This document shows positions 1-55,071 of a stretch of DNA of 55,071 bases, piece after piece (positions within the stretch are counted from its first letter, which is position 1; the number at the start of each line of letters is the position of its first letter). The DNA is from a virus. The DNA lies in IMG/VR virus record IMGVR_UViG_3300005613_003983, positions 1-55,071 of that record. One strand, 5' to 3'. The position numbers and the translations under genes were made by a program. The notes under the pieces are model-generated. The model ran no database searches and was not told the DNA's origin. It saw only the letters and a program-made list of their open reading frames with translations.

Positions 1-1
1 T

Positions 2-415
2 GATGATTATATTCTTCTTGCTACTGTAGAAGAAGGTGGTGCAGGAACAAAATGTGTAATCACAGTCTCTCAACTACCAAGTGGAACAATTTCTGCCGAA
101 CAAATAGTTACAGGACTTCTTAATGCTGATAGAATTGATGCTTTAAGTATTACAACAGCTAAATTAGCTGTTGGAGCTGTTACAGAGGCAAAATTAGATA
201 CTGATGCGGTTACAGAAAATAAAATAAAAGACGGGGAAGTTGTGGATGCTAAGATAGGTTCTATGGCAGCGGGTAAGCTTACCGCTGGAACTGTTACTGT
301 CGCGGTAGATGTTGGTGTAGGAAATGTAAAAATAGATGGGGCTAATAAAAGAATTCTTATTAATGATGGAACGGATGATAGAATTTTAATTGGTTATCAG
401 AGTGGAGGATTTTAA
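2..415 (+). CDS. Tail fibre / tail-tip protein, C-terminal part (5' end outside window)
   Basis: Open from the first complete codon to a TAA that overlaps the next ATG (TAATG). The 137 visible residues contain degenerate repeats of the type AKLAVGAVTEAKLDTDAV and NKIKDGEVVDAKIG, followed by IDGANKRILINDGTDDRILIG. Such repeats are typical of the C-terminal region of phage tail-fibre or central tail-tip proteins. The gene is incomplete because the window starts inside it. It is followed immediately by a family of short appendage genes, which supports a tail role. Confidence 0.7.
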   Translation, partial: DDYILLATVEEGGAGTKCVITVSQLPSGTISAEQIVTGLLNADRIDALSITTAKLAVGAVTEAKLDTDAVTENKIKDGEVVDAKIGSMAAGKLTAGTVTVAVDVGVGNVKIDGANKRILINDGTDDRILIGYQSGGF

Positions 416-468
416 TGGCTGATTATGGTTTAAAAATTTCAAAATCTGGCTATGATGTAAAAACAGCA
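415..468 (+). repeat. 54-bp direct repeat, copy 1 (5' end of appendage gene)
   Basis: Identical base for base to 1154-1207; the flanking sequences differ. It covers the first 18 codons of two paralogous appendage genes and implies recent duplication or recombination of the 5' module. Confidence 0.9.
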
Positions 469-738
469 GCAGTTAAAGACTTAATAATAACTTCAAAGGC
501 AAATCAATGGAAAATTCATATGACAGGAACAGTTAGTGGAACAGGACCTATTAATGTTGCTCATAGTTTAGGCTATACTCCTGGCTATTTAGGAGCTGAT
601 TATCATACAAGCGGAGCTCTTTCTGGTAAGGCTGAAAAAATGCACGTAAATACTAGGGTTGATTCTACAAATTTGGTTCTTTATCCACCATCTACTGGTT
701 ATACAAGATATTTTATTCTTAAAGATTTAGGAGCTTAA
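415..738 (+). CDS. Short tail-appendage protein, paralogue 1
   Basis: 107 aa. Starts with MADYGLKISKSGYDVKTA, the same 18 residues (and the same 54 bases) as the gene at 1154. The second half has the H-x-LGY-x-P motif (AHSLGYTPGYL) seen in many phage tail appendage and receptor-binding modules. The ribosome binding site GGAGG lies within the end of the upstream tail gene. Probably a distal tail or receptor-binding component; the exact role is inferred from position and motif only. Confidence 0.6.
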   Translation: MADYGLKISKSGYDVKTAAVKDLIITSKANQWKIHMTGTVSGTGPINVAHSLGYTPGYLGADYHTSGALSGKAEKMHVNTRVDSTNLVLYPPSTGYTRYFILKDLGA

Positions 739-740
739 AT

Positions 741-1151
741 ATGGCTAATTATGGAATTAAAATCTCTGAAGCAGGATATGATATAGCAACAGCCAATGCA
801 AGACAATTAGTTTTGAGCAGTCAATATCCTTTTCTAAAAGCCTATAATCAGGGTTCTTTTAGTTTGACCATTACTGGAGCAGGAACTTATACTCAGGAAA
901 TAACCCATAATTTTGGCTATCCAATTAAATTTGTTCATTATTTTCAAATTGATCCTACAACTTCAGGAGGTCGCCATTTAGGAATTTTTGCTGCTGATTC
1001 TCCAAGCGGTACGATTTGTTGTGAGTCTTGGGAAGATTCAAATAAAGTTTATATTGCCTGGGAGGATACCTCTTCCTCACCAGGTGCGTTTGAAACATAT
1101 CCTTATACAGTTTATGGTTATTATTATCTTTTTTATGACTCAATTACTTAA
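741..1151 (+). CDS. Short tail-appendage protein, paralogue 2
   Basis: 136 aa. The N-terminus (MANYGIKISEAGYDIATA) is a diverged version of paralogues 1 and 3. The middle has ITHNFGYPIKFVHYF, the same H-x-(L/F)GY-P motif. The C-terminus is aromatic-rich. Two bases separate it from each neighbour, so the three genes form one translational unit. Likely a variable tail appendage; function not established. Confidence 0.6.
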   Translation: MANYGIKISEAGYDIATANARQLVLSSQYPFLKAYNQGSFSLTITGAGTYTQEITHNFGYPIKFVHYFQIDPTTSGGRHLGIFAADSPSGTICCESWEDSNKVYIAWEDTSSSPGAFETYPYTVYGYYYLFYDSIT

Positions 1152-1153
1152 CT

Positions 1154-1207
1154 ATGGCTGATTATGGTTTAAAAATTTCAAAATCTGGCTATGATGTAAA
1201 AACAGCA
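1154..1207 (+). repeat. 54-bp direct repeat, copy 2
   Basis: Exact copy of 415-468 at the 5' end of the third appendage gene. Confidence 0.9.
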
Positions 1208-1546
1208 ACTCCAGTTCAGTTGATTTTTTCATCTGCTTTTAATACTTTTAAAATTGTTCTTTCTGGTTCTACATCTGTGAGTGGTGATGCTTATGATAGT
1301 TTTTCAACAGAAGTCACGCATGATCTCAACTATGTTCCTCTTTGGTTAGTTTTTTATAAATCTAGTGCTGGTACTTATTATAAATGGGCACACGGGTATG
1401 GAGACTTTTTACCAGGTGATAATGGTTGTTCTTATCCAACTATTAGGGTAGATACAAGTGAATTATACATTTCTGGGATGTTTTATGAAGATGATGAAAC
1501 TGTTTATTTTTACTATAACATTTTTGCTAATCAAATAGAGACATAG
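1154..1546 (+). CDS. Short tail-appendage protein, paralogue 3
   Basis: 130 aa. The first 18 residues are identical to paralogue 1, after which the sequences diverge completely apart from the motif THDLNYVPLWLVF. This is a conserved anchor module with an exchanged distal module, as expected for host-recognition proteins. Followed by a small companion gene (1559). Confidence 0.6.
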   Translation: MADYGLKISKSGYDVKTATPVQLIFSSAFNTFKIVLSGSTSVSGDAYDSFSTEVTHDLNYVPLWLVFYKSSAGTYYKWAHGYGDFLPGDNGCSYPTIRVDTSELYISGMFYEDDETVYFYYNIFANQIET

Positions 1547-1558
1547 TAAGATAATAAT

Positions 1559-1945
1559 ATGATAATTTTTTATAATAAAAAAACAGGTAACATTTTCGGA
1601 AAAATAGACGGAAGAGTTCACACTGAAGAACGTTTGAAAATGTGGATTCAGCCTAGTAATGTAGCAAAAAAAGATATTGTAAAATATGTTGTTCCTTTTA
1701 AGCCTAATTTAGTTGAAGAAGAAGTACCTATTACTGAGTGGAGAATGGTTGATGAAAAAACAAAGAAAGTAAAAAAAGTAGTAGTTAGAAAGGAAAAACA
1801 GATGGTCACTAGAGGAGTAAAGCCAGCAGTTCCTTTTGCTGATTTTATTTATGATTTTGAAAGTGGCAAAAGATTCATTCATGATTATAAGGTAAAACTT
1901 AAAAATGGCAAAGTAGTAGGATTTGAAAGAAAGAAGGAAAAATGA
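1559..1945 (+). CDS. Small companion protein of tail appendage, copy 1 (unknown function)
   Basis: 128 aa, begins MIIFYNKKTGNIFGKIDGRVH; a diverged paralogue with the same opening lies at 2714. Each copy directly follows an appendage gene, so an assembly chaperone or accessory role is possible (inference). Highly charged, no signal peptide or membrane segment. The ribosome binding site is weak. Confidence 0.55.
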   Translation: MIIFYNKKTGNIFGKIDGRVHTEERLKMWIQPSNVAKKDIVKYVVPFKPNLVEEEVPITEWRMVDEKTKKVKKVVVRKEKQMVTRGVKPAVPFADFIYDFESGKRFIHDYKVKLKNGKVVGFERKKEK

Positions 1946-1986
1946 AACACTTTTTAGTAAGAATATAATTATTTTAATATAAAAAT

Positions 1987-2700
1987 ATGGCGATACAAAA
2001 AACAGACATAAATCCAGCGACAGGCAAGCAATATGCGGTCAACCCCGCTACTGGTCATTGGGACGATTCTTATTGGGCCGAAGTGGTTGAACCAAAGTTA
2101 AAATCTCAATATGGCGGCGGTTCTTCTGGTGGCGGTGGAACTTCTGAAGAATATATTAAACAACTAATCGAAACCTTAACAAAAGAGGTCGTTCCTAAAG
2201 CAATTGAGTTTGATTCTGAAGCAGCAAGAAAAGCAGCCGAAGAAGAATGGGGGCCGTATTATGAAGAAATTTTAGAAGATTATTTAGCTCAAGTTAGTGT
2301 TGGCAAGGAAAGAGAAAAAGAAGACTTAACTACTTATTTAGAGTCTTTGGGTATAAGAGAAACAAGAGAAAAAGAAAACTTTGATGAAATCGTTAAAGCT
2401 CTTGATTTAAAAGAAGTAAGAAGCGCAGAAGACTTGGCTGTTGCACTTGAAGGGTATGGCATAACAGGAGCAAGAACAGAAGAAGATTTAGTAACTCATA
2501 ATTTAGGATATATTCCAAAAGTATGGGTTTATACTGCTTATAACGCATCTTCTACTTATAGAAGAAGAATTCCAATTATTACTGCGGATGGACAAGGATA
2601 TGATTATTATATTACAAGTTCTGTCGTTCATGTTAAAAGACCAGCTTATGGAAATAATCTTTTTAAAATAATTATATTTACAAGAAGTCCTCTACCATGA
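1987..2700 (+). CDS. Tail-appendage / structural protein with coiled coil and H-x-LGY-x-P module
   Basis: 237 aa. Residues 1-40 are a short N-terminal module (NPATGKQY, NPATGHWDDSYW); 43-51 are a glycine/serine linker; about 60-165 are helical and acidic (coiled-coil-like). The C-terminal 70 residues carry VTHNLGYIPKVWVY, related to the short appendage proteins upstream. This suggests an adaptor that fuses an attachment helix to the same distal fold. No clear Shine-Dalgarno sequence precedes the ATG. Confidence 0.55.
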   Translation: MAIQKTDINPATGKQYAVNPATGHWDDSYWAEVVEPKLKSQYGGGSSGGGGTSEEYIKQLIETLTKEVVPKAIEFDSEAARKAAEEEWGPYYEEILEDYLAQVSVGKEREKEDLTTYLESLGIRETREKENFDEIVKALDLKEVRSAEDLAVALEGYGITGARTEEDLVTHNLGYIPKVWVYTAYNASSTYRRRIPIITADGQGYDYYITSSVVHVKRPAYGNNLFKIIIFTRSPLP

Positions 2701-2713
2701 TACAATAAAAAAT

Positions 2714-3067
2714 ATGATAATTTTTTACGAAAAAAAAACAGGAGTAATTATAGGTACGGTTGTAGGCAGGATTCATCCTAAGGAACATTTAAAGATGTGG
2801 ATTGGAGATAAGAAAAAAACAGAAAGAATAATCGTTAATTGGAAACCTTATCGGTTTTTTGATCAAAAAGGAAAAAGGATAAATAAGACAAAGTTAAAAA
2901 AAGATAAGACTTATAATGCAGATTTTGAACCTGATACAAAACAAAAAGAAATTTTCAAAGAATTTGATAAAAAGCCAATGAGAGTATATGATTTTATTGT
3001 AGATATTAAATCTAAAAAATTAATAAAAAAAGAAGGTAGTAAAAAAAAGGAAAATTTATTGGCTTAA
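2714..3067 (+). CDS. Small companion protein of tail appendage, copy 2 (unknown function)
   Basis: 117 aa, begins MIIFYEKKTGVIIGTVVGRIH and shares LKMWI with the protein at 1559. The C-terminus is lysine-rich. It follows an appendage-like gene, repeating the appendage-companion order. No recognisable domain. Confidence 0.5.
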   Translation: MIIFYEKKTGVIIGTVVGRIHPKEHLKMWIGDKKKTERIIVNWKPYRFFDQKGKRINKTKLKKDKTYNADFEPDTKQKEIFKEFDKKPMRVYDFIVDIKSKKLIKKEGSKKKENLLA

Positions 3068-3094
3068 CTAAGATAAAGAACGGAGGTGATAAAA

Positions 3095-3361
3095 ATGCCT
3101 GACAAATCAGCTTATCAAAGAATTGCAGATTCAACAGAACTTACATCTAAAACTTTACAAAAAATGGAGAATAATTTAAAAACATTAAACGATTCTAATA
3201 TTTTACATCAGACACAAAGTGCATTAGAACATAAAACTATAATTAATAAATTACAAGAATTAACAACAAAATATTGGTATTTAGTCCTAATTGCTTTTAT
3301 TTTACTTGCTCTAGTAGCAGGAGTAAAAGAAGCTGCAAGATTATTACCAACAGGAGGCTAA
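3095..3361 (+). CDS. Single-pass membrane protein of the lysis region
   Basis: 88 aa from the ATG that follows CGGAGGTG by six bases. A GTG at 3086 is part of that ribosome binding site and is not a credible start. The first 55 residues are helical; one membrane segment follows (YWYLVLIAFILLALVAGV), then a short tail. The topology fits a small holin-like or spanin-like protein. Function not established. Confidence 0.6.
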   Translation: MPDKSAYQRIADSTELTSKTLQKMENNLKTLNDSNILHQTQSALEHKTIINKLQELTTKYWYLVLIAFILLALVAGVKEAARLLPTGG

Positions 3362-3364
3362 AAA

Positions 3365-3700
3365 ATGGAAAATATTTTTAAAACAGCGGCTATTACATCA
3401 ATGATTGCAAGTAGTGTTTTGGCTATAGGAGCTTGTCTTTATTGGAAAGCATATAATGAAATGAAAAAATCGCCAATTATAGGTTGGGTTGCATCCTTAT
3501 TAACAATGGGTTCTATAACAACAGGAATTACTTCTCTAGCATATTTATTTTTTCAACCAATTTGTTTTTATTTTGCGATTGGTGCTAAAATAATACTTGC
3601 TTATACAGGATTTATGTTTATTAAAGTATCTTTAACTCCGACAAATGGAAAAATAAAAAAATTTGAAAAAGATATAAAAAAACATATAAAAAAGGAGTAA
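3365..3700 (+). CDS. Multi-pass membrane protein, holin candidate
   Basis: 111 aa with three predicted membrane segments (about residues 9-28, 40-60 and 68-90) and a lysine-rich C-terminal tail (KKFEKDIKKHIKKE). It lies between a one-pass membrane protein and a cysteine-peptidase gene. Size, topology and a charged C-terminus fit a holin, but no family motif is recognised. Confidence 0.5.
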   Translation: MENIFKTAAITSMIASSVLAIGACLYWKAYNEMKKSPIIGWVASLLTMGSITTGITSLAYLFFQPICFYFAIGAKIILAYTGFMFIKVSLTPTNGKIKKFEKDIKKHIKKE

Positions 3701-3702
3701 AT

Positions 3703-3762
3703 ATGAAGAATTTAAATGTTCCTTATTTATTGAATTGTGGAAGTCTTTCTTTACATTTATGA
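3703..3762 (+). pseudogene. 5' stub of the C39-peptidase gene cut off by HNH insertion
   Basis: A 19-codon reading frame starts MKNLNVPY behind an excellent ribosome binding site (AAAAAGGAG). From codon 8 on it overlaps the 3' end of the minus-strand HNH gene. The C39-peptidase gene downstream begins MSSKNLDVKF, so KNLNV/KNLDV look like two versions of one N-terminus. I infer this is the old 5' end left behind by insertion. Confidence 0.45.
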
Positions 3763-4205
3763 AGAATTTGATGACAACGATGACAAAGTATTTGCCAATT
3801 ACTTCCATTAAGTGGATTGTTTTTTCTATTTCTATCTTTGTGATGAATACAAAGATTTTTCTTAGAACCACATATAGAACATTTTCTTGGATAAATTTTA
3901 AAAGCCTCTCTTCGCCAGACACTTTGAGTGTTTTTTCCTTGATAATTAGGATTTTTCCAAAGGAACTTATCTTTCGATTTGGAACGAAGTTCTATATTAT
4001 ATTTTTTAAGCAATCTGCTAATAACATGATGAGAGACATTATAAAATTTACCAATTGTTCTACAACTCAATTCAATTTTATAAAGAGCAATAATTTTTTT
4101 TTCAGGCAATTTAATATAGTTATGTCCTTTTTTAAAAGCGGTTTTTGGAATAATGCCTGTTTTTTTTCCTTTATTCCAAGGAACTTGTCCCTTCTTAAAT
4201 TTCAT
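3723..4205 (-). CDS. Free-standing HNH homing endonuclease
   Basis: 160 aa from the ATG at 4205; a longer in-frame extension upstream is antisense to the peptidase gene and unlikely. The N-terminus MKFKKGQVPWNKGKKTG resembles NUMOD3-type DNA-binding repeats. Residues about 45-75 look like a helix-turn-helix. The C-terminus has the HNH core: CSICG, then IHHKDRNRKNNPLNGSNW, then CHRCHQ, with the two CxxC zinc pairs. This is the only convincing minus-strand gene in the window and separates the holin candidate from the peptidase. Confidence 0.85.
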   Translation of the reverse strand: MKFKKGQVPWNKGKKTGIIPKTAFKKGHNYIKLPEKKIIALYKIELSCRTIGKFYNVSHHVISRLLKKYNIELRSKSKDKFLWKNPNYQGKNTQSVWRREAFKIYPRKCSICGSKKNLCIHHKDRNRKNNPLNGSNWQILCHRCHQILHKCKERLPQFNK

Positions 4206-4236
4206 GATGGGACAATGATACAGGAGAATTAAAGAA

Positions 4237-5196
4237 ATGTCAAGTAAAAACTTAGATGTAAAATTTAAATCACAGTGGGATTCTGATGGAGGAATTTCAA
4301 AAGATGATTGTGGTCCAACTTGTTTAGCCATGATTCTTAATTATTATGGAGAAAAAGTTACCACTGATGAAGTTTTTAAAGCGACTGGAGCAGGAATTGA
4401 TAAATATGTGACCATTTCTCAATTAATAAAAGCGGGCAATAAGTGGGGATATAAAGGGCATTGGGAAATAAACTGCACAGAAAATAGATTAAAACAGTTA
4501 TTAAATAGAAGGTTGCCACCGATTGCTTTAATTCATTACGAACCCTTATCTTCAAGACAAGATAAGAATTTTGAGGGTGGACATTTTATTGTTATGGTTG
4601 GAGAAGATTGGGATGTGTGGATTGCTAATGATCCTGATTTTTGGGCACAATATAGAGAACATGGTAATCATCATAGATATTTGAAACCTGAATTTATTAA
4701 AGCGTGGGAAGAAGCTGTAAAAGATGGCAATTCTCCTAGAGGATTGCTTTGGTTTGAAAGAAAAACCCCAGCAGGTTCAAATTGTGAGGAAAAATTAAAA
4801 GAGGTAGAAAAAGAATTAAAAGAAAAAAATGAAGCATTAAAAAGGGTTAATAAAAGCCTTGCAACAACCAATAATGATAACACTGCATTAGGTTCAGAGA
4901 TAACAAAATTAGAAAATGATATAATAAAGGAGAAGCAAACATGTCAAAAAGAAAAGAACGATTTATCAAAAGAATTCAACCTAAAAGTCTCCACAGCGGA
5001 AAAGGCACTGAAAGAGGCGGAGAAAATTTGTGTAGAGGAAAAAAAGAAATTAGTAGAAACAAGTAAGTTAGAGCTACAGAAACAGGTTACTGATTTAGGA
5101 ACAGCGTTAGCAATAGCTACTGAAAATCTTGAAAAAATAGAAAGTTCACTTGCTTACAAGATTTTAAAATTAATTACTAATTTCAAAGGGAGGTGA
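4237..5196 (+). CDS. C39-like cysteine peptidase with C-terminal coiled coil, probable lysis or entry enzyme
   Basis: 319 aa. Residues 1-175 form a papain-like C39-type peptidase: catalytic Cys in DDCGPTCLAMILNYYG, His in EGGHFIVMVG, and an acidic/Asn partner in VWIANDPDFW. Residues 180-300 are a long heptad-rich coiled coil, followed by a hydrophobic segment (SLAYKILKLITNF). In phages such peptidases cleave peptide cross-bridges or process proteins. The position beside holin-like genes suggests lysis. The N-terminus may have been regenerated after the HNH insertion just upstream (see stub at 3703). Confidence 0.65.
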   Translation: MSSKNLDVKFKSQWDSDGGISKDDCGPTCLAMILNYYGEKVTTDEVFKATGAGIDKYVTISQLIKAGNKWGYKGHWEINCTENRLKQLLNRRLPPIALIHYEPLSSRQDKNFEGGHFIVMVGEDWDVWIANDPDFWAQYREHGNHHRYLKPEFIKAWEEAVKDGNSPRGLLWFERKTPAGSNCEEKLKEVEKELKEKNEALKRVNKSLATTNNDNTALGSEITKLENDIIKEKQTCQKEKNDLSKEFNLKVSTAEKALKEAEKICVEEKKKLVETSKLELQKQVTDLGTALAIATENLEKIESSLAYKILKLITNFKGR

Positions 5197-5199
5197 AAA

Positions 5200-5466
5200 A
5201 TGGCAGCACCAGGAACACTAACAACACCTAGAGGTCAAGTTGCTAAATATGTCTATTATAGAACAGATTTAACTATTGCCGATCCCAACTATACACATAA
5301 TTCAGAAGCAACAGGAGAAGAAGGTAGTAATTCACTTCAAGGAATTCCACAAGCCGACTTAAATGCTTTTATAGCAGCTTATGGATGGACTTCGGGTGGA
5401 GAAGTATTAACATATAATCCTATTACTGACCGCTATGGTGTCAAAAATGGTAGTTATGTATTATAA
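5200..5466 (+). CDS. Small protein of unknown function
   Basis: 88 aa, preceded by GGGAGGTG. Contains DLTIADPNYTHNSEATGEEG and ends YGVKNGSYVL; no membrane segment. It lies between the peptidase and a small basic protein. No family recognised. Confidence 0.6.
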   Translation: MAAPGTLTTPRGQVAKYVYYRTDLTIADPNYTHNSEATGEEGSNSLQGIPQADLNAFIAAYGWTSGGEVLTYNPITDRYGVKNGSYVL

Positions 5467-5509
5467 AGAGAGATATTAATAAGGAGAGATATAAAGGAGG
5501 TGAAAAATT

Positions 5510-5632
5510 ATGGGTGCAACACATACACCAAATTATCCAACTAAAGCCCCTAGTGTTCCAACAGGACCAAAGGCTAAGGCTAAAAAATCACCTAGTAAAG
5601 TAATGACCCCTATGGGTAAAGCTAAAAAATAA
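5510..5632 (+). CDS. Small Lys/Pro-rich basic protein
   Basis: 40 aa starting MGATHTPNYPTK and ending MGKAKK. The ribosome binding site AAAGGAGGTG is seven bases upstream. Low complexity (Pro, Thr, Lys, Ala). Unknown function. Confidence 0.6.
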   Translation: MGATHTPNYPTKAPSVPTGPKAKAKKSPSKVMTPMGKAKK

Positions 5633-5662
5633 TATAGGTTTTTTTAAAGGGGGTGAATTAAT

Positions 5663-5854
5663 ATTAAAGATTTTTTAAAAAGACTTTCAAGTCGTAAATT
5701 TTTATTGGCAATTGTCGCTATGATTGTTGCTTTTGGCAATGGTTATTGGGATTGGGGCTTAGAAGTAAAAGATATTATTGCTTTAGTTACTCCAGCTTTG
5801 GCGTTTATTGGTGCAGAAGGTTTAGCTGATATTAAAAGGATAAAAGCAAAATGA
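5663..5854 (+). CDS. Small phage membrane protein, holin-like, with ATT start
   Basis: 63 aa. No ATG, GTG or TTG is available: an in-frame TGA lies at 5654, and the codon seven bases after the strong AAAGGGGGTG is ATT. The sequence KFLLAIVAMIVAFGNGYW then IIALVTPALAFIGAEGLADI has two hydrophobic segments. It strongly resembles small phage holin/membrane proteins whose second segment ends in (E)G-x-ADI. It overlaps the next gene by ATGA. Confidence 0.65.
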   Translation: MKDFLKRLSSRKFLLAIVAMIVAFGNGYWDWGLEVKDIIALVTPALAFIGAEGLADIKRIKAK

Positions 5855-6061
5855 GCAAAGAAATAGAACCTGCCGATTTAACACAAGAAGAAATAGAAGC
5901 CATTAAAGAACAAGTAGTTAAGGATTTGCCCTGGGCTGAACCACAAGAAGGGTCAGAGGGCGAAAAAAAAAGAACTCACTTGGGCCGAGCTTTGGGATTT
6001 AGTGGCTGAAGTTGGTGAATGGGATAAACAATTAGAAGAAATTAGAAAGGTAAATGAATAA
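5851..6061 (+). CDS. Small acidic protein, two frames joined across an A9 run
   Basis: The zero frame gives 52 aa (MSKEIEPADLTQEEIEAIKE...) and ends at 6009. Beyond the A9 run at 5963-5971 the +1 frame stays open to TAA 6059-6061 and reads ELTWAELWDLVAEVGEW, which looks like genuine protein and ends exactly at the next gene. The zero frame beyond the run is less protein-like. Either a homopolymer sequence error, transcriptional slippage or programmed frameshifting joins them. Confidence 0.5.
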
Positions 6062-7028
6062 AGAAGCCGCTATTCATTATGTAGATGGCTCGTCAAGGAC
6101 AAGTGATGAAGTTAAAAGAAAGCTTCTACTAGAAGAGTCAACTGCAATTAGACACCTAACAGATTTTCCTGCTGGTCGTGATTTTGATGCTTGGACAGAG
6201 ATTGCTACTAGACAGCAACGGGAAAGGAAAGAACTTCTTGAAATACCTGAACATGTCCATGTTGAAATAGACACCAAAAAACCTATCCTTATTGGTTTGT
6301 TTGGTGATGTTCATGCTGGTGGAGAAGAGGTTGACTATGAGAGGTTTGCTAAAGATGTAAGAGCAATAAAAGAAGCTGATGGTTATACGATTACTGCTGG
6401 AGATTTAACCGATTCTTACTTCTTTATGCCGGGAGCAGGCGAACAAATTTTAACAGGACAGGAACAGCTTTTATATATGCAATCAGCTCTTGATAGATTG
6501 GCTGAAAATGGTAAGTTAATTGCAGGTTTTGGCGGTGACCATGACTTGTGGCCTAAAGACAAAGGTGGAGCACATACTTTATATCATCAGTTTAATCAAC
6601 GCTACAATGCTCATTATTTAGAAGGAGTATCTTATATCACTATTGGTTTAAATAATGGTGAAGAAGTGGTTGATTATAATATGGTAGGAGCACATAGGAG
6701 GCGAGGATTTTCGGTTTATAATGATTCTCATGCTAGTTTGAGACAAAGTAAAGATGAAGCTCCAGATTCAGATATGTCTTTTACCGCCCATAATCATGTT
6801 AAAGGTTATAATCAGCAAGTTCAAAAATTACAAGGTGGTGGAGAACATTTGGTTCATATGATGGCTTTAGGAGCTTATAAGGCTTCGGATAGATATAGTC
6901 GGAAAATGGGGTGGGCTAGAAAAGATGATGTGTCAATGGGGGGATTTGGAATAATTTTACACCCAGGAGAAAAAAATATTGAAGTGTTTTGGTCAATTTC
7001 TGAAGCATCAGAAAGGATGTTGCCATGA
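6054..7028 (+). CDS. Calcineurin-like metallophosphoesterase
   Basis: 324 aa. Metal-binding motifs in order: GDVHAG (about 88), GDLTDSYF (about 118), GGDHDLW (about 161), GAHRRR (about 216) and TAHNHVKG (about 244). The usual Asn of GNH(D/E) is replaced by Asp (GDHD), which is odd. About 75 N-terminal residues precede the catalytic domain and may bind nucleic acid. Family members cleave phosphomono- or diesters, often of nucleic acids; the substrate here is unknown. Overlaps the upstream frame and abuts the next gene by ATGA. Confidence 0.8.
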   Translation: MNKEAAIHYVDGSSRTSDEVKRKLLLEESTAIRHLTDFPAGRDFDAWTEIATRQQRERKELLEIPEHVHVEIDTKKPILIGLFGDVHAGGEEVDYERFAKDVRAIKEADGYTITAGDLTDSYFFMPGAGEQILTGQEQLLYMQSALDRLAENGKLIAGFGGDHDLWPKDKGGAHTLYHQFNQRYNAHYLEGVSYITIGLNNGEEVVDYNMVGAHRRRGFSVYNDSHASLRQSKDEAPDSDMSFTAHNHVKGYNQQVQKLQGGGEHLVHMMALGAYKASDRYSRKMGWARKDDVSMGGFGIILHPGEKNIEVFWSISEASERMLP

Positions 7029-7288
7029 ATAATTTAACGACTTTTGAAGAAGCCATAGATTCGGTTTTAAAAGAATTAAAGGATTTATTAATATTAAAAC
7101 AAAAAAGCTATGGTAAACATAATATTACAGATTTTGGCAAGTTTGGGATATTAGTAAGATTGAATGATAAAATAAGTCGTTTAAAAAATCTCCAAAATAA
7201 AAAGAACCCTTTAAAAGACGAAACAATTAAAGATACATGGAAAGATATTGCTAACTATGCAATTATTTGGCTCATGCTTGACAAATAA
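7025..7288 (+). CDS. DUF1599 / nucleotide-modification-associated (MazG-like) protein
   Basis: 87 aa, all-helical. The pattern KQKSYG..NI.DFGKFGILVRLNDKISRL followed by DETIKDTWKDIANYAIIWLML matches the DUF1599 family, also called nucleotide modification associated domain 1. The family is related to MazG-like NTP pyrophosphatases and often occurs in phages with modified DNA, which fits the 7-deazaguanine genes at 37-43 kb. Start overlaps the previous stop. Confidence 0.65.
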   Translation: MNNLTTFEEAIDSVLKELKDLLILKQKSYGKHNITDFGKFGILVRLNDKISRLKNLQNKKNPLKDETIKDTWKDIANYAIIWLMLDK

Positions 7289-7586
7289 ATCTTCGATTTA
7301 CCTCTTTCATAATAAAGAGAGATATTAGCAAAAGAGTAACGTATCCTGTGTGGAAACCATCAAAACATTTTTTTTATTTAATTTAAAGAATGACCACCCC
7401 CCGTGGGTTATGCCATTGTAATAGTATAATTGAGGGTTTGAGTTTTAGTTTAAAAAATAGATTTAAGATGGTTTGAGTTTGGGTTGTATATATAGGATAA
7501 AAGAGGGGTTGACCTTATCCCCGCTTATGATAAAATAATAATAACAAAGAATAATAGATTTTATTGAGAGGGGGTGACAAAACATT
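7289..7586 (+). other. 298-bp intergenic region
   Basis: No credible gene. It holds a short hairpin (CTCTTT/AAAGAG near 7301-7319), a T-rich stretch, a C6 run, and near its end a sigma70-like promoter inside an inverted repeat (GGATAA ... TTATCC, about 7494-7520). It separates the lysis/MPE block from the small-gene cluster and is a candidate control region. Confidence 0.5.
7509..7536 (+). promoter_or_regulatory. Putative promoter of the small-gene cluster
   Basis: TTGACC, 16-bp spacer, TAAAAT, about 50 bp before the first small gene. The inverted repeat GGATAA/TTATCC overlaps the -35 box and could be an operator. Confidence 0.45.
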
Positions 7587-7754
7587 ATGACTCCAGAGCA
7601 AATTGCTGAATACAAAGATATGAAGGCTAAAAAAGAGGCTCAAAAGGCAAAGGACAAGGCGTATTATGAAAATTGGAAGGCTCAACAAAAGAAAATGAAA
7701 GCATTTTACGCAAAATGGTATGGCAAGGTGGTCAAAGGAACAAAAATTGAATAA
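7587..7754 (+). CDS. Small basic helical protein
   Basis: 55 aa, MTPEQIAEYKDMKAKKEAQK..., behind GAGAGGGGGTG. Very rich in Lys, Ala, Gln and Tyr with helical periodicity. First gene of the small-gene cluster. Unknown function. Confidence 0.6.
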   Translation: MTPEQIAEYKDMKAKKEAQKAKDKAYYENWKAQQKKMKAFYAKWYGKVVKGTKIE

Positions 7755-7803
7755 TAGCCTGACAGAGTGGCTGAGCAATCGGCCACTCTGATGAGGTTTT
7801 TAT
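7751..7803 (+). promoter_or_regulatory. Two-stem intercistronic RNA element 1
   Basis: Inner stem CAGAGTGGC/GCCACTCTG (7763-7771/7782-7790). The internal loop is GA on the 5' side and ATG on the 3' side. Outer stem ATAATAGCCT/AGGTTTTTAT (7751-7760/7794-7803), with one mismatch and one G-U. The outer stem contains the upstream stop codon and ends next to the AAAGGGGGTG of the next gene. Confidence 0.7.
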
Positions 7804-7822
7804 CAAAGGGGGTGAAATTACC

Positions 7823-7981
7823 ATATCTAAATACAAAAAATTTACAGAAGATGAGATTAAAGAGGTTTTAACAGATAGATGTCGGCACGGTTTACCAAGA
7901 ACATTCTGTTACCGATGGTTTAAAACTGTCGGACAATGGCAAAAAGCAATCTATCCTAGCAAATTACGCAAAGAATTATAG
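7823..7981 (+). CDS. Small protein with ATA start
   Basis: 52 aa reading (M/I)SKYKKFTEDEIKEVLTDRCRHGLPRTF... with no ATG, GTG or TTG near the strong AAAGGGGGTG site. ATA (eight bases after it) or ATT two codons earlier must initiate. The helical, amphipathic N-terminus and HGLPRTFCYRWF look like real protein, possibly DNA-binding. Unknown function. Confidence 0.5.
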   Translation: MSKYKKFTEDEIKEVLTDRCRHGLPRTFCYRWFKTVGQWQKAIYPSKLRKEL

Positions 7982-8058
7982 GATAAATCAAAAAGACGAT
8001 TTACCCCTATACAAAGTAACGATATTAGGTATAAAAGCATAAAATTACTAAAATAATT

Positions 8059-8406
8059 ATGAGATATTTTATGAGTGATGATATTAAAAAAATAAACATA
8101 GAAAGTATTTTTAACCCCTCTTTTACCTCTTCTTTTAATCACTCCTCAAGTAAGTCTTATTGTCTTTATAATAAAAAAAGGCATATCAGAAAAATAAAAC
8201 AAAATATTCGGGACATTGGTTTATCTCTGCTTATGATTACATTATTTACACTATTCTTCGGGTATAACCTATTGCGGGGTATTGATAGATATTACGAAAA
8301 TCAAGACAAAATGTTCTGCAAATCGGCTTTAGTTAGCAAAAACAAGGAATATCTTAACAAATGTCAATGCTTTTACAAGGGGGGTGATATAAATTGCATA
8401 CATTAA
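8059..8406 (+). CDS. Single-pass membrane protein
   Basis: 115 aa (or 111 from the ATG at 8071). One membrane helix at about 55-76 (GLSLLMITLFTLFFGYNLL) lies between a basic segment (KKRHIRKIKQNIR) and a Cys-containing tail (CQCFYKGGDINC). The ribosome binding site is poor. The end overlaps the next gene, whose Shine-Dalgarno lies inside it. Unknown. Confidence 0.45.
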   Translation: MRYFMSDDIKKINIESIFNPSFTSSFNHSSSKSYCLYNKKRHIRKIKQNIRDIGLSLLMITLFTLFFGYNLLRGIDRYYENQDKMFCKSALVSKNKEYLNKCQCFYKGGDINCIH

Positions 8407-8657
8407 CAAAAAATGACTCATTAACAGAGTATAGACTGTCTAAAGAACCTAAATCATTACGACGACTGGCTTGGATTTTAGAAATGAAACGAAGCGTTCC
8501 CTATTGGAACTCACGAAATGTCAACAGAACAAGACGGTGGCTAAATATCAAAAGAGATAAACAAATTATATTACTAAAAAATGAAGGATTATCTCTGGAA
8601 AATATATTTGCTTTTGTCAAAAAATATAAGTTAGTCATCGAAATGTGCAAAAACTAG
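8394..8657 (+). CDS. Small basic protein, TTG start
   Basis: 87 aa. TTG start seven bases after AAGGGGGGTG. Rich in Arg and Trp (RRLAWILEMKRSVPYWNSRN), suggestive of nucleic-acid binding. Unknown family. Confidence 0.55.
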   Translation: MHTLTKNDSLTEYRLSKEPKSLRRLAWILEMKRSVPYWNSRNVNRTRRWLNIKRDKQIILLKNEGLSLENIFAFVKKYKLVIEMCKN

Positions 8658-8707
8658 GAGCTTAACTTAATTCCCTAATCAATTAGGGAATTAGGACTAA
8701 TCTCTTA
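8655..8707 (+). promoter_or_regulatory. Two-stem intercistronic RNA element 2
   Basis: Inner stem TAATTCCCTAAT/ATTAGGGAATTA (8668-8679/8682-8693). Outer stem TAGGAG/CTCTTA (8655-8660/8702-8707) contains the upstream TAG stop and ends just before GAGAGGGGGTG. Confidence 0.6.
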
Positions 8708-8726
8708 CGAGAGGGGGTGACACATT

Positions 8727-8915
8727 ATGAAAACAATCAATCTCTATATTAAACACAATTACGGTGCTGAATATGCCTATGTCAAAGACGAAAAAATGGC
8801 AAAACCGATCCGACAACTAACTGGACAAAAAACTGTTAGTCGAGGGCATATTAAAGCTCTAAAAGATTTAGGGTTTAATTTTAGAATAGTTACAAATACC
8901 GACATTATTGGATAA
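8727..8915 (+). CDS. Small protein of unknown function
   Basis: 62 aa, MKTINLYIKHNYGAEYAYVKDE..., behind GAGAGGGGGTG. Contains RQLTGQKTVSRGHIKALKDLGF, a possible short helical DNA-binding or regulatory element. No family recognised. Confidence 0.55.
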   Translation: MKTINLYIKHNYGAEYAYVKDEKMAKPIRQLTGQKTVSRGHIKALKDLGFNFRIVTNTDIIG

Positions 8916-8948
8916 ACAAGTCTTTTTACGAATGGGGGTGACAAAATT

Positions 8949-9191
8949 ATGAGAAAAATAACTCAAAAAGAACTAATTCAAAACGAAGGATGTAGCAAAT
9001 ACTTATTAAAAAAAATCAAAAATCATGCTTTAAACAGTTTTTTTAGATTGAATGCTAAAACTGCTGATTGTTATGCTTTTGACATATCAAAAAATGATTG
9101 GTGCGGTGGTTGGGATTGGTCAACAATGTTAGTTGATTCTGAAGCAAAGTATCTTTTTATGTTAAAAGATAAAACTTTCTATCTTGCTTAA
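8949..9191 (+). CDS. Small protein of unknown function
   Basis: 80 aa, MRKITQKELIQNEGCSKYLL..., preceded by ATGGGGGTG. Tryptophan-rich middle (DWCGGWDWSTML). No domain recognised. Confidence 0.55.
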   Translation: MRKITQKELIQNEGCSKYLLKKIKNHALNSFFRLNAKTADCYAFDISKNDWCGGWDWSTMLVDSEAKYLFMLKDKTFYLA

Positions 9192-9209
9192 AGGAAGGAG
9201 GTAATTCTT

Positions 9210-9407
9210 ATGATGGGAGCATTATACCCAACTAAAAAAGCATTAAAAGCTTGCGTCGGTCAGAGTTTGCGGTATCAAGAAACATCGATGTTTGGTGCTG
9301 AATACAAAAGAAATGGCAGTTTTTGTGTAGTCGGACCAAATCCGATAGAACGAAAATGGTTTGCTGAGGTAACAATGAAAAATGGCTTAATCGCAAAAGT
9401 CAGTTAG
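9210..9407 (+). CDS. Small protein of unknown function
   Basis: 65 aa. Two adjacent ATGs; ribosome binding site AAGGAAGGAGG. Contains KKALKACVGQSLRYQETSMFG and GPNPIERKWFAEVTM. The stop codon lies in RNA element 3. Confidence 0.55.
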   Translation: MMGALYPTKKALKACVGQSLRYQETSMFGAEYKRNGSFCVVGPNPIERKWFAEVTMKNGLIAKVS

Positions 9408-9455
9408 AGCTTAACAGAGTGAACAATCACTTGTTCACTCTAATGAATTTCTAAC
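9403..9455 (+). promoter_or_regulatory. Two-stem intercistronic RNA element 3
   Basis: Inner stem AGAGTGAAC/GTTCACTCT (9416-9424/9433-9441). Outer stem GTTAGAGCTT/AATTTCTAAC (9403-9412/9446-9455), one C-T mismatch. 3' internal-loop bases AATG. The upstream stop TAG is inside the outer stem; GAAAGGGGGTG follows directly. Confidence 0.75.
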
Positions 9456-9475
9456 GAAAGGGGGTGACAACTATA

Positions 9476-10045
9476 ATGAATGATTACCAAAAAGAACAAA
9501 ACAAAAAAAGGCAAGAGTTATTAAAAACAGTTAAGAGCTTTACTAACGAAGCGGTCAAGTTAGAGGGCGGAGACAGTATGGCTGTTAAAATAACTAAAGA
9601 TTTTCCTATTTATATCAGAGGCAAGAACTTTAATAATCAATATACTTTTAGTTTATGGCATAAATTAAAATATATTACCCATTCTGATAGGAACAGAGTG
9701 GAGGAAAAATACCAAAAGCCTAATAATATAGGAGTAATGAACGCCAAAAAACTTGAAGCCTGGGTTAAGTATTTAAAATTGATATATCTTGACTTGTGTC
9801 AATTAAGTAAAGACAAACAAAACAAGGTCGATACCTTTATGACTAAGGTTAAAAAGATAAAAGACCTAAAATTAGGCGGTTACAACCTTAGTGAGGGCGA
9901 GTTTAGAGGAACTCTTGTCAAGGGCGGTTTAGACTATAGCTTTGAAATTAACAGGAGTGGCTATATTAACGAAAAAATAGAAGTCCACTATGCAACTGAT
10001 GAAACTCTTGAGAACTTTTTAAAGTTGGCAGACAACAAGCTTTAA
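9476..10045 (+). CDS. Protein of unknown function
   Basis: 189 aa from the ATG nine bases after GAAAGGGGGTG; a GTG at 9464 is part of that site. Begins MNDYQKEQNKKRQELLKTVK; contains FPIYIRGKNFNNQYTFSLWH and ends in an acidic helix. Largest protein in the small-gene cluster. No recognised domain. Confidence 0.65.
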   Translation: MNDYQKEQNKKRQELLKTVKSFTNEAVKLEGGDSMAVKITKDFPIYIRGKNFNNQYTFSLWHKLKYITHSDRNRVEEKYQKPNNIGVMNAKKLEAWVKYLKLIYLDLCQLSKDKQNKVDTFMTKVKKIKDLKLGGYNLSEGEFRGTLVKGGLDYSFEINRSGYINEKIEVHYATDETLENFLKLADNKL

Positions 10046-10050
10046 AAAGA

Positions 10051-10103
10051 TTTAGAGCTTCACAGAGTGAACAAATAATTGTTCACTCTAATGAATCTTT
10101 AAA
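10051..10103 (+). promoter_or_regulatory. Two-stem intercistronic RNA element 4
   Basis: Inner stem AGAGTGAACAA/TTGTTCACTCT (10064-10074/10079-10089), nearly the same as element 3. Outer stem TTTAGAGCTT/AATCTTTAAA (10051-10060/10094-10103) with the same C-T mismatch. Internal loop CA / AATG. Confidence 0.75.
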
Positions 10104-10148
10104 GAATGAACTAATTCAAGAAATTAAAAAGAAAGGAGGTAATGAACT

Positions 10149-10358
10149 ATGACATCATTAAGTCTTAACAAAAAAGCACAGGTCAAATTGGGTATGGGTG
10201 GTGAGTATCTAGAATTGAATATCTTTGGATTAACCAAAGAAGAAATGAAAAAACTCTCCAGTCTTTCAAAAGGACATTTAAAACTAGACAAAGGAAATAA
10301 AGATACAAGCATTAAATGGTTGGCGGGATTAGCAAGAGTAGTATTTTTCAAAGATTAG
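10149..10358 (+). CDS. Small protein of unknown function
   Basis: 69 aa, MTSLSLNKKAQVKLGMGGEY..., behind AAAGGAGGT. Lys-rich, ends RVVFFKD. The stop codon lies in RNA element 5. Confidence 0.55.
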   Translation: MTSLSLNKKAQVKLGMGGEYLELNIFGLTKEEMKKLSSLSKGHLKLDKGNKDTSIKWLAGLARVVFFKD

Positions 10359-10406
10359 AATTTAACAAAGCTTCTAACTAGTTTGGGGGCTTTGATTAGA
10401 TTTTAA
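10355..10406 (+). promoter_or_regulatory. Two-stem intercistronic RNA element 5
   Basis: Outer stem TTAGAATTTAA/TTAGATTTTAA (10355-10365/10396-10406) pairs over all 11 positions with two G-U pairs. Inner stem CAAAGC/GCTTTG (10366-10371/10389-10394). It contains the upstream TAG stop and is followed by GAAAGGAGG. Confidence 0.65.
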
Positions 10407-10421
10407 GAAAGGAGGCTAACA

Positions 10422-10640
10422 ATGAATGAAGGCATAGTCATAGGAATGGACGTTTTAACAATGACTGCTAGAGTAAGACTTAATGCAGAAACAATAAAAA
10501 GTATTAAAGCAGAAAGAATTTACAAAATGGGTGAAATTATTAAAATCTCACAGGAAATCCCTTGGTATCTAAAGAAGCAAATAATCAAAAAAGACATCTG
10601 GGGTAATCCTATACCTATTCACGGAGAGAGGATTGCTTAG
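10422..10640 (+). CDS. Small protein of unknown function
   Basis: 72 aa, MNEGIVIGMDVLTMTARVRL..., behind GAAAGGAGG. Contains WYLKKQIIKKDIWGNPIPIHG. No domain recognised. Confidence 0.55.
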   Translation: MNEGIVIGMDVLTMTARVRLNAETIKSIKAERIYKMGEIIKISQEIPWYLKKQIIKKDIWGNPIPIHGERIA

Positions 10641-10655
10641 AAAGGAGGCGGTAGT

Positions 10656-10844
10656 ATGTATAAAAAAACAGAAGAACAACTAGAAGCAGAAATTATTGAC
10701 GAACTAATAAGAATGAAACGCTTTTGGCAAAAGCCAACGAGCTATAAAAATCATACCAAAAAATCCCTTGTTGATATGATTGGCTATGACCTAACAAGGA
10801 TTATGCTTGCTGTTAATGATTTAAAAGAAAGGAGGAAAAAATGA
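10656..10844 (+). CDS. Small helical protein of unknown function
   Basis: 62 aa, MYKKTEEQLEAEIIDELIRM..., behind AAAGGAGGCGG. Mostly helical and charged. Overlaps the next gene by ATGA. Confidence 0.55.
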   Translation: MYKKTEEQLEAEIIDELIRMKRFWQKPTSYKNHTKKSLVDMIGYDLTRIMLAVNDLKERRKK

Positions 10845-10984
10845 AAGTCAATAAAAAAGAAATGAGATATATTGACGAAATCTTAGAACTTATTGATAAC
10901 AGAGACGAATTCACACGAAGCGACCTTCAAGGTATAGTTGGAGCGTTAGTAAAAAAAATTATTGAGGAACAACGGAAAGTTTAA
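10841..10984 (+). CDS. Small helical protein of unknown function
   Basis: 47 aa, MKVNKKEMRYIDEILELIDN..., starts inside the upstream stop with GAAAGGAGG eight bases upstream. Ends GALVKKIIEEQRKV. Unknown. Confidence 0.55.
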   Translation: MKVNKKEMRYIDEILELIDNRDEFTRSDLQGIVGALVKKIIEEQRKV

Positions 10985-10989
10985 TAATA

Positions 10990-11085
10990 AAGAAAACAGC
11001 TAATCATTTTACAAGTTTTTTAACTCTGGCTAGAGGTTAAGAGGCTGACTAAGCTGATTATACATTATTAGCACATTAAAAACTC
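10990..11085 (+). promoter_or_regulatory. Structured intergenic RNA, larger variant
   Basis: The 120-bp gap between genes holds nested pairing: inner TTAACTCT/AGAGGTTAA around 11020-11041, and an outer CAGCTAATCA / TGACTAAGCTG pairing (about 10998-11007 and 11046-11056) with a bulge. Likely a larger relative of the two-stem elements. Coordinates are approximate. Confidence 0.4.
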
Positions 11086-11104
11086 GATCAGAAAAGGAAC
11101 AAAA

Positions 11105-11521
11105 ATGACAAGTGCAGCTATGGCAGCTAAAGCTATTCGAGAAGAATTGAAAATTAAATTTCCTAATATAAAATTCAAAGTTAGGAGTCAAAATTACTCA
11201 AATGGCAATTCAGTCAATATCAGTTATAAAAACGCCATTCCTGAGGACAAAATAGAAGCTATTGTTAATAAGTATCAATACGGCAATTTCAATGGCATGA
11301 TTGATCTATACGAAATGACCAATGATCGAAAAGATATTCCACAAGCGAAATATATTTTTGTCAATAGAGAAATCGATCAAGATATTCTTGACACTAAAAA
11401 ACTAGAAATTGCCAAAAAGTATGGCATAGAAAATCCCGATGATAATATGGAATGGCTAAAAAAATTCAATCAATACTCTGAGCAAATAGTCTGGAAAGAA
11501 GTATCAAAAATGACTATTTAA
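11105..11521 (+). CDS. LPD29-like domain protein
   Basis: 138 aa. AAKAIREELKIKFPNIKFKVRSQNYSNGNSVNISY, then EAIVNKYQYGNFNGMIDLYE, matches the pattern of LPD29 (a large-polyvalent-protein-associated domain) found in phages, plasmids and conjugative elements. Biochemical role unknown. It has its own weak AAAAGGAAC site and follows a structured gap. Confidence 0.65.
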   Translation: MTSAAMAAKAIREELKIKFPNIKFKVRSQNYSNGNSVNISYKNAIPEDKIEAIVNKYQYGNFNGMIDLYEMTNDRKDIPQAKYIFVNREIDQDILDTKKLEIAKKYGIENPDDNMEWLKKFNQYSEQIVWKEVSKMTI

Positions 11522-11578
11522 TCCTTCATAATCTCTTCAAGTTTGATCGAGGCTTGAAGAGATGATTAAGAGATTAAA
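11517..11578 (+). promoter_or_regulatory. Two-stem intercistronic RNA element 6
   Basis: Inner stem ATCTCTTCAAG/CTTGAAGAGAT (11531-11541/11553-11563). Outer pairing TTTAATC/GATTAAA within 11517-11526/11568-11578. The upstream TAA lies in the outer stem; GGAAGGAGGTG follows. Confidence 0.7.
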
Positions 11579-11595
11579 GGAAGGAGGTGAAAAAT

Positions 11596-11760
11596 ATGAG
11601 AAAACTAAAAAAGTTTATTGATAGATTGAAAAGAGCTTGGGATTTAGCTAAGAAAATAAAGATAATTAGAAATAATGCTACTGGTATTGATGAGATATGG
11701 TTTGACAGAACAAAAAAAGCCAATAGAGGAATTTGTAGCTCTTATTGTAGAATTGCTTAG
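11596..11760 (+). CDS. Small basic protein of unknown function
   Basis: 54 aa, MRKLKKFIDRLKRAWDLAKK..., behind GGAAGGAGGTG. Strongly basic N-terminal helix, Cys-containing C-terminus (GICSSYCRIA). Confidence 0.55.
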   Translation: MRKLKKFIDRLKRAWDLAKKIKIIRNNATGIDEIWFDRTKKANRGICSSYCRIA

Positions 11761-11777
11761 AAAGGTGGTGATATTTT

Positions 11778-11960
11778 ATGAATGACGAAACCTATGAAGC
11801 ATTAAAAAGAGTAGTTAAAAAAACTAGAAATCTACTTAATACAAAATACGGACATAGAAAACGACTAAAATCAAATGAGGTATGGGAAAAAGCTGTCTTG
11901 ATTAAAGATATTAGGCAAGTAGAAAACTGGATTGACGAAACAGCTAAAGAACATAACTAA
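11778..11960 (+). CDS. Small protein of unknown function
   Basis: 60 aa, MNDETYEALKRVVKKTRNLL..., behind AAAGGTGGTG. Helical and charged. No domain recognised. Confidence 0.55.
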   Translation: MNDETYEALKRVVKKTRNLLNTKYGHRKRLKSNEVWEKAVLIKDIRQVENWIDETAKEHN

Positions 11961-11989
11961 TTAAATTATAACAGAGAGGTGGTGATAAT

Positions 11990-12154
11990 ATGAAAACCTA
12001 TATTCTCAAAAGTAACTATGAATATGAAATTCAAGCCAATAGTAAAGACGAAGCTCTTGAAAAGTGGAACGAAATAATTGAAGAGGAATTAGGATCTACT
12101 AATCAGGGTCTTTTGAATGTGCTTTGCGAAAGTTTGTATGCTAAAGAAATATAA
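11990..12154 (+). CDS. Small protein of unknown function
   Basis: 54 aa, MKTYILKSNYEYEIQANSKD..., behind GAGAGGTGGTG. The opening looks like the beta-strand plus helix of small phage proteins with SKDEALEKWNE. Unknown function. Confidence 0.55.
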   Translation: MKTYILKSNYEYEIQANSKDEALEKWNEIIEEELGSTNQGLLNVLCESLYAKEI

Positions 12155-12227
12155 AGAAAAGAAAGGAGTTAGAAACTAATATCTAGAATGAATAAAAACT
12201 ATTCTTCTAAAAGGGAGGTGATAAATT

Positions 12228-12344
12228 ATGAGCAATAAATTAAATGCTGAAGATGAACTAGAAATTGCTACAGAGATGATGACTGAAGCACAATATGACG
12301 AATTTCTGAAAAGAGTGGAAAAGGCAGAAGGAAAAGAAGAATAA
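12228..12344 (+). CDS. Small acidic protein of unknown function
   Basis: 38 aa, MSNKLNAEDELEIATEMMTE..., behind GGGAGGTG. Acidic helical peptide. Confidence 0.5.
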   Translation: MSNKLNAEDELEIATEMMTEAQYDEFLKRVEKAEGKEE

Positions 12345-12376
12345 ACATAAAAACTCACAAAAAGGAGGTGAAAAAA

Positions 12377-12709
12377 ATGATTGACAGAGGCAGAGATGAA
12401 TATGGACAATTTGTTTCCTATCTTCCTCGATATTACGATCATCATAAATCTTATCTTGAGCTACACGATAATCATACTATCTGGGATTTAGAAAATGAAA
12501 ATAAAACAGACGAGGAGTATCTTGTGCTAGTAGAAGAAGCTGTTCAGTTTTTTGAATTAAGAACAGAAACACCCTTGTTTCTCTTAGGTAGGTCAGGAAG
12601 ACACGTTTGTGTAGAGGATAATTATAAAAACAGCAAAAGGTATCAATGGTTAAAAAGGGTAGCTTTAGAATTAGAACAAAATATGATTGATACTTTTAAT
12701 ACGAAATAA
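12377..12709 (+). CDS. Protein of unknown function
   Basis: 110 aa from the ATG after AAAGGAGGTG; a GTG at 12368 is part of that site. Begins MIDRGRDEYGQFVSYLPRYY; contains FELRTETPLFLLGRSGRHVCVED, which resembles small phage proteins with a beta-rich C-terminus. No domain named. Confidence 0.6.
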   Translation: MIDRGRDEYGQFVSYLPRYYDHHKSYLELHDNHTIWDLENENKTDEEYLVLVEEAVQFFELRTETPLFLLGRSGRHVCVEDNYKNSKRYQWLKRVALELEQNMIDTFNTK

Positions 12710-12761
12710 GAACTTCATTGGCAAGATAAGTATACCTTGTCTTGCTAAATGAATCCCTTAT
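12706..12761 (+). promoter_or_regulatory. Two-stem intercistronic RNA element 7
   Basis: Inner stem TTGGCAAGATAAG/CTTGTCTTGCTAA (12718-12730/12736-12748, two G-U), loop TATAC. Internal loop CA / ATG as in the other copies. Outer ends ATAAG/CTTAT (12706-12710/12757-12761). Followed by GAAAGGAGG. Confidence 0.7.
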
Positions 12762-12775
12762 GAAAGGAGGTTATT

Positions 12776-12976
12776 ATGAAAAAATATATTAACGGTTTGT
12801 CAGGAGAAGAAGAACATTTAGCATTAAAGATGTTAAATAAAAAAGAGATGACAGAAGAACAAAAAGACTTCTTGAAAAGATTAGAAGAATTTTTCAAGTG
12901 GAACTGCAGTAAAAGTGAAATGGATGATAGAGCAATGATTTTGAATCAATTATTAGAAGAATTAACAAATTATTAA
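12776..12976 (+). CDS. Small acidic helical protein
   Basis: 66 aa, MKKYINGLSGEEEHLALKML..., behind GAAAGGAGG. All-helical, acidic. Unknown function. Confidence 0.55.
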   Translation: MKKYINGLSGEEEHLALKMLNKKEMTEEQKDFLKRLEEFFKWNCSKSEMDDRAMILNQLLEELTNY

Positions 12977-13005
12977 AAAACATTAATAGAGAGGGGGTGA
13001 AAAAC

Positions 13006-13431
13006 ATGACAAGAGGAAAATTTGTCTTAATAACTAAAAAGCAGGTTTATATTAGCACAGAATTCAATGGCGATATGTATCCTGAATATCATGGCAAAGA
13101 TGTTTATAGACGATTATTAAAGGTAAAAAATTTAGCAGATTTAACCAGAGAAGTTAAAGACTTTAATAAACAAAACTTTAATTACAAAGAAAAGCTCATA
13201 AATGAGAGAAGTCTTAAATGGTTAAAGAAAACTAAGGATTTTAATTGGAGATACTTTGATAATTGGTTCAGTGACTGGCTCTATATTAAAAATCTTTCGG
13301 GTGAAGATATTACCTTCATATTGGATAAAAGCAAAAAAGATAGACTTGTGCTTAATGGAGAAACAGTTGCTTTTTATTTTGGTCGAAATCCTAATAAAAA
13401 GGAAAAAGAGCATCTTATGCATATAGTCTAA
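13006..13431 (+). CDS. Protein of unknown function
   Basis: 141 aa from the ATG after GAGGGGGTG; a GTG at 12997 is part of that site. Begins MTRGKFVLITKKQVYISTEF, a pattern seen in small phage proteins that start with a beta hairpin. Continues YPEYHGKDVYRRLLKVKNLADL. No domain named. Confidence 0.6.
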   Translation: MTRGKFVLITKKQVYISTEFNGDMYPEYHGKDVYRRLLKVKNLADLTREVKDFNKQNFNYKEKLINERSLKWLKKTKDFNWRYFDNWFSDWLYIKNLSGEDITFILDKSKKDRLVLNGETVAFYFGRNPNKKEKEHLMHIV

Positions 13432-13460
13432 AAAAGTCTAAAAAAGAGGAGGTGATATTT

Positions 13461-13625
13461 ATGGAAATTACCAAAGAAGATTTTGAGAGCTATAAAAGGG
13501 TAAGAGACTCTGGGGTAACTAATATGTTTAATGTTAAAAAAGTTGGCGAGCTTTCAGGATTGGAGAAAAAGACGATACTTGAGATAATGAAAAACTATGC
13601 AACTTTAGAGAAAAACTATGCATAA
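13461..13625 (+). CDS. Small protein of unknown function
   Basis: 54 aa, MEITKEDFESYKRVRDSGVT..., behind GAGGAGGTG. Contains TNMFNVKKVGELSGLEKKTI, a pattern seen in short phage proteins of unknown role. The stop codon is the start of RNA element 8. Confidence 0.6.
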   Translation: MEITKEDFESYKRVRDSGVTNMFNVKKVGELSGLEKKTILEIMKNYATLEKNYA

Positions 13626-13683
13626 GTAGTCTGACAGTAGAGGTTTGTCTAAGGCGGATAAACCTCTACTGATGAGATTATTT
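13624..13683 (+). promoter_or_regulatory. Two-stem intercistronic RNA element 8
   Basis: Inner stem CAGTAGAGGTTT/AAACCTCTACTG (13635-13646/13660-13671). Internal loop GA / ATG, the same as element 1. Outer stem AAGTAGTCT/AGATTATTT (13624-13632/13675-13683), nine pairs with two G-U. Followed by AGAGAGGAGGTG. Confidence 0.75.
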
Positions 13684-13699
13684 AGAGAGGAGGTGAATT

Positions 13700-14197
13700 A
13701 TGCTAGATTTCATAGCTGGAAATATACAGGCTAAAAGAGCTTTATCAATCGCTCTCGACGGTAAACATTCTATTAAGTTTATAGGAAATGAAGAGGCTAA
13801 ACAATTTGCAGATTTTGCTAAAAAACAAAGCATAGAGGCTTATGCTTTTAAGCCTTGTCTTTGTGGTAATTTTGGAAGTTCAACAAAATCTTGTAGTTGT
13901 AAGCCTGAAGAAATAGCCGAGGTTCAAAGGAAAATTGCTTTAACTCCTACAGACTTAACTGTGGAAACGACTAGACCACAAGTAAAAAAAGCAATGATAG
14001 TTCTTGCTAAAGAGTTTAAAAACTTAAATCCAGAAGTATTAGCTCTTTTAAATAATGCTTATAGTCAAATGAATCTTGAAATGTATGAAGCAAGGCAGAT
14101 ATTAAGGGTTGCTAAAACTATAAGTAAGTTGAATCAAAATTCAAGAATTGAGACTTGTGATTTAGCTGAGGCTTTACAGTATAGACCAAAGTCTTAA
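13700..14197 (+). CDS. Miniature ComM/ChlI-like protein lacking the ATPase core
   Basis: 165 aa. Three pieces match ComM (YifB) in order. Residues 3-30 (DFIAGNIQAKRALSIAL, KHSIKFIG) match the segment before the P-loop. Residues 52-80 (CLCGNFGSSTKSCSCKPEEI) match the Cys-rich PCPCG/CxC region. The C-terminus (ARQILRVAKTISKLNQNSRI, DLAEALQYR) matches the Mg-chelatase C-terminal helical domain. The Walker A and B motifs and most of the AAA+ fold of the roughly 500-aa family are missing. It may be a dominant-negative partner or decoy of a host ComM-type helicase; this is inference. Confidence 0.65.
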   Translation: MLDFIAGNIQAKRALSIALDGKHSIKFIGNEEAKQFADFAKKQSIEAYAFKPCLCGNFGSSTKSCSCKPEEIAEVQRKIALTPTDLTVETTRPQVKKAMIVLAKEFKNLNPEVLALLNNAYSQMNLEMYEARQILRVAKTISKLNQNSRIETCDLAEALQYRPKS

Positions 14198-14243
14198 TTC
14201 TTTTCTCTCTCTTTAAGAAATTAAAGAGAGGATAAAGAGTTAA
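14194..14243 (+). promoter_or_regulatory. Two-stem intercistronic RNA element 9
   Basis: Inner stem CTCTCTTTAA/TTAAAGAGAG with a GAAA tetraloop (14207-14216/14221-14230). Outer stem TTAATTCTTT/AAAGAGTTAA (14194-14203/14234-14243), ten pairs with one G-U. Internal loop TCT / GAT. It ends the small-gene cluster, before the promoter at 14301, so here it could also act in termination, although no T-tract follows. Confidence 0.7.
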
Positions 14244-14300
14244 AATAAAAGAGGTTTGAATAAATTTTAATAAAAGATAAGCCTAGTTAGAATTGAATGG

Positions 14301-14329
14301 TTGACTTTTGGAGTAGAATGATGTATAAT
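14301..14329 (+). promoter_or_regulatory. Sigma70-type promoter, conserved family
   Basis: TTGACT, 17-bp spacer, TATAAT, with a spacer resembling those at 18553, 21603, 27478 and 51004 (ends AGAATGATG). It heads the operon beginning at 14370. Confidence 0.8.
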
Positions 14330-14369
14330 ATATAGAGTTAAAAAAGGATTTTAAGAAAGGAGTAAGAAA

Positions 14370-14582
14370 ATGAGAACAATAGGAAAAAGGAATGTCAATT
14401 TAGTTAAGAGGTTAACAAGAAAAGCTCTTGAAAAGAGAAAAATGCCGTGGGGTATAGTAGAAAGCTATCAAGGAATTGACAAGGAAATAATAGACGAGTT
14501 GCCTGTTAAATTGTGGGACACTTGGGAAATGGCTGACCAAGAAATTCGGAGAATTATAAATGACACGATTGGAGCTTATTGA
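14370..14582 (+). CDS. Small basic protein of unknown function
   Basis: 70 aa, MRTIGKRNVNLVKRLTRKAL..., behind AAGAAAGGAG. First gene of the 14.3-kb operon. Basic N-terminus, acidic C-terminus. Confidence 0.55.
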   Translation: MRTIGKRNVNLVKRLTRKALEKRKMPWGIVESYQGIDKEIIDELPVKLWDTWEMADQEIRRIINDTIGAY

Positions 14583-14596
14583 AAGGAGGTAAAACT

Positions 14597-14782
14597 ATGA
14601 AAGTTACAATAACTCATAAATGTAAAAAAAGAGCATACGAATATAAAACTATCAATCTTAATAAAACTGGATTGAAGGGTTGGGAAATATCTACAAGGTG
14701 GGGACAATATGGTCCTATAAATAATGTAAGAATTGATAAAGAAGGTAATATCTCCATTGTAGTAAGAAAAGAAATTAGTTAG
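14597..14782 (+). CDS. Small protein of unknown function
   Basis: 61 aa from the ATG behind GAAAGGAGG; a TTG at 14579 overlaps the upstream stop. MKVTITHKCKKRAYEYKTIN... Beta-rich. Unknown. Confidence 0.55.
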   Translation: MKVTITHKCKKRAYEYKTINLNKTGLKGWEISTRWGQYGPINNVRIDKEGNISIVVRKEIS

Positions 14783-14838
14783 AATTTAATGAGGAGAGGC
14801 TTGGGAAAACTCACAAACCTTTCCTGATAAGGTTCTAA
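14779..14838 (+). promoter_or_regulatory. Two-stem intercistronic RNA element 10
   Basis: Inner stem AGGAGAGGCTTG/CAAACCTTTCCT (14792-14803/14814-14825, two G-U). Outer stem TTAGAATTT/AAGGTTCTAA (14779-14787/14829-14838). Contains the upstream TAG stop. Unlike the others, no good ribosome binding site follows. Confidence 0.6.
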
Positions 14839-14847
14839 ATTAAAACT

Positions 14848-15222
14848 ATGTGGCAAATTATAATTGAAATTATTTTGACATTAAAATCTTTTGATAGTTC
14901 TTTTTTTACAGGAATAGTTACTTTAGCCTATATCTACTACATGAGAAATGAGTATAAGGAACTAAAGCAAGAATTAAAACATCATGTGTCTGAGGCAAAA
15001 GAAAAAGAAGAGATAGAACAACCAGAGATTAAAGGGACACCAATTAGGTTTTATGCCCAAAAAGCTGGATATTTAATAGAAGAACATCGAGGCTCTTTCT
15101 TTGTGATGATAAGACCTAATGGAGAGAAAATGGATAAAGTATTTTACAATCTTAAAAAGGCTGAAGAAGAAATAAACACGATGATTCCTTTTTTTGAAGA
15201 AACTATAAAGAGAAAAAGATAA
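14848..15222 (+). CDS. Membrane-anchored protein of unknown function
   Basis: 124 aa. N-terminal membrane segment (about residues 2-32), then a charged helix (NEYKELKQELKHHVSEAKEKEE). A small C-terminal alpha/beta region follows (IRFYAQKAGYLIEEHRGSFF). No Shine-Dalgarno sequence is visible. Unknown. Confidence 0.55.
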   Translation: MWQIIIEIILTLKSFDSSFFTGIVTLAYIYYMRNEYKELKQELKHHVSEAKEKEEIEQPEIKGTPIRFYAQKAGYLIEEHRGSFFVMIRPNGEKMDKVFYNLKKAEEEINTMIPFFEETIKRKR

Positions 15223-15224
15223 AA

Positions 15225-15425
15225 ATGGTTAAAAAGTATAGAGTTAAATCAGAAAGCGACCCTAATAAAGCATATATTGTTCATCATTATGTAGAAAAGA
15301 ATAAATTTATTTGTATGATAGAAGGAGAAAACAAACTTTGTCCAAGTTATGCTTTTGGTGGTAAAGGATTTCATTGTAAACACATTAAAAAGGTTATAAA
15401 GTATTTAAAGGAGGTTAAAAAATGA
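15225..15425 (+). CDS. SWIM-zinc-finger-like small protein
   Basis: 66 aa. KLCPSYAFGGKGFHCKHI fits the zinc-binding end of a SWIM-type finger (C...CxH). Such modules bind DNA or proteins. Lys-rich tail. Overlaps the next gene. Confidence 0.5.
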   Translation: MVKKYRVKSESDPNKAYIVHHYVEKNKFICMIEGENKLCPSYAFGGKGFHCKHIKKVIKYLKEVKK

Positions 15426-15568
15426 AAAAAGCAATTTTGATAGGATTTTTAACAGGTATGTTTGTAGGTTTATTCTTAGCGGGTATGTTTTGGAGTAGTA
15501 GGTATAGTTTGTTATATGGAGGATATTACAAGAGAGGAGAATTGATTAAATTGTTATTAAAGAGGTAA
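15422..15568 (+). CDS. Small single-pass membrane protein
   Basis: 48 aa, MKKAILIGFLTGMFVGLFLA..., an N-terminal membrane helix with a GxxxG-like pattern, then a basic tail. ATGA-style overlap with the upstream gene. Unknown. Confidence 0.55.
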   Translation: MKKAILIGFLTGMFVGLFLAGMFWSSRYSLLYGGYYKRGELIKLLLKR

Positions 15569-15571
15569 AGT

Positions 15572-15766
15572 ATGAAAAGTTTAAGAAAAATTACATATAG
15601 AAGTTATCAAAAAAGCTACGGAGATTATATTTATCCAGAATTGAGGATTACTGGTGATTTCTTAACTAAAAAGTATGGTTTGAAAATTGGAGATTATGTC
15701 AAAGTTCAATATTTAAAAGATAAAATTGTAATTAGAAAGGAGAAAAATGAAAAAACAACTCATTAA
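15572..15766 (+). CDS. SymE/AbrB-like small protein
   Basis: 64 aa. YPELRITGDFLTKKYGLKIGDYVKVQYLKDKIVI matches the SymE-type (SpoVT/AbrB swapped-hairpin) pattern: iPelrl.G.wL...GF.iGd.v.V....g.l.I. SymE in E. coli is an SOS-controlled toxin-like protein; the phage role is unknown. Confidence 0.6.
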   Translation: MKSLRKITYRSYQKSYGDYIYPELRITGDFLTKKYGLKIGDYVKVQYLKDKIVIRKEKNEKTTH

Positions 15767-15974
15767 AGAAATTGATAAAGAGATTAAAAATGATTTGAGT
15801 CAATGGAAAGAGTGGTATCCTTTAGTTTTTGAAGACCTTAATGTTAAAAGTGCAGTAGAAGTTTTAGATGGTCTTGAGGGTAGTGATGCGTATGATAACT
15901 GTTTCTTTTCTCAAGGATATATTTATGGGTTAAAGGAAGCTAAAAGAATAATAATGGAGTATAAGAAAAAATAA
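15747..15974 (+). CDS. Small acidic protein of unknown function
   Basis: 75 aa, MKKQLIKEIDKEIKNDLSQW..., overlapping the SymE-like gene by 20 bases with AAAGGAG inside it. Helical. Unknown. Confidence 0.55.
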   Translation: MKKQLIKEIDKEIKNDLSQWKEWYPLVFEDLNVKSAVEVLDGLEGSDAYDNCFFSQGYIYGLKEAKRIIMEYKKK

Positions 15975-16351
15975 TGATAAAAAACATGTCTAATGCAATT
16001 ATAAATATACCTGATAGACAAGACTTTTATAACCAACATCCTACTTTTGAAGTCTTAATAAAACAAGATGGTAAAACGATTTATCATAATAAGACTTATG
16101 CTGTAGTTATGAATTTAGTTCAATCAGTTACTAAATTAGACATAGAGACGGGAGAGATGGAGGGAGATTCACAAATTTTAGGAGTAGGTCATCCAATTAT
16201 ACAATTTTTTGCCTTAGACCAATTAAAAATAAAAATGAGAAAAGCAGGAATGATAGATAAAGCTATTACTATGTTGGCTCAACTTATTAAAAATCCTAAA
16301 TTAAAAAAGCAGTTATTAGAAATTATGAGAAAAGCGAGTATAAAAAAATGA
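15974..16351 (+). CDS. Protein of unknown function
   Basis: 125 aa (or 121 from the ATG at 15986). Contains DFYNQHPTFEVLIKQDGKTI and GVGHPIIQFFALDQLKIKMR, a pattern seen in small phage proteins. TAATG overlap with the upstream gene. No named domain. Confidence 0.6.
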   Translation: MIKNMSNAIINIPDRQDFYNQHPTFEVLIKQDGKTIYHNKTYAVVMNLVQSVTKLDIETGEMEGDSQILGVGHPIIQFFALDQLKIKMRKAGMIDKAITMLAQLIKNPKLKKQLLEIMRKASIKK

Positions 16352-16482
16352 AAATAAAAATAAGGCTAGGTAAATACATTTTTCAATTATATCCTATTGG
16401 AGAAAAAGACATACCAAAAAAATGGAGAGTTTTTACAAGACATAAAATCCTTGGATATGACCTTGCTGTTTGGGAAATTTAG
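16348..16482 (+). CDS. Small basic protein of unknown function
   Basis: 44 aa, MKIKIRLGKYIFQLYPIGEK..., ATGA overlap with the upstream gene. Ends GYDLAVWEI. The overlapping frame from 16397 is judged spurious before 16499. Confidence 0.5.
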   Translation: MKIKIRLGKYIFQLYPIGEKDIPKKWRVFTRHKILGYDLAVWEI

Positions 16483-16498
16483 AATAAGGAAAAGTAGT

Positions 16499-16816
16499 AT
16501 GAAAAAGCAAAGATTTTTTGTCATAAAGTCAAAAGATTACAGTACTCCTAAATTTTACTTTCAAGATTTAGATGGGGCAATGGAATTGTTTAAGTATTTA
16601 ATGACAGCAAAAGCTATAAATATTAAAAGTAAAGATGTTAAGAAAGTAAAAATAAAAGAAAGCTGGGATGATACTGATAGTTTCCATTATTTAACAGAAG
16701 AACCTGAATTTCATTTATCTTCTGAGATTAAAGAGATTTATACCTTAGAAGAAATTAAACAGATTGATAAGGATAGAAATAAACAGAGGAAAACATTAAA
16801 GAAAAGAGGTAAATAA
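16499..16816 (+). CDS. Protein of unknown function
   Basis: 105 aa from the ATG behind AATAAGGAAAAG. MKKQRFFVIKSKDYSTPKFY...; C-terminus Lys-rich. The longer frame upstream overlaps the 44-aa gene and is unlikely. No domain recognised. Confidence 0.55.
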   Translation: MKKQRFFVIKSKDYSTPKFYFQDLDGAMELFKYLMTAKAINIKSKDVKKVKIKESWDDTDSFHYLTEEPEFHLSSEIKEIYTLEEIKQIDKDRNKQRKTLKKRGK

Positions 16817-17028
16817 TGAATAAACCTGTTGATAGACAAAATATTGATAATTTACCAAGTGAAGATAATTTTTGTTTTAAATGTGGAGGTTCATTAATGG
16901 TAATAGAAGATTATGATTTTGATGAAATGGGTTATGTGGATACAAGTTTCCTTGTTTGTGAGAAGTGTGGACAAGTTAATAATTGGAAAGAAAAAGAAAG
17001 ATGGTTGAAAAATGAAAATAGGAGATAG
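16816..17028 (+). CDS. Small zinc-ribbon protein
   Basis: 70 aa with CFKCGG ... CEKCGQ, two CxxC knuckles about 28 residues apart. Likely binds one zinc; nucleic-acid or protein binding is possible. Overlaps both neighbours. Confidence 0.6.
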   Translation: MNKPVDRQNIDNLPSEDNFCFKCGGSLMVIEDYDFDEMGYVDTSFLVCEKCGQVNNWKEKERWLKNENRR

Positions 17029-17452
17029 AGTAAAAATTAGAAATCATAGACAGGGGCAATGTGGAGAAGTTGGATGTGCATATTTTGAGCCCGACATGAT
17101 GAAATATATTGGGAAAATAGGAAAAATAACAAAGATTATAAAGTATGATAGAGTTAATATAGATTTAGATGATAAAAAATGGACTTGGAGTCGTTGTATG
17201 TTTGAAGAGGTTAAATCTATGAATACTAATAAACATATATATTGGGAATATGTTAATGGAAAGCATAAAAAGTTTTGGGCAGCCAAAATTTTTCAAGAAG
17301 AATCAAAGTATATTATTATAAGAAAATGGGGTAGGATAGGTAATGTCTCTCAAACAATAAGAAATGAATTTGACAATTTACATGAAGCTGAACAAGCACT
17401 AGAAAAACTTATTAGAAATAAAGAATATAAAGGTTATAAATCTGTATTTTAA
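17012..17452 (+). CDS. WGR-domain protein with N-terminal SH3-like region
   Basis: 146 aa. Residues 1-68 look like a small beta-barrel (MKIGDRVKIRNHRQGQCGEV, IGKIGKITKI). Residues 72-146 are a WGR domain: WEYVNGKHKKFWAAKIFQ, RKWGRIGNVSQTI, AEQALEKLIRNKEYKGY. WGR domains occur in PARPs and in bacterial DNA-associated proteins and are thought to bind nucleic acid. The N-terminal fold is my inference. Confidence 0.65.
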   Translation: MKIGDRVKIRNHRQGQCGEVGCAYFEPDMMKYIGKIGKITKIIKYDRVNIDLDDKKWTWSRCMFEEVKSMNTNKHIYWEYVNGKHKKFWAAKIFQEESKYIIIRKWGRIGNVSQTIRNEFDNLHEAEQALEKLIRNKEYKGYKSVF

Positions 17453-17610
17453 TGAAAAACAAGCAAGTTTCGTTGTTAGACGAGATAGATAGAAAAAAAA
17501 TTTTAGAAAATGAGGTTGATGATTTTGAGAAAGAAATGGATAGGATTAAAAATTTACCACATAAAGAATGGTGTAAACTATTTAAGTGTGAAGAATTTGA
17601 AACAGAATAA
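17452..17610 (+). CDS. Small acidic protein of unknown function
   Basis: 52 aa, MKNKQVSLLDEIDRKKILEN..., TAATG overlap with the WGR gene. Helical, acidic, two Cys near the C-terminus. Confidence 0.5.
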   Translation: MKNKQVSLLDEIDRKKILENEVDDFEKEMDRIKNLPHKEWCKLFKCEEFETE

Positions 17611-17631
17611 GTGAACTTAATAAAAAACAAA

Positions 17632-17844
17632 ATGGAAATAGAAACATTTTTTAATTATAAGGGAAAAGACATTCTTGTTAAGAAAGAAGGGGAGATGTTT
17701 AAAATGGGAATGAGAAGTGAAAGAGGAATCATTATTTGGTTTAATGATGCGATGTATAATAATATTAAATTAGCCAAGACCAGCGGGAGAGAGTTTGTGC
17801 GTAATATTATCGACAAAGCAATCCATGCTGGCAGAAAGGATTAA
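17632..17844 (+). CDS. Small protein of unknown function
   Basis: 70 aa from ATG (77 if the GTG at 17611 is used). MEIETFFNYKGKDILVKKEG...; ends IIDKAIHAGRKD. No clear ribosome binding site for either start. Unknown. Confidence 0.5.
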   Translation: MEIETFFNYKGKDILVKKEGEMFKMGMRSERGIIIWFNDAMYNNIKLAKTSGREFVRNIIDKAIHAGRKD

Positions 17845-17845
17845 A

Positions 17846-18544
17846 ATGAAAAAGCAAGATGACCCTTTAATAAAAATTAATTGGGGTAGATTAAAAAGGT
17901 ATTTGAACAATATTTTGAAGGGAATAATAAAATTGGGAGAGGTGATATTAAAAACAATACTTAAAATCTTAACCCTTCTTTTGAGAATGTTAATAGCTAT
18001 TTATAAAAGATTAAGTAAATTTGCTAAAAGCAAACAAAAAGGGTTTTGGATACTGTTTCTATTATTTGTCTTATTATTAAGTGTCTTTATTACTTTAGAA
18101 AGAGAAATAAAATATCGCAATTTTCTAATAGATGTAGAGAAGAATGAGCAAAAGTATAAAGAACTTTTAAATGATTATGTTAAATTAGATAATCAAGTCA
18201 AAGAAATAGAAGAAAAGTTAAAATCTCAATCTAACAATATAAGCAAACCTGTCGTTTTTGGTGTAGAGCCTTATAGATATTTGGTGGCTAAATATTTTCC
18301 ACCTAAACAGGTTGATAACGCTTTGGCTATTATGGCTTGTGAAAGTGGAGGTAATTATCAAGCAGTTAATTATAGTGATACAAAAAGAACGGGTTATCCT
18401 TCATGGGGTCTTTTCCAAATCAACGGACCCGATAATTGGAATTGGGATAACCCTGAAGAGAATGTTAGTAGGGCAGTAACTATATTTTATACTCGTGGTT
18501 GGCAAGCTTGGAAAAATTGTGCTAGGAATTTAGGATTGATTTAA
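17846..18544 (+). CDS. Membrane-anchored lysozyme/transglycosylase-like protein
   Basis: 232 aa from the ATG just after the upstream stop; a longer frame from 17795 overlaps that gene. A basic amphipathic region is followed by a membrane segment (GFWILFLLFVLLLSVFITL), a coiled-coil stalk, and a C-terminal lysozyme-like domain: ALAIMACESGGNYQAVN, SWGLFQINGPDNWNW, AVTIFYTRGWQAWKN. The Glu in ACESGG is the expected catalytic acid. The membrane anchor suggests action on the outer face of the cell membrane. Last gene before a promoter. Confidence 0.7.
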   Translation: MKKQDDPLIKINWGRLKRYLNNILKGIIKLGEVILKTILKILTLLLRMLIAIYKRLSKFAKSKQKGFWILFLLFVLLLSVFITLEREIKYRNFLIDVEKNEQKYKELLNDYVKLDNQVKEIEEKLKSQSNNISKPVVFGVEPYRYLVAKYFPPKQVDNALAIMACESGGNYQAVNYSDTKRTGYPSWGLFQINGPDNWNWDNPEENVSRAVTIFYTRGWQAWKNCARNLGLI

Positions 18545-18552
18545 AATAAAGA

Positions 18553-18581
18553 TTGACTTTTGAGGTAAAATGGTGTATAAT
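18553..18581 (+). promoter_or_regulatory. Sigma70-type promoter, conserved family
   Basis: TTGACT, 17-bp spacer, TATAAT. Spacer TTTGAGGTAAAATGGTG is close to those at 14301 and 51004. Drives the MoxR/VWA operon and forces its start to the ATG at 18613. Confidence 0.85.
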
Positions 18582-18612
18582 TAATATATTAGAGAATTAT
18601 GAAAGGAGAATT

Positions 18613-19785
18613 ATGAAAAAATCTGTTGTATCCCCTGATTATAAAAACCTTTTCAAAAGCAAAACTTTTGGTTTAGTTGACAGAGATAGAGAACTAAGAC
18701 AATTAATGTATGCTTTGCTTACTAAAGAGCATATGTTATTAATGGGAAAGCCTGGAACTGCTAAATCTCTTTTTGCCATTAATGCTTTTTCCTCAATAAA
18801 AGGGTCAGATATTTTTCAAATCCATTTAACTAAACAGACTACAGAAGAATATGTTTTTGGACCATTAAATATTGTAGAACTCAAAAAGGGAAATATTGTT
18901 CATAATATAAAAGGAAGTATCTTGACTGCAAACTTTGCTTTTTTAGATGAGTTTTTTGATGCTTCGGATGTCTTATTAAGGTCATTACTTGGAGTTTTGA
19001 ATGAAAGAATTTGGATGAAGGGTTCTCAAAGGGTAAAGGCTAAATTACATACTGCTATTTTGACTTCTAATTATCAAAGAGAAAGTAAAATTACTCAGGC
19101 TGTTCTAGATAGGATTATTTTTAAATGTGATGTTAATCCTTCTAGTCAGGCTAGAAGGAGATTACAAATATATAATAATTTTATTGACAGACCCGATTTT
19201 AAAGTTTCAGAGATAATGGATTTAGTAGAACTTGAAAAAATAAGTAAGGAAATAGAAAATCCTAATTCTATTAAATTTACAAAAGATGTTTTAGAAGCCT
19301 ATGATGAGTTCTTAATGGAATTTACTAAAGAAACAAATAAGTATATCTCGCCAAGAACAGCTAATAAAGCTTTAAGAGTTTTAAAGGTGTCTGCTTTTCT
19401 GGATAAAAGAGATAAAGTTAAGTATGCTGATATTGAGGAATTAAAATATGTTTTTTGTATATTGAACAAAAGAATAGAAGAAGAGGCGTTTGATGCTGTT
19501 TATGAAAGGTGTGTGGGAAAGAAAGAAGAAGAAAAGCTTGTGTTGGCTGATTTAGTAGATATTGATATAAAGGTAAAAAGAATCCCAACGAACTTTGATA
19601 ATTTAAGCGATGTGGAATTCATTGAAAAAATGAGAGAATTAGACGAGTATATACATTTACTTGAGAGCATGAATTCTGTTACTAAAAGTGTTGAGAATAG
19701 AAAAGAAACTCTTCTTCAGGATATAAGAAAAATAGTTGCCAATAATAGAGATAAATTATTTAAAAGAAAGGCAAATGGTCAGTAA
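18613..19785 (+). CDS. MoxR-family AAA+ ATPase
   Basis: 390 aa from the ATG after GAAAGGAG; an earlier in-frame ATG at 18553 lies on the promoter. Walker A is GKPGTAKS (about residue 41), Walker B is FAFLDEFFDAS, and sensor 1 is AILTSNYQ. The C-terminal helical lid includes YISPRTANKALRVLKVSAF. The layout is typical of MoxR/RavA ATPases, which remodel partner proteins together with a VWA-domain protein. The VWA gene is two genes downstream, so the pair is complete. Confidence 0.85.
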   Translation: MKKSVVSPDYKNLFKSKTFGLVDRDRELRQLMYALLTKEHMLLMGKPGTAKSLFAINAFSSIKGSDIFQIHLTKQTTEEYVFGPLNIVELKKGNIVHNIKGSILTANFAFLDEFFDASDVLLRSLLGVLNERIWMKGSQRVKAKLHTAILTSNYQRESKITQAVLDRIIFKCDVNPSSQARRRLQIYNNFIDRPDFKVSEIMDLVELEKISKEIENPNSIKFTKDVLEAYDEFLMEFTKETNKYISPRTANKALRVLKVSAFLDKRDKVKYADIEELKYVFCILNKRIEEEAFDAVYERCVGKKEEEKLVLADLVDIDIKVKRIPTNFDNLSDVEFIEKMRELDEYIHLLESMNSVTKSVENRKETLLQDIRKIVANNRDKLFKRKANGQ

Positions 19786-20174
19786 TGATAAATACTCATA
19801 ATTTGATTGTTGAATTTGGAAAACATAAAGGACAACGTTGGACCAGATTACCTATTAGCTATCTTAAATGGCTTATCAATGAGGGAACACAATACTCTAA
19901 TATTGCTAAGGCTGAATTAAAAAGGCGAGGCACTACATTAAATCAGGAAATAGAAATTAGTAACCATGCGATTGATAGAGCTTCGATTGCTTGTATAAAG
20001 CATTGGGAAAAAACAAGAAAGAAAAATGAAGGAATATATTCTTGGTTAATAAGAATGTCAAAAGCGGCTATTAAACAAGATGGTAAAAAAGAAAAGATTA
20101 CTTACAAAGGAATTATATTTATTTTTTGTTATGGAGAATTGTATCCAACTTTAAAAACAATTATGGTGAAATGA
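19785..20174 (+). CDS. DUF3820-like protein
   Basis: 129 aa. FGKHKGQRWTRLPISYLKWL is the core of the DUF3820 family (small proteins and exonuclease-associated modules of unknown role). It sits between the MoxR and VWA genes and overlaps both, so co-translation is likely. The rest is not recognised. Confidence 0.6.
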   Translation: MINTHNLIVEFGKHKGQRWTRLPISYLKWLINEGTQYSNIAKAELKRRGTTLNQEIEISNHAIDRASIACIKHWEKTRKKNEGIYSWLIRMSKAAIKQDGKKEKITYKGIIFIFCYGELYPTLKTIMVK

Positions 20175-21601
20175 GAGTTACTAAAACAAAATTAACAATA
20201 GAAGAACAAAAAGCTATTACAAAGTTGGTTGATAATCTAGTTTCTGTTAATGATTTTACTATTGCTATTGATTTTGCTGAAGATGCTTATGCTTTGTTTG
20301 ATGAAGAATTTAGTAAAAGAAAGATATTTAAGGGGTTTTGGGAGTTGTTTAATGATGTAAGAGGGCTTTATGTTAAATATAGGGTTGGTAATTTATTAAA
20401 AAATGTAGAATTTTATAATGGGATAAAAAGGTTTTTATATTATTTCATGTATTCAAAACTCTTTGTTGAACTTGATAAATTAGACCCAATAGAAGCATTA
20501 GAGAAGTTTTTAAAGATGTTTAAACCCCAACCAAAGCCTATACCTGTCCAGCCACAAAAAACTAGGCAGACAAGGGCTAAGCAGGAGAAACAAGAGAAAA
20601 AGAAGGGTGATGGCAAAAAAGATAAAAAGAGTTTAAGTAAGAAAAAACAGCAAAAAAAGAAGAATGGTAGTAAAAAAAGTAAAGATAAAAAAGGTTTAAG
20701 TGCGGATAAAGGAAGTCTGCCTATAGATATGACAAAGTTTAAGCAAAAAATACCACAAATAGATAAAATGATTAGTGGTGGCATTTTTGACAAAGAGGAT
20801 TTTCAAAAGTATGTAGGTGATAATGCGGGCATAGCGGTTAATCAAATTCAGCTTAAAAATATTGTTGATGTAATTGATAGAATCTCCACTAATCTTTCTA
20901 AAAAAGACCTTGATATATTCTTTGTTGCCCGTAGGAAAGAAGAAACGGAAAGATATAGGAGAGATGAAATTTTAAAAAGCAATCTTATTCCTAATAATGA
21001 AATGACTATTAAGAATATTAGTAATTATCAGGAAATGCTAAAAGTATTACCTACCCAATATATTTATAATGACGAGCTTTTTACTCAAAAGTTGGTAAGA
21101 AAAGAATTATTAGTAAAAGATTATCAATCAAGAAGATTAAAAAAACAAGCCCTTTATCTTTTAATTGATGTGTCTGGAAGTATGGATAAGAATAATAGAA
21201 ATGTTTATGCTTCTGGAGTAGGTATTTCTCTGGTTAGACAAGCAATTTTAGAAGGTTCTGTTTATTTTTTAAGATTTTTTGATGGAATGCCTAAAGATTT
21301 ACATAGAATTACCACTCAAGAAGAAGCTAATAAAATGGTGAGTATGTTATTAAAACAGCCTTACACAGGAGGAGGAACGAATATTTCAAGAGCTATAGAG
21401 CGGGCTGTTAAAGATATAAAGGAAGACCCAAAACAATTTGAAAAAGCTGAAATAATGGTTATAACAGATGGTTGTGATGGTGTAAGATTAAGTAAAAAAG
21501 ACCTAGAAAATATTAAATTACATTCGACAATAATTGAAGGAAAAAACAGCGGTTTAAAAGCCATTTCTGATACTTATAGAGAATTAAAAGTAAAGATTTA
21601 G
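20171..21601 (+). CDS. VWA-domain protein, partner of the MoxR ATPase
   Basis: 476 aa from the ATG overlapping the upstream stop. Residues 1-120 are helical; about 120-190 are a Pro- then Lys-rich low-complexity linker. The C-terminal 170 residues are a von Willebrand A domain with a complete MIDAS: DVSGSMDKN, then TGGGTN, then VITDGCDG. MoxR-VWA pairs act as chaperone-like machines on metal- or membrane-associated targets. In the archaeal virus ATV such a pair was linked to virion tail development. The target here is unknown. Confidence 0.75.
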   Translation: MRVTKTKLTIEEQKAITKLVDNLVSVNDFTIAIDFAEDAYALFDEEFSKRKIFKGFWELFNDVRGLYVKYRVGNLLKNVEFYNGIKRFLYYFMYSKLFVELDKLDPIEALEKFLKMFKPQPKPIPVQPQKTRQTRAKQEKQEKKKGDGKKDKKSLSKKKQQKKKNGSKKSKDKKGLSADKGSLPIDMTKFKQKIPQIDKMISGGIFDKEDFQKYVGDNAGIAVNQIQLKNIVDVIDRISTNLSKKDLDIFFVARRKEETERYRRDEILKSNLIPNNEMTIKNISNYQEMLKVLPTQYIYNDELFTQKLVRKELLVKDYQSRRLKKQALYLLIDVSGSMDKNNRNVYASGVGISLVRQAILEGSVYFLRFFDGMPKDLHRITTQEEANKMVSMLLKQPYTGGGTNISRAIERAVKDIKEDPKQFEKAEIMVITDGCDGVRLSKKDLENIKLHSTIIEGKNSGLKAISDTYRELKVKI

Positions 21602-21602
21602 C

Positions 21603-21631
21603 TTGATTTTTGAGTAAGAATAGTTTATAAT
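21603..21631 (+). promoter_or_regulatory. Sigma70-type promoter, conserved family
   Basis: TTGATT, 17-bp spacer, TATAAT. The next usable ATG (21649) is only 17 bp after the -10 box, implying a very short leader. Confidence 0.75.
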
Positions 21632-21648
21632 TAATGTATAGAAAAATT

Positions 21649-21927
21649 ATGAAATATATAAAAGAAGATTTAGATTTTATCTTCATTAGAACAAAAAATT
21701 CCTCTGGTAAATGGGATAATTTATCCCTTAATCAAGTCACTGATAAACAATTCGTTGATTGGGCTAAAAATAGGTTTAACATAGAAATTAAAGACGATGT
21801 TTCTGTTAGAGAAAATCCTTGGACTCCTGAACAAAAAATTCACTTTTTAAATTCCATGAGTAAGCGTATGGGTGGTAAAGATTGCGTTGTTATGGTTAAA
21901 AGAAGTGTAAGAAAAAAATGGAAATAA
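21649..21927 (+). CDS. Protein of unknown function
   Basis: 92 aa. The ATG at 21634 would lie before the expected transcription start, so 21649 is chosen. MKYIKEDLDFIFIRTKNSSG...; contains WTPEQKIHFLNSMSKRMGGK. Unknown. Confidence 0.55.
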   Translation: MKYIKEDLDFIFIRTKNSSGKWDNLSLNQVTDKQFVDWAKNRFNIEIKDDVSVRENPWTPEQKIHFLNSMSKRMGGKDCVVMVKRSVRKKWK

Positions 21928-22151
21928 ATAAATTTGTATTAATAAGAATAAAAGGTGGAGCTGTAGTAAAAATACCAAGAAACTTTACTTATGCTGAATG
22001 TAAATGTGGAGCTAAAGATATTGTCTGGGTAAAAACTCTGAATGATAAAGATATGCCGATTAGATGGTCAGACAAAGATAAAAATTGGATATCGCACTTT
22101 TCTGACTGTCCACTTGCTTCACAATTTAGAAAGAAGAAAAAAGAAATATAG
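21918..22151 (+). CDS. Small putative zinc-binding protein
   Basis: 77 aa. CKCGAKDIVWV ... HFSDCP gives a C-x-C ... H-x3-C arrangement that may bind zinc. Lys-rich tail. Overlaps the upstream gene. Confidence 0.5.
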   Translation: MEINKFVLIRIKGGAVVKIPRNFTYAECKCGAKDIVWVKTLNDKDMPIRWSDKDKNWISHFSDCPLASQFRKKKKEI

Positions 22152-22168
22152 ATTAAAAACTAAATAAT

Positions 22169-22477
22169 GTGAAATCATTTATAGATTTATCTGAATTAAA
22201 AGTCTATAGAGACAATATAGACGGTGAAGATGATGGAATTGGAAGATTATTCGCAGCGATTTATAGGTTGGCTGTAACAGATGAGATTAATGCCAACTTA
22301 TATGGAACAAATAACAAGAATGTTGTTAGGTGGGTTGAGAGTAGATATTTTGCTGTTTATTTAAAAATGCTTGGAATAGAATTTTCTAATAGATTTAGAG
22401 AGGCTTTCTGGAAAACTTGTGAAAATAGATTTAAGAAAACAGTTAATAGATTAACAGGAAAAAAATTATATAAATAG
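22169..22477 (+). CDS. Protein of unknown function
   Basis: 102 aa from GTG. KSFIDLSELKVYRDNIDGED..., helical with many Arg and aromatic residues. No clear ribosome binding site. Unknown. Confidence 0.5.
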   Translation: MKSFIDLSELKVYRDNIDGEDDGIGRLFAAIYRLAVTDEINANLYGTNNKNVVRWVESRYFAVYLKMLGIEFSNRFREAFWKTCENRFKKTVNRLTGKKLYK

Positions 22478-22486
22478 TTTTTTAAA

Positions 22487-22544
22487 CAGGTAGAATGGTA
22501 AAAACGATTCTATTCTTGGGTAGAGCGAATGGTCGTTCTACCTG
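22487..22544 (+). promoter_or_regulatory. Structured RNA element in gap (A)
   Basis: Outer stem CAGGTAGAATG/CGTTCTACCTG (22487-22497/22534-22544), 11 pairs with one G-U. Inner pairing GATT-CT-ATTC/GAATGGTC (22506-22515/22527-22534). The motif GAATGGT occurs twice here and again in element B. Confidence 0.6.
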
Positions 22545-22568
22545 CTTAGAAAATTATTTATTTCATGT

Positions 22569-22612
22569 TGGAATGGTAGCCCTAATACAAAACCTGTATT
22601 GTGACCGTTTCA
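22569..22612 (+). promoter_or_regulatory. Structured RNA element in gap (B)
   Basis: Outer stem TGGAATGGT/ACCGTTTCA (22569-22577/22604-22612), nine pairs with two G-U. Inner stem AATACA/TGTATT (22584-22589/22595-22600). It lies in the leader of the gene at 22643. Confidence 0.55.
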
Positions 22613-22642
22613 GCATTAAGTAAAGAATTAAAAAAGGAAAAT

Positions 22643-22861
22643 ATGTCAGCAGATAACTATATATACATAGATAAAAAAACATTTGAGGTTTGGTCTTGTG
22701 TGGCTTCTGAATTAGAAGGAACAGAAGAAATAGGACTAGAGAACCAAAAAAGTAGTTTAATTGGTAAAGGAAAGAATTTAGAGGAAGCTATTAAAATTGC
22801 TGAACAAGTTAATAATTATCTAGTAGAGTATGGAATTCACTTTAAATTATGGTGTAAGTAG
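22643..22861 (+). CDS. Small protein of unknown function
   Basis: 72 aa from the ATG behind AAAAAGGAAA; a GTG at 22601 lies in the structured leader. MSADNYIYIDKKTFEVWSCV..., contains GKGKNLEEAIKIAEQVNNYL. Precedes Gp157. Unknown. Confidence 0.6.
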   Translation: MSADNYIYIDKKTFEVWSCVASELEGTEEIGLENQKSSLIGKGKNLEEAIKIAEQVNNYLVEYGIHFKLWCK

Positions 22862-22879
22862 AAAGGGGGTGAAATAAAT

Positions 22880-23386
22880 ATGGATGAAATGTCAGAATTT
22901 ATAAAAGAATTGATGGAAAAAAATGAAGTAGAGCCTATTAAAATAAAACAGGGAATAATTGCTTATCGTAAATATCTTTGGGCTTTGAAACACATAGAAG
23001 ATAAAGTAATTAAGTTAAAACAGTACAGACAACAAGTTATTGATGATATTAATGTAGGAATTGAGAAACAAGAGGCTAATATTAATAGGATTAAAAAAGA
23101 GATTCAAGACGCCATGATTCAAGACCCAATAGTAGATAGTACTAAAACTGGAGGAAGAACTTTATCTTTGCCTGATATTGCCACTGTGTCTTTAAGCAAA
23201 ATTAGAGAGAATGTTGTAATAAATGATGAAGAAGCCTTGTTAAAGAAGTTAGGACAAGAGTTTGCTAAGATAAAGGTATCTTTGGATAGAACAAAAGCGA
23301 AAAGGCATATTTTAGAAACTGGTAAAATACCAGAGAATGTTGAAATAAAGAAAGGTCGTACTTTGTCAATTAGATTTAAAAAATAA
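22880..23386 (+). CDS. Siphovirus Gp157-like protein
   Basis: 168 aa. Helical N-terminal two thirds with coiled coil (IEKQEANINRIKKEIQDAM). The C-terminus ends in KKGRTLSIRFKK, the signature end of the siphovirus Gp157 family, some members of which are linked to phage resistance in streptococci. Strong GAAAGGGGGTG site. Often found next to phage recombination genes. Confidence 0.75.
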   Translation: MDEMSEFIKELMEKNEVEPIKIKQGIIAYRKYLWALKHIEDKVIKLKQYRQQVIDDINVGIEKQEANINRIKKEIQDAMIQDPIVDSTKTGGRTLSLPDIATVSLSKIRENVVINDEEALLKKLGQEFAKIKVSLDRTKAKRHILETGKIPENVEIKKGRTLSIRFKK

Positions 23387-23387
23387 T

Positions 23388-23449
23388 CTAATTGTGTTCC
23401 GAACCTTCTTTTAAGGTCACCCCCTTTCCAGAATTCGGAACACAATTAG
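23388..23449 (+). ncRNA. Long hairpin whose loop is complementary to the phage ribosome binding sites
   Basis: Perfect 16-bp inverted repeat CTAATTGTGTTCCGAA/TTCGGAACACAATTAG (23388-23403/23434-23449). The 30-base loop contains CACCCCCTTTCC (23418-23429), the exact complement of GGAAAGGGGGTG. That is close to the Shine-Dalgarno sequence of several genes here (for example at 9458 and 22861). No T-tract follows, so it is not a typical terminator. Confidence 0.6.
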
Positions 23450-23534
23450 TATGAGTAATTAGGGTTGAGAGGTAGATTACTCATATGAGGAAAGATTGTC
23501 TTGGCAGAGATTTTTCATTCATCCCTCTCAACCC
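23450..23534 (+). ncRNA. H-type pseudoknot upstream of the rtcB operon, riboswitch-like
   Basis: Stem 1 TATGAGTAAT/ATTACTCATA (23450-23459/23476-23485). The loop of stem 1 contains GGGTTGAGAGG (23462-23472), which pairs perfectly with CCTCTCAACCC (23524-23534) to give an 11-bp stem 2. It ends seven bases before the ATG at 23542, placing it in the leader of the rtcB operon. Confidence 0.6.
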
Positions 23535-23541
23535 AAATAAT

Positions 23542-23766
23542 ATGAAAGTAAAAGTAGAAGAAAAATTATTAAAGATAATAAGCTCATTTGTTGGACAAGA
23601 GCTTAAATATGGAGAACTGAAAGATATTAAGGTTAATAATAGAAGTGTTTTAGTTTTAGAACTAACCTTTTCAGATGAGGGGTTTTTTAGAACTATGGTT
23701 TTAGCATTAGATAAGAATTTAACAGTTTCTTTATATTCTCCGATAGCAGAAGAATTAATAAAATGA
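23542..23766 (+). CDS. Small protein encoded before rtcB
   Basis: 74 aa from the ATG after the pseudoknot. An in-frame ATG at 23485 would lie inside stem 1 and add 19 unlikely residues. MKVKVEEKLLKIISSFVGQE..., ends [14 protein letters not shown] overlap with rtcB indicates translational coupling. Unknown function. Confidence 0.55.
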   Translation: MKVKVEEKLLKIISSFVGQELKYGELKDIKVNNRSVLVLELTFSDEGFFRTMVLALDKNLTVSLYSPIAEELIK

Positions 23767-25010
23767 AAGTAACTAGTTCAGAAAAACTACCAGTCAAATT
23801 GTGGATGGAAAACTTTACTGATATGGAATCAGGGGCTTGGAATCAAGTTAAAAACCTTGCTAATTTTCCATTTGCTTTCAGACATATAGCTATAATGCCT
23901 GATGCTCATCAAGGTTATGGTATGCCTATTGGTGGAGTTATGGCTACTAAAAATGTAATTGTTCCAAATGCTGTTGGTGTTGATATTGGTTGTGGAATGT
24001 GTGTGGTTAAAACTTCTTTAAAAAAGATTGATGTTGATATTCTTAAAAAGATTATGGGAGAAATTAGAAAAGTAATTCCGCTTGGATTTAATAAACACAA
24101 AGAAAAACAAGATGAAAAGTTAATGCCTCAGGGTGTGGGGCAGTTGGCTAGCTCGCCCGAGTTGGATTCGGGAGGTCGTAGGTTCGAGTCCTACCACCCT
24201 GACCAACAATTTTCGATTATTAAACAAGAATATGAAAATGCTTTAATGTCCCTTGGTACTCTTGGTGGTGGCAATCACTTCATTGAAATTCAAAAAGGTT
24301 CAGATGGTTATATTTGGATTATGATTCATTCAGGAAGCAGAAATTTAGGTTTTAAAGTGGCTAATCATTATAATAAACTAGCGGTTGAACTAAATGAAAA
24401 GTGGGGTTCAGCTGTTCCTAAATCTTGGGAGTTAGCTTTTTTACCAGTAGATAGTAAAGAAGGTCAAGCATATATCAAAGAAATGCGATATTGTATTGAT
24501 TTTGCTTTAGCCAATAGAAAGCTCATGATGGATAGGATTTGTAAAATTGTTGAATCTGCATGTATACCAGATTATCCAGAATCAGCAAACATTGTTTTCG
24601 ACAAAATGATTAATATTGCCCACAACTATGCAGCACTGGAAAACCACTTTGGTCAAAATGTATGGGTTCATAGAAAAGGAGCAACTAAAGCTACAAAAGG
24701 ATTAACAGGTATTATTCCAGGCTCTCAAGGAACTAATAGTTATATTGTAGAAGGATTGGGAAATAGAGAATCTTTTATGTCTTGTTCTCATGGTGCGGGT
24801 AGAAAAATGGGAAGAAAACAAGCTAGAGAAAATTTAGATTTAAAAGAGGAGTTAAAAAAGATGGAAGGTATTGTTCATGGAATTAGAAGTGTTAAAGATT
24901 TAGATGAAGCTCCTGGAAGTTATAAAGAAATAGACAAAGTAATGAGTAATCAATCTGACCTTGTAAAAATATTAGTAGAGCTTACTCCTCTAGCAAATAT
25001 GAAAGGATAA
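23763..25010 (+). CDS. rtcB: RtcB-type RNA ligase with an embedded in-frame tRNA gene
   Basis: 415 aa. RtcB joins RNA 3'-phosphate or 2',3'-cyclic phosphate ends to 5'-OH ends using GTP and Mn2+, repairing cleaved tRNAs and other RNAs. Seen motifs: GVDIGCGMC (metal Asp/Cys), [23 protein letters not shown], and [11 protein letters not shown] (histidine that takes the guanylate). All the key residues are present. Residues 123-148 ([16 protein letters not shown]...) are the translation of a complete tRNA-Pro gene inserted in a variable loop. The C-terminal tail ([16 protein letters not shown]) is duplicated at the end of the homing endonuclease downstream. Confidence 0.9.
24129..24205 (+). tRNA. 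tRNA-Pro(TGG) inside rtcB, CCA encoded
   Basis: Complete cloverleaf by eye. Acceptor CAGGGTG/CACCCTG (24129-24135/24195-24201). D-stem GGGC/GCTC. Anticodon stem CCCGA/TCGGG with loop GTTGGAT (anticodon TGG, 24163-24165). T-arm GTAGG-TTCGAGT-CCTAC, discriminator A, then CCA (24203-24205). C1-G72 and A73 fit tRNA-Pro. A37 instead of the usual G37 and a G32/T38 pair are unusual. It begins exactly on an rtcB codon boundary and is far more GC-rich than its surroundings. Confidence 0.93.
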
Positions 25011-25014
25011 TATT

Positions 25015-25383
25015 ATGGAACTTAAAGAACTTATTGGAAAAACATTGACAAAAATTGAAAATAAGGACAATGAAGAACTTATTTTTGAATGTAATGATGG
25101 AACTAAATATAAAATGTTTCACTATCAAGATTGTTGTGAATCAGTAACAATAGAAGATATTTGTGGCAATTTAGATGATTTGATTGGAAATCCGATTCTT
25201 AGAGCAACTGAAGACACTAATTCAAAATCCAATTCAGAAGGAATAAAAAAAGAATATCAAGACTCTTTTACTTGGACTTTTTATAATATTTCAACAGTCA
25301 AAGGAACTGTAACTATTAGATGGTATGGTGAATCTAATGGTTATTACTCTGAATCAGTTGATTTTGAAAAAATAAAAGAATGA
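25015..25383 (+). CDS. DUF7448-like protein
   Basis: 122 aa. [34 protein letters not shown] and [16 protein letters not shown] match a small phage protein family (DUF7448-like) of unknown function. It lies between rtcB and the homing endonuclease, overlapping the latter, and may be cargo of the inserted element or a pre-existing gene. Confidence 0.55.
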
Positions 25384-25892
25384 AAATAACATTACAATAT
25401 ATTGCTGGATTTTTTGATGGCGAAGGATGTATAGGAATTTATTCTAAAGCATATAGAAAAGGAACATTTCATCTAAGTACACAATTAACTCAAAATAAAA
25501 CTAAAGAGAGTAAATTATTAATGAATTTTTTAGCAAAAAAGTTTGGTGGTAATATATCAGAACAAATTACACTATCTAAAGATATTAAATATAATTGGCA
25601 ACTTGGATCTGATAATGCAGTTAACTTTCTTGAGGCGATATTGCCATATTTAATTCTTAAAAAAAGTCAAGCTATAATCGCTATAAATTGGCAAAAAGAT
25701 AGGCCAAAAAGAATAAGAGATAAAAAAGGAAGATTTTATGTTAAAAGAAAAAGAAACATAGAATTTGATAAAAAAGTTTCTAAATTAGTTAAGTTGTTAA
25801 AAAAGAAAGATATTGATTGGGTAATGGAACAACAAAAAGATTTAGTTAAAATTTTGGTTGAATTAACACCATTGGCAGTTATAAAAGCATAA
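25380..25892 (+). CDS. LAGLIDADG homing endonuclease fused to an rtcB C-terminal tail
   Basis: 170 aa. [14 protein letters not shown] is a LAGLIDADG motif; the following [20 protein letters not shown] and KKSQAI fit the single-motif homing endonuclease fold. The last 23 residues, [20 protein letters not shown] plus IKA, do not belong to that family. They duplicate the end of RtcB ([20 protein letters not shown] plus MKG) while the codons differ at most synonymous sites. The endonuclease tail is nearer to the general RtcB C-terminus than the tail now on rtcB. Confidence 0.85.
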
Positions 25893-25990
25893 TGGCAGGA
25901 AAAACAAAAAAGAAAAAAAACCTAGCTAAAAGAAGAAGAAAAAGATTAAAGAAAAAGTTAAAAAGATTAGAACAAGGCAAAGAGTTTTAG
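25892..25990 (+). CDS. Extremely basic 32-aa peptide
   Basis: [20 protein letters not shown]... with about 20 Lys or Arg in 32 residues. TAATG overlap with the homing endonuclease. It might bind RNA or DNA, or its coding region may be mainly a spacer. A GGAGGAGGTG for the next gene follows directly. Confidence 0.45.
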   Translation: MAGKTKKKKNLAKRRRKRLKKKLKRLEQGKEF

Positions 25991-26006
25991 GGAGGAGGTG
26001 AAAAAA

Positions 26007-26345
26007 GTGGCAGTTATTGATTTAAAAGGTAATGCAAACATTAATTCAGAGAGTAAGGTTGTTTTTAAAAGAGATTTAAAAGATAATGCTTGGTTTCTTT
26101 TAAAAAATAAAAAAGTTCTTCTTTTTGATAAAAAAAACAAAACAACTCGTGAACTTGACACTGTTAGAGGAATATCTTTTATCAAATTCTATATTAGCTC
26201 TTTAAATAAAATGAGAATAGAGGATGGTAAAAAATATAGAAAGAGAATTACAATATTAAAAGAAAAAATAAGAGAGTTAAAGAATAAAAATAGAGAATTA
26301 AGAAAAAGAAAAAGAATTAAAGCGCAGGCGAAGTTAATAAAATGA
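26007..26345 (+). CDS. Basic protein of unknown function, GTG start
   Basis: 112 aa. GTG at 26007 is seven bases after GGAGGAGGTG; the GTG at 25998 is part of that site. The N-terminal half is beta-rich (VIDLKGNANINSESKVVFKR); the C-terminal half is a very basic helix. Possibly nucleic-acid binding. Confidence 0.55.
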   Translation: MAVIDLKGNANINSESKVVFKRDLKDNAWFLLKNKKVLLFDKKNKTTRELDTVRGISFIKFYISSLNKMRIEDGKKYRKRITILKEKIRELKNKNRELRKRKRIKAQAKLIK

Positions 26346-26449
26346 ATTATTATCTAAGAAGGTTTGTCCATATAATAGTTAAATTTATTAATTTATTGAG
26401 TGGACGTAGATTGTGGAAGCAAAAAAATGTTCCAGAAGTATATAAATGA
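26342..26449 (+). CDS. Small basic hydrophobic peptide
   Basis: 35 aa, MNYYLRRFVHIIVKFINLLS..., linked to both neighbours by ATGA-type overlaps. Possible membrane-active peptide. Unknown. Confidence 0.4.
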   Translation: MNYYLRRFVHIIVKFINLLSGRRLWKQKNVPEVYK

Positions 26450-26517
26450 AATTTATTTTATTTTTATCAATTCTTCTAATAGTAATGATAGCGATTGATA
26501 GACAAAATCCTACATGA
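26446..26517 (+). CDS. 23-aa membrane peptide
   Basis: MKFILFLSILLIVMIAIDRQ..., a single hydrophobic helix. It begins and ends with ATGA-type overlaps (26446-26449 and 26514-26517), which supports translation. Unknown. Confidence 0.4.
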   Translation: MKFILFLSILLIVMIAIDRQNPT

Positions 26518-26870
26518 AAGAAAAAGTGTCTGTTTTTAAAATTAGAATAGATAGCGTGAAAGAACATGCTATTGGATTTGAGCTTTTTGCTGGAGAAAAA
26601 GTAAAAGATACTTATATTAATGTTCTTGCTATGGGTGGTTATGGGGTAAAAAATAGGTTGATATTAACTCCTAAACAATTTACTGATATTGCTCACCGAT
26701 TAATTGCTTATGTTTGGACAAAAATTCCTATTAATGATGAGGTATTAAAAATGCTTTGGGATTTAAGATTAAATATTTTTGATCATGAAAGTCCTAAACT
26801 TTCTAAGTCTATTTTTCAAACGAGAAGAAATGATTTAATTAAATTAGATTTGATTGGAAGAAAAAAATGA
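26514..26870 (+). CDS. Protein of unknown function
   Basis: 118 aa, MKEKVSVFKIRIDSVKEHAI...; contains GFELFAGEKVKDTYINVLAM and LTPKQFTDIAHRLIAYVWTK. ATGA overlap with both neighbours. No domain recognised. Confidence 0.6.
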   Translation: MKEKVSVFKIRIDSVKEHAIGFELFAGEKVKDTYINVLAMGGYGVKNRLILTPKQFTDIAHRLIAYVWTKIPINDEVLKMLWDLRLNIFDHESPKLSKSIFQTRRNDLIKLDLIGRKK

Positions 26871-27481
26871 ATGACCAGATAAAAGATAATCGAGAGGCTA
26901 TTATGTTTAACCCAACCTCTGTAAAAAATGCTAAAAGTTGGGAAGATTTTATTAGTCTTTGGACAATCTCTAAAGAGCTTGAAATTAAAAATCAATGGTT
27001 TAGGGGTGATATTGCTTGTAGATTAGAAATCACTTATGGAAATAGTGGTTTAAAGAAATTTGCTAGAGAAGTAGGAGAATCCATTGGTTCAATAGAACAT
27101 TATCGAAGGGTGGCAAGAGCTTTCCCTATAGGAAAAAGGAATTGGAATCTTACTTGGACTCATTATTTACATGCTTCTTTAACAGATTCTTATAAGAAAA
27201 AGGGTAATAAGTTTTTTGGAACTGAAAGGTTTAAGTGGATTGAAAAGGCACATGATAAAGGTTGGTCAACTGTAAGATTACAAGAAGAAATTAAAAAGAA
27301 AAAGGCTTTTAAACAGGATGGAAAAGATGTATTTAGTTATTATGAAGAATATTTAGGGAGGGTTAAGGGAGTTTTAATGCACATAGAAAAAGATAGACTA
27401 CAAGAGGTTGAGAAAAATAAGTTAATTCATAAGTTATTAGATATTTATAATGGATTTATGGTTTATTTAAAAAGTGCTTGA
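26867..27481 (+). CDS. Putative helix-turn-helix regulator
   Basis: 204 aa. FAREVGESIGSIEHYRRVAR followed by AFPIGKRNWNLTWTHYLHAS looks like a ParB/KorB-type helix-turn-helix plus linker helix, and AHDKGWSTVRLQEEIK is typical of the following region. The C-terminus is coiled-coil-like. A transcriptional or partition-type DNA-binding role is inferred. It ends on the next promoter. Confidence 0.5.
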   Translation: MNDQIKDNREAIMFNPTSVKNAKSWEDFISLWTISKELEIKNQWFRGDIACRLEITYGNSGLKKFAREVGESIGSIEHYRRVARAFPIGKRNWNLTWTHYLHASLTDSYKKKGNKFFGTERFKWIEKAHDKGWSTVRLQEEIKKKKAFKQDGKDVFSYYEEYLGRVKGVLMHIEKDRLQEVEKNKLIHKLLDIYNGFMVYLKSA

Positions 27482-27506
27482 TTTTAGCTTTAAAATAGTG
27501 TATAAT
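27478..27506 (+). promoter_or_regulatory. Sigma70-type promoter, conserved family
   Basis: TTGATT, 17-bp spacer ending AAAATAGTG, TATAAT. Heads the YkgJ-Rad52 operon; its -35 box overlaps the upstream stop. Confidence 0.8.
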
Positions 27507-27531
27507 TGATTATAGAAAATAAAGGAAAATT

Positions 27532-28542
27532 ATGAAAGAAAAAGAAATGAAAAAGCTTCTTAAAGACCTCGATAAAGGAAAACATAAATGTCTAAAACCC
27601 GATGATAAATTTCAATTCAAATGCACTGCCTGTGGAAAATGTTGTTTTAATCAGAATATAGTTTTATCTATTTATGATGTTATAAGATTAAGAACTTCAT
27701 TACAAATATCTACTAAAGAAATTTTTAAAAAGAATTTTGTTAATCTCCAAATTGGTTATTCTTCGGGATTGCCAATATTAACTATTAATTTTAAACAATT
27801 TTCAGAGAATTTTACTGCTTGTCCTTTTCTTGTTCCTGCCGTCCGTGTTAAAGATGCTTTTAAAAGACTTGTTGGTGAAGCAAAAACTAGAGAGGAAAGA
27901 GAAAAGCTTCTTGATGAATATAAAGAAAATCCTAAGAAGTTACAAAAAGATTTAAAAGGAGCAAAAATTGATAGATGGCTATGTTCTGTTCATAAAAATA
28001 GACCAATGATTTGTAGATTATATCCTTTAGGAAGAATTAAAGTAATGGATAAAAAGGGAAAATTTGTTGAAGAAAAAATGATTCTTCAAGAAAAAGAAGA
28101 TTGGTGTCCTGGTTGGAAACAAAAACATGAATATACTTTAAAATCTTTTTTAGATGAATGTGAATTTTGGCACTATAAAGAAGGAAGTGATAAGAGTCAT
28201 GCTGTCTTAGAAAACCTTATAACAAAGGGGTTTGTGGCACTTACGAAAGATAATAAAAAGGCAAAAATTAAGCCTCTTTTTAAGGAAAATTCTAAAGTTT
28301 TAATGTTTATTGCCAATCTTCTTTATAATTTTGATTCTTTTAATTATTTCTCAAGAGATAAAAAAGTAGTAGAAACTATTTATAATGCAAATTCTACACA
28401 TAAAGATTTTATGTATGTTTTGAACAAGGTTGATAGACTTGTTAATTTCTTTATAAATTCTTTTACGAAAGAATTTGTTAATGAAGATTTAACTGACCAG
28501 ATTTTAAACAATTTTATAAAGGGAGGGGGTGAGATTAATTAA
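27532..28542 (+). CDS. YkgJ-type Cys-cluster protein
   Basis: 336 aa, behind AAAGGAAAA. CTACGKCCFNQ (residues about 31-41), ACPFLV, and CSVHKNRPMICRLYPLG are the hallmark Cys motifs of the YkgJ family (zinc or Fe-S cluster binding, function largely unknown). About 120 C-terminal residues are helical and not recognised. Directly coupled to the Rad52-like gene; a second, shorter YkgJ-like gene lies in the que cluster (40886). Confidence 0.7.
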   Translation: MKEKEMKKLLKDLDKGKHKCLKPDDKFQFKCTACGKCCFNQNIVLSIYDVIRLRTSLQISTKEIFKKNFVNLQIGYSSGLPILTINFKQFSENFTACPFLVPAVRVKDAFKRLVGEAKTREEREKLLDEYKENPKKLQKDLKGAKIDRWLCSVHKNRPMICRLYPLGRIKVMDKKGKFVEEKMILQEKEDWCPGWKQKHEYTLKSFLDECEFWHYKEGSDKSHAVLENLITKGFVALTKDNKKAKIKPLFKENSKVLMFIANLLYNFDSFNYFSRDKKVVETIYNANSTHKDFMYVLNKVDRLVNFFINSFTKEFVNEDLTDQILNNFIKGGGEIN

Positions 28543-29288
28543 TGGCTACAAAAAAGATTGACATTGAAAAAGAATTAAATAAACCACTGCCTAAAGAGGT
28601 GATTAAGCAAAGAGAGGGTGGCAGAGGAATGATGCTTGATTATCTTGAGGGTTGGTGGGTTAAACAAAATGCTAACAGGATTTTTGGTATTAATAAATGG
28701 AGTTTTAAACCTGTTTGGGAACAAATGAAACATATTCCTTTACCCAAAACTCTTAAAGGTAAAACGACTGGTCTTTATACTGTTCCTATTATTCTTACTG
28801 TAAATATAGATGGAGTAGAAACAGAAAGAAGTGATATAGGTTCAACTCAATATTATGGTGATGAAGGCAAAGAGATGGCTATAAAAGGCTGTGTTACTGA
28901 TGCTCTAAAAAGATGTTTTTCTTCTTTTGGAGAGCAATTTGGTTTATCGCTTTATGATAAAAAAGGGGGGGGTTCATCAGTTACTAAAGGTCAAACAGGA
29001 AAAAAGACGTATTTATCACAAGAAGAATTAATGAAAAAGTTTGGGATGAATCCTAAACAAGTAGCTCCAAAGTGTCCTGCTTGTGATGTTACTATGAAGT
29101 TAATTGCAAGAAAAGATGGTTCAGGAATATTCTGGAGTTGTCCTAATTGGAGAACAAAGGGTTGTAAGGGAATGAATGTTGAAGATGTAGATTTAGACGG
29201 AAATCCTTTAAACAAAACCGTTGCCAAACAAGAGCCTCTTGAGGAAAAAGAGCAAGAAAAAGTTGATGTCGAGGATATTCCTTTTTAG
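28542..29288 (+). CDS. Rad52-family single-strand annealing protein with C-terminal zinc ribbon
   Basis: 248 aa. LEGWWVKQNANRIFGINKWS, VERSDIGSTQYYGDEGKEMA and GCVTDALKRCFSSFGEQFGL follow the Rad52/22 DNA-annealing domain. After a Gly-rich linker, a zinc ribbon of topoisomerase type follows (CPACDVTMKLI ... CPNWRTKGCKG). It would anneal complementary strands with SSB (33510) and RecA (31386) in phage recombination. The family lacks such a ribbon in its simplest form, so the fusion is notable. Strong GGGAGGGGGTG site. Confidence 0.8.
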   Translation: MATKKIDIEKELNKPLPKEVIKQREGGRGMMLDYLEGWWVKQNANRIFGINKWSFKPVWEQMKHIPLPKTLKGKTTGLYTVPIILTVNIDGVETERSDIGSTQYYGDEGKEMAIKGCVTDALKRCFSSFGEQFGLSLYDKKGGGSSVTKGQTGKKTYLSQEELMKKFGMNPKQVAPKCPACDVTMKLIARKDGSGIFWSCPNWRTKGCKGMNVEDVDLDGNPLNKTVAKQEPLEEKEQEKVDVEDIPF

Positions 29289-29327
29289 AATTTAGGAGGG
29301 GGGAATTTAATTGTTCCCCCCGAATTC
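29288..29327 (+). promoter_or_regulatory. G6/C6 hairpin in gap after the Rad52 gene
   Basis: GGGGGGAA/TTCCCCCC (29298-29305/29314-29321), flanked by GAATT/AATTC (29288-29292/29323-29327). The gap sequence includes AGGAGGGGGG, which the stem hides. No T-tract follows, so it may be an attenuator or an RNA processing site. Confidence 0.55.
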
Positions 29328-29351
29328 CATAATCAATTAGGGAAAGTAGTT

Positions 29352-30071
29352 ATGAAAGATAAAAAGCTAGAAAATAAACCAAGCTATTATTCGGTTGTTC
29401 CAGCAGAAGTAAGATATTCTAAAAAAATTAGTTCTACTGCTAAATTACTTTATGCAGAAATATCATCTTTAGCTAATAAAGAAGGATATTGCTGGGCTAA
29501 TAATCAATATTTTTCTAAATTATTTAATAAGACTAAAGCCCATATAAGTTCAATTATATCTGATTTGAAAGAAGAGAAGTTTATATTAGTAGAACTTGAT
29601 AAAAAAGAAGGAAACAAGCGTAAAATTTATCTTAATAAGTATCTTGGGGGGTATAGGGAAAAATCATTAGAGGTATCTGGAAAAATCCATATAGGTATAA
29701 AGAAAAATCCATATGATAATATTAAAAAGAATAATAAAAGTAATATTAATAATATTATTGATAAACAAGAAGATTGTTTATCTAATGGAGAATTACAAAA
29801 ACTTTTAAAAAAGAAATGGGGATTAAAAATACAAAACGAAGCTAGAAGACTTGTTCGTTTCTTAGAAGAGAAATTAAATACTAAAATAGTTAATTGGGGG
29901 AAACAAATGAAAGCGGTGGGTTTAATGGACAAAGCAGGATATACAGAAATACAGATTAAAAAAACAATTATTTATATGGCGGAAAAAGATGATTTTTTTG
30001 CTGATAGGGGATTTGATTTAATGACGGTTGCTAATCAAATTAGTCGTTATAAAGCAAAAGCGGGAAGGTAA
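29352..30071 (+). CDS. Replication-initiator-like helix-turn-helix protein
   Basis: 239 aa. YYSVVPAEVRYSKKISSTAK, then LLYAEISSLANKEGYCWANN, then YFSKLFNKTKAHISSIISDL is the winged-helix pattern of phage and plasmid replication initiators. A Lys/Asn-rich linker (about 115-140) separates a C-terminal helical domain. It probably directs replisome assembly at the phage origin (inference). No repeated binding site was recognised within the gene. Confidence 0.65.
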   Translation: MKDKKLENKPSYYSVVPAEVRYSKKISSTAKLLYAEISSLANKEGYCWANNQYFSKLFNKTKAHISSIISDLKEEKFILVELDKKEGNKRKIYLNKYLGGYREKSLEVSGKIHIGIKKNPYDNIKKNNKSNINNIIDKQEDCLSNGELQKLLKKKWGLKIQNEARRLVRFLEEKLNTKIVNWGKQMKAVGLMDKAGYTEIQIKKTIIYMAEKDDFFADRGFDLMTVANQISRYKAKAGR

Positions 30072-30073
30072 AT

Positions 30074-30283
30074 ATGAAAAAGGTTTTAATCAATGTTATT
30101 AGGGGGTTTATTAAAATACCACTTATTCTTCTTTTTTATCTTTTTATGATTCCTTTAATAATACTTTCGGAAATGGAAGATTGTGGTAGTGGTAAGGGTT
30201 GGAGCAATAATGGATTTTTCTGGAATTTAATAAAAAAATTAGAAATAAAAAAATTAGAAAGGAGAGTTATAAATGCAATATAA
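30074..30283 (+). CDS. Small membrane protein
   Basis: 69 aa. One membrane segment (FIKIPLILLFYLFMIPLIIL), then a Gly-rich stretch and a basic tail. Unknown. Confidence 0.55.
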   Translation: MKKVLINVIRGFIKIPLILLFYLFMIPLIILSEMEDCGSGKGWSNNGFFWNLIKKLEIKKLERRVINAI

Positions 30284-30704
30284 AGTTACTGATAGACAAT
30301 TGAAAAAAGAGAAAGAAAGATTAACAAATCAAAAGGTTCAAATGGGACAAACAAAAGCAATGAGGGATTATTTTAGTTTTAACTCTTTGCCTTATAAGAC
30401 ACAAGAGGAAATTAGGAAAAAATGGGATGATTATTATTTAAAAGTTAAAGAATCAGATGGTTGTAAAGAGTATAGAAAAATACTAGAAGTCTTTAAAAAA
30501 GGAGATATGGAAAAAGTAAGAAAATTAAGTCAAAAAGCAAGAAAAAGATTAGAAGAGGGAAGTTTTATGCCTACTCCTAAAGAAAGAGACCCTTGGGAAT
30601 ATAATCATGGAATTTATGCGAGATATAGACAAATTTGTAGTAGAATTAAAAATATAAGTTTTAAATTAACTGGGAGCAAAGATACATCAGAGATTTTTGC
30701 ATAA
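30273..30704 (+). CDS. Basic helical protein of unknown function
   Basis: 143 aa, MQYKVTDRQLKKEKERLTNQ...; AAAGGAG lies in the upstream gene, which it overlaps. Almost wholly helical and charged. Unknown. Confidence 0.55.
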   Translation: MQYKVTDRQLKKEKERLTNQKVQMGQTKAMRDYFSFNSLPYKTQEEIRKKWDDYYLKVKESDGCKEYRKILEVFKKGDMEKVRKLSQKARKRLEEGSFMPTPKERDPWEYNHGIYARYRQICSRIKNISFKLTGSKDTSEIFA

Positions 30705-30726
30705 GTTTTTAAAAGGAGAATAAAAA

Positions 30727-31107
30727 ATGTATGGCAAAGTTGAATATGATGGATTGCAAGACGCTTTTCTTTGTGAGTTTCCTGTAAGGGGAAAAGATGG
30801 AAAGTTAAGAACTTGTGGTAAATGGTGTAAAGACTTAATTAGACACATTACTAGACATCATGGAGTTACTGGAAAACAATATAAAAAACTATTAGGATTA
30901 AATCTTAACGAGCCTTTAATGAGTGAAGACACAAGAAATAAGTTGAGAAAGGCTAATAGAAAATATAAAACCTATGAAAATTTAAAAATAGGTGAAAAAT
31001 ATAGATTTAAAAAGGGAGAAAATAAAACACAAAGTTATCAAAGAAGTGAACAAACTAAGAGGAGGTTAAGAAATTTAAAAAATGTTGTAAAAGGAGGTGT
31101 AAAATAG
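30727..31107 (+). CDS. MucR/Ros-like zinc-finger protein
   Basis: 126 aa. C-x-EF ... CGKWCKDLIRHITRHHGVTG, then KQYKKLLGLNLNEPLMS, parallels the MucR/Ros zinc finger (C..C/L..H....HG.t..eY....gL). The basic C-terminus would bind DNA. Likely a transcriptional regulator. Located just before recA. Confidence 0.65.
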   Translation: MYGKVEYDGLQDAFLCEFPVRGKDGKLRTCGKWCKDLIRHITRHHGVTGKQYKKLLGLNLNEPLMSEDTRNKLRKANRKYKTYENLKIGEKYRFKKGENKTQSYQRSEQTKRRLRNLKNVVKGGVK

Positions 31108-31113
31108 TATAAT
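31085..31113 (+). promoter_or_regulatory. Weaker promoter before recA
   Basis: TTGTAA, 17-bp spacer ending AAAATAG, TATAAT. Resembles the other promoters but with a poor -35. It overlaps the 3' end of the MucR-like gene. Confidence 0.45.
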
Positions 31114-31134
31114 ATGATAAAGAAAGAAGAAGAT

Positions 31135-31389
31135 ATGAATAAAAAGGAAAATTTTGAAACTTCTCAAATTCATGTTGTTGTTTGGCTTCAAATGAATGGT
31201 TTTCCTATAAAAGAAATAATTTGGTCTAGTGATGATAGAGCTGTTTTTGTTTTTAAAAATTTCAAAGGTAGAGAAAAATTAATTCAAGATTTTTTTAAGG
31301 AAGAAAAATTACAAAAATATATTTCTGTTTCACAAGAAACAAGAGCTAGGATGTATGCTTGTAAACCATCTAATAGACGTAGAATATGA
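31135..31389 (+). CDS. DUF5659-like small protein
   Basis: 84 aa. An ATG at 31114 is directly after the -10 box, so 31135 is preferred. FETSQIHVVVWLQMNGF ... DRAVFVFKNFKGREKLIQDF fits the DUF5659 pattern of small phage proteins. It overlaps recA by ATGA. Confidence 0.55.
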   Translation: MNKKENFETSQIHVVVWLQMNGFPIKEIIWSSDDRAVFVFKNFKGREKLIQDFFKEEKLQKYISVSQETRARMYACKPSNRRRI

Positions 31390-33416
31390 GAGACAGCTTA
31401 GGAAAAGCAATTTTGAAAATAAATAAAAAGTTTGGAGAGAATACAATCGGAAGATTAGACAAAATGCCATCTATTCAAGCTGAACGAATTTCTTCTGGTT
31501 CTCCTTATCTCGATTGGTGTACTGGTGGTGGTTTTCCTTTAGGTAAAACTATTGAACTTTATGGTCCTTATTCCTCTGGTAAATCTTTAATTGCTCTTAA
31601 AACAATTGCCGAAGCTCAAAAGAAGGGTTTAAAATGTGTTTATCTTGATTCTGAAAATGCTTTTGATCCTAACTTTGCTAGTAAAATAGGAGTTAATATT
31701 AATGAGTTAATAATTTCACAGGTTTCGGCAGGAGAAGAAGTTTTTGATATTGTTGATATGCTTCTTGATTCTAGTGTTTCTATTATTGTTATTGATAGTG
31801 TTGCCTCTCTTGTTCCTAAATATGAAATGGAAGAATCTGTAGAAAAACAAACAATGGCTTTACAAGCTAGATTAATGAGTAAAGCACTTAGAAAGATAAC
31901 GGGAAAGGCATCTAAAAATAATACTTTAATATTTTTTATTAATCAAATAAGAGAAAAGATAGGTTGCTTTCAATACAATACAAGAGTTGTTTTAGAAAGT
32001 GGGGAAACAGAAAAAATAGGATATTTGGTTAATAATAAAACTAAATGTAATGTGCTTTCTTATAATACTGAAAAAAACATTATCGAACCTACATCAATTA
32101 CTAATTGGTTCATAAACGGTAATGCTTATTATTTTCTCCACTTTAGATTTAAAAAACCACAAGGTAGAGGTAGGGGTGAGTTTGGTTGTACTCCCGACCA
32201 TAAGATAATGATTAAACCAGGTATCTATAAAAAAGCAAAAGATATAAAGGTTGGCGATAAAATATTAACTATAATAAATGATTGGATACCAAGTAATCTT
32301 CAAAAAGAAATCATAATTGGTGGATTATTGGGTGATGGTTGCTTAAGAAATGTTGGTGATGCTAAATATCAATATAGAGAAACTCATTGTAAAGAACAAG
32401 ATGATTATATTCGTTGGAAATCTGGTTATTTTGATACTAAAACAATGGGAAGACATAAATATGGTGGATTATATTTTGAGACTTTTTTAAGCACGACATT
32501 TGAAGAACAATATATTAAATTCTATTCAGGTGGTAAAAAAATTAAAATACCAAAAGATATTAAATTAACTCCTTTAATTTTAGCTATTTGGTATCAAGAT
32601 GATGGATATTTGGCAAACAAAGATAAAAAAGCTATTGTTTTAGCTACTAATTGTTTTAGAAAACAATCAATAGAAAATTTACGAGAAGCATTAAGAAAAC
32701 AGTTCAATATAGAAACGGGCATTAAAAGTAGAAAACATGGTTCAGAAATAGAATTGACTTTGGGGAACAAAGATACTTTAAAATTCTTTGAAATATGCGG
32801 GAATTTTATTCATCCTTCAATGTATTATAAATTACCAAATTATGGGAAAGAAAAAAATCTAACTTTATTTATTCCTTCGTTACCAGAAAAAGAATTTGAA
32901 GTTAAAAAACAAATTCTTAAATATAGTTATGTTACTCATAAATATAGTAAGCCAAAAACAAGAAGCATGGTTAAGTTCGACATAGAAACAAAAAATCATA
33001 ATTATTTAGCTGATGGAGCTATTGTTCATAATTCATATGGAAATCCTGAAATAACAAGTGGTGGTAGGGCTTTAGGATTTTATGCTTCTTTAAGGATTGT
33101 TGTCCGTAAAGGTGAATTACTTAAAGAGGATAAAATAGTAACAGGACAAGTAGTTAAATTTAAAGTAACCAAATCAAAAATATGTCAACCTTTTAGAGAT
33201 GGTTATTTTATTTTTTATCATCCAAATCCTGCTCATCCTGATTTAGAATTGTTTGATACGTCTGATGAATTAGTATCAATGTTGCTTATCCAAGAAAAGA
33301 TTAAGAGGAGAGGAGCTTATTATGATGTGTTAGAACAAACATTTCAAGGCAGAGAAGAATTAGAAAGAGAAATTAGAAGTAATAAAAAGTTTAGAAAGAA
33401 ATTAGAGAAATTATGA
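31386..33416 (+). CDS. recA: RecA recombinase containing an intein
   Basis: 676-aa precursor. N-extein: P-loop GPYSSGKS, YLDSENAFDP, VIDSVASLVPKYE, QARLMSKALRKI, FINQIREKIG. C-extein: SYGNPEITSGGRALGFYASL and a shortened C-terminal domain. Residues 194-549 are an intein, so the spliced protein is about 320 aa, near normal RecA length. It would catalyse strand exchange in phage recombination and repair together with the Rad52-like protein and SSB. Confidence 0.92.
   Translation: MRDSLGKAILKINKKFGENTIGRLDKMPSIQAERISSGSPYLDWCTGGGFPLGKTIELYGPYSSGKSLIALKTIAEAQKKGLKCVYLDSENAFDPNFASKIGVNINELIISQVSAGEEVFDIVDMLLDSSVSIIVIDSVASLVPKYEMEESVEKQTMALQARLMSKALRKITGKASKNNTLIFFINQIREKIGCFQYNTRVVLESGETEKIGYLVNNKTKCNVLSYNTEKNIIEPTSITNWFINGNAYYFLHFRFKKPQGRGRGEFGCTPDHKIMIKPGIYKKAKDIKVGDKILTIINDWIPSNLQKEIIIGGLLGDGCLRNVGDAKYQYRETHCKEQDDYIRWKSGYFDTKTMGRHKYGGLYFETFLSTTFEEQYIKFYSGGKKIKIPKDIKLTPLILAIWYQDDGYLANKDKKAIVLATNCFRKQSIENLREALRKQFNIETGIKSRKHGSEIELTLGNKDTLKFFEICGNFIHPSMYYKLPNYGKEKNLTLFIPSLPEKEFEVKKQILKYSYVTHKYSKPKTRSMVKFDIETKNHNYLADGAIVHNSYGNPEITSGGRALGFYASLRIVVRKGELLKEDKIVTGQVVKFKVTKSKICQPFRDGYFIFYHPNPAHPDLELFDTSDELVSMLLIQEKIKRRGAYYDVLEQTFQGREELEREIRSNKKFRKKLEKL
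31965..33032 (+). mobile_element. RecA intein with LAGLIDADG endonuclease
   Basis: 356 aa from CFQYNTRVVLESGE to DGAIVHN, followed by Ser. First residue Cys, last two His-Asn, +1 Ser: all splicing residues are present. GCTPDHKIMI is the block B His region. LAGLIDADG motifs are IIGGLLGDGCLR and LAIWYQDDGYL. Inserted at a classic RecA site between REKIG and the conserved (F/Y)GNPE. Confidence 0.92.
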
Positions 33417-33509
33417 AAATTCATAAAGTAGATTATAAAAAAATACCAAATAATTTTATTTATAAATCTTTTAATATATAAAATAAAGAGTTTTAGGAAA
33501 GGAGTAAAT

Positions 33510-33917
33510 ATGGCAACACGAAGTCTAAATAAAGTAATGTTGATTGGTAATTTAACAAAAGACCCAGAATTAAAATATACATCGCAAGGAACAGCGGTTG
33601 TTAATATGACAATTGCTACTAATAGGTCATGGAAAAATGCTAAAGGAGAAGCTCAAGATGAGGCGACTTTTCATAGAATTGTTGCTTGGCAAAAGTTAGC
33701 AGAAATTTGTAGTAAGCTTTTATTTAAAGGAAGGAAAGTTTATATTGAGGGCAGGCTTGTTACTAGAAGTTGGGACGATGAGCATGGAAATAAAAAATAT
33801 GTAACAGAAATAGTAGCAAATGAACTGCTTTTATTAGATAGTAAAAGGAAAGAAGGAGTTAAACTAACAGAACAGGTTGCTGACACTCCACCAGAACCAG
33901 AAAAGGAGGTGATATAA
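33510..33917 (+). CDS. ssb: Single-stranded DNA-binding protein
   Basis: 135 aa. SLNKVMLIGNLTKDPELKYT, TFHRIVAWQKLAEICSKLLF, GRKVYIEGRL and EIVANELLLLDSKRK make a typical bacterial SSB OB-fold. The short C-terminal tail ends PEPEKEVI rather than the canonical DDDIPF, so contact with host SSB partners may differ. Located behind recA with AGGAAAGGAG. Confidence 0.93.
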   Translation: MATRSLNKVMLIGNLTKDPELKYTSQGTAVVNMTIATNRSWKNAKGEAQDEATFHRIVAWQKLAEICSKLLFKGRKVYIEGRLVTRSWDDEHGNKKYVTEIVANELLLLDSKRKEGVKLTEQVADTPPEPEKEVI

Positions 33918-34025
33918 ATGCCACTATTAATGTTAGTACCAGAATTAAAATTCGTTTTATTTTTAGTCGGAATTATTAGTTTGATTTATGTTTTTAGGAG
34001 GAAAATATGGAAGACATCACAATGA
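33918..34025 (+). CDS. Small membrane peptide
   Basis: 35 aa, MPLLMLVPELKFVLFLVGII..., behind AAAAGGAGGTG. It overlaps the next gene, whose ribosome binding site (AGGAGG) lies within its basic C-terminus. Unknown. Confidence 0.5.
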   Translation: MPLLMLVPELKFVLFLVGIISLIYVFRRKIWKTSQ

Positions 34026-34216
34026 TAATTATCTGGATTACTTTTGCAATTCTTTGTTATGCAGTAGCAGAAAAAAAGGGAAGAAATAAGTTAATTGCTT
34101 TTGGCTTGGGAATATTTTTTGGAATATTTGCTTTGATTTATTATGTAGTCGCCAAAGGCTCAGATGAATATGAGCTTAAAGAAGCAGAAAAGAAAATAGC
34201 AAAACTTAAAAAATAA
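34007..34216 (+). CDS. Small two-segment membrane protein
   Basis: 69 aa with two hydrophobic segments (MIIIWITFAILCYAV and LGIFFGIFALIYYVV) and a charged C-terminal helix. Unknown. Confidence 0.55.
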   Translation: MEDITMIIIWITFAILCYAVAEKKGRNKLIAFGLGIFFGIFALIYYVVAKGSDEYELKEAEKKIAKLKK

Positions 34217-34231
34217 AGTGGGTAAAATAGT

Positions 34232-34486
34232 ATGGGAATAAAAAGAGATAGAGTTCTTTTATTAGGATTTTTTATAATATTACTATTAGCAATATTTGGT
34301 TTTTATAATTATATTTTCTTACCCATGAATGTAAAAGCACAAAATTCTAATCGTAGTGATATTTTTCGTTATGAAACGGGTGGTTATTCTGGAAAGGTTT
34401 GGAGGTTTATGGATACAGAATTAGGCATTGGTTGTTATTGGATAACGGGAATAGGAAATTTTTCTTGTGTAAAATATGTAAGATAA
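34232..34486 (+). CDS. Membrane-anchored or secreted small protein
   Basis: 84 aa. Basic start, then an N-terminal membrane segment (VLLLGFFIILLLAIFGFYNY), then an outside domain of about 50 aa with two Cys (CYWITGIGNFSC) that could form a disulphide. Unknown; superinfection exclusion is one possibility. Confidence 0.5.
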   Translation: MGIKRDRVLLLGFFIILLLAIFGFYNYIFLPMNVKAQNSNRSDIFRYETGGYSGKVWRFMDTELGIGCYWITGIGNFSCVKYVR

Positions 34487-34501
34487 GGAGGTGAAATAAA
34501 T

Positions 34502-34765
34502 ATGAAATTAGCAGATGGAGGAGGAGGAGCTAAACATCCTTTTTTACCAAATCCTACAGCGACAGCAATTCCAATTTTAAGACCAACTATTACGAGTATT
34601 GTTTATCCCAAACCAACAACAACTCCAATAAATGGAAAAAGTAATTTATTTCCTTTTATTTTAATTTTAATAGCATTAATTCTAATTATTGGTTGGTTTT
34701 TAGGCAAGTTTTTACATCATAGTAGATTGACAGGATTTTTTAAGAAAAGGGGTAAGTTATTGTGA
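34502..34765 (+). CDS. Pro/Thr-rich single-pass membrane protein
   Basis: 87 aa. Glycine- and Pro/Thr-rich N-terminal part (PTATAIPILRPTITS), then a membrane segment (FPFILILIALILIIGWFLG) and a basic tail. Behind AAGGAGGTG. Unknown. Confidence 0.55.
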   Translation: MKLADGGGGAKHPFLPNPTATAIPILRPTITSIVYPKPTTTPINGKSNLFPFILILIALILIIGWFLGKFLHHSRLTGFFKKRGKLL

Positions 34766-35070
34766 AAAAGTGGAGAAAAAAAGAAATTAAGGATGCGGTA
34801 GATTTTAAAGGAAAACTAACTCCTAGAAGTGGTGGGTATTTTTCTTTTCCTGGTGATGTTACAACGGATACATTTTTAATAGATAGTAAGGTTACAGAAA
34901 AAAGAAGTTTTAGCATTACAGAAAACATGTGGAAAAAAGTTTTTACCGAAGCATTAAAATCAAGAAGGTTACCATGTTTGTCTATTTCCCTAATTAATTA
35001 TGGAATTGATTTAGTAGTTTTAGATAAAAATGATTTTGTAAGTTTTTTAAAAAAGGGTGATAAAATATAA
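34762..35070 (+). CDS. PD-(D/E)XK nuclease / Holliday-junction-resolvase-like protein
   Basis: 102 aa from GTG. PRSGGYFSFPGDVTTDTFLI, then DSKVTEKRSFSITENMWKKV, has the GDV ... (I)DSK arrangement of a PD-(D/E)XK active site as in Hjc/VRR-type resolvases. It is short for the family. The position near recA and ssb fits recombination. Moderately sure. Confidence 0.5.
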   Translation: MKKWRKKEIKDAVDFKGKLTPRSGGYFSFPGDVTTDTFLIDSKVTEKRSFSITENMWKKVFTEALKSRRLPCLSISLINYGIDLVVLDKNDFVSFLKKGDKI

Positions 35071-35093
35071 AAACTAAGTTTAATCTTGAAACA

Positions 35094-35183
35094 ATGATAG
35101 ATAAAGCTAAATGCAAGTTTTGTCGTTGTAAAAAGATTTATAAAGATGGTAAATGTGTGAGTTGTGGGAAGAAAAATGAATAA
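35094..35183 (+). CDS. Mini zinc-ribbon peptide
   Basis: 29 aa with CKFCRC ... CVSCG (two CxxC pairs). No strong ribosome binding site. It overlaps the RNA ligase gene by eight bases. Low to moderate confidence. Confidence 0.4.
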   Translation: MIDKAKCKFCRCKKIYKDGKCVSCGKKNE

Positions 35184-36111
35184 AGTTCCAAGCTATCCAA
35201 AAATATTAGCTGTTGGCGCTGAACCAATACAGCAATTATTTGATGATGAGGTTGAAGTTACAGAGAAAATAGATGGTTCTATGTTTGCTTTTGGTGTTAC
35301 TGAAACAGATGGACATAAAGAATTAACAATAAGAAGTAAGGGGGTTCAGATATTCGTTGATAATATCCCCAAAATGTTTAAAAAGGCAGTTGATTATATT
35401 CTTACAATAGAAGATAAAATTTTAGAATTACCTCCAGAAACATATTTTTATACAGAATACCTTGCTAAACCAAAACATAATGTTTTAGCTTATGATCGAG
35501 TTCCTAAGAATAATTTAATCCTTTTTGGTGTCTGTGTAGAGAATGGGTGGGTTAAAGACTGGAAAAAGCTAAAAGGATTGGCAGATAAGCTGGAAATAGA
35601 AGTTGTTCCTTTGTTGGTTCAAAAGAAAATCAAGACAATAGAAGACTTAAAAGAGATTTTGGAAATGAAAAGCGTGTTGGGAAATGAAATAGTTGAAGGA
35701 ATAGTTGTTAAAAATTATAAACAATTATGGATGCTTGGTAATAGAGTTTATCCTCAATTTGGTAAGTATGTTAGAGAGGTTTTTAAAGAAAGGCATTTGA
35801 ATGAATGGAGCAAAGGTCATAAACCAAAAGATATTTTAAGAGAATATATTGAAGGATTTAGAACAGAAGCAAGATGGTTAAAAGGAATACAGCATTTAAA
35901 GGAAAAAGGTGAATTAGAATTTCAACCAAGAGATATTGGTAAATTAATGAAAGAAATACATTTAGACATAGTTGCTGAAGAAAAAGAAAATATTAAAAAA
36001 GAACTTTATAAAATGTTTATTAAACGGATTAAAAGAAAAGCTACTGCAGGTTTTGCTGAATTTTATAAAACTTGGTTAGCAGAAAGAGTTTTAGAGAAAG
36101 GAGGTAAATGA
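35176..36111 (+). CDS. RNA ligase, nucleotidyltransferase type
   Basis: 311 aa from the ATG MNKVPSYPKI; a GTG at 35164 would overlap the zinc-ribbon gene. EKIDGSMFAF is the adenylated-lysine motif (KxDGS). Further motifs are TIRSKG, TYFYTEYLAKPKHNVLAYDR, EIVEGIVVKNYK (motif IV, EG-x-V) and WMLGNRVYPQFGKYV (motif V region). This matches T4 Rnl2-like or related phage ligases that reseal nicked RNA. Roughly 90 extra C-terminal residues are helical. One of three RNA ligases in the window. Confidence 0.75.
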   Translation: MNKVPSYPKILAVGAEPIQQLFDDEVEVTEKIDGSMFAFGVTETDGHKELTIRSKGVQIFVDNIPKMFKKAVDYILTIEDKILELPPETYFYTEYLAKPKHNVLAYDRVPKNNLILFGVCVENGWVKDWKKLKGLADKLEIEVVPLLVQKKIKTIEDLKEILEMKSVLGNEIVEGIVVKNYKQLWMLGNRVYPQFGKYVREVFKERHLNEWSKGHKPKDILREYIEGFRTEARWLKGIQHLKEKGELEFQPRDIGKLMKEIHLDIVAEEKENIKKELYKMFIKRIKRKATAGFAEFYKTWLAERVLEKGGK

Positions 36112-36344
36112 TGAAAAATAGACTTAGATATCTTGATATATCTACACAAGTAATTGCCGATATTCTTAAATTAGCTTCTAAAGATGCATTGCCTAAAGAT
36201 GCTCAAATTATAAGAACTCGTTATAACGAACTTACTAATTGTTGGAGACTTGTAATTCACAGCAAAGAATTTGATATTGTACCAGAAGGTGGAGCGATTG
36301 AAAAGCATGGAGAACCAATAATTTCCTCTAATGTGTTAAAATAG
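36108..36344 (+). CDS. Small protein of unknown function
   Basis: 78 aa, begins at tandem ATGs behind AAAGGAGG. LRYLDISTQVIADILKLASK, then ELTNCWRLVIHSKEFDIVPE resembles small phage proteins with a beta-sheet C-terminus. Unknown. Confidence 0.6.
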   Translation: MMKNRLRYLDISTQVIADILKLASKDALPKDAQIIRTRYNELTNCWRLVIHSKEFDIVPEGGAIEKHGEPIISSNVLK

Positions 36345-36367
36345 GGGTTGAGGATTTTTCCTCAATT

Positions 36368-36502
36368 ATGTTAGAATTAATATTGGCAGCAGGAATTGCT
36401 ATCTTGCTTTATGCTACTTATGTTTTTTTAGGAAAAGGAGAAAAAAGCATAGAAGAACGCCATAAAAGATTCTTTTGTAGAAACGGAAAACCGTTAAAGT
36501 AA
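36368..36502 (+). CDS. Small membrane protein, possibly extended by frameshift to 36651
   Basis: 44 aa, MLELILAAGIAILLYATYVF..., one membrane segment and a basic tail ending RFFCRNGKPLK. From the AAAA at 36487-36490 the -1 frame stays open to 36651 and continues TVKVKRVKLLTVGQKTHYFI ..., with no usable start codon of its own. A frameshift or one-base error may join them. Confidence 0.45.
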   Translation: MLELILAAGIAILLYATYVFLGKGEKSIEERHKRFFCRNGKPLK

Positions 36503-36607
36503 AAAGGGTTAAATTATTAACTGTTGGTCAAAAAACTCATTATTTTATTCTTACAGATGCAGAATTTAAACCAAAGAAATTAAAAAAGGTTCAATTTCTT
36601 GATAAGA

Positions 36608-36808
36608 ATGAAAAGTTTAAAAAGGTCATTAAAAAGCCAACAAGTAAATAAATTAATAGATTTACTAAAAAGTTCATATAAGCTAAATAAAAGCTATAGA
36701 ATGAATATTTTTTGGTATTATAAAAATAGACTTGAGAGATTTTATAAGGAAAAGACAATAATAGGATTAAAAAGTAGAGTAATTAATAAAGTAGGATTTA
36801 ATTTTTAG
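36608..36808 (+). CDS. Small basic protein, doubtful
   Basis: 66 aa, MKSLKRSLKSQQVNKLIDLL..., very Lys/Arg-rich. No clear ribosome binding site, and it overlaps the frameshift extension above. It may not be real. Confidence 0.35.
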   Translation: MKSLKRSLKSQQVNKLIDLLKSSYKLNKSYRMNIFWYYKNRLERFYKEKTIIGLKSRVINKVGFNF

Positions 36809-36848
36809 AGAAGATGGGTTCGATTTTCGCCCGATATCCAAGCAAAAT

Positions 36849-36921
36849 CAGAGATTAGCTTAGCTGGTAGAGCATATCGTTTGGGACGATAAGGTCATAG
36901 GTTCGATCCCTATATCTTTGA
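36849..36921 (+). tRNA. tRNA-Pro(TGG), free-standing
   Basis: Cloverleaf by eye. Acceptor CAGAGAT/ATCTTTG (36849-36855/36914-36920, one G-U), D-stem GCTT/GAGC. Anticodon stem TATCG/CGATA with loop TTTGGGA (anticodon TGG, 36882-36884, G37). T-arm ATAGG-TTCGATC-CCTAT, discriminator A at 36921. CCA is not encoded. C1-G72 and A73 fit tRNA-Pro. Same anticodon as the tRNA in rtcB but otherwise different. Confidence 0.92.
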
Positions 36922-36939
36922 TTAGTTAAAGGAAAAGTT

Positions 36940-37269
36940 ATGAGTAAAGCATGGAAAGATTTAGAAAAAACTACAGCTAAAATCCTCGGAGGTAAGCGAG
37001 TTATTCGCACATCTTATGGTGAAAAAAATGTAGATGTAAAAATTAAGGATTTTCCTCGTTTTAAAATTGATACCAAGCGTTATAAAAAATTCCGTGTTTT
37101 TTCCTTATATGAAGAAGTGAGAAAGAGATATTGTAAAAAACCTCATGATGAACCAATTCTTATTTTAAGACAACATAATAAAAAAACTAAATTAGCAGTT
37201 ATAGACTTATTATTACTTGGTGAGTTTTTAGATTTTATTAGACGGAAAGAAGGACAAGATGCATTTTGA
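36940..37269 (+). CDS. PD-(D/E)XK nuclease-like (resolvase-type) protein
   Basis: 109 aa. WKDLEKTTAKILGGKRVIRT, NVDVKIKDFPRFKIDTKRYK and EEVRKRYCKKPHDEPILILR fit small Holliday-junction-resolvase-type or related PD-(D/E)XK nucleases: E in the first helix, DV, then DxK. Behind AAAGGAAAAG; overlaps queD. Confidence 0.55.
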   Translation: MSKAWKDLEKTTAKILGGKRVIRTSYGEKNVDVKIKDFPRFKIDTKRYKKFRVFSLYEEVRKRYCKKPHDEPILILRQHNKKTKLAVIDLLLLGEFLDFIRRKEGQDAF

Positions 37270-37750
37270 AAAAGGTATTCTTACTCAATTTAAACAAGAT
37301 AAAAGAACAGAGACTTCAAAATACTTACTTGAGGTAGAAACTGGATTTGAAGCGGCTCATAGATTAAATGATTACCACGGTAATTGTAAAAGAATTCATG
37401 GACATTCTTATAAAGTTATAGTGGCTATACAATCAAAAGAATTAAATCATTGGGGAGCAGTAATAGATTTTAAAGATTTAAAAGAATTGATAAAAAAACA
37501 TATTGCAGGAAAATACGACCATAAATTAATTTTAAGAAATAAAGATAAATTAAACGACAAAATAGGTAAGGCGCTTCCTAAATCTTGGATTGTATGGATG
37601 AATAATAATCCTACTGCGGAAAATTTAGCCAAAGACATTTATAAAAACCTTTTACCAGTATTCAAAATTATTACAAAGGGAATTGAACTTGTTAGTGTTA
37701 ATGTTTTAGAAACATCGACAAGTTCAGCTACTTATTATGCTAAAAGTTAA
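37259..37750 (+). CDS. queD: 6-carboxy-tetrahydropterin synthase
   Basis: 163 aa. FEAAHRL and CKRIHGHSYKV (zinc histidines and catalytic Cys), YDHKLIL, PTAENLA and VLETSTSSATYY are the QueD/PTPS signature. It converts 7,8-dihydroneopterin triphosphate to CPH4, step two of preQ0 synthesis. About 25 extra N-terminal residues compared with the minimal enzyme. Overlaps queE by 14 bases, so one operon. Confidence 0.9.
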   Translation: MHFEKGILTQFKQDKRTETSKYLLEVETGFEAAHRLNDYHGNCKRIHGHSYKVIVAIQSKELNHWGAVIDFKDLKELIKKHIAGKYDHKLILRNKDKLNDKIGKALPKSWIVWMNNNPTAENLAKDIYKNLLPVFKIITKGIELVSVNVLETSTSSATYYAKS

Positions 37751-38393
37751 CGAAATATTTTATTCAATTCAGGGAGAAGGACAAAAAACAGGTTATCCTT
37801 GTGTTTTTCTTCGTCTTTTTGGTTGTAACATGAGGTGTAAATGGTGCGATACTAAATATGCCTTAGAACCTTCTAAAGATTTTAAGAAAATGAAGATTGA
37901 CCAAGTTATTAAAGAGATTAAAAAATATGGAGTTAAATATGTTTGTATTACAGGAGGAGAACCACTTTTACAAGAGAAAGAGGTCGAGACATTAATTATA
38001 TCAATGCCTGGTTTTACGTTTGAAATTAACACAAATGGCAGTTTACCGATTAATGTACCATTTTGGATTAAAAAGGATAGAGTTCGTTATGTTGTTGATT
38101 ATAAATTACCATCATCGGGAATGTGGGGAAGGTTTTTATGGAAGAATGTAGAATTTCTAGACGAAAAAGATGATATTGTGATGGTAATTAAAAATAGGGA
38201 AGATTATAAAATAGCGAGAGAAACGTCTAAAGCAATAAAAGAAATAAGTAGTGCAAATATAATTTTTTCTCCTTGTTGGGGAGATATGTCTAAACAAAAA
38301 TTAGTAAAATGGATTTTAGAGGATAAATTAAATGCAAGACTGGGTTTACAAATTCATAAAGTTATATATGGTCCTATTAGGAGGGGAGTATGA
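37737..38393 (+). CDS. queE: 7-carboxy-7-deazaguanine synthase (radical SAM)
   Basis: 218 aa. FYSIQGEGQKTGYPCVFLRL, the cluster motif CNMRCKWCDT, ITGGEPLLQ, FEINTNGS and VDYKLPSSGM are diagnostic for QueE. It makes CDG from CPH4 using SAM and a 4Fe-4S cluster. The stop overlaps the start of the interrupted ugd stub. Confidence 0.93.
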   Translation: MLKVNEIFYSIQGEGQKTGYPCVFLRLFGCNMRCKWCDTKYALEPSKDFKKMKIDQVIKEIKKYGVKYVCITGGEPLLQEKEVETLIISMPGFTFEINTNGSLPINVPFWIKKDRVRYVVDYKLPSSGMWGRFLWKNVEFLDEKDDIVMVIKNREDYKIARETSKAIKEISSANIIFSPCWGDMSKQKLVKWILEDKLNARLGLQIHKVIYGPIRRGV

Positions 38394-38437
38394 AAAAAAT
38401 AGGAGTAATTGGTCATCAATTATTATTACATTTTTAA
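38390..38437 (+). pseudogene. 5' stub of the nucleotide-sugar dehydrogenase gene cut off by HNH insertion
   Basis: A 15-codon frame starts MKKIGVIGHQ behind AGGAGGGGAGT, the best ribosome binding site in this region. MKKIGVIG is a typical Rossmann N-terminus and parallels MKKSTIAVIG of the dehydrogenase at 38839. The HNH gene starts right after it. Inferred remnant of the original 5' end. Confidence 0.45.
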
Positions 38438-38451
38438 TATATAATAAGGCT

Positions 38452-38793
38452 ATGAAATTTAATCCTTTATTTCCAAATAGAAAATATGGTGATGGAATAA
38501 TAATGTTAAAAGGATATGTTGCGGTGACAGCACCAAAAGGATATAAAGGAAAAACATATTTTGGAAAGAATTACAACAAAAATGCAAAAAGGCAGAGGGC
38601 ATATGTTTATCAACATAGATTGGTAATGGAGAAAAAGATAGGCAGATATTTAGAATCAGATGAACTTGTTCATCATAAAAATAAGATTAGACACGATAAT
38701 AGGGAAGAAAATCTTGAAATAGTGGTTGGTAAAGGGAGACATTCAGGAAAAATACGTTGCCCTTATTGTTTGAAGGAATTTAGAACATTATAA
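38452..38793 (+). CDS. Free-standing HNH homing endonuclease
   Basis: 113 aa from the ATG behind AATAAGG; a longer frame upstream overlaps queE. YVYQHRLVMEKKIGRYLESD, then ELVHHKNKIRHDNREENLEI is the HNH core, and CPYCLKEF is a C-terminal zinc knuckle. Sits between queE and the dehydrogenase gene. Confidence 0.85.
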   Translation: MKFNPLFPNRKYGDGIIMLKGYVAVTAPKGYKGKTYFGKNYNKNAKRQRAYVYQHRLVMEKKIGRYLESDELVHHKNKIRHDNREENLEIVVGKGRHSGKIRCPYCLKEFRTL

Positions 38794-38838
38794 TTTTTAT
38801 TATTAAATTTCAAGAAACTTTAAAAAATATCTTTTAAA

Positions 38839-39678
38839 ATGAAAAAGTCAACAATTGCAGTTATTGGCTGGACAGGAATAGTGGGTGCCACTACCTACCA
38901 ATGGTTTAAAAAACAAGGACATTCAGTAATGGGTTTAGCAAAGGATAGAAAAACTCACACTTGGGATCAGATAAACAAAGAAGCAGATTATATTTTTATA
39001 ACTGTTCCTACGCCTTATGATTGGGAAGAAAAAAGGGCTGATTTAACCGTGTTGCAGCAAGTTTTTAGAAGGATAGGTTATGCCAAAATAATAATTATTA
39101 AATCTACAATATTGCCTGGAACAACAGAAACATTACAAGAAAAATATCCTTCTTTATATTTATTACATAATCCTGAATTCTTGAGTGCTAAAACAGCTTG
39201 GGAGGATTTTATTAATCCAGACAGACAATTAGTAGGTTATACAAAAAGAAGTTATAAATATGCCGAAGAAGTATTGCATTTATTACCACAAAGTCCGTAC
39301 GATGTCATAATGAAAGCAACTGAAGCGGAAATTTGTAAATATATTAATAATTTTCATGGTGCTTTAATGGTTATGTTTTCTAACTTTTTTTATGATATTG
39401 CTTTAAAGTTTGGGAAAGGGACATTAGATTTTGAAAGAATTAAAAAAGCAGCTCAAGCCTCAAAGTGGGTGGGTTCTCCTATGGGTAGAATGTATTGGGA
39501 AGTCTTTCATAAAGGTAAAAGAGGTTATGGTGGTGGTTGTTTTCCTAAAGACATTAATAGTTTAATAGAATGGTGTAAAGAGAATAAAGTAGATAGTGAA
39601 ATAATTGAGGCTACAAGAAAAGCAAATCAAAGAATATTAAAAAAACAAGGATTAACAGAAAAGGAGGTAGAAAAATGA
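38839..39678 (+). CDS. Short UDP-glucose/GDP-mannose dehydrogenase-like protein
   Basis: 279 aa. N-terminal Rossmann part (IAVIGWTGIVGATTYQWF), ADYIFITVPTP, IIIKSTILPGTT, NPEFLSAKTAWEDFINPDRQ, EICKYINNF (Lys), and the catalytic-Cys motif GYGGGCFPKDINSL. These are diagnostic for nucleotide-sugar dehydrogenases. The usual 390-440-aa enzyme also has a C-terminal UDP-sugar-binding domain, which is absent. An altered substrate or oligomer is expected. Its place inside the que operon is curious. Confidence 0.8.
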   Translation: MKKSTIAVIGWTGIVGATTYQWFKKQGHSVMGLAKDRKTHTWDQINKEADYIFITVPTPYDWEEKRADLTVLQQVFRRIGYAKIIIIKSTILPGTTETLQEKYPSLYLLHNPEFLSAKTAWEDFINPDRQLVGYTKRSYKYAEEVLHLLPQSPYDVIMKATEAEICKYINNFHGALMVMFSNFFYDIALKFGKGTLDFERIKKAAQASKWVGSPMGRMYWEVFHKGKRGYGGGCFPKDINSLIEWCKENKVDSEIIEATRKANQRILKKQGLTEKEVEK

Positions 39679-40340
39679 ATAAAAAAACAGTAATCATGTT
39701 GTCTGGTGGTATTGACTCTACGACTTTAGCTTATTATTTAAAAGATAAAAAACATGATTTACATGCTTTGTCTTTTTATTATGGACAAAAACATCACAAA
39801 GAAATCTTAGTAGCAGAAGAGATGGCTAAGATATTACAAATTCCGTTTAAGTTAGTAGATATAAGAAATGTAGGAAAATTGCTTAAATCGTCTCTAACAA
39901 GTAAAAAAGAGAAAGTTCCAGAAGGACATTATGCAGAAAAAGTAATGAAATCTACAGTTGTTCCTAATAGAAATATGATTATGCTTTCTATTGCTGCTGG
40001 CTATGCCAAATCAATTAAAGCAACAACTGTTGCCTTTGCAGCACATGCAGGCGACCATTTTATTTATCCAGATTGTCGGCCTGATTTTGTAACAAATATG
40101 AGGCTTGCATTAGCTTCTTCTTTTGGATATGAAAAACCCTTTCCTGAGTTAATTGCTCCATTTATTGCTCTTGATAAAGTTGATATTGTTAGATTGGGAA
40201 CAATGTTAAAAGTTCCTTTTGGACTTACTTGGTCGTGTTATAAAGGATTAGAAAAGCATTGTGGTAAATGCGGTACTTGCGTTGAAAGAAAAGAAGCCTT
40301 TAAGTTAGCAGGGATTAAAGACTTAACAGAATATGAGTAA
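39675..40340 (+). CDS. queC: 7-cyano-7-deazaguanine synthase
   Basis: 221 aa. PP-loop ATPase motif LSGGIDSTTLAY, YYGQKHHKE, PNRNMIMLSIAAGYA, HAGDHFIYPDCRP, and the zinc site CYKGLEKHCGKCGTCVER identify QueC, which converts CDG to preQ0 with ATP and ammonia. Strong AAAGGAGG site; overlaps ugd and folE. Confidence 0.94.
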   Translation: MNKKTVIMLSGGIDSTTLAYYLKDKKHDLHALSFYYGQKHHKEILVAEEMAKILQIPFKLVDIRNVGKLLKSSLTSKKEKVPEGHYAEKVMKSTVVPNRNMIMLSIAAGYAKSIKATTVAFAAHAGDHFIYPDCRPDFVTNMRLALASSFGYEKPFPELIAPFIALDKVDIVRLGTMLKVPFGLTWSCYKGLEKHCGKCGTCVERKEAFKLAGIKDLTEYE

Positions 40341-40884
40341 ATTAGAAAAATTATTTAAAAGTGTTTTAGAAGAGTTGGGAGAAAATCCTAATAGACCTGG
40401 ATTGAAAGAAACCCCTAAAAGAATAGATAAGGCATTAAGATTTCTCTGTGGTGGATACAATAGAAATCCAAAGGATGTTATAAAAACCTTTCCTGCTAAG
40501 AATATTGACCAATTAGTTGTAATAAAGGCAATAGATTTTTATTCTAAATGCGAACATCACATGGAAACCTTTTATGGACAAGTTCATATTGGTTATTTGC
40601 CCAAAGATAGAGTAATGGGTGTTTCTAAGTTTGCTAGATTAGTAGAAATTTATTCTCGAAGATTACAGATTCAAGAAAGAATGACCCAGCAAATAGCTGA
40701 CGCCATTATGAAATATTTAAAACCTTTGGGGGTGGCGGTCGTCGTTAAAGGAATTCATCTGTGTATGAGAGCTAGAGGAATCCAAAAACAAAACACAGAG
40801 GTAATTACTTCTGCTATGTTGGGAAAGTTTAGAGAAGAAGATGAATCAGCATTAAGAAATGAATTTTTAAATTTGATTAAATAA
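40333..40884 (+). CDS. folE: GTP cyclohydrolase I
   Basis: 183 aa. GLKETPKRIDKAL, CEHHMETFYGQVHIGYLP, GVSKFARLVEIYSRRLQIQE, and GIHLCMRARGIQKQNTEVIT are diagnostic. It produces dihydroneopterin triphosphate, the first intermediate of the preQ0 pathway, so the phage does not depend on host folate flux for that step. Confidence 0.95.
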   Translation: MSKLEKLFKSVLEELGENPNRPGLKETPKRIDKALRFLCGGYNRNPKDVIKTFPAKNIDQLVVIKAIDFYSKCEHHMETFYGQVHIGYLPKDRVMGVSKFARLVEIYSRRLQIQERMTQQIADAIMKYLKPLGVAVVVKGIHLCMRARGIQKQNTEVITSAMLGKFREEDESALRNEFLNLIK

Positions 40885-40885
40885 G

Positions 40886-41548
40886 ATGGCTCAAGTTAAT
40901 TCATTAAAAAAGGTTGTTGGCTACTTTCAAGTGATAAGTAAAAAACCTTTTACTTATGAAGGCAAGCTTTATGAGCCGCCAGCGCACCTTTACATAAGCA
41001 ATCTGTTTTTTAGAGGGTTTAAGTGTCCAGAGAAATGCGGTTGGTGTTGTCCTAGATTTTCTCTTGATTATTTTAAGTACAACTTAGAGGATTTTTTTAA
41101 GTTATATCCTAAGAAAGCAAAACTCTTAGAGAAGCAAGAAACTAAGTTTAATGGTAAAATTTATAAATACTGGTCAATCACGCAGAAAGGTCGGAAAGAA
41201 AATTTTTGCCAGTTTTTAACAGAACCAGAAAGGCGATGTTCGATTCATAAAGCTAATCCGTTTTATTGTAGGGTAGAACCAATTAAAATCTTTTGTGTTA
41301 ATAATACGGGCTGGATAATGAAGAAAAAGTTTTCAAGAGGTTGGTTAGAAAGAAGGGGTACAAAAGCACTTTGTCAATTCTTTCCTTTTGATATGAAAGA
41401 ATTAAAAAAAGATATAGATTTATTTATAGAATTAAAACATATTGCTTTGGAATTCGGGATTGAAACTTACTGTGATAATATAATTTCTTTATTAAAAGAT
41501 TGTTTGGAAATTGAAAAAGCTCCAGACAGAAGGGTAAGAATAAAATGA
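40886..41548 (+). CDS. YkgJ-like Cys-cluster protein in the que operon
   Basis: 220 aa. FKCPEKCGWCCPRFSLDYF, NFCQFLTEPERRCSIHKANP, FYCRVEPIKIFC and CQFFPFD carry the spaced Cys motifs of YkgJ-type proteins, with likely zinc or Fe-S binding. Position between folE and queF suggests a role in 7-deazaguanine metabolism or DNA modification, but this is inference. Confidence 0.6.
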   Translation: MAQVNSLKKVVGYFQVISKKPFTYEGKLYEPPAHLYISNLFFRGFKCPEKCGWCCPRFSLDYFKYNLEDFFKLYPKKAKLLEKQETKFNGKIYKYWSITQKGRKENFCQFLTEPERRCSIHKANPFYCRVEPIKIFCVNNTGWIMKKKFSRGWLERRGTKALCQFFPFDMKELKKDIDLFIELKHIALEFGIETYCDNIISLLKDCLEIEKAPDRRVRIK

Positions 41549-41985
41549 AATCGAAATATGGAACTAAGAAAGTTAAAGACATGAGCAATCCTAAAAATTG
41601 GGAACTTTGGAATGCTCCTAAAAATCAAGAAGTTTTATATCAAACTTTTCCTGAATTTACTTGTCTTTGTCCAAGAAGCGGGTATCCAGATTTTGCTAGA
41701 GTTCATATCATTTCAATTCCAAATAAAAAAGTTATAGAATTAAAATGCTTAAAGCTTTGGCTTAATTCTTTTAGAGATATAGGAATTAGCCATGAAAACA
41801 GTACTTGCTTAGTAGCTAAAACCCTGTTTGACAAACTTAAACTAAAATATATCTTTGTTTTAATGGAATATACACCTAGAGGCAATTTGACAACTTTTCC
41901 AATGACTGAATTGAGTAGATTAGATAAACCTGTTTTGGAGGTGGATGAAATAAAAAAGAATATTTTAAAAAAAGTTATTAAATGA
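41545..41985 (+). CDS. queF: preQ0 reductase, QueF type
   Basis: 146 aa. FTCLCPRSGYPDFARVHI (catalytic Cys and Asp), ELKCLKLWLNSFRDIGISHE (NADPH-binding E(S/L)K-x-x-K motif and the His-Glu pair) and YTPRGNLTTFP match unimodular QueF. All the catalytic residues expected for nitrile reduction are present, so preQ0 should be converted to preQ1. Coupled to the transglycosylase gene by ATGA. Confidence 0.88.
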   Translation: MKSKYGTKKVKDMSNPKNWELWNAPKNQEVLYQTFPEFTCLCPRSGYPDFARVHIISIPNKKVIELKCLKLWLNSFRDIGISHENSTCLVAKTLFDKLKLKYIFVLMEYTPRGNLTTFPMTELSRLDKPVLEVDEIKKNILKKVIK

Positions 41986-42800
41986 AAATCTATCTAGGTT
42001 TTAGTAATGGCGGAAGCAGAGATATATTAATTAAGGCTAAAGCTCCTCATGGTTTAATTAGCTATTTCTATATTAAAGAACATAAACTAAAAATAGATTT
42101 TACTAAAAATTTTAAAGCAGTAATGCTTGATTCTGGAGCTTTCTCTGCCGATAGTTTAAATAAACCTATTTCTATTGAAGAATATGCAAAGTTTTGTAAG
42201 AAATACAAAGATAAGTTTAAAACAATAATCAGCCTTGATGTGATTGGTGATGTTAAATTTAATATAAAAAGTGCAGATATGTCTTACAAAAACTTTAAAT
42301 ATTTAAAATCACAAAAAATAAATGCATTGCCTGTATTTCATCAAACAGAAGATTTTAAATGGCTTGACCTTTATTGTAAAAATTATGACTATGTTGGTTT
42401 GGGTGGAGTCGGGAATTTAGGAAACACAAGATGGATAGGAAGGTGGTTGACAAGAGTTTTTGCTCGTTATCCTAAACATAAATTTCATGGATTCGCTATT
42501 ACTTCACCTTCTTTATTATTAAAGTTTCCTTTTTATTCAGTAGATAGCACTTCATGGACAATAGGTGGAAGATATGGTCAGATTTTGAAATTAAAAGATT
42601 TTGGGTTAAAATTAAACTACTTAAGAGTCAGTGAGAAAAAAGAAGAAATAAAAAGAACCTTTTTACACTCTAGTAATTTATTAGATAAAAAAGGGAAGAA
42701 AGCAGGTTTGCTTAGAAATCTACACAACGCAGAGGTTTTTGTTGAATTAGAAAAATTAATTACTCGTGTTTGGGAGAAAAGAGGAATTAAATATGACTGA
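41982..42800 (+). CDS. dpdA: DpdA-like DNA guanine transglycosylase
   Basis: 272 aa. KAVMLDSGAFSADS, IISLDVIGD, LPVFHQTEDFKWLD, YVGLGGVGN, FHGFAIT and FYSVDSTSW fit the TGT-fold DpdA family of phages, which exchanges guanine in DNA for a 7-deazaguanine base. Putative nucleophile and acid Asp residues lie in LDSGAFS and SLDVIGD. It lacks the C-terminal RNA-binding domain of tRNA TGTs. Last gene of the que operon, so DNA rather than tRNA is the likely substrate. Confidence 0.8.
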   Translation: MKIYLGFSNGGSRDILIKAKAPHGLISYFYIKEHKLKIDFTKNFKAVMLDSGAFSADSLNKPISIEEYAKFCKKYKDKFKTIISLDVIGDVKFNIKSADMSYKNFKYLKSQKINALPVFHQTEDFKWLDLYCKNYDYVGLGGVGNLGNTRWIGRWLTRVFARYPKHKFHGFAITSPSLLLKFPFYSVDSTSWTIGGRYGQILKLKDFGLKLNYLRVSEKKEEIKRTFLHSSNLLDKKGKKAGLLRNLHNAEVFVELEKLITRVWEKRGIKYD

Positions 42801-43431
42801 ACTTAAATACAACCATCAAGTAGCAATAATTGATATTAATAAAATAAAACCCAATCCCTATAATCCTAATATAATGGATGAGAAGCTATTTGAAGAAACA
42901 AAAAACAACATTAAAAAAGAGGGGTTGGTGGGAGCAATAATAGTTAGAAAAGAAAAAGATGAGTATATTATTATTGACGGAGAACACAGATGGAAAGCTG
43001 CTAAAAAACTTGAATATAAAGAAATACCCACTATCATTTTAGACAAAAATCTTCCAGAAGCAATGATTTCTACAATTAACTTCAACAAATTGAGAGGAGA
43101 ATTTGATACACTAAAACTAGCAGAAGTAGTACACGAACTTAATAAGACTTATACAATAGAGGAATTAGAAAAAGAACTAGGGTATACTCAAGATGAATTA
43201 CAGGGACTGGAAAATCTTTTAAAATTTGATTTCAGCCAATTTGAAAAAGAATCATTAGAATTAGATAAAGAAGATATTGCAGAATATAGATTTGAAGTTG
43301 TTTTAACAGATGAACAATATGAAACATTAAAAGCTACTTTAAAAATGGTAAACAAAAAAAATAATGCAGAAAAAATAAATGATATTTGTTTAAAATATAT
43401 AAAAGATAACTATGAAAAAAATAATACATAA
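42793..43431 (+). CDS. ParB-like (ParB/sulfiredoxin-fold) protein, copy 1
   Basis: 212 aa from the ATG MTELKYNHQV, overlapping dpdA. IDINKIKPNPYNPNIMDEKL, IIIDGEHRWKAAKKLEYKEI and ISTINFNKLRGEFD give the ParB N-terminal domain with the GEHRW box. A helix-turn-helix-like stretch (LEKELGYTQDELQGLENLLK) follows. Such proteins often sit beside phage terminase genes. Confidence 0.75.
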   Translation: MTELKYNHQVAIIDINKIKPNPYNPNIMDEKLFEETKNNIKKEGLVGAIIVRKEKDEYIIIDGEHRWKAAKKLEYKEIPTIILDKNLPEAMISTINFNKLRGEFDTLKLAEVVHELNKTYTIEELEKELGYTQDELQGLENLLKFDFSQFEKESLELDKEDIAEYRFEVVLTDEQYETLKATLKMVNKKNNAEKINDICLKYIKDNYEKNNT

Positions 43432-44047
43432 GATAATAACTGTTGATATAGAAAAAATAATTCCTAATAAATACAATCCTAATGTAATGGATAAAAAAAC
43501 ATTCGAGCAAACAAAGAAAAATATATTGAGAGAGGGATTAATTGGAGGAATTGTTTGTAGGAAAAATCCAGACAAAGAGGGTGAGTATATTGTTATTGAT
43601 GGAGAACATAGGTGGAAAGCTATTAAAAGCCTTGGTTATAAAAAAGTACCTATTATTGTTTTAAATAAAAATGTTCCTGAAGCAATGATTTCTACGATTA
43701 ATTTTAATAAATTAAGAGGAGTTTTCGACAACTTAAGATTAGCAAATGTTATTTACGAGCTAAATAAAACATATTCTTTAGAGGAAATAGAAAATAAATT
43801 GGGTTATACCCAAGATGAATTACAGGGATTAAAAAACCTTTCAGAAGTTGATTTTGAACAACTTGAAAAGGAATCAACTAATTTAAAAGAATATAAAGTT
43901 CCAGAAAATAGATTTGAAGTTCTTTTAAATAAAGAACAATATAAAACTGTCAAAAAGGCAATTGATATTACTGGTAAAGAAAATATGGCTGATGCTTTAA
44001 TTATAATTTGTTTAGAATATTTAAAACATGGCAAAAGAACCTCTTGA
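43412..44047 (+). CDS. ParB-like protein, copy 2
   Basis: 211 aa; a diverged tandem copy of the gene upstream with the same order of motifs (VDIEKIIPNKYNPNVMDKKT, VIDGEHRWKAIKSLGYKKVP, ISTINFNKLRGVFDNLRLAN, LGYTQDELQGL). Overlaps both neighbours. Its C-terminus differs, so the pair may form a heteromer or recognise different sites. Confidence 0.75.
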   Translation: MKKIIHKIITVDIEKIIPNKYNPNVMDKKTFEQTKKNILREGLIGGIVCRKNPDKEGEYIVIDGEHRWKAIKSLGYKKVPIIVLNKNVPEAMISTINFNKLRGVFDNLRLANVIYELNKTYSLEEIENKLGYTQDELQGLKNLSEVDFEQLEKESTNLKEYKVPENRFEVLLNKEQYKTVKKAIDITGKENMADALIIICLEYLKHGKRTS

Positions 44048-44696
44048 TACAGAAAAAATATTACCATCTCCTCAAAGTGTAACTGCTGTTGCCCAGAATA
44101 TAAATCCAGACAATGTTAATAAAATAGCCCTACGCAGGGGAAAAGTAAGAGAATTAGTAAGAATGGGTTATGAGCCTTACCAAATACCATTAATTCTTGA
44201 AAAAGGAATTAAGGTAGGAAAAAATAAAATTATTACTGTTCCGATTTCTGAAACAATTGTAAAAAATGATGTTGAATATATAAGACAAGAAGATGCTTCG
44301 ATAGATATTGATTTTAGTGAGAAGAGAGCAGAAATTTTAGACAAATTAAGATTCTTATATAATAGAGCAATAACTGAATATATGAATGCTAAGGGACAAG
44401 CAAGAAATAGTTTTATGAATACGGCCTTATCGGTTTTAAGTAAAATAACAGAAATAGAAGGAGTTAAAGCTCCTGAAAGTTTAGATATTAATTTAGGAGA
44501 AGAAGCAAAAATATCAAAATATGCTATCGAGCTTCATAAATTAAGCGAAAATGACAAATCTAATATTCTCACCGCAATTCGAGAAGTTCATAAAAAACGC
44601 CAACTGGAAAGAGATGGAAATTCTGGAGTTTCTAGCGGAAAACCCAGAATACCAGTACAAACCAGTGGGGATGAGAGAGTTCCTAGAAAGTCCTAA
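44028..44696 (+). CDS. Putative small terminase subunit
   Basis: 222 aa. A helical protein with a helix-turn-helix-like N-terminal part (RRGKVRELVRMGYEPYQIPL) and a central helical oligomerisation region. Position directly before the large subunit suggests TerS. Its last 49 codons overlap the terL start by 146 bases; the tail is low in complexity (SSGKPRIPVQTSGDERVPRK). Confidence 0.55.
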   Translation: MAKEPLDTEKILPSPQSVTAVAQNINPDNVNKIALRRGKVRELVRMGYEPYQIPLILEKGIKVGKNKIITVPISETIVKNDVEYIRQEDASIDIDFSEKRAEILDKLRFLYNRAITEYMNAKGQARNSFMNTALSVLSKITEIEGVKAPESLDINLGEEAKISKYAIELHKLSENDKSNILTAIREVHKKRQLERDGNSGVSSGKPRIPVQTSGDERVPRKS

Positions 44697-47600
44697 TTTT
44701 GTTACCAAGCAAGACTCGGCACGACCTTATAATAAAGAACTTCTAATAGAAATATTTGATAGTGGTAAAAATCTTGAGTTTTTTGAAAACTTAGGAAAAT
44801 ATGAGGAAGTTCTTTATATAGCTGGCATTGGTTCTGGTAAATCCTATGTTTCTTCAATGGCAATAACCTATATTATTTATAGGTTGCTTTGTTTAAGAAA
44901 TCCTCAAAAATACTTTCATTTTGCTAAAGGAACTAAAATTGCCTTTGTCAATATTTCTAAGTCTTTTACTCAAGCCAAAGATGTTGTTTTTGGTGAGATT
45001 AAAAATAGAATAGATAATAATCAATGGTTTCAAAACTTTTATCCTCCTGACCCAAGAATTAAGTCTAAAATAAGATTACCTAAAAATATTTTTATTCTTC
45101 CGTTGGGCTCAAATGAAGAATCTCCTTTGGGTTATAACATTTTTGGAGCAGTTATTGATGAAGCTTCATTTCATACTTCAACTAAAGATAAAGATTATGC
45201 TGAAGAAAGCTATAATCAAATTAAAAAGCGTATTCGTTCTCGATTTTTTTCTAAAGGAAAAACATTTATTATAACTTCACCAAGATATGTTTATGATTTT
45301 GCTGAGAAAAAATGGGAAGAAGAAGCAGATAATCCTAAAGTTTTTAAAAGAAGAACTCCTTTATGGGAAGCAATACCAGAGGAAATGTTTTGTGGACAGA
45401 AATTTGATTTAGGAAAATATGTTTCAAAATATAAGGGAAAAGGAGTAATGATACCAATAGAATACGAAGATGAATTTATAAAAAATCCTGAAAAGGCAAT
45501 GAGGGATTATGGTGCTCAACCATCAATGTCAATTCAGGGATTTTTTAATGACCCTGACATTATTACTTCATATGCTAATTATAAAAGAAAACATCCAATT
45601 AGTCCTAAAACAGGAGATTTTTATGAATGGTTTTATAATCTGAAAAGCAGTGAAAGTTTTGATACTGATAAACGCTTTATACATATTGATTTAGGATTAA
45701 ATAAAGAGGGAAAAGGAGATTGTGCTGGTTTTGCTATGGGAAAGTTTAATGGTTGGATAGAGCAAAGAAGTAGTTTGGGCAAAATGGAAAAGAAGCCAAA
45801 AATATTCATTGACTTTATGTTACAGATAAAGGCAAGACCAAAAGACGAGATTCAATTTGAGGAAGTTAGAAAACTTGTTTATAAACTTAGAGATATTGGT
45901 TATAATATTCATAAGATAACCTTTGATGGTTGGCAATCGACATTAGGTTCAACAAAGATAAAATTGCTTGATGGAACAAATAAAAGAATAGACGAAATAG
46001 ATAAAAAAACATGGATTTATTCCTATGACTTAAAAAGAAAAGAGATAGTTCCTGCATTATGTCATCCCGCTATTAAAACAGGTGTTAATAAAAAGGTTTA
46101 TGAGATTATTCTTGACAATGGCGAGAAACTGTATTTTACCCCTGAACATTTATTTTTAATGAGGGATGGTTCATATAAAGAAGTACAAGAGTTAAAGCCA
46201 TGCAATAGCATAATGCCTTTATATACAGATTATTTAATAAGAAAAAATAAAACAGATACAAAACCAAGACGTTATGAAAAAATATTACAACCAGAAACAA
46301 ATAATTGGGAGATGACTCATGATATGGTTGCTAGAAATATTTATGGGAAGAAATCTAAGAATAACGTAGTCCATCACAGAAATTTTAATTCAGAGGATAA
46401 TAGACCATTAAATCTTGAATATCAGCACTATAAAAATCATCTTAAAATGCATAAGATGCTAACTCAAAAAGCGAATGAAATTAGATGGTCAAAAAAAGGC
46501 ATGAGGGAAAAACAAGCCCAGTTAATGCGAGAAAGAAATAAGAAATTCAATCTACCCTCTTTACTAAAATCACCTACTAAAGAAATTGCTAAAAAAATAG
46601 CTTTGATAATTCAAGATAAGTGGGATAATGATAAAGAATATAAGATTAAAATGTTAAAAAGGCCTGTTTATTATGGTAAAAATTCGCCTCATTATAATCG
46701 ACAAGTAGAAAATGAATTGTTATTAAAAATATGTTCAAGTAGTAATACTTTAAAAGAAGTTAGACAAAGATTAGAGTTAAAAAACAATCTTTTTATTATT
46801 AGAAGGTTAAAATCATTGGGTTATAAAGGATTCAGAGATTATAAATCACAAAAAAATCATAAAGTAGTTTCGGTTAAATTTTATAAATATGAAGATGTTT
46901 ATGATATAGAAGTTCCTAAATATCATAATTTTGCTTTATCGGCAGGTATTTTTGTTCATAATTCAGTTGATTCTGTTCAAACATTAAAATCAGCAGGATT
47001 TAATGCGGACTTTCTTTCGGTAGATAGAAAAGCAGAAGCATATTATACATTGAAGGGGGCTTTACTTGATAAGAGATTAGATTTTTATTTTTATAAACCG
47101 TTTATTATAGAACTTCAACAATTAGAAGAAATAAAAGGAATGAAGATTGACCATCCAAGAGGAGGAAGTAAAGATGTTTGTTTAGCAGGTAATACAAAAA
47201 TATCTTTATTAAATGGTAAGGAAGTCCCAATTAAAAAACTTGTTGGAAAATCAAAGTTTGAAGTTTATTCAGTTTTACCAAATGGACAAATTAAGATTGG
47301 AAAAATTGAGAATGTAGTTTGTACTGGGTTAAGAAAAGATATTTATCGTATTTGGTTAGATAATAATAAGCATATAGATTGTACTTCTAATCATCCTTTT
47401 TTATTAAGAAATGGAAGATATAAAAGAGCTGATAAATTAAAAATAAACGATAAACTAATGCCTCTATATAGAAAATTATCAATTACTAATAGCAAAACTG
47501 CTCTTAATGGCTATGAAATGATAAGACAAAATAATTCTGGTAAGTGGGTTTTTACGCATCAATTAGTAGCAAAGGATATTTTTGAGTTTACTTATAAGAA

Positions 47601-48342
47601 TATGAAAAAGACAAGAAAGGTAATTCATCATAAGGATTTTGATAAAAGAAATAATGCCTCTGGGAATTTAGAAATAATGAGTTGGGATAATCATAGAGAA
47701 TTACATAATAAAGTTGGGAAAACAAATTTTAAAATGTTATGGAAAAAGCCAGAATTTAGAGAAATTTGTAAGAAAAATTCAAGTAGAATAGGTAAAATAA
47801 CTGGTCCAAGAAATATAACTAAATATAATAAATCTAAAGAGCGTATAGAAAAATTAAAAAGAATGAATTTATTTTCTCGGAATGGGACTAAAGTAATGAA
47901 TAAACTTTGGCAAGACTTAGAATTTAGAAAGAGACATAAAGAAAGGTTAATAGGAAGTAATAATCCATTTGCTAGAAAAGACATAACGTTGGCTAAAATA
48001 ATTTTTGTTGCTAAGAATGGTTTCTCGCAAAAGGAAATACTTGAAAAATTGCATTGTACACAAAAAGTATTACACAGAATATTAAGAGAAAATGAAATAT
48101 CAAAACATGAATTTGGGCAAAAATATTATAAAAGCAAGTATTATAACCAGAAATATTTTAACCATAAAATCATTAAGATTGAAAAAATAAAACCAACAAA
48201 AGTTTTTGATATGAAAGTTAAAAAATATCATAATTTTGCCTTATCAGCTGGAGTTTTTGTTCATAATAGTGATGCGGTCGCTGGAGTTTGTTTTCATGCG
48301 GCGCAAGGTACGCCGGGCAGAGGATTTAAGATAATTGGATAA
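44551..48342 (+). CDS. terL: Terminase large subunit containing two inteins
   Basis: 1263-aa precursor; 558 aa after removal of both inteins. ATPase: Walker A AGIGSGKSYVS, Walker B GAVIDEASFH, coupling motif TFIITSPRY. Nuclease: FIHIDLGLNKEGKGDCAGFA and, across the second intein, KDV + SDAVAGV. The first intein interrupts FDGWQ + SVDSVQ, a conserved site of large terminases. The enzyme packages DNA into the prohead. The N-terminus is read from the ATG at 44551, inside the upstream gene. Confidence 0.92.
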   Translation: MTNLIFSPQFEKFIKNANWKEMEILEFLAENPEYQYKPVGMREFLESPNFVTKQDSARPYNKELLIEIFDSGKNLEFFENLGKYEEVLYIAGIGSGKSYVSSMAITYIIYRLLCLRNPQKYFHFAKGTKIAFVNISKSFTQAKDVVFGEIKNRIDNNQWFQNFYPPDPRIKSKIRLPKNIFILPLGSNEESPLGYNIFGAVIDEASFHTSTKDKDYAEESYNQIKKRIRSRFFSKGKTFIITSPRYVYDFAEKKWEEEADNPKVFKRRTPLWEAIPEEMFCGQKFDLGKYVSKYKGKGVMIPIEYEDEFIKNPEKAMRDYGAQPSMSIQGFFNDPDIITSYANYKRKHPISPKTGDFYEWFYNLKSSESFDTDKRFIHIDLGLNKEGKGDCAGFAMGKFNGWIEQRSSLGKMEKKPKIFIDFMLQIKARPKDEIQFEEVRKLVYKLRDIGYNIHKITFDGWQSTLGSTKIKLLDGTNKRIDEIDKKTWIYSYDLKRKEIVPALCHPAIKTGVNKKVYEIILDNGEKLYFTPEHLFLMRDGSYKEVQELKPCNSIMPLYTDYLIRKNKTDTKPRRYEKILQPETNNWEMTHDMVARNIYGKKSKNNVVHHRNFNSEDNRPLNLEYQHYKNHLKMHKMLTQKANEIRWSKKGMREKQAQLMRERNKKFNLPSLLKSPTKEIAKKIALIIQDKWDNDKEYKIKMLKRPVYYGKNSPHYNRQVENELLLKICSSSNTLKEVRQRLELKNNLFIIRRLKSLGYKGFRDYKSQKNHKVVSVKFYKYEDVYDIEVPKYHNFALSAGIFVHNSVDSVQTLKSAGFNADFLSVDRKAEAYYTLKGALLDKRLDFYFYKPFIIELQQLEEIKGMKIDHPRGGSKDVCLAGNTKISLLNGKEVPIKKLVGKSKFEVYSVLPNGQIKIGKIENVVCTGLRKDIYRIWLDNNKHIDCTSNHPFLLRNGRYKRADKLKINDKLMPLYRKLSITNSKTALNGYEMIRQNNSGKWVFTHQLVAKDIFEFTYKNMKKTRKVIHHKDFDKRNNASGNLEIMSWDNHRELHNKVGKTNFKMLWKKPEFREICKKNSSRIGKITGPRNITKYNKSKERIEKLKRMNLFSRNGTKVMNKLWQDLEFRKRHKERLIGSNNPFARKDITLAKIIFVAKNGFSQKEILEKLHCTQKVLHRILRENEISKHEFGQKYYKSKYYNQKYFNHKIIKIEKIKPTKVFDMKVKKYHNFALSAGVFVHNSDAVAGVCFHAAQGTPGRGFKIIG
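45937..46962 (+). mobile_element. TerL intein 1 with HNH endonuclease
   Basis: 342 aa from STLGSTKIKLLDGTN to SAGIFVHN, followed by Ser. The first residue is Ser rather than Cys. Block B lies around LYFTPEHLFLM. The HNH core VVHHRNFNSEDNRPLNLEY and HLKMH lies in the middle. His-Asn end and +1 Ser are intact. Confidence 0.9.
47179..48267 (+). mobile_element. TerL intein 2 with HNH endonuclease
   Basis: 363 aa from CLAGNTKISLLNGKEVP to SAGVFVHN, followed by Ser. Block B DCTSNHPFLLRNG. HNH core VIHHKDFDKRNNASGNLEIM and NHRELH. It ends in KYHNFALSAGVFVHN, almost the same as intein 1, indicating a close relationship. It interrupts the RNase-H-like nuclease motif. Confidence 0.9.
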
Positions 48343-48345
48343 AAC

Positions 48346-48374
48346 TTGCTTTTTTTAAAAAAAGGTTGTATATT
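48346..48374 (+). promoter_or_regulatory. Possible promoter for the portal gene
   Basis: TTGCTT, 17-bp spacer ending AAAGGTTG, TATATT. The ATG at 48388 is 13 bp after the -10 box and has no Shine-Dalgarno, so the mRNA may be nearly leaderless. Confidence 0.5.
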
Positions 48375-48387
48375 TTTATTATAAACC

Positions 48388-50994
48388 ATGAAATTCCCAA
48401 AATTCTTAGAAAAAACCGTTTTAAATAGTGAAAATGTTAAAGAAAAGGTAGTTCAAACTAAGAATGATATTAAAAAAGAATTGGAAAGGGATTTAAAGAC
48501 ACAATATAATAAGGAAGTTGTCAAAGCGGTTAATAAAGCATTAGAGGTAGCAAAAAAAGATTGGTCTTTAGATACTGCTAAAGCATTAGATAATAGGTTT
48601 AAAAGGTCAAGAAAATATATTTCTACTTCTGGTTATGGTGTAGGAAAATTCTTGGCTAATGCTTATCAATCTGGTAAAAATTATAACACCTTATCTACTT
48701 TATTCTCTGATTCTCCTGGTTCAATACAAGCCGCTCAAAGAATTCGTGATGGTGTTTTAGGTAGTGGTTATGTAATTAAACCATCAATTGAAGGTAAGAA
48801 GGGAAGTAAAAAAGATTTAAAGAAATTAATCAGGTTTTTTGATGCTCCTAATCCCGATGATACCATTGAAACATTATTGGGTGTTTGTGTTGAAAATTAT
48901 TTAGCTTATGGGAATTTTTATTTAGAAAAAGTCCCCACAAAAAAAAGTGCAAAAAGAAAAATAAAACCAATGGAGGTTGCTGCTCTTTATAATCTTGACC
49001 CAGTAAAAATGACGATTTTGGTAGATGCTGCCAAAAAGAAAAAAGGTGTTTTAGAAAAAGTGGGGTATAAAAGAACAACAGAACAAAATAAAGCAGTAAT
49101 TTATAATTTAGATGAGATTTTTCAAACAAGAAGGCCGAATAGAAGAGCGGATTTATATGGTAGAGCGGTTTTAGAAGATAACACAGCGACTTTACAATTA
49201 CTTTTAAGAGCATTAACTTATAATATTAATATTTTGAGAAATGGTGGTCGTCCACCTATGCAATTAATACTTCCTGAAGATTCTACAGAAGCAGATGCGG
49301 ATTCTGTCTCTGCTTATTATGAAAAGAATTATATGGGTCCCCACAATGCAGGAAAAACATTAGTTACATTTAAGGGGGCAAAAGCAGAGGCTTTGGGTAT
49401 CACTCCTCAAGATATGGCTTATTTAGAGCTTCTTAGATATGGTTTAAGATTGGTTGTTGGACAATATGGTGTTCCTCTATTGCTTGTTGGTTTTCCAGAA
49501 GGAACAAATAGAGCTTGTTATTCAGCAGACACAGAAGTATTAACAGAGGATGGTTGGAAATATCATTGGGAAGTAGAAAAAGATGAAAAAATAGCAATTT
49601 TCAATCCTGATAATCAATCAGTTTTCTTTGAAAAACCAAAAAGTTTAGTTAAATATGAAGTATCTGAGCATCTAATCCATTTCCAAAATAAAAAAGGTGG
49701 AGATATTTTAGTTACTGAAGACCATACAATGTTTTGTAAGCAATCAAAAAGGGAATATAAAATTAAAAAAGCTAAGGAAATAGAACATCTAAAAAAAGTT
49801 ATAATGCCATCAGCTCCTCATATGTTTAAATCTCACTATGAACCTAAAGAGATGTTTAAAGTTGAGGCTGTTTATCACCAAAATCATAAAGCAAATGAAA
49901 AAGATATAAATATTCCAATGACTAACTGGTTGGCCTTTATTGGATTATATCTTTCTGAAGGTGGTTTATTTGTTAAAGGTGAACAAAGTTATAATTATGT
50001 GATTACTTTTGCTCAATCAGATATCGTTAATAAAACGAAAGGGGAAGCAATAGATGGATTGATTTCATCTTTGCCATTTAGTTTTGTAAGAAATGCTAAA
50101 AGTAAAGATGGATGCAGAAGATGGTCAATACATGATAAAAATCTATGGACATATTTAAAAAACAATTGTGGTGGATATTCTCATCAAAAGAGAATTCCTA
50201 GAGAATTAATGAATTTACCAAAAGAAGCTTCAAGAATTTTATTTGACTGGTTAATGCTTGGAGATGGAACAATTGATAAAAGAAATGGTAGAAATTCAGT
50301 AAGTTATGCTACTAACTCAAAACAATTAGCAGATGATGTTCAAGAAATAGCTTTTAAACTAGGATTAAATACAAAAATAGTTTCTAACATAGATAAAAGA
50401 GGCAATAGGAAAGAACTATTTAGGGTTTTAATGTCTAAAAAAGTAGAAAAACATTATTCTTCTGAAGATAATACAATTTCAAGGGAAATGTATGAAGGAG
50501 ATGTTTATTGTTTTTCAGTTTCAACTGGATTTTATGTAACTAGAAGAAATGGTTGTATTGCTTTACAAGGAAATACTGCTTCAGAGGCAAGGCGTTCTTT
50601 TTATCTAACCAATATTTACCCTTTAAGAAAACTTATTTCTCAAAAGATTACTAAAGAGATTATTCAACAAGGAATGGGTGTTGAGGGTTGGCGTTTAGAT
50701 TTTAAAACTGCAGGAATTGAAGAATCAGAATCATCTCGAAGAGACTTTATGATGGCTTGGACTAAAGGATTATATACATTTAATGAGGCAAGAATTGCAA
50801 TGGGATTATTACCGATTGACGAGGCTTGGGCTAATAAACATTATTTAGTCGGTAGTAAAAATGACTTTTTGTTATCAATTAAAGATGCTATTGGTAGAAA
50901 ACCAGAAGGAAATAATTCTGAAACGAAAAATCCAAAACCTGAAAGGGGTAAGGGAGAAGAAAATCCAGAAGAAGATGAATCTTCACATGATTAA
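48388..50994 (+). CDS. Phage portal protein containing an intein
   Basis: 868-aa precursor, 515 aa spliced. Helical N-terminus, then ISTSGYGVGKFLANAY, DSPGSIQAAQRIRDGVLGSG, ENYLAYGNFYLEKVP, LPEDSTEADADSVSAYYEKN, and across the intein EGTNRA + TASEARRSFYLTN, a typical portal signature. The portal forms the DNA entry channel and binds terminase. The C-terminus is acidic and disordered. Directly after terL, as usual. Confidence 0.88.
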   Translation: MKFPKFLEKTVLNSENVKEKVVQTKNDIKKELERDLKTQYNKEVVKAVNKALEVAKKDWSLDTAKALDNRFKRSRKYISTSGYGVGKFLANAYQSGKNYNTLSTLFSDSPGSIQAAQRIRDGVLGSGYVIKPSIEGKKGSKKDLKKLIRFFDAPNPDDTIETLLGVCVENYLAYGNFYLEKVPTKKSAKRKIKPMEVAALYNLDPVKMTILVDAAKKKKGVLEKVGYKRTTEQNKAVIYNLDEIFQTRRPNRRADLYGRAVLEDNTATLQLLLRALTYNINILRNGGRPPMQLILPEDSTEADADSVSAYYEKNYMGPHNAGKTLVTFKGAKAEALGITPQDMAYLELLRYGLRLVVGQYGVPLLLVGFPEGTNRACYSADTEVLTEDGWKYHWEVEKDEKIAIFNPDNQSVFFEKPKSLVKYEVSEHLIHFQNKKGGDILVTEDHTMFCKQSKREYKIKKAKEIEHLKKVIMPSAPHMFKSHYEPKEMFKVEAVYHQNHKANEKDINIPMTNWLAFIGLYLSEGGLFVKGEQSYNYVITFAQSDIVNKTKGEAIDGLISSLPFSFVRNAKSKDGCRRWSIHDKNLWTYLKNNCGGYSHQKRIPRELMNLPKEASRILFDWLMLGDGTIDKRNGRNSVSYATNSKQLADDVQEIAFKLGLNTKIVSNIDKRGNRKELFRVLMSKKVEKHYSSEDNTISREMYEGDVYCFSVSTGFYVTRRNGCIALQGNTASEARRSFYLTNIYPLRKLISQKITKEIIQQGMGVEGWRLDFKTAGIEESESSRRDFMMAWTKGLYTFNEARIAMGLLPIDEAWANKHYLVGSKNDFLLSIKDAIGRKPEGNNSETKNPKPERGKGEENPEEDESSHD
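49516..50574 (+). mobile_element. Portal intein with LAGLIDADG endonuclease
   Basis: 353 aa from CYSADTEVLTEDGWKY to GCIALQGN, followed by Thr. Block B LVTEDHTMFCK. LAGLIDADG motifs LAFIGLYLSEGGL and LFDWLMLGDGTID. The penultimate residue is Gly instead of the usual His, with +1 Thr; a few other inteins show this and still splice. Confidence 0.88.
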
Positions 50995-51003
50995 AAATAA
51001 AAT

Positions 51004-51032
51004 TTGACTTTTGAAGTAAAATAATGTATAAT
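51004..51032 (+). promoter_or_regulatory. Sigma70-type promoter, conserved family
   Basis: TTGACT, 17-bp spacer TTTGAAGTAAAATAATG, TATAAT. Almost the same as 14301 and 18553. Drives the gene at 51071, which has TTAGGAGGTG. Confidence 0.85.
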
Positions 51033-51070
51033 ATATAGTTAGAGGTTTAGTTAGGAGGTGAAGTAAAAAA

Positions 51071-51400
51071 ATGCAACAACCAAATGTGCCAAATCCAAAT
51101 CAGAGAATGGTTCGTGGTTTTATGAAGGTAAAATCTTTCATTTCCTCAGAAAATCCCTCACAAAAAGACTTAGAAGAATATGATAAAGGAATTAGTAATT
51201 TCTTTAAAACAATTGATAATCAAAAAAGATTCCTGAATGGAAGAAATTCTTATGCTGTTGGTAAAAAAGCGTACACCCTTGTTTGGTTTCTTGAAAAAAT
51301 TCCTGATGAACCAGTAACTAAACCATTTGGAAATAAAGTAAAACCAGTTAAACCAATTATAAATGACAAAGATTCTAACACCAAAAAAAAGGGAAATTAA
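51071..51400 (+). CDS. Protein of unknown function near the head genes
   Basis: 109 aa, MQQPNVPNPNQRMVRGFMKV...; contains EEYDKGISNFFKTIDNQKRF and a Pro/Lys-rich C-terminus. First gene after the promoter. Unknown. Confidence 0.6.
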   Translation: MQQPNVPNPNQRMVRGFMKVKSFISSENPSQKDLEEYDKGISNFFKTIDNQKRFLNGRNSYAVGKKAYTLVWFLEKIPDEPVTKPFGNKVKPVKPIINDKDSNTKKKGN

Positions 51401-51626
51401 TGAAACTGAAGAAGTAGTCTTGCCTTATGTCAAATGTGATATTTGTGGAAATTTTACCACAACGGGATTACATCAAATAAGGTTAAAAATGATAAAACCA
51501 GCCTATATGAAAAAGGTTGATGGTCAATGGAAAAGAATACCACCAGTAATGAAGAAAGTAGATGTTTATATGTGTACTAAGTGTGTAAAGGAAGGAAAAA
51601 AATGGCGAGGAACAAAACCAATATAA
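51363..51626 (+). CDS. Zinc-ribbon protein of unknown function
   Basis: 87 aa. CDICGNF ... CTKCVKEG, two CxxC pairs about 45 residues apart, separated by a basic beta-rich stretch. Overlaps the upstream gene by 38 bases. Unknown. Confidence 0.55.
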   Translation: MTKILTPKKREINETEEVVLPYVKCDICGNFTTTGLHQIRLKMIKPAYMKKVDGQWKRIPPVMKKVDVYMCTKCVKEGKKWRGTKPI

Positions 51627-51656
51627 ATAGACCTATTATAAATTTGATAATATAAC

Positions 51657-52010
51657 ATGGCAATAAAAAAAGTTGAATCAAAACCTAAAATACATTTACC
51701 TGATGGTTCTACTAAAGTGGCTGGTGAAAAGCAACAAAAACCATTGTTACAAATTACTTTACCTGCTCCACCAGAAGGAAATCTAAATTCTCCAGTACCT
51801 TATGGAAAACATAATTTATGTGCTCAAAAGAATTTTGAACAGGTGGCAAATATTGTTATGGCAATAATAAGCAATCAAAAGTTAATGGGACTTACTATTA
51901 CCAAATTCAGTAAAAAATTAAAGGAATTAGAAAAGAATGATAAAAAAATAATGAAAAATATAGGAGAATTATTAAAGGAAAATAAAAATGTCAAATCAAA
52001 TAATACTTAA
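51657..52010 (+). CDS. Protein of unknown function
   Basis: 117 aa. N-terminal half Pro/Lys-rich; LNSPVPYGKHNLCAQKNFEQ; C-terminal helix with KLKELEKNDKKIMKNIGELL. Overlaps the ClpP-like gene. Unknown. Confidence 0.55.
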   Translation: MAIKKVESKPKIHLPDGSTKVAGEKQQKPLLQITLPAPPEGNLNSPVPYGKHNLCAQKNFEQVANIVMAIISNQKLMGLTITKFSKKLKELEKNDKKIMKNIGELLKENKNVKSNNT

Positions 52011-52620
52011 TCAAGAACAGAAGTTAAGGATAGATGCTTTTAAAGATAGATTAAAGAAACGAGAAATTTGGATTAATGGTCTAATTAATAATTCTCTTGT
52101 AGAAATCCTCTATACAAATATAATAAATCTTCAAGAACAATCTAGTGAGCTTCCTATGGCAATTGTGATTAATTCTAATGGTGGAACTTTTCATGAGGCG
52201 GTGGTAGCAACAGATTTAATGGGAACAAGTCCTTGTCTTATCAGAACAGTAGCCTTAGCAAATGCTATTTCTGGAGGATTTATTCTTTTTATGGGGGGCA
52301 GTGTGAGAATTTGCCATGATTATACTAATTTAATGATGCACTCTGCTGGATTTGGAATTATGGATAAAGTTCCTGATATAGAAAGAAAAGTGAAGCATAT
52401 TAAATATTTTCAAGAAAAGTTAGCAAAATTTCTTTCCCAACAAACAGGAGGTAAAACAACTAAGGAATATTGGATAGAAATATTTGAAAGTGGAAAAGAT
52501 AAATGGTTTTCTATTGAAGAAGCATTAAAATTAGGAATAGTTCATAAAGTAGTTAAAAGAAAATCCATGATAGATTCAACATTTAATGTAACTGAACCTT
52601 ATATGTGGATATTAAAATGA
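51988..52620 (+). CDS. ClpP-like serine protease
   Basis: 210 aa. PMAIVINSNGGTFHEAV, the Ser site in LANAISGGFILFMGG, the His site in YTNLMMHSAGFGIMD, and the segment GKDKWFSIEEALKLGIVHKV (region of the third catalytic residue) identify a ClpP/Sppa-fold protease. In phages with this gene next to the portal it normally acts as prohead protease, maturing the capsid. No scaffold or capsid gene is visible in the window. Confidence 0.85.
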   Translation: MSNQIILNQEQKLRIDAFKDRLKKREIWINGLINNSLVEILYTNIINLQEQSSELPMAIVINSNGGTFHEAVVATDLMGTSPCLIRTVALANAISGGFILFMGGSVRICHDYTNLMMHSAGFGIMDKVPDIERKVKHIKYFQEKLAKFLSQQTGGKTTKEYWIEIFESGKDKWFSIEEALKLGIVHKVVKRKSMIDSTFNVTEPYMWILK

Positions 52621-52886
52621 AAAAAGCTGAATTAAAAGAGAAATTAATTAAAATATTATTAACTGAGAATATTCAAGCAACTTTCTCTGTTGCTAAAGCG
52701 ATTGATGAATTTATTAATGTAGATGTTGATAAAGAAATAACTAGAGCTAAAAAGGAAATGTTGGAGAAAGTAAAACAAGCTAGGTTTGAACTAGAAGGAA
52801 CGGAAGAAATGGTTAAACTTGATTTTATTCTTTACAAGATAGATGATTTAATCAAAGAACTAAACAATTATTTAAAAAATAACTGA
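52617..52886 (+). CDS. Small helical protein of unknown function
   Basis: 89 aa from the ATGA overlap with the protease gene. Coiled-coil-like; ends IDDLIKELNNYLKNN, a tail shared with the fragments around the HIT genes. Unknown. Confidence 0.55.
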   Translation: MKKAELKEKLIKILLTENIQATFSVAKAIDEFINVDVDKEITRAKKEMLEKVKQARFELEGTEEMVKLDFILYKIDDLIKELNNYLKNN

Positions 52887-52933
52887 GGGGTTTAATTATA
52901 GATTTGTTAAAAGAGGAAAATGAGGAAAAAATA
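52887..52933 (+). repeat. 47-bp direct repeat, copy 1
   Basis: Identical to 54139-54185. Here it is non-coding, directly after a stop codon; the second copy codes for the end of a HIT protein. Probably a fragment left by duplication. Confidence 0.9.
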
Positions 52934-53112
52934 TGAAGAAAATTGAAGAAGAAAAACGAATAATAAGTTATGTCATTGTTACAATGATTTTAATAATGTT
53001 ATTTTTGCTTTTTATTCTTATTACTTTATGGTTTGGTGGGAAAATAGCGTTAAGTGTAGTTATTGGATTAGCCCTTGTCTTTTTGTTCAACGCTTTATTA
53101 ATGCTTTATTAA
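52933..53112 (+). CDS. Small two-segment membrane protein
   Basis: 59 aa, MKKIEEEKRIISYVIVTMIL..., two membrane helices with a GG turn. Its start lies at the end of the 47-bp repeat, from which it gets GAGGAAAAA as a weak ribosome binding site. Unknown. Confidence 0.5.
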   Translation: MKKIEEEKRIISYVIVTMILIMLFLLFILITLWFGGKIALSVVIGLALVFLFNALLMLY

Positions 53113-53172
53113 ATGGTCTTGAAGAGAGAAGAAAATGAGGAAAATATAGATAATTATTTAAAAAATAACTGA
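53113..53172 (+). pseudogene. HIT-gene tail fragment
   Basis: ATGGTCTTG... encodes KREENEENIDNYLKNN, nearly the same as the end of the HIT protein at 53838 (KEENEEKIDNYLKNA). It ends just before the first HIT gene. Likely a remnant of a duplicated HIT gene. Confidence 0.5.
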
Positions 53173-53184
53173 GCGGTTAATAAA

Positions 53185-53841
53185 ATGAAAGAATGTTGTT
53201 TTTGTCATGATTTAGAAGGACATGCTGAAAATGTCAGGCAATTATTGCCAGAATTAGGAGCAAAACTAATAGTAGCAGAAACTCCTCATTTACTAGCTTT
53301 TGGTGAAGCCTATCCAGTAGTTGATGAACCTCATTATCTTATAATTCCAAGAGACCATTATCAGGCTTTTAGCCATTTACCAGAAGAATTTGGTCAGGAG
53401 ATGGACGGACTAGTTAAACACTTAGCCGATAGAGATTTTATAATGTTTGAGCATGGTGAGCTGGCTGATAAGGTTAAGGTTAGATCGGTTCTTCACGCCC
53501 ATACTCATTTAATTCCTACTAATAGAAATATGCTAGCACAAGTAGTAGAAAAAACTAGACAGGCGGGAGTAATACCGCAGTATGTTCATTTTGACGGTCT
53601 TTCTACAATTAAGCAATTAAATAGAGTAGTTGATGAAAATGGCTATTTTATGTTTAGACAAGGTGAGCATGGTTTTTTTGTGCCTGAGGCTGGTCATGAA
53701 TTACCATCACAGTTTTTCAGAAGAGTTATTGATGAGTTGACCGAACCAGAACAACCTTTTCTTGATTGGAAGGAATTGGATGATGAAAGTAAGATTATTT
53801 TTCAAAGAAGATTAACTAATTTAAAGGAGATTAAAAGATGA
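53185..53841 (+). CDS. HIT-family (histidine triad) protein, long form
   Basis: 218 aa. N-terminal CxFC zinc-like knuckle (CCFCHDLEG), AYPVVDEPHYLIIPRDHYQA, and the triad VLHAHTHLIPTN. Members hydrolyse or transfer nucleotides (AMP-lysine, Ap4A, RNA caps). A further 100 aa of C-terminal domain is not recognised. Adjacent to a second HIT gene and an RNA ligase, so a nucleotide- or RNA-end-processing role is plausible (inference). Confidence 0.75.
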   Translation: MKECCFCHDLEGHAENVRQLLPELGAKLIVAETPHLLAFGEAYPVVDEPHYLIIPRDHYQAFSHLPEEFGQEMDGLVKHLADRDFIMFEHGELADKVKVRSVLHAHTHLIPTNRNMLAQVVEKTRQAGVIPQYVHFDGLSTIKQLNRVVDENGYFMFRQGEHGFFVPEAGHELPSQFFRRVIDELTEPEQPFLDWKELDDESKIIFQRRLTNLKEIKR

Positions 53842-54209
53842 AATGCCCTTTTTGTGATTTAAAAAAACTAAAAGAAGAACATACTATTATTTTCAAGACA
53901 GAAAATTATATTTTCTTTAAGGATAAATTTCCTGTAGTTGAAGGTCATTGCCTTTTAATTCCTAAAAAGCACGTTAGAAAAGAAGAAGAATTGCCCGAAG
54001 GTTTTAAAGAATGTTCTATTAGAGCGTGGAGATGGGTGGAAAAACATTATTCTCAACCAGTTACTTTTGTCCACCCGCCTAAATTACAAAAGGTTTTTCA
54101 TTATCATAGACATTTTATTCCTTCAAAAAATTTCAAAAGGGGTTTAATTATAGATTTGTTAAAAGAGGAAAATGAGGAAAAAATAGACAATTATTTAAAA
54201 AATGCCTGA
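53838..54209 (+). CDS. HIT-family protein, short form
   Basis: 123 aa. CPFCDLKKLKEEHTIIFKTE, FPVVEGHCLLIPKKHVRKEE and the triad-like VFHYHRHFIPSKN. The third His of the triad is followed by Phe, as in some family members. ATGA overlap with the long form. The last 24 codons include the 47-bp repeat. Confidence 0.75.
   Translation: MKCPFCDLKKLKEEHTIIFKTENYIFFKDKFPVVEGHCLLIPKKHVRKEEELPEGFKECSIRAWRWVEKHYSQPVTFVHPPKLQKVFHYHRHFIPSKNFKRGLIIDLLKEENEEKIDNYLKNA
54139..54185 (+). repeat. 47-bp direct repeat, copy 2
   Basis: Exact copy of 52887-52933, here coding for part of RGLIIDLLKEENEEK. Confidence 0.9.
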
Positions 54210-54234
54210 GAGGTTAAAGGCATAGAAAGGGAAG

Positions 54235-54873
54235 ATGAAGAAATATCATAAAATTCAATCAGTTTATTTAAGAGACCCCGAAAATAAGTTTAGGACATTT
54301 TTAGATGGTCAATGGTCAAGGCCTGAACTTGGTTATTTAAAAGATAATGTTTGGGTTTGGACTGAAAAAATTGACGGAACAAACATTAGAATCATGTGGG
54401 ATGGTAAAAATATTATCTTTGGTGGCAAAACAGACAATGCTCAAATTCCCGCTTTTCTAGTCAATAGGCTTAACAAACTCTTTGAAGGAACTGCTAATAG
54501 AAAAAAAATGAAAGATATTTTTGGCGAGGAAGGCGAAGTTTGTCTTTATGGTGAAGGCTATGGAGCTAAAATTCAAAAAGGTGGTGGCAATTATATTCCT
54601 AATGGCCAGAACTTTATTTTATTTGATGTCAATATTGGAGGTATTTGGCTTGAAAGGAATAATGTAGAAGATATTGCTAATAAGTTTGAAATTAAAACTG
54701 TTCCTATTATTGGTAAGGGGGCACTAAAAGAAGCAATAGAATTAGTCAAAAAAGGCTTTGATTCAAAAGAGGGAAAGTTGATAGCAGAGGGATTAGTAAT
54801 ACGACCAGAAGTAGAATTGAAAGATAGACGAGGATATAGAATTATTACTAAAGTTAAACATAGAGATTTTTAA
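54235..54873 (+). CDS. RNA ligase, T4 Rnl2-like
   Basis: 212 aa. WTEKIDGTNIRIMWDGKNII (motif I, adenylated Lys, with the following Arg), FGGKTDNAQIP (motif Ia region), EVCLYGEGYGAKIQKGGG (motif III), IAEGLVIRPEVELKDRRG (motif IV) and IITKVKHRDF (motif V, KxK-like). All the core ligase motifs are present and the length matches a catalytic domain alone. It follows the HIT genes. Confidence 0.82.
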   Translation: MKKYHKIQSVYLRDPENKFRTFLDGQWSRPELGYLKDNVWVWTEKIDGTNIRIMWDGKNIIFGGKTDNAQIPAFLVNRLNKLFEGTANRKKMKDIFGEEGEVCLYGEGYGAKIQKGGGNYIPNGQNFILFDVNIGGIWLERNNVEDIANKFEIKTVPIIGKGALKEAIELVKKGFDSKEGKLIAEGLVIRPEVELKDRRGYRIITKVKHRDF

Positions 54874-54917
54874 ATGACTAACCTAATCCATTTATATTTT
54901 AAAGAAAGGAGTAATTC

Positions 54918-55071
54918 ATGAAAAAATCAATCGTGATTGATGGTACAAAATATGTGCCAGCTAGTTCTAAAAAGCTCGCTAGTAAAAATAAAGGGCTTGA
55001 TTATGTAATTCTAAGGACTTATTCAGCAGGGGTATTCGCTGGATATCTTAAAAGCAGGAAGGGTAAAGAAG
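54918..55071 (+). CDS. DUF6948-like phage protein (3' end outside window)
   Basis: 51 residues visible, behind AAAGAAAGGAG. LDYVILRTYSAGVFAGYLKS, then RKGKE, matches a small phage protein family of unknown function (DUF6948-like). Truncated by the window end. Confidence 0.6.
   Translation, partial: MKKSIVIDGTKYVPASSKKLASKNKGLDYVILRTYSAGVFAGYLKSRKGKE

Follow-up and report, generated by a model that had tools for sequence, protein, structure and literature searches.

Two-stem elements between the small early genes

The window, by which we mean the whole 55 kb stretch of viral DNA analysed here, carries ten two-stem RNA elements (E1 to E10) between small early genes, spread over 7.1 kb on the sense (+) strand. 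The plan of the family is an outer stem, an internal loop with NA on the 5′ side and AUN on the 3′ side, and an inner stem. All of the following coordinates are on the + strand. E1 (7752..7802; z -7.7) comes after the ORF at 7587-7754 and has a GA/AUG loop, an inner stem of 12 bp and an outer stem with a core of 9 bp, in which the TAA stop codon takes core positions 1-3. E2 (8655..8707; loop AA/ACU; z -6.78) lies between the ORFs at 8394-8657 and 8727-8915, and E3 (9404..9454; loop AA/AUG; z -4.89) between those at 9210-9407 and 9464-10045. E4 (10052..10102; loop CA/AUG; z -6.86) begins 6 nt past the stop codon of ORF 9464-10045. E5 (10355..10406; loop AA/AUU; z -6.35) separates ORFs 10149-10358 and 10422-10640, E6 (11518..11576; loop CA/AUU; z -5.46) separates ORFs 11105-11521 and 11587-11760, and E7 (12707..12760; loop CA/AUG; z -7.0) separates ORFs 12368-12709 and 12776-12976. 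E8 (13624..13683; loop GA/AUG; z -8.41), with an inner stem of 16 bp, stands between ORFs 13452-13625 and 13700-14197, and E9 (14195..14242; z -4.8), which has a 2x2 UC/AU loop, follows the latter ORF and precedes a promoter-like site. The last, E10 (14779..14838; loop AA/AUA; z -5.6), lies between ORFs 14579-14782 and 14848-15222. In both E6 and E10 a single additional base next to the loop is left unpaired.

Two promoter-like sites bracket most of this series. The site at 7509..7536 (+), TTGACC-16-TAAAAT with 10 of 12 consensus matches, is upstream of the first small gene and is probably the start of the early transcript, a reading that we infer because such matches in the region are only as numerous as the shuffle mean. 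The site after E9 at 14301..14329 (+), TTGACT-17-TATAAT, is the best match in 6-17 kb (11 of 12). Together with the Shine-Dalgarno (SD) sequences, this second site points to a bacterial host.

A reading of the sequence without database searches had reported ten such elements, and all ten were found at starts within 1-3 bases of those it gave. Every one folds better than any of its 200 dinucleotide shuffles (z -4.80 to -8.41). A sequence-blind two-stem descriptor was also run across the + strand of the entire window; eight of the elements fill its top eight places, with E7 and E10 weaker at 12th and 19th out of 73. At a descriptor score of at least 35 the window gives 8 matches, whereas 100 first-order Markov shuffles average 0.18 and never exceed 2. 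The hairpins at 11001-11061 (z -1.93) and 7284-7342 (z -1.27) fall outside the family.

Copies in related phages

A MAFFT alignment of all ten elements placed E6 and E9 wrongly, and E2 or E8 was misplaced in two further sets; the covariance model, R1, was therefore built from five window copies. It recovers the other five, some only with filters off. E2 was recovered at E=3.2e-4, while E6, E8 and E9 were missed with default filters and reached E=0.22, 0.0047 and 0.036 with filters off; for E10 the value moved from 1.1 to 0.02. With filters off, the window elements take the first ten places among + strand matches in 7-15.5 kb.

Two related phage contigs of about 100 kb hold seven further copies, five in G010 and two in G009, all on the + strand of the corresponding early region and each placed where an upstream gene ends. 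The default search gave five + strand matches in these relatives (E<=0.011), each inside an early region, and with filters off seven elements were found in loci L092 and L087 at E<=0.014. Across 476 kb, model R1 gave 18 matches to E<=10, of which 17 correspond to elements read on one strand or the other. Three sets of copies precede homologous genes with different stems: E2 and G010:29674; E3 and G010:28547; and E10, G010:31442 and G009:27642. Excluded from these counts are G010:27230-27279, a degenerate look-alike without the loop (E=1.1), and G009:24461, which was rejected for its different loop.

The portal protein led to 13 contigs, and a search with its alignment raised the total to 43 loci. 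Across 41 portal-related loci totalling 483,070 bases, which overlap in part with the contigs of the 476 kb set, model R1 had no match to E<=5. The portal-related contigs checked for synteny do not reach the early region, and the early-region ATPase is present in only two contigs among the records examined, G009 and G010. Single-protein scans with ORFs 6054, 9464 and 18553 yielded no relatives, nor did searches of genome collections with the portal protein and the ATPase. A first DNA-pattern scan gave 27 matches, none with the two-stem fold of the family; one of them, L038, is a strong but different hairpin. A second scan gave another 27, one being a known G010 copy and the other 26 appearing to be chance, among which model R1 finds none. 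Against Rfam 15, the window has only two tRNAs above the gathering threshold, and the elements are without a match even at E<=5.

Pairing and the conserved loop

The core alignment of the 17 elements used for pair counts was placed by hand around the loop. In the window, the inner arms vary freely yet pair, with 78 of 80 standard pairs against 41 in an arm-swap null. Over all 17 elements from the three phages, the counts are 134/136 for the inner stem (null 68.8 +- 8.0) and 132/153 for the nine core positions of the outer stem (null 111.3 +- 3.8), and 0 of 20,000 arm swaps reached the observed pairing of either stem. The elements are thus a sense-strand RNA family of two helices with a small uneven loop, maintained by covariation in three related phages. 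This agrees with the initial view that the sequences differ while pairing is kept. That view had been made to depend on related phages and on shuffles, and it withstood both: pairing is kept in the relatives and the folds lie beyond shuffles. The search of other phages that it proposed, using a covariance model of the window copies, finds the seven further copies, and 17 covarying examples yield a usable model.

The inner stems are 8-16 bp, mostly 11-14, rather than the 6-13 bp first given, and the outer stem is about 9 bp, making two helices of about 20 bp or more in total. The loop is small and uneven as described (2x3 in 16/17), but its sequence had been put as often RA or CA opposite ATG or GAT and is better written, family-wide, as NA opposite AU(G/U/A). 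The A of the 5′ side occurs in 9/10 window copies and 15/17 overall, as does the AU of the 3′ side, and the second 3′ position is U in 16/17. The U-A outer pair flanking the loop is invariant (17/17), so that this A, the AU and the pair are identical in 15-17 of the 17 copies while the inner arms are almost free. A kink-turn of the L7Ae or box C/D type, which calls for tandem G.A pairs, a 3-nt bulge and two canonical stems, was rejected: GA stands on the 5′ side in only 7/17, the 3′ side reads AUG with A as the next base in 8/17, and the would-be second sheared A sits in the invariant U-A pair.

Stop codons, ribosome-binding sites and promoters

In all three phages the elements keep a fixed place where the upstream gene ends. 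The stop codon of that gene is in constant register with the foot of the outer stem in 14/17 copies, and in the window it falls within the outer arm in 9/10, E4 being the exception; its frequent presence in the outer 5′ arm had been noted from the sequence. Proximity of the 3′ arm to the next ribosome-binding site, also part of that description, applies to the window, where an SD-like sequence begins within 6 nt of the arm in 7/10, but not to the relatives, where all seven copies have their first SD-like match at least 16 nt downstream. A TATAAT promoter-like site follows 4/17 elements (E9, G010:30360, G010:31442 and G009:27642), and looser promoter-like matches follow 6/17, which is not clearly above a background of 20-25%. 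A U-run of at least 5 is found after the outer stem in 1/17 and after the inner stem in 0/17.

Interpretation as probable RNase III processing sites

We consider it likely that the ten elements are host RNase III processing sites in a polycistronic early transcript. We base this on the folds beyond shuffles, the out-of-sample matches, the shared gene context, an anatomy like that of the T7 sites, and the precedent of phage SPO1. The sequence-only reading had listed a processing site among its options, without naming RNase III or the T7 and SPO1 precedents, and it is this option that gains support. Stacked on each other, the inner and outer stems would form a near-duplex of about two helical turns to which RNase III could bind, and the uneven loop would limit cutting to the 3′ strand, most likely directly 3′ of the conserved AU (AU|GAA). 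Such a cut would leave the inner hairpin as the end of the upstream message, slowing 3′ exonucleases, and the downstream message would begin a few bases ahead of its ribosome-binding site. On reaching the stop codon of the upstream gene, a ribosome would halt on the base of the outer stem and could delay the cut until it departs, and the long early message would be cut by the host enzyme to single-gene pieces. A search of nine related phage records turned up no RNase III domain (PF14622), so the enzyme must be the host's. Archaea are described as lacking RNase III (PMC8708148).

The fixed loop, written as U-NA-Y / R-AU-N-A, raises the question of whether the elements are instead bound or cut by a dedicated phage or host factor that reads it. 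On the usual view, RNase III needs less conservation of loop sequence than the elements show, and here the loop positions and the U-A pair are nearly identical while the inner arms are nearly free. However, no candidate factor was identified, and the annotated RNase III sites RS-A to RS-D of SPO1 likewise share a conserved loop and outer arm, so loop conservation needs no special reader; we regard a dedicated factor as unlikely. Binding of a phage protein, another job that the sequence-only reading had listed, met with neither support nor contrary evidence. From the same fixed loop and invariant pair, and from the stop codon locked to the outer stem, one may also conceive of a loop-specific nuclease or binding protein that spares the early message until the upstream gene is fully read and only then cuts it, coupling release to completed translation, an idea to which we give little weight. 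The elements do offer a system in which to ask directly if the timing of early message cutting is controlled by terminating ribosomes.

The sequence-only reading had further proposed translational coupling, in which the next ribosome-binding site would stay masked by the outer stem until a ribosome ending the upstream gene opens that stem. The stop codons and nearby SD-like matches of the window would suit this, but we do not favour it because SD adjacency is absent in the seven relatives' copies, none of which has an SD-like match inside 15 nt. Moreover, the SD-like match starts beyond the 17-copy core stem in every copy, four elements are followed by a TATAAT promoter-like site instead, and the conserved loop is left unexplained, making coupling improbable. 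Placement at gene ends, and in those four cases ahead of a promoter-like site, would suit transcription terminators or attenuators. An intrinsic terminator would have a U-run after a GC-rich stem, though; U-runs are nearly absent, a terminator scan picks out E5 alone among the ten, and the excess of promoter-like matches is doubtful, so that this reading is very improbable. Dispersed mobile or selfish hairpin repeats could account for many copies within one region, but hardly for inner stems that differ among copies, a fixed stop-codon register, and copies on one strand ahead of homologous genes in three phages; we give this origin almost no credence.

Comparison with T7, SPO1 and SP82

Likely RNase III sites in the window resemble the T7 early mRNA sites compared here (R0.3, R0.5, R1, R1.1 and R1.3), which also lie between early genes and combine an inner stem, an uneven loop and an outer stem. 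When folded, the T7 sites have inner stems of 9-10 bp and outer stems of 6-10 bp, and their 3′ loop, UAUGA or AAU-AGG, resembles the AUGA of the elements, as in T7 R1.0 (CUUACAGG...CCUGAAUAGG) set beside E1 (CCUGACAGAG...CUCUGAUGAGG). The U at the second 3′-loop position of the elements may fit the T7 pattern of cutting after U. Unlike the elements, T7 sites do not generally overlap a stop codon, the host is E. coli, and the best T7 site for model R1, R1.0, reaches only E=1.9, with no significant sequence relation. T7 R1.1 is described as having an asymmetric 4/5 nt internal loop and being cut into 47+13 nt (PMC6121014), and another account gives T7 ten RNase III sites, six in an intergenic region shared with a promoter (PMC9135205).

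The SPO1 early-gene record AF031901 annotates six "RNAse III sites", RS-A to RS-F, between small early genes, and in this Gram-positive precedent the descriptor, run blind, picked structures later found to be annotated as RS-B and RS-C. Like the elements, the SPO1 sites are on the coding strand, several per region, with a two-stem fold and uneven loop in RS-A to RS-D and the upstream stop codon inside the site in 4/6; some are followed by a promoter, as some elements are by a promoter-like site. In RS-A to RS-D, too, the loop and outer arms are conserved in sequence and the inner hairpins vary, but the loop is larger (GCUA or GUUA opposite a CAUGG-like sequence) and the outer arms, GGUU...AGCC, are of another sequence. 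No annotated SPO1 site was among the matches of model R1 in SPO1; since the model is blind to T7 and SPO1 sites alike, the likeness is one of plan, not of descent. For phage SP82, early mRNA is reportedly cleaved by Bacillus subtilis RNase III (Panganiban and Whiteley, 1983), a Gram-positive case, and the SP82G genome shares the SPO1 stretch at 97.8%. The uncultured lineage studied here thus joins T7 and SPO1/SP82 as a likely user of early-operon RNase III sites, through sites without detectable sequence relation to theirs. Convergence on one solution is suggested by the plan that the three phage groups have in common, with a U-containing 3′ loop in all of them and, in SPO1 and the elements, a stop codon inside the outer arm.

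Ten structured RNA elements in the early region

The window (an IMG/VR virus record, 55,071 bases) carries the portal, terminase and head protease genes of a tailed phage and also encodes RecA/UvsX, RtcB, an RNA ligase and queuosine-pathway-type genes. Its 7.0-15.6 kb region is packed with small genes, all on the + strand, with one promoter-like site upstream of the first of them (7509-7536) and a second at 14301-14329. Ten elements on the + strand of this region, starting at 7752, 8655, 9404, 10052, 10355, 11518, 12707, 13624, 14195 and 14779 (E1-E10), are a real, well supported structured RNA family. Each folds as one long hairpin broken by an uneven loop, and the ten folded elements proposed in a sequence-only reading were borne out by shuffling: fold z ranged from -4.80 to -8.41, with none of 200 dinucleotide shuffles per element equaling the native fold. 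A descriptor based on pairing only (inner helix, small loop, outer helix), which ignores sequence, gave its top eight ranks on the whole + strand of the window to E8, E4, E2, E1, E9, E5, E6 and E3, with E7 at rank 12 and E10 at rank 19 among 73 matches. Eight window matches scored at least 35, against a mean of 0.18 and a maximum of 2 in 100 first-order Markov shuffles, and five scored at least 41, against none in the 100 shuffles. Strong hairpins that are not family members are also present at 22476-22625, 23388-23535 and 29278-29345 (to -28.7 kcal/mol).

No near DNA relative of the window was found among 50,697 phage records. Portal searches led to 43 viral loci; judged by synteny, the early region lies outside most of the portal contigs examined and is present in two, G009 (100,839 bases) and G010 (102,499 bases), with a MoxR-type ATPase 60-65% identical. 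The descriptor and a covariance model together place family members at 27748, 28547, 29674, 30360 and 31442 in G010 and at 27170 and 27642 in G009. Homologs of ORF 9464 follow both E3 and G010:28547, homologs of ORF 8727 follow E2 and G010:29674, and homologs of ORF 14848 follow E10, G010:31442 and G009:27642; in all three cases the stem sequences differ. Across the 17 elements, the + strand folds at least slightly better than its reverse complement in 15, some gaps being below 1 kcal/mol; E3 and G9a are the exceptions.

The covariance model, R1, was seeded with E1, E3, E4, E5 and E7 only and searched against 24 sources (476,172 bases). With default filters it returned 18 matches at E<=10, including the five seeds, five reverse complements of elements, one other (E=6.3), five + strand matches in G009/G010 (E 8.6e-7 to 0.011), and the held-out E2 (3.2e-4) and E10 (1.1); E6, E8, E9, G010:27748 and G010:28547 were missed. 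With filters off, the five-copy model recovers the other five window copies and all seven in the related phages: E1-E10 take the first ten places among + strand matches in 7-15.5 kb (the lowest at 14.8 bits, the next + strand match at 10.7), and every relatives' copy has E<=0.014 (40 kb). Controls gave no match at E<=5 across 41 portal-related loci and none at E<=1 across 26 contigs recruited by chance pattern matches.

The 17 cores were aligned by hand on the loop, dropping extra bases in E6 and E10 and placing one gap in E9. Pairing is kept while sequence varies, as had been claimed from the window alone, where standard pairs fill 78/80 inner and 80/90 outer positions. Over all 17 copies the inner stem has 134/136 standard pairs versus 68.8 ± 8.0 when 3' arms are swapped among elements, and the outer stem 132/153 versus 111.3 ± 3.8, with 0 of 20,000 swaps matching the observed inner or outer pairing; the copies are kin, so these pairing changes are not independent events. 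Mutual information exceeded all 3,000 permutations at seven of eight inner positions. The loop itself is conserved, with NA on the 5' side and AU on the 3' side each in 15/17 copies and an invariant U-A outer pair beside it (17/17); the inner arms average 0.3-0.4 bits of information, against 1.68 bits for each of the 3'-loop A and U.

Position relative to genes

In 14 of the 17 elements the upstream stop codon has its final base at core position 2, 3 or 4, and in every one of them between -6 and +4. This codon, which the sequence-only reading often placed in the outer 5' arm, is kept at the base of the outer stem, while the proposed contact with the next ribosome-binding site is confined to the window: an SD-like match lies within 6 nt of the element 3' end in 7/10 window copies versus 0/7 relatives' copies, where the nearest is at least 16 nt away. 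Since the stop register is kept and SD adjacency is not, the conserved position is the one relative to where the upstream gene stops, not to the following ribosome-binding site. Four of the 17 elements (E9, G010:30360, G010:31442 and G009:27642) are followed by a TATAAT promoter-like site; a looser promoter rule finds sites at 6/17, no clear excess over a background of 20-25%. Terminator-type U-runs are missing in 16/17.

Comparison with known RNase III sites and proposed function

At the positions that we take to be those of R0.3, R0.5, R1, R1.1 and R1.3 in the T7 sequence, there is an inner stem, uneven loop and outer stem like those of E1-E10, the outer stem being weak in R1.3; a sixth assumed coordinate, 1994, shows no such fold. 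The 3' loops of the T7 sites read UAUGA, AAU-AGG or AGUCA, and T7 R1.0 (CUUACAGG...CCUGAAUAGG) strikingly resembles E1. T7 R1.1, which lies between genes 1.0 and 1.1, is described as a 60-nt RNA whose internal loop is asymmetric (4/5 nt) and which is cleaved at its main site into 47 + 13 nt (PMC6121014), sizes that fit a cut between UAU and GAUU. T7 is reported to have ten RNase III sites, six of which share an intergenic region with a promoter (PMC9135205).

As a Gram-positive comparison, the same descriptor run on SPO1 picked structures annotated as "RNAse III sites" RS-B and RS-C in AF031901, a record with six such annotations. The upstream stop codon falls within RS-F, RS-E, RS-D and RS-C. 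RS-A to RS-D have GUUG(C/U)UAG and AUGGAGCC in common but differ in their inner hairpins, whereas RS-E and RS-F lack this motif and fold more poorly. Another SPO1 two-stem element at AF031901 10539-10597 (-) (L133), with the GGTTGCTAG...ATGGAGCC motif of RS-B and RS-C, is annotated only with the overlapping terminator TL2.7 and not as an RNase III site.

E1-E10 follow the same plan as the T7 and SPO1 sites: location at gene ends in the early region, two helices, an uneven loop with lineage-specific sequence, and a free inner stem. R1 finds no T7 or SPO1 site significantly, and so we claim the same kind of element, not common descent. E1-E10 are most likely RNase III processing sites, an ordinary function in a new phage lineage. 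No RNase III domain was detected in the nine phage records searched, under conditions in which control genomes score, and thus the enzyme would come from the host. Host RNase III would bind the near-duplex of roughly two turns, and owing to the uneven loop only the 3' strand would be cut, likely after AU. The inner hairpin would then stay on the 3' end of the upstream RNA; for seven of the window copies, the RNA downstream would start about 14-16 nt before its own SD core, released from the outer stem. A ribosome terminating on the upstream gene would cover the outer 5' arm, and cleavage may wait for it. We found no account of such elements in this phage group in the open-licence literature; subscription papers fell mostly outside this scope, and absence is not implied.

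Other features of the window and its relatives

An early-promoter-like motif, CTTATGATAA, was seen by eye near early-unit starts in all three phages (window 7527-7538; G009 about 24675-24695; G010 about 28270-28290). At window 7821-7979, an SD-like AAAGGGGGTGA after E1 is followed by an open frame in which no ATG, GTG or TTG was seen at the usual spacing; it possibly starts at AUA or AUU. All that the small ORF at 13700-14197 retains of a Mg-chelatase/ComM-like protein is PF13335 and part of PF01078. In G010, a minus-strand array of twenty tRNA genes (23752-26328; L092 3752-6328) lies directly upstream of the early region.

The window has three genes for RNA repair, encoding RtcB (23763-25010) and a pair of RNA ligases (35164-36111 and 54235-54873). 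The RtcB ORF reads open across a same-strand tRNA-Pro(UGG) gene at 24129-24205 (ARAGORN prediction; 57 bits in Rfam). This stretch corresponds to an insert missing from the RtcB of the relatives G006 and G010, whose proteins are about 20-24 residues shorter and which each have a tRNA-Pro at another locus. Inserts in the RecA/UvsX, terminase large subunit and portal ORFs (31386-33416, 44551-48342 and 48388-50994) match LAGLIDADG/HNH endonucleases or intein-bearing families and are probably inteins. The QueE-, QueC- and queuine tRNA-ribosyltransferase-like genes at 37737-42800, together with ParB-like genes adjoining the terminase, may form a deazaguanine DNA-modification cluster.

Follow-up and report, generated by a model that had tools for sequence, protein, structure and literature searches.

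How can one run of bases be both a complete tRNA gene and part of the coding sequence of an enzyme that joins RNA ends, and why would a phage keep such an arrangement? The question is raised by rtcB, the gene for the RNA-splicing ligase RtcB, in the phage record IMGVR_UViG_3300005613_003983, whose whole analysed stretch of 55,071 nucleotides is called the window here. A tRNA-Pro(UGG) gene lies in frame within this gene (Table 1). To our knowledge, a tRNA and a protein drawn from the same bases of the same strand are very rare. The explanation that we favour, with moderate confidence, is a dual-coding gene that belongs to a recurrent tRNA-Pro and rtcB module, most likely a counter-defence against RNases that cut tRNA-Pro.

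Table 1. Features of the window discussed in the text, with positions in the whole stretch
Feature	Position	Strand	Evidence
rtcB, RNA-splicing ligase RtcB, 415 aa, intact, ORF hosting the tRNA	23763..25010	+	PF01139; alignment; AlphaFold
tRNA-Pro(UGG) with encoded CCA, equal to RtcB residues 123-148 in frame	24129..24205	+	ARAGORN, Rfam; 21/21 stem pairs kept in three nested copies
RtcB residues 127-147, predicted disordered loop encoded by the tRNA	24141..24203	+	sole segment with pLDDT <50
Anticodon TGG followed by A37 (tRNA-Pro usually G37)	24163..24166	+	
DUF7448 protein adjoining rtcB	25015..25383	+	
LAGLIDADG endonuclease ORF ending in a second RtcB C-terminus copy (about 25809-25892)	25380..25892	+	
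RNA ligase, PF09414 family	35164..36111	+	profile match
Second tRNA-Pro(UGG), free-standing, G37, without CCA, AT-rich phage-like composition	36848..36922	+	ARAGORN, Rfam
Second RNA ligase, PF09414 family	54235..54873	+	profile match

The nested tRNA and its host gene

A preliminary description, made from the letters of the window alone, had proposed a genuine and complete tRNA-Pro that begins at rtcB codon 123 and is translated as an insert. Both points are borne out. ARAGORN calls a tRNA-Pro(tgg) at exactly this position, and the Rfam tRNA model (RF00005) scores it at 57.3 bits, with an E value of 8e-10 for a search of the complete window, against a gathering cut-off of 29. The first base of codon 123 is the start of the tRNA, which lies wholly within the rtcB reading frame. 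The isotype is predicted to be proline from the UGG anticodon, the C1-G72 pair and A73. Position 37 is A in the nested copy of the window, where the usual base of tRNA-Pro is G37 (as m1G37), a base that the isotype call does not require.

A chance tRNA-like sequence was considered and is ruled out by recoding and shuffling. When the peptide encoded by the tRNA was recoded with random synonymous codons, an ARAGORN tRNA was left in 3 of 1000 trials. With phage codon usage, recoding of this and the two other loop peptides described below kept a tRNA that could be detected in 2-6 of 1000 trials, and with uniform codon choice in up to 35 of 1000 (L035 loop). None of 2000 codon-shuffled rtcB genes contained an ARAGORN tRNA. 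Signals for a promoter or terminator within the gene did not rise above those of shuffled sequences.

The host gene has the features of a normal RtcB. Its product matches PF01139 with 380.5 bits over residues 28-415 and, by sequence comparison, solved archaeal and bacterial RtcB. D74, C77, N171, H172, H189, H287, H343 and K414 (window numbering) are invariant in 25 aligned RtcB sequences and align with the P. horikoshii enzyme; the metal-binding and guanylylation residues are thereby conserved, and the catalytic motifs are retained, as had been proposed. The earlier placement of the insert in a variable loop agrees with the spread in length that relatives show in variable loop 1 (36-59 residues) and variable loop 2 (20-52 residues), and with the disordered loop in the AlphaFold model, which has a mean pLDDT of 90.6 and drops below 50 only within the insert. 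According to this model, the insert would be a flexible loop on an RtcB that is normal in all other respects.

An in-frame insertion of intein size is also found after GVDIG in the rtcB gene of a related contig (L018, 3900-6041; frame of 717 residues), and rtcB thus appears to be a repeated target of inserted elements. Inteins such as this intein-like one resemble the nested tRNA in being inserted in frame in a gene. They differ in that they splice themselves from the protein, whereas the stretch encoded by the tRNA remains as a loop.

Recurrence, selection on the fold and linkage to rtcB

Nesting of a tRNA-Pro(UGG) in rtcB recurs in two more IMG/VR phages, namely L035 (IMGVR_UViG_3300004154_000029) and L089 (IMGVR_UViG_3300029959_000029). 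In L035 the tRNA (63.7 bits) starts at codon 120 of the matched frame and occupies the same loop as in the window, after a conserved MP. In L089 it scores 66.3 bits and occupies another variable loop, flanked by MMDNIQNIF and a stretch of 14 residues. Both reading frames are open across the tRNA, the 5' end of the L089 gene being truncated by the contig end. The three nested tRNAs all begin with the first base of a codon, reading Q-G-V, and are the only ones among 86 locus tRNAs to lie inside a long reading frame with known homologues. A chimeric assembly, named beforehand as what could undo the case, is ruled out by the like arrangement in these two contigs, which come from other samples.

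Conservation of the insert extends to the same loop of L035, but the closest viral rtcB loci, L024 and L002 (73% identical), have no tRNA at the site used in the window. The frameshift predicted for removal of the tRNA applies to the 77-nt copy of the window, where TAA would follow after five codons; it is not general, since the ARAGORN units in L035 and L089 measure 75 nt. Pattern scans of IMG/VR, which looked for any T-arm suitably spaced ahead of either conserved motif, gave no more nested tRNAs, and searches of cultured phages with peptides bridging the tRNA reached only Microbacterium and Mycobacterium rtcB genes without a tRNA. Exact patterns retrieved no exact host donor of the window tRNA from IMG/VR or GTDB; the best similarity in a phage collection was about 80% identity across most of the query, and in plasmids about 76%. 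At 2144-2226 of L089, 1.1 kb downstream of the nested rtcB, lies a weakly tRNA-like sequence (35.8 bits) whose anticodon region holds a long insert; it could be an intron-bearing or decayed tRNA.

The three nested tRNAs have only 45-53 of 74 bases in common (61-72% alike). In a comparison of these three sequences, part of whose divergence possibly predates nesting, all 63 pair cells (21 pairs in each) hold standard pairs, and 11 of the 21 pairs have changed on both sides. With the partner strand slid, 41-52% of positions paired and 1-2 pairs had changed on both sides. Since every pair is kept at this level of likeness, with so many changed on both sides, the cloverleaf itself is under selection; coding constraint alone would not be expected to give such pairing. 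The pairing data demonstrate retention of the fold, not the duration of nesting. In a wider set of 13 rtcB-linked tRNAs, 99.6% of pairs are formed and 16 pairs show double changes. Two observations weigh against dual coding. Complete CCA is encoded only in the window copy, GACAC following the acceptor stem in L035 and L089, and the predicted minimum-energy folds of the unmodified window and L035 transcripts are a long hairpin, not a cloverleaf.

Nesting is accompanied by a wider linkage. A tRNA-Pro(UGG) lies inside rtcB or within 200 nt of it, on the same strand, in 16 of about 112 related phage contigs, 13 of these tRNAs being beside the gene. Among the 86 tRNAs of 97 distinct contigs, proline accounts for 16 of 27 near rtcB by this definition vs 5 of 59 farther away (Fisher p 1.2e-6, to be taken as a guide because tRNAs within one cluster are not independent). 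A second RtcB scan, centred elsewhere, gave no linked tRNA-Pro in 15 new contigs, and the linkage is a minority state. The linked tRNA-Pro lie 4, 9, 45, 47, 100, 107 and 167 nt downstream, 9, 31, 40, 88 and 131 nt upstream, or inside rtcB. In seven records, which may be fragments, the linked tRNA-Pro is the sole tRNA found. Another tight junction is seen in L041 (4155-4230), where the final four bases of rtcB also belong to a tRNA-Met.

On the RtcB tree the 16 linked tips require 14 parsimony changes, with a mean of 15 for shuffled labels. So many changes for scattered tips mean that the linkage came about repeatedly, by gains alone or by gains and losses. The three nested tips themselves stand apart in the tree (INDEPENDENCE): L035 is sister to L037 (support 0.99), the window groups with L024 (0.93) and L089 with L011 and L080 (0.94), none of these neighbours being nested. 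Parsimony counts three changes for nesting. The window and L035 do share a clade of weak support (0.27) and an insertion site, and a single gain followed by losses, or a transferred segment, could account for both. The nesting in L089 occupies a different loop and is separate. Within the favoured explanation, and with the same moderate standing, nesting would be the extreme form of the wider linkage. It plausibly arose, again as part of that whole, when a linked tRNA entered a loop tolerant of length changes.

The linked tRNAs also agree in base 37. A37 (loop UGGA) is present in all 16, and G37 in three of the five distant tRNA-Pro, one of them the second tRNA-Pro of the window. Among the tRNA-Pro(UGG) of cultured phages that were inspected, three have G37 and that of Roseobacter phage DSS3P8 has A37; in Xanthomonas phage XacN1, A37 and G37 occur in one copy apiece. 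G37 is the methylation target of TrmD, and the E. coli prolyl-tRNA synthetase (ProRS) prefers the methylated tRNA (PMC8643618). Given this use of G37, A37 would set the tRNA apart from the usual host form, the comparison here being with the usual tRNA-Pro rather than with that of an identified host. Position 37 is read by modification enzymes, by the synthetase and possibly by nucleases.

Proposed function of the linked tRNA and ligase

In the mechanism that we propose, one DNA stretch would provide both a tRNA-Pro(UGG) with A37 and a surface loop of a predicted working RtcB. Host RNases would cut tRNA-Pro. RtcB joins 2',3'-cyclic-phosphate or 3'-phosphate ends to 5'-OH ends, as left by metal-independent RNases, and could reseal tRNAs broken with 2',3'-cyclic-phosphate and 5'-OH ends. 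The phage tRNA-Pro with its altered base 37 would meanwhile replace depleted host tRNA, and A37 may make it a poorer target of the nuclease or free it from the need for m1G37 methylation. Any one transcript would be turned either into tRNA, by RNase P and 3' processing, or into RtcB, by ribosomes reading across the tRNA before it is processed. From established RNA biology, cleavage by RNase P should preclude RtcB synthesis from the same molecule, so that one transcript would yield one product, as the preliminary description had also supposed; the tRNA may in addition be a substrate of the enzyme itself. Nesting would also make the two functions inseparable by recombination. A more speculative extension, which we consider doubtful, is that the single transcript embodies a choice between a tRNA and its own repair ligase, with the balance set by translation, and that this choice evolved two or three times at two rtcB sites.

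Several known systems are precedents for parts of this proposal. Repair of cleaved tRNAs has been proposed for phage RtcB and Rnl ligases (PMC7824862). Phage tRNAs with changes in the anticodon loop have been proposed to evade anticodon nucleases (PMC10264068), and phage tRNA-Tyr against retron-Eco7 and tRNA-Lys against PrrC rescued infection (PMC11555353). An altered-loop tRNA-Pro tied to RtcB fits a combined repair and replacement answer to an attack on tRNA-Pro. We know of no nuclease attacking tRNA-Pro in hosts of these phages. Against a role in counter-defence stands the rarity of the linkage in both searches; further, A37 could instead serve independence from TrmD or simple codon supply.

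The main rival holds that the tRNA is an ordinary codon-supply gene, a single tRNA-Pro being frequent in AT-rich phages of this kind, which lies near rtcB because RNA genes cluster, and that the nested copies are neutral insertions tolerated by variable loops. The length variation of both loops agrees with this, and 9 or 10 of the 16 linked tRNA-Pro have no stop codon in frame 1, so that survival of an insertion is not improbable. On its own, however, it leaves unexplained the proline isotype, the proximity to rtcB in many unrelated branches and A37 in every linked copy, and we regard it as possible but rather unlikely. Control in cis is improbable. Ribosomes translating rtcB would keep the tRNA unfolded, and faltering translation would let it fold and be cut by RNase P, which would end RtcB synthesis and free tRNA-Pro. 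The tRNAs that abut rtcB by 4-9 nt in L006, L098, L060 and L057 would suit such coupling, as would the Pro codon that the window and L035 have immediately 5' of the tRNA; L089 lacks this codon, though, and in the adjacent cases the reading frame is uninterrupted.

It is very unlikely that the tRNA was inserted once and now persists only as a translated peptide loop. The window copy does score lowest of the three, but all stems are paired, with compensatory changes between copies, and the T-loop, C1-G72 and A73 are invariant in the tRNAs compared. Least probable is intron-like excision with RtcB rejoining the mRNA halves: joining RNA is what RtcB does, and excision of the tRNA is conceivable, but exact removal of 77 nt shifts the frame in the window, the ends left by RNase P are not substrates for RtcB, and an Rfam search found no ribozyme or other element in or beside the insert.

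The favoured explanation, repair together with replacement, is best placed beside systems already described. Phage tRNAs thought to evade nucleases (PMC10264068, PMC11555353) likewise carry a changed anticodon-loop base and are proposed to replace depleted host tRNA. They differ in lying in tRNA arrays with no tie to rtcB, and a term search of the main text of both papers found no proline tRNA. The tRNA-rich phages with RtcB, Rnl1 or Rnl2 (PMC7824862; Lacusarx, PMC5648845) similarly have RtcB beside tRNA genes and a proposed role in tRNA repair; the portions of these sources drawn on here describe no tRNA inside a ligase gene and no isotype preference. Phage tRNAs linked to theta ribozymes (PMC10879173) share unusual tRNA processing and, in the part of that source used, an enrichment of RNA ligase in the same genomes; the ribozyme is absent at the window, and nesting in a protein gene does not appear in that part.

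Phage tRNAs, phage RtcB and the two together are thus already known, and we know of the nested organisation from nowhere else. As the preliminary description had supposed, no precedent for an in-frame tRNA nested in a ligase gene, recurrent and with fixed isotype and base 37, was found in the literature searched, which lay mostly outside subscription journals. The recurrence of tRNA-Pro, A37 and rtcB together points to a putative, specific host attack on tRNA-Pro and would give phage RtcB a probable substrate. The nested locus could further serve as a compact natural system for the choice between RNA processing and translation.

Neighbourhood of the locus

The gene adjoining rtcB encodes a DUF7448 protein, and a look-alike of it, recognised by eye, also flanks the rtcB of L035. 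Beyond it lies a LAGLIDADG reading frame whose end repeats the RtcB C-terminus in diverged form, with 55 of 87 bases alike. L044 (about 4260-4805) likewise has a LAGLIDADG reading frame with a C-terminus copy (58 of 87 bases alike) just downstream of rtcB. We know of no phage rtcB with a mobile reading frame that replaces its C-terminus. The arrangement in the window and L044 matches mobile-ORF elements of fungal mitochondria, which insert near the 3' end of genes such as atp6 and bring a replacement C-terminus (PMC3630166).

Two RNA ligases of the PF09414 family are encoded elsewhere in the window. Directly downstream of rtcB in L035 (4320-5309), a reading frame resembles, by eye, an RNA ligase of the DRB0094 type, which would place another ligase next to a nested rtcB. 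The window phage also looks rich in inteins, given homing-endonuclease or intein-like matches in its RecA/UvsX-like, terminase-like and portal-like proteins (31386-33416, 44551-48342 and 48388-50994). Finally, reading frames at 37259-40884 resemble, by eye, QueD, QueE, QueC and FolE, and may form a putative preQ0/7-deazaguanine pathway.
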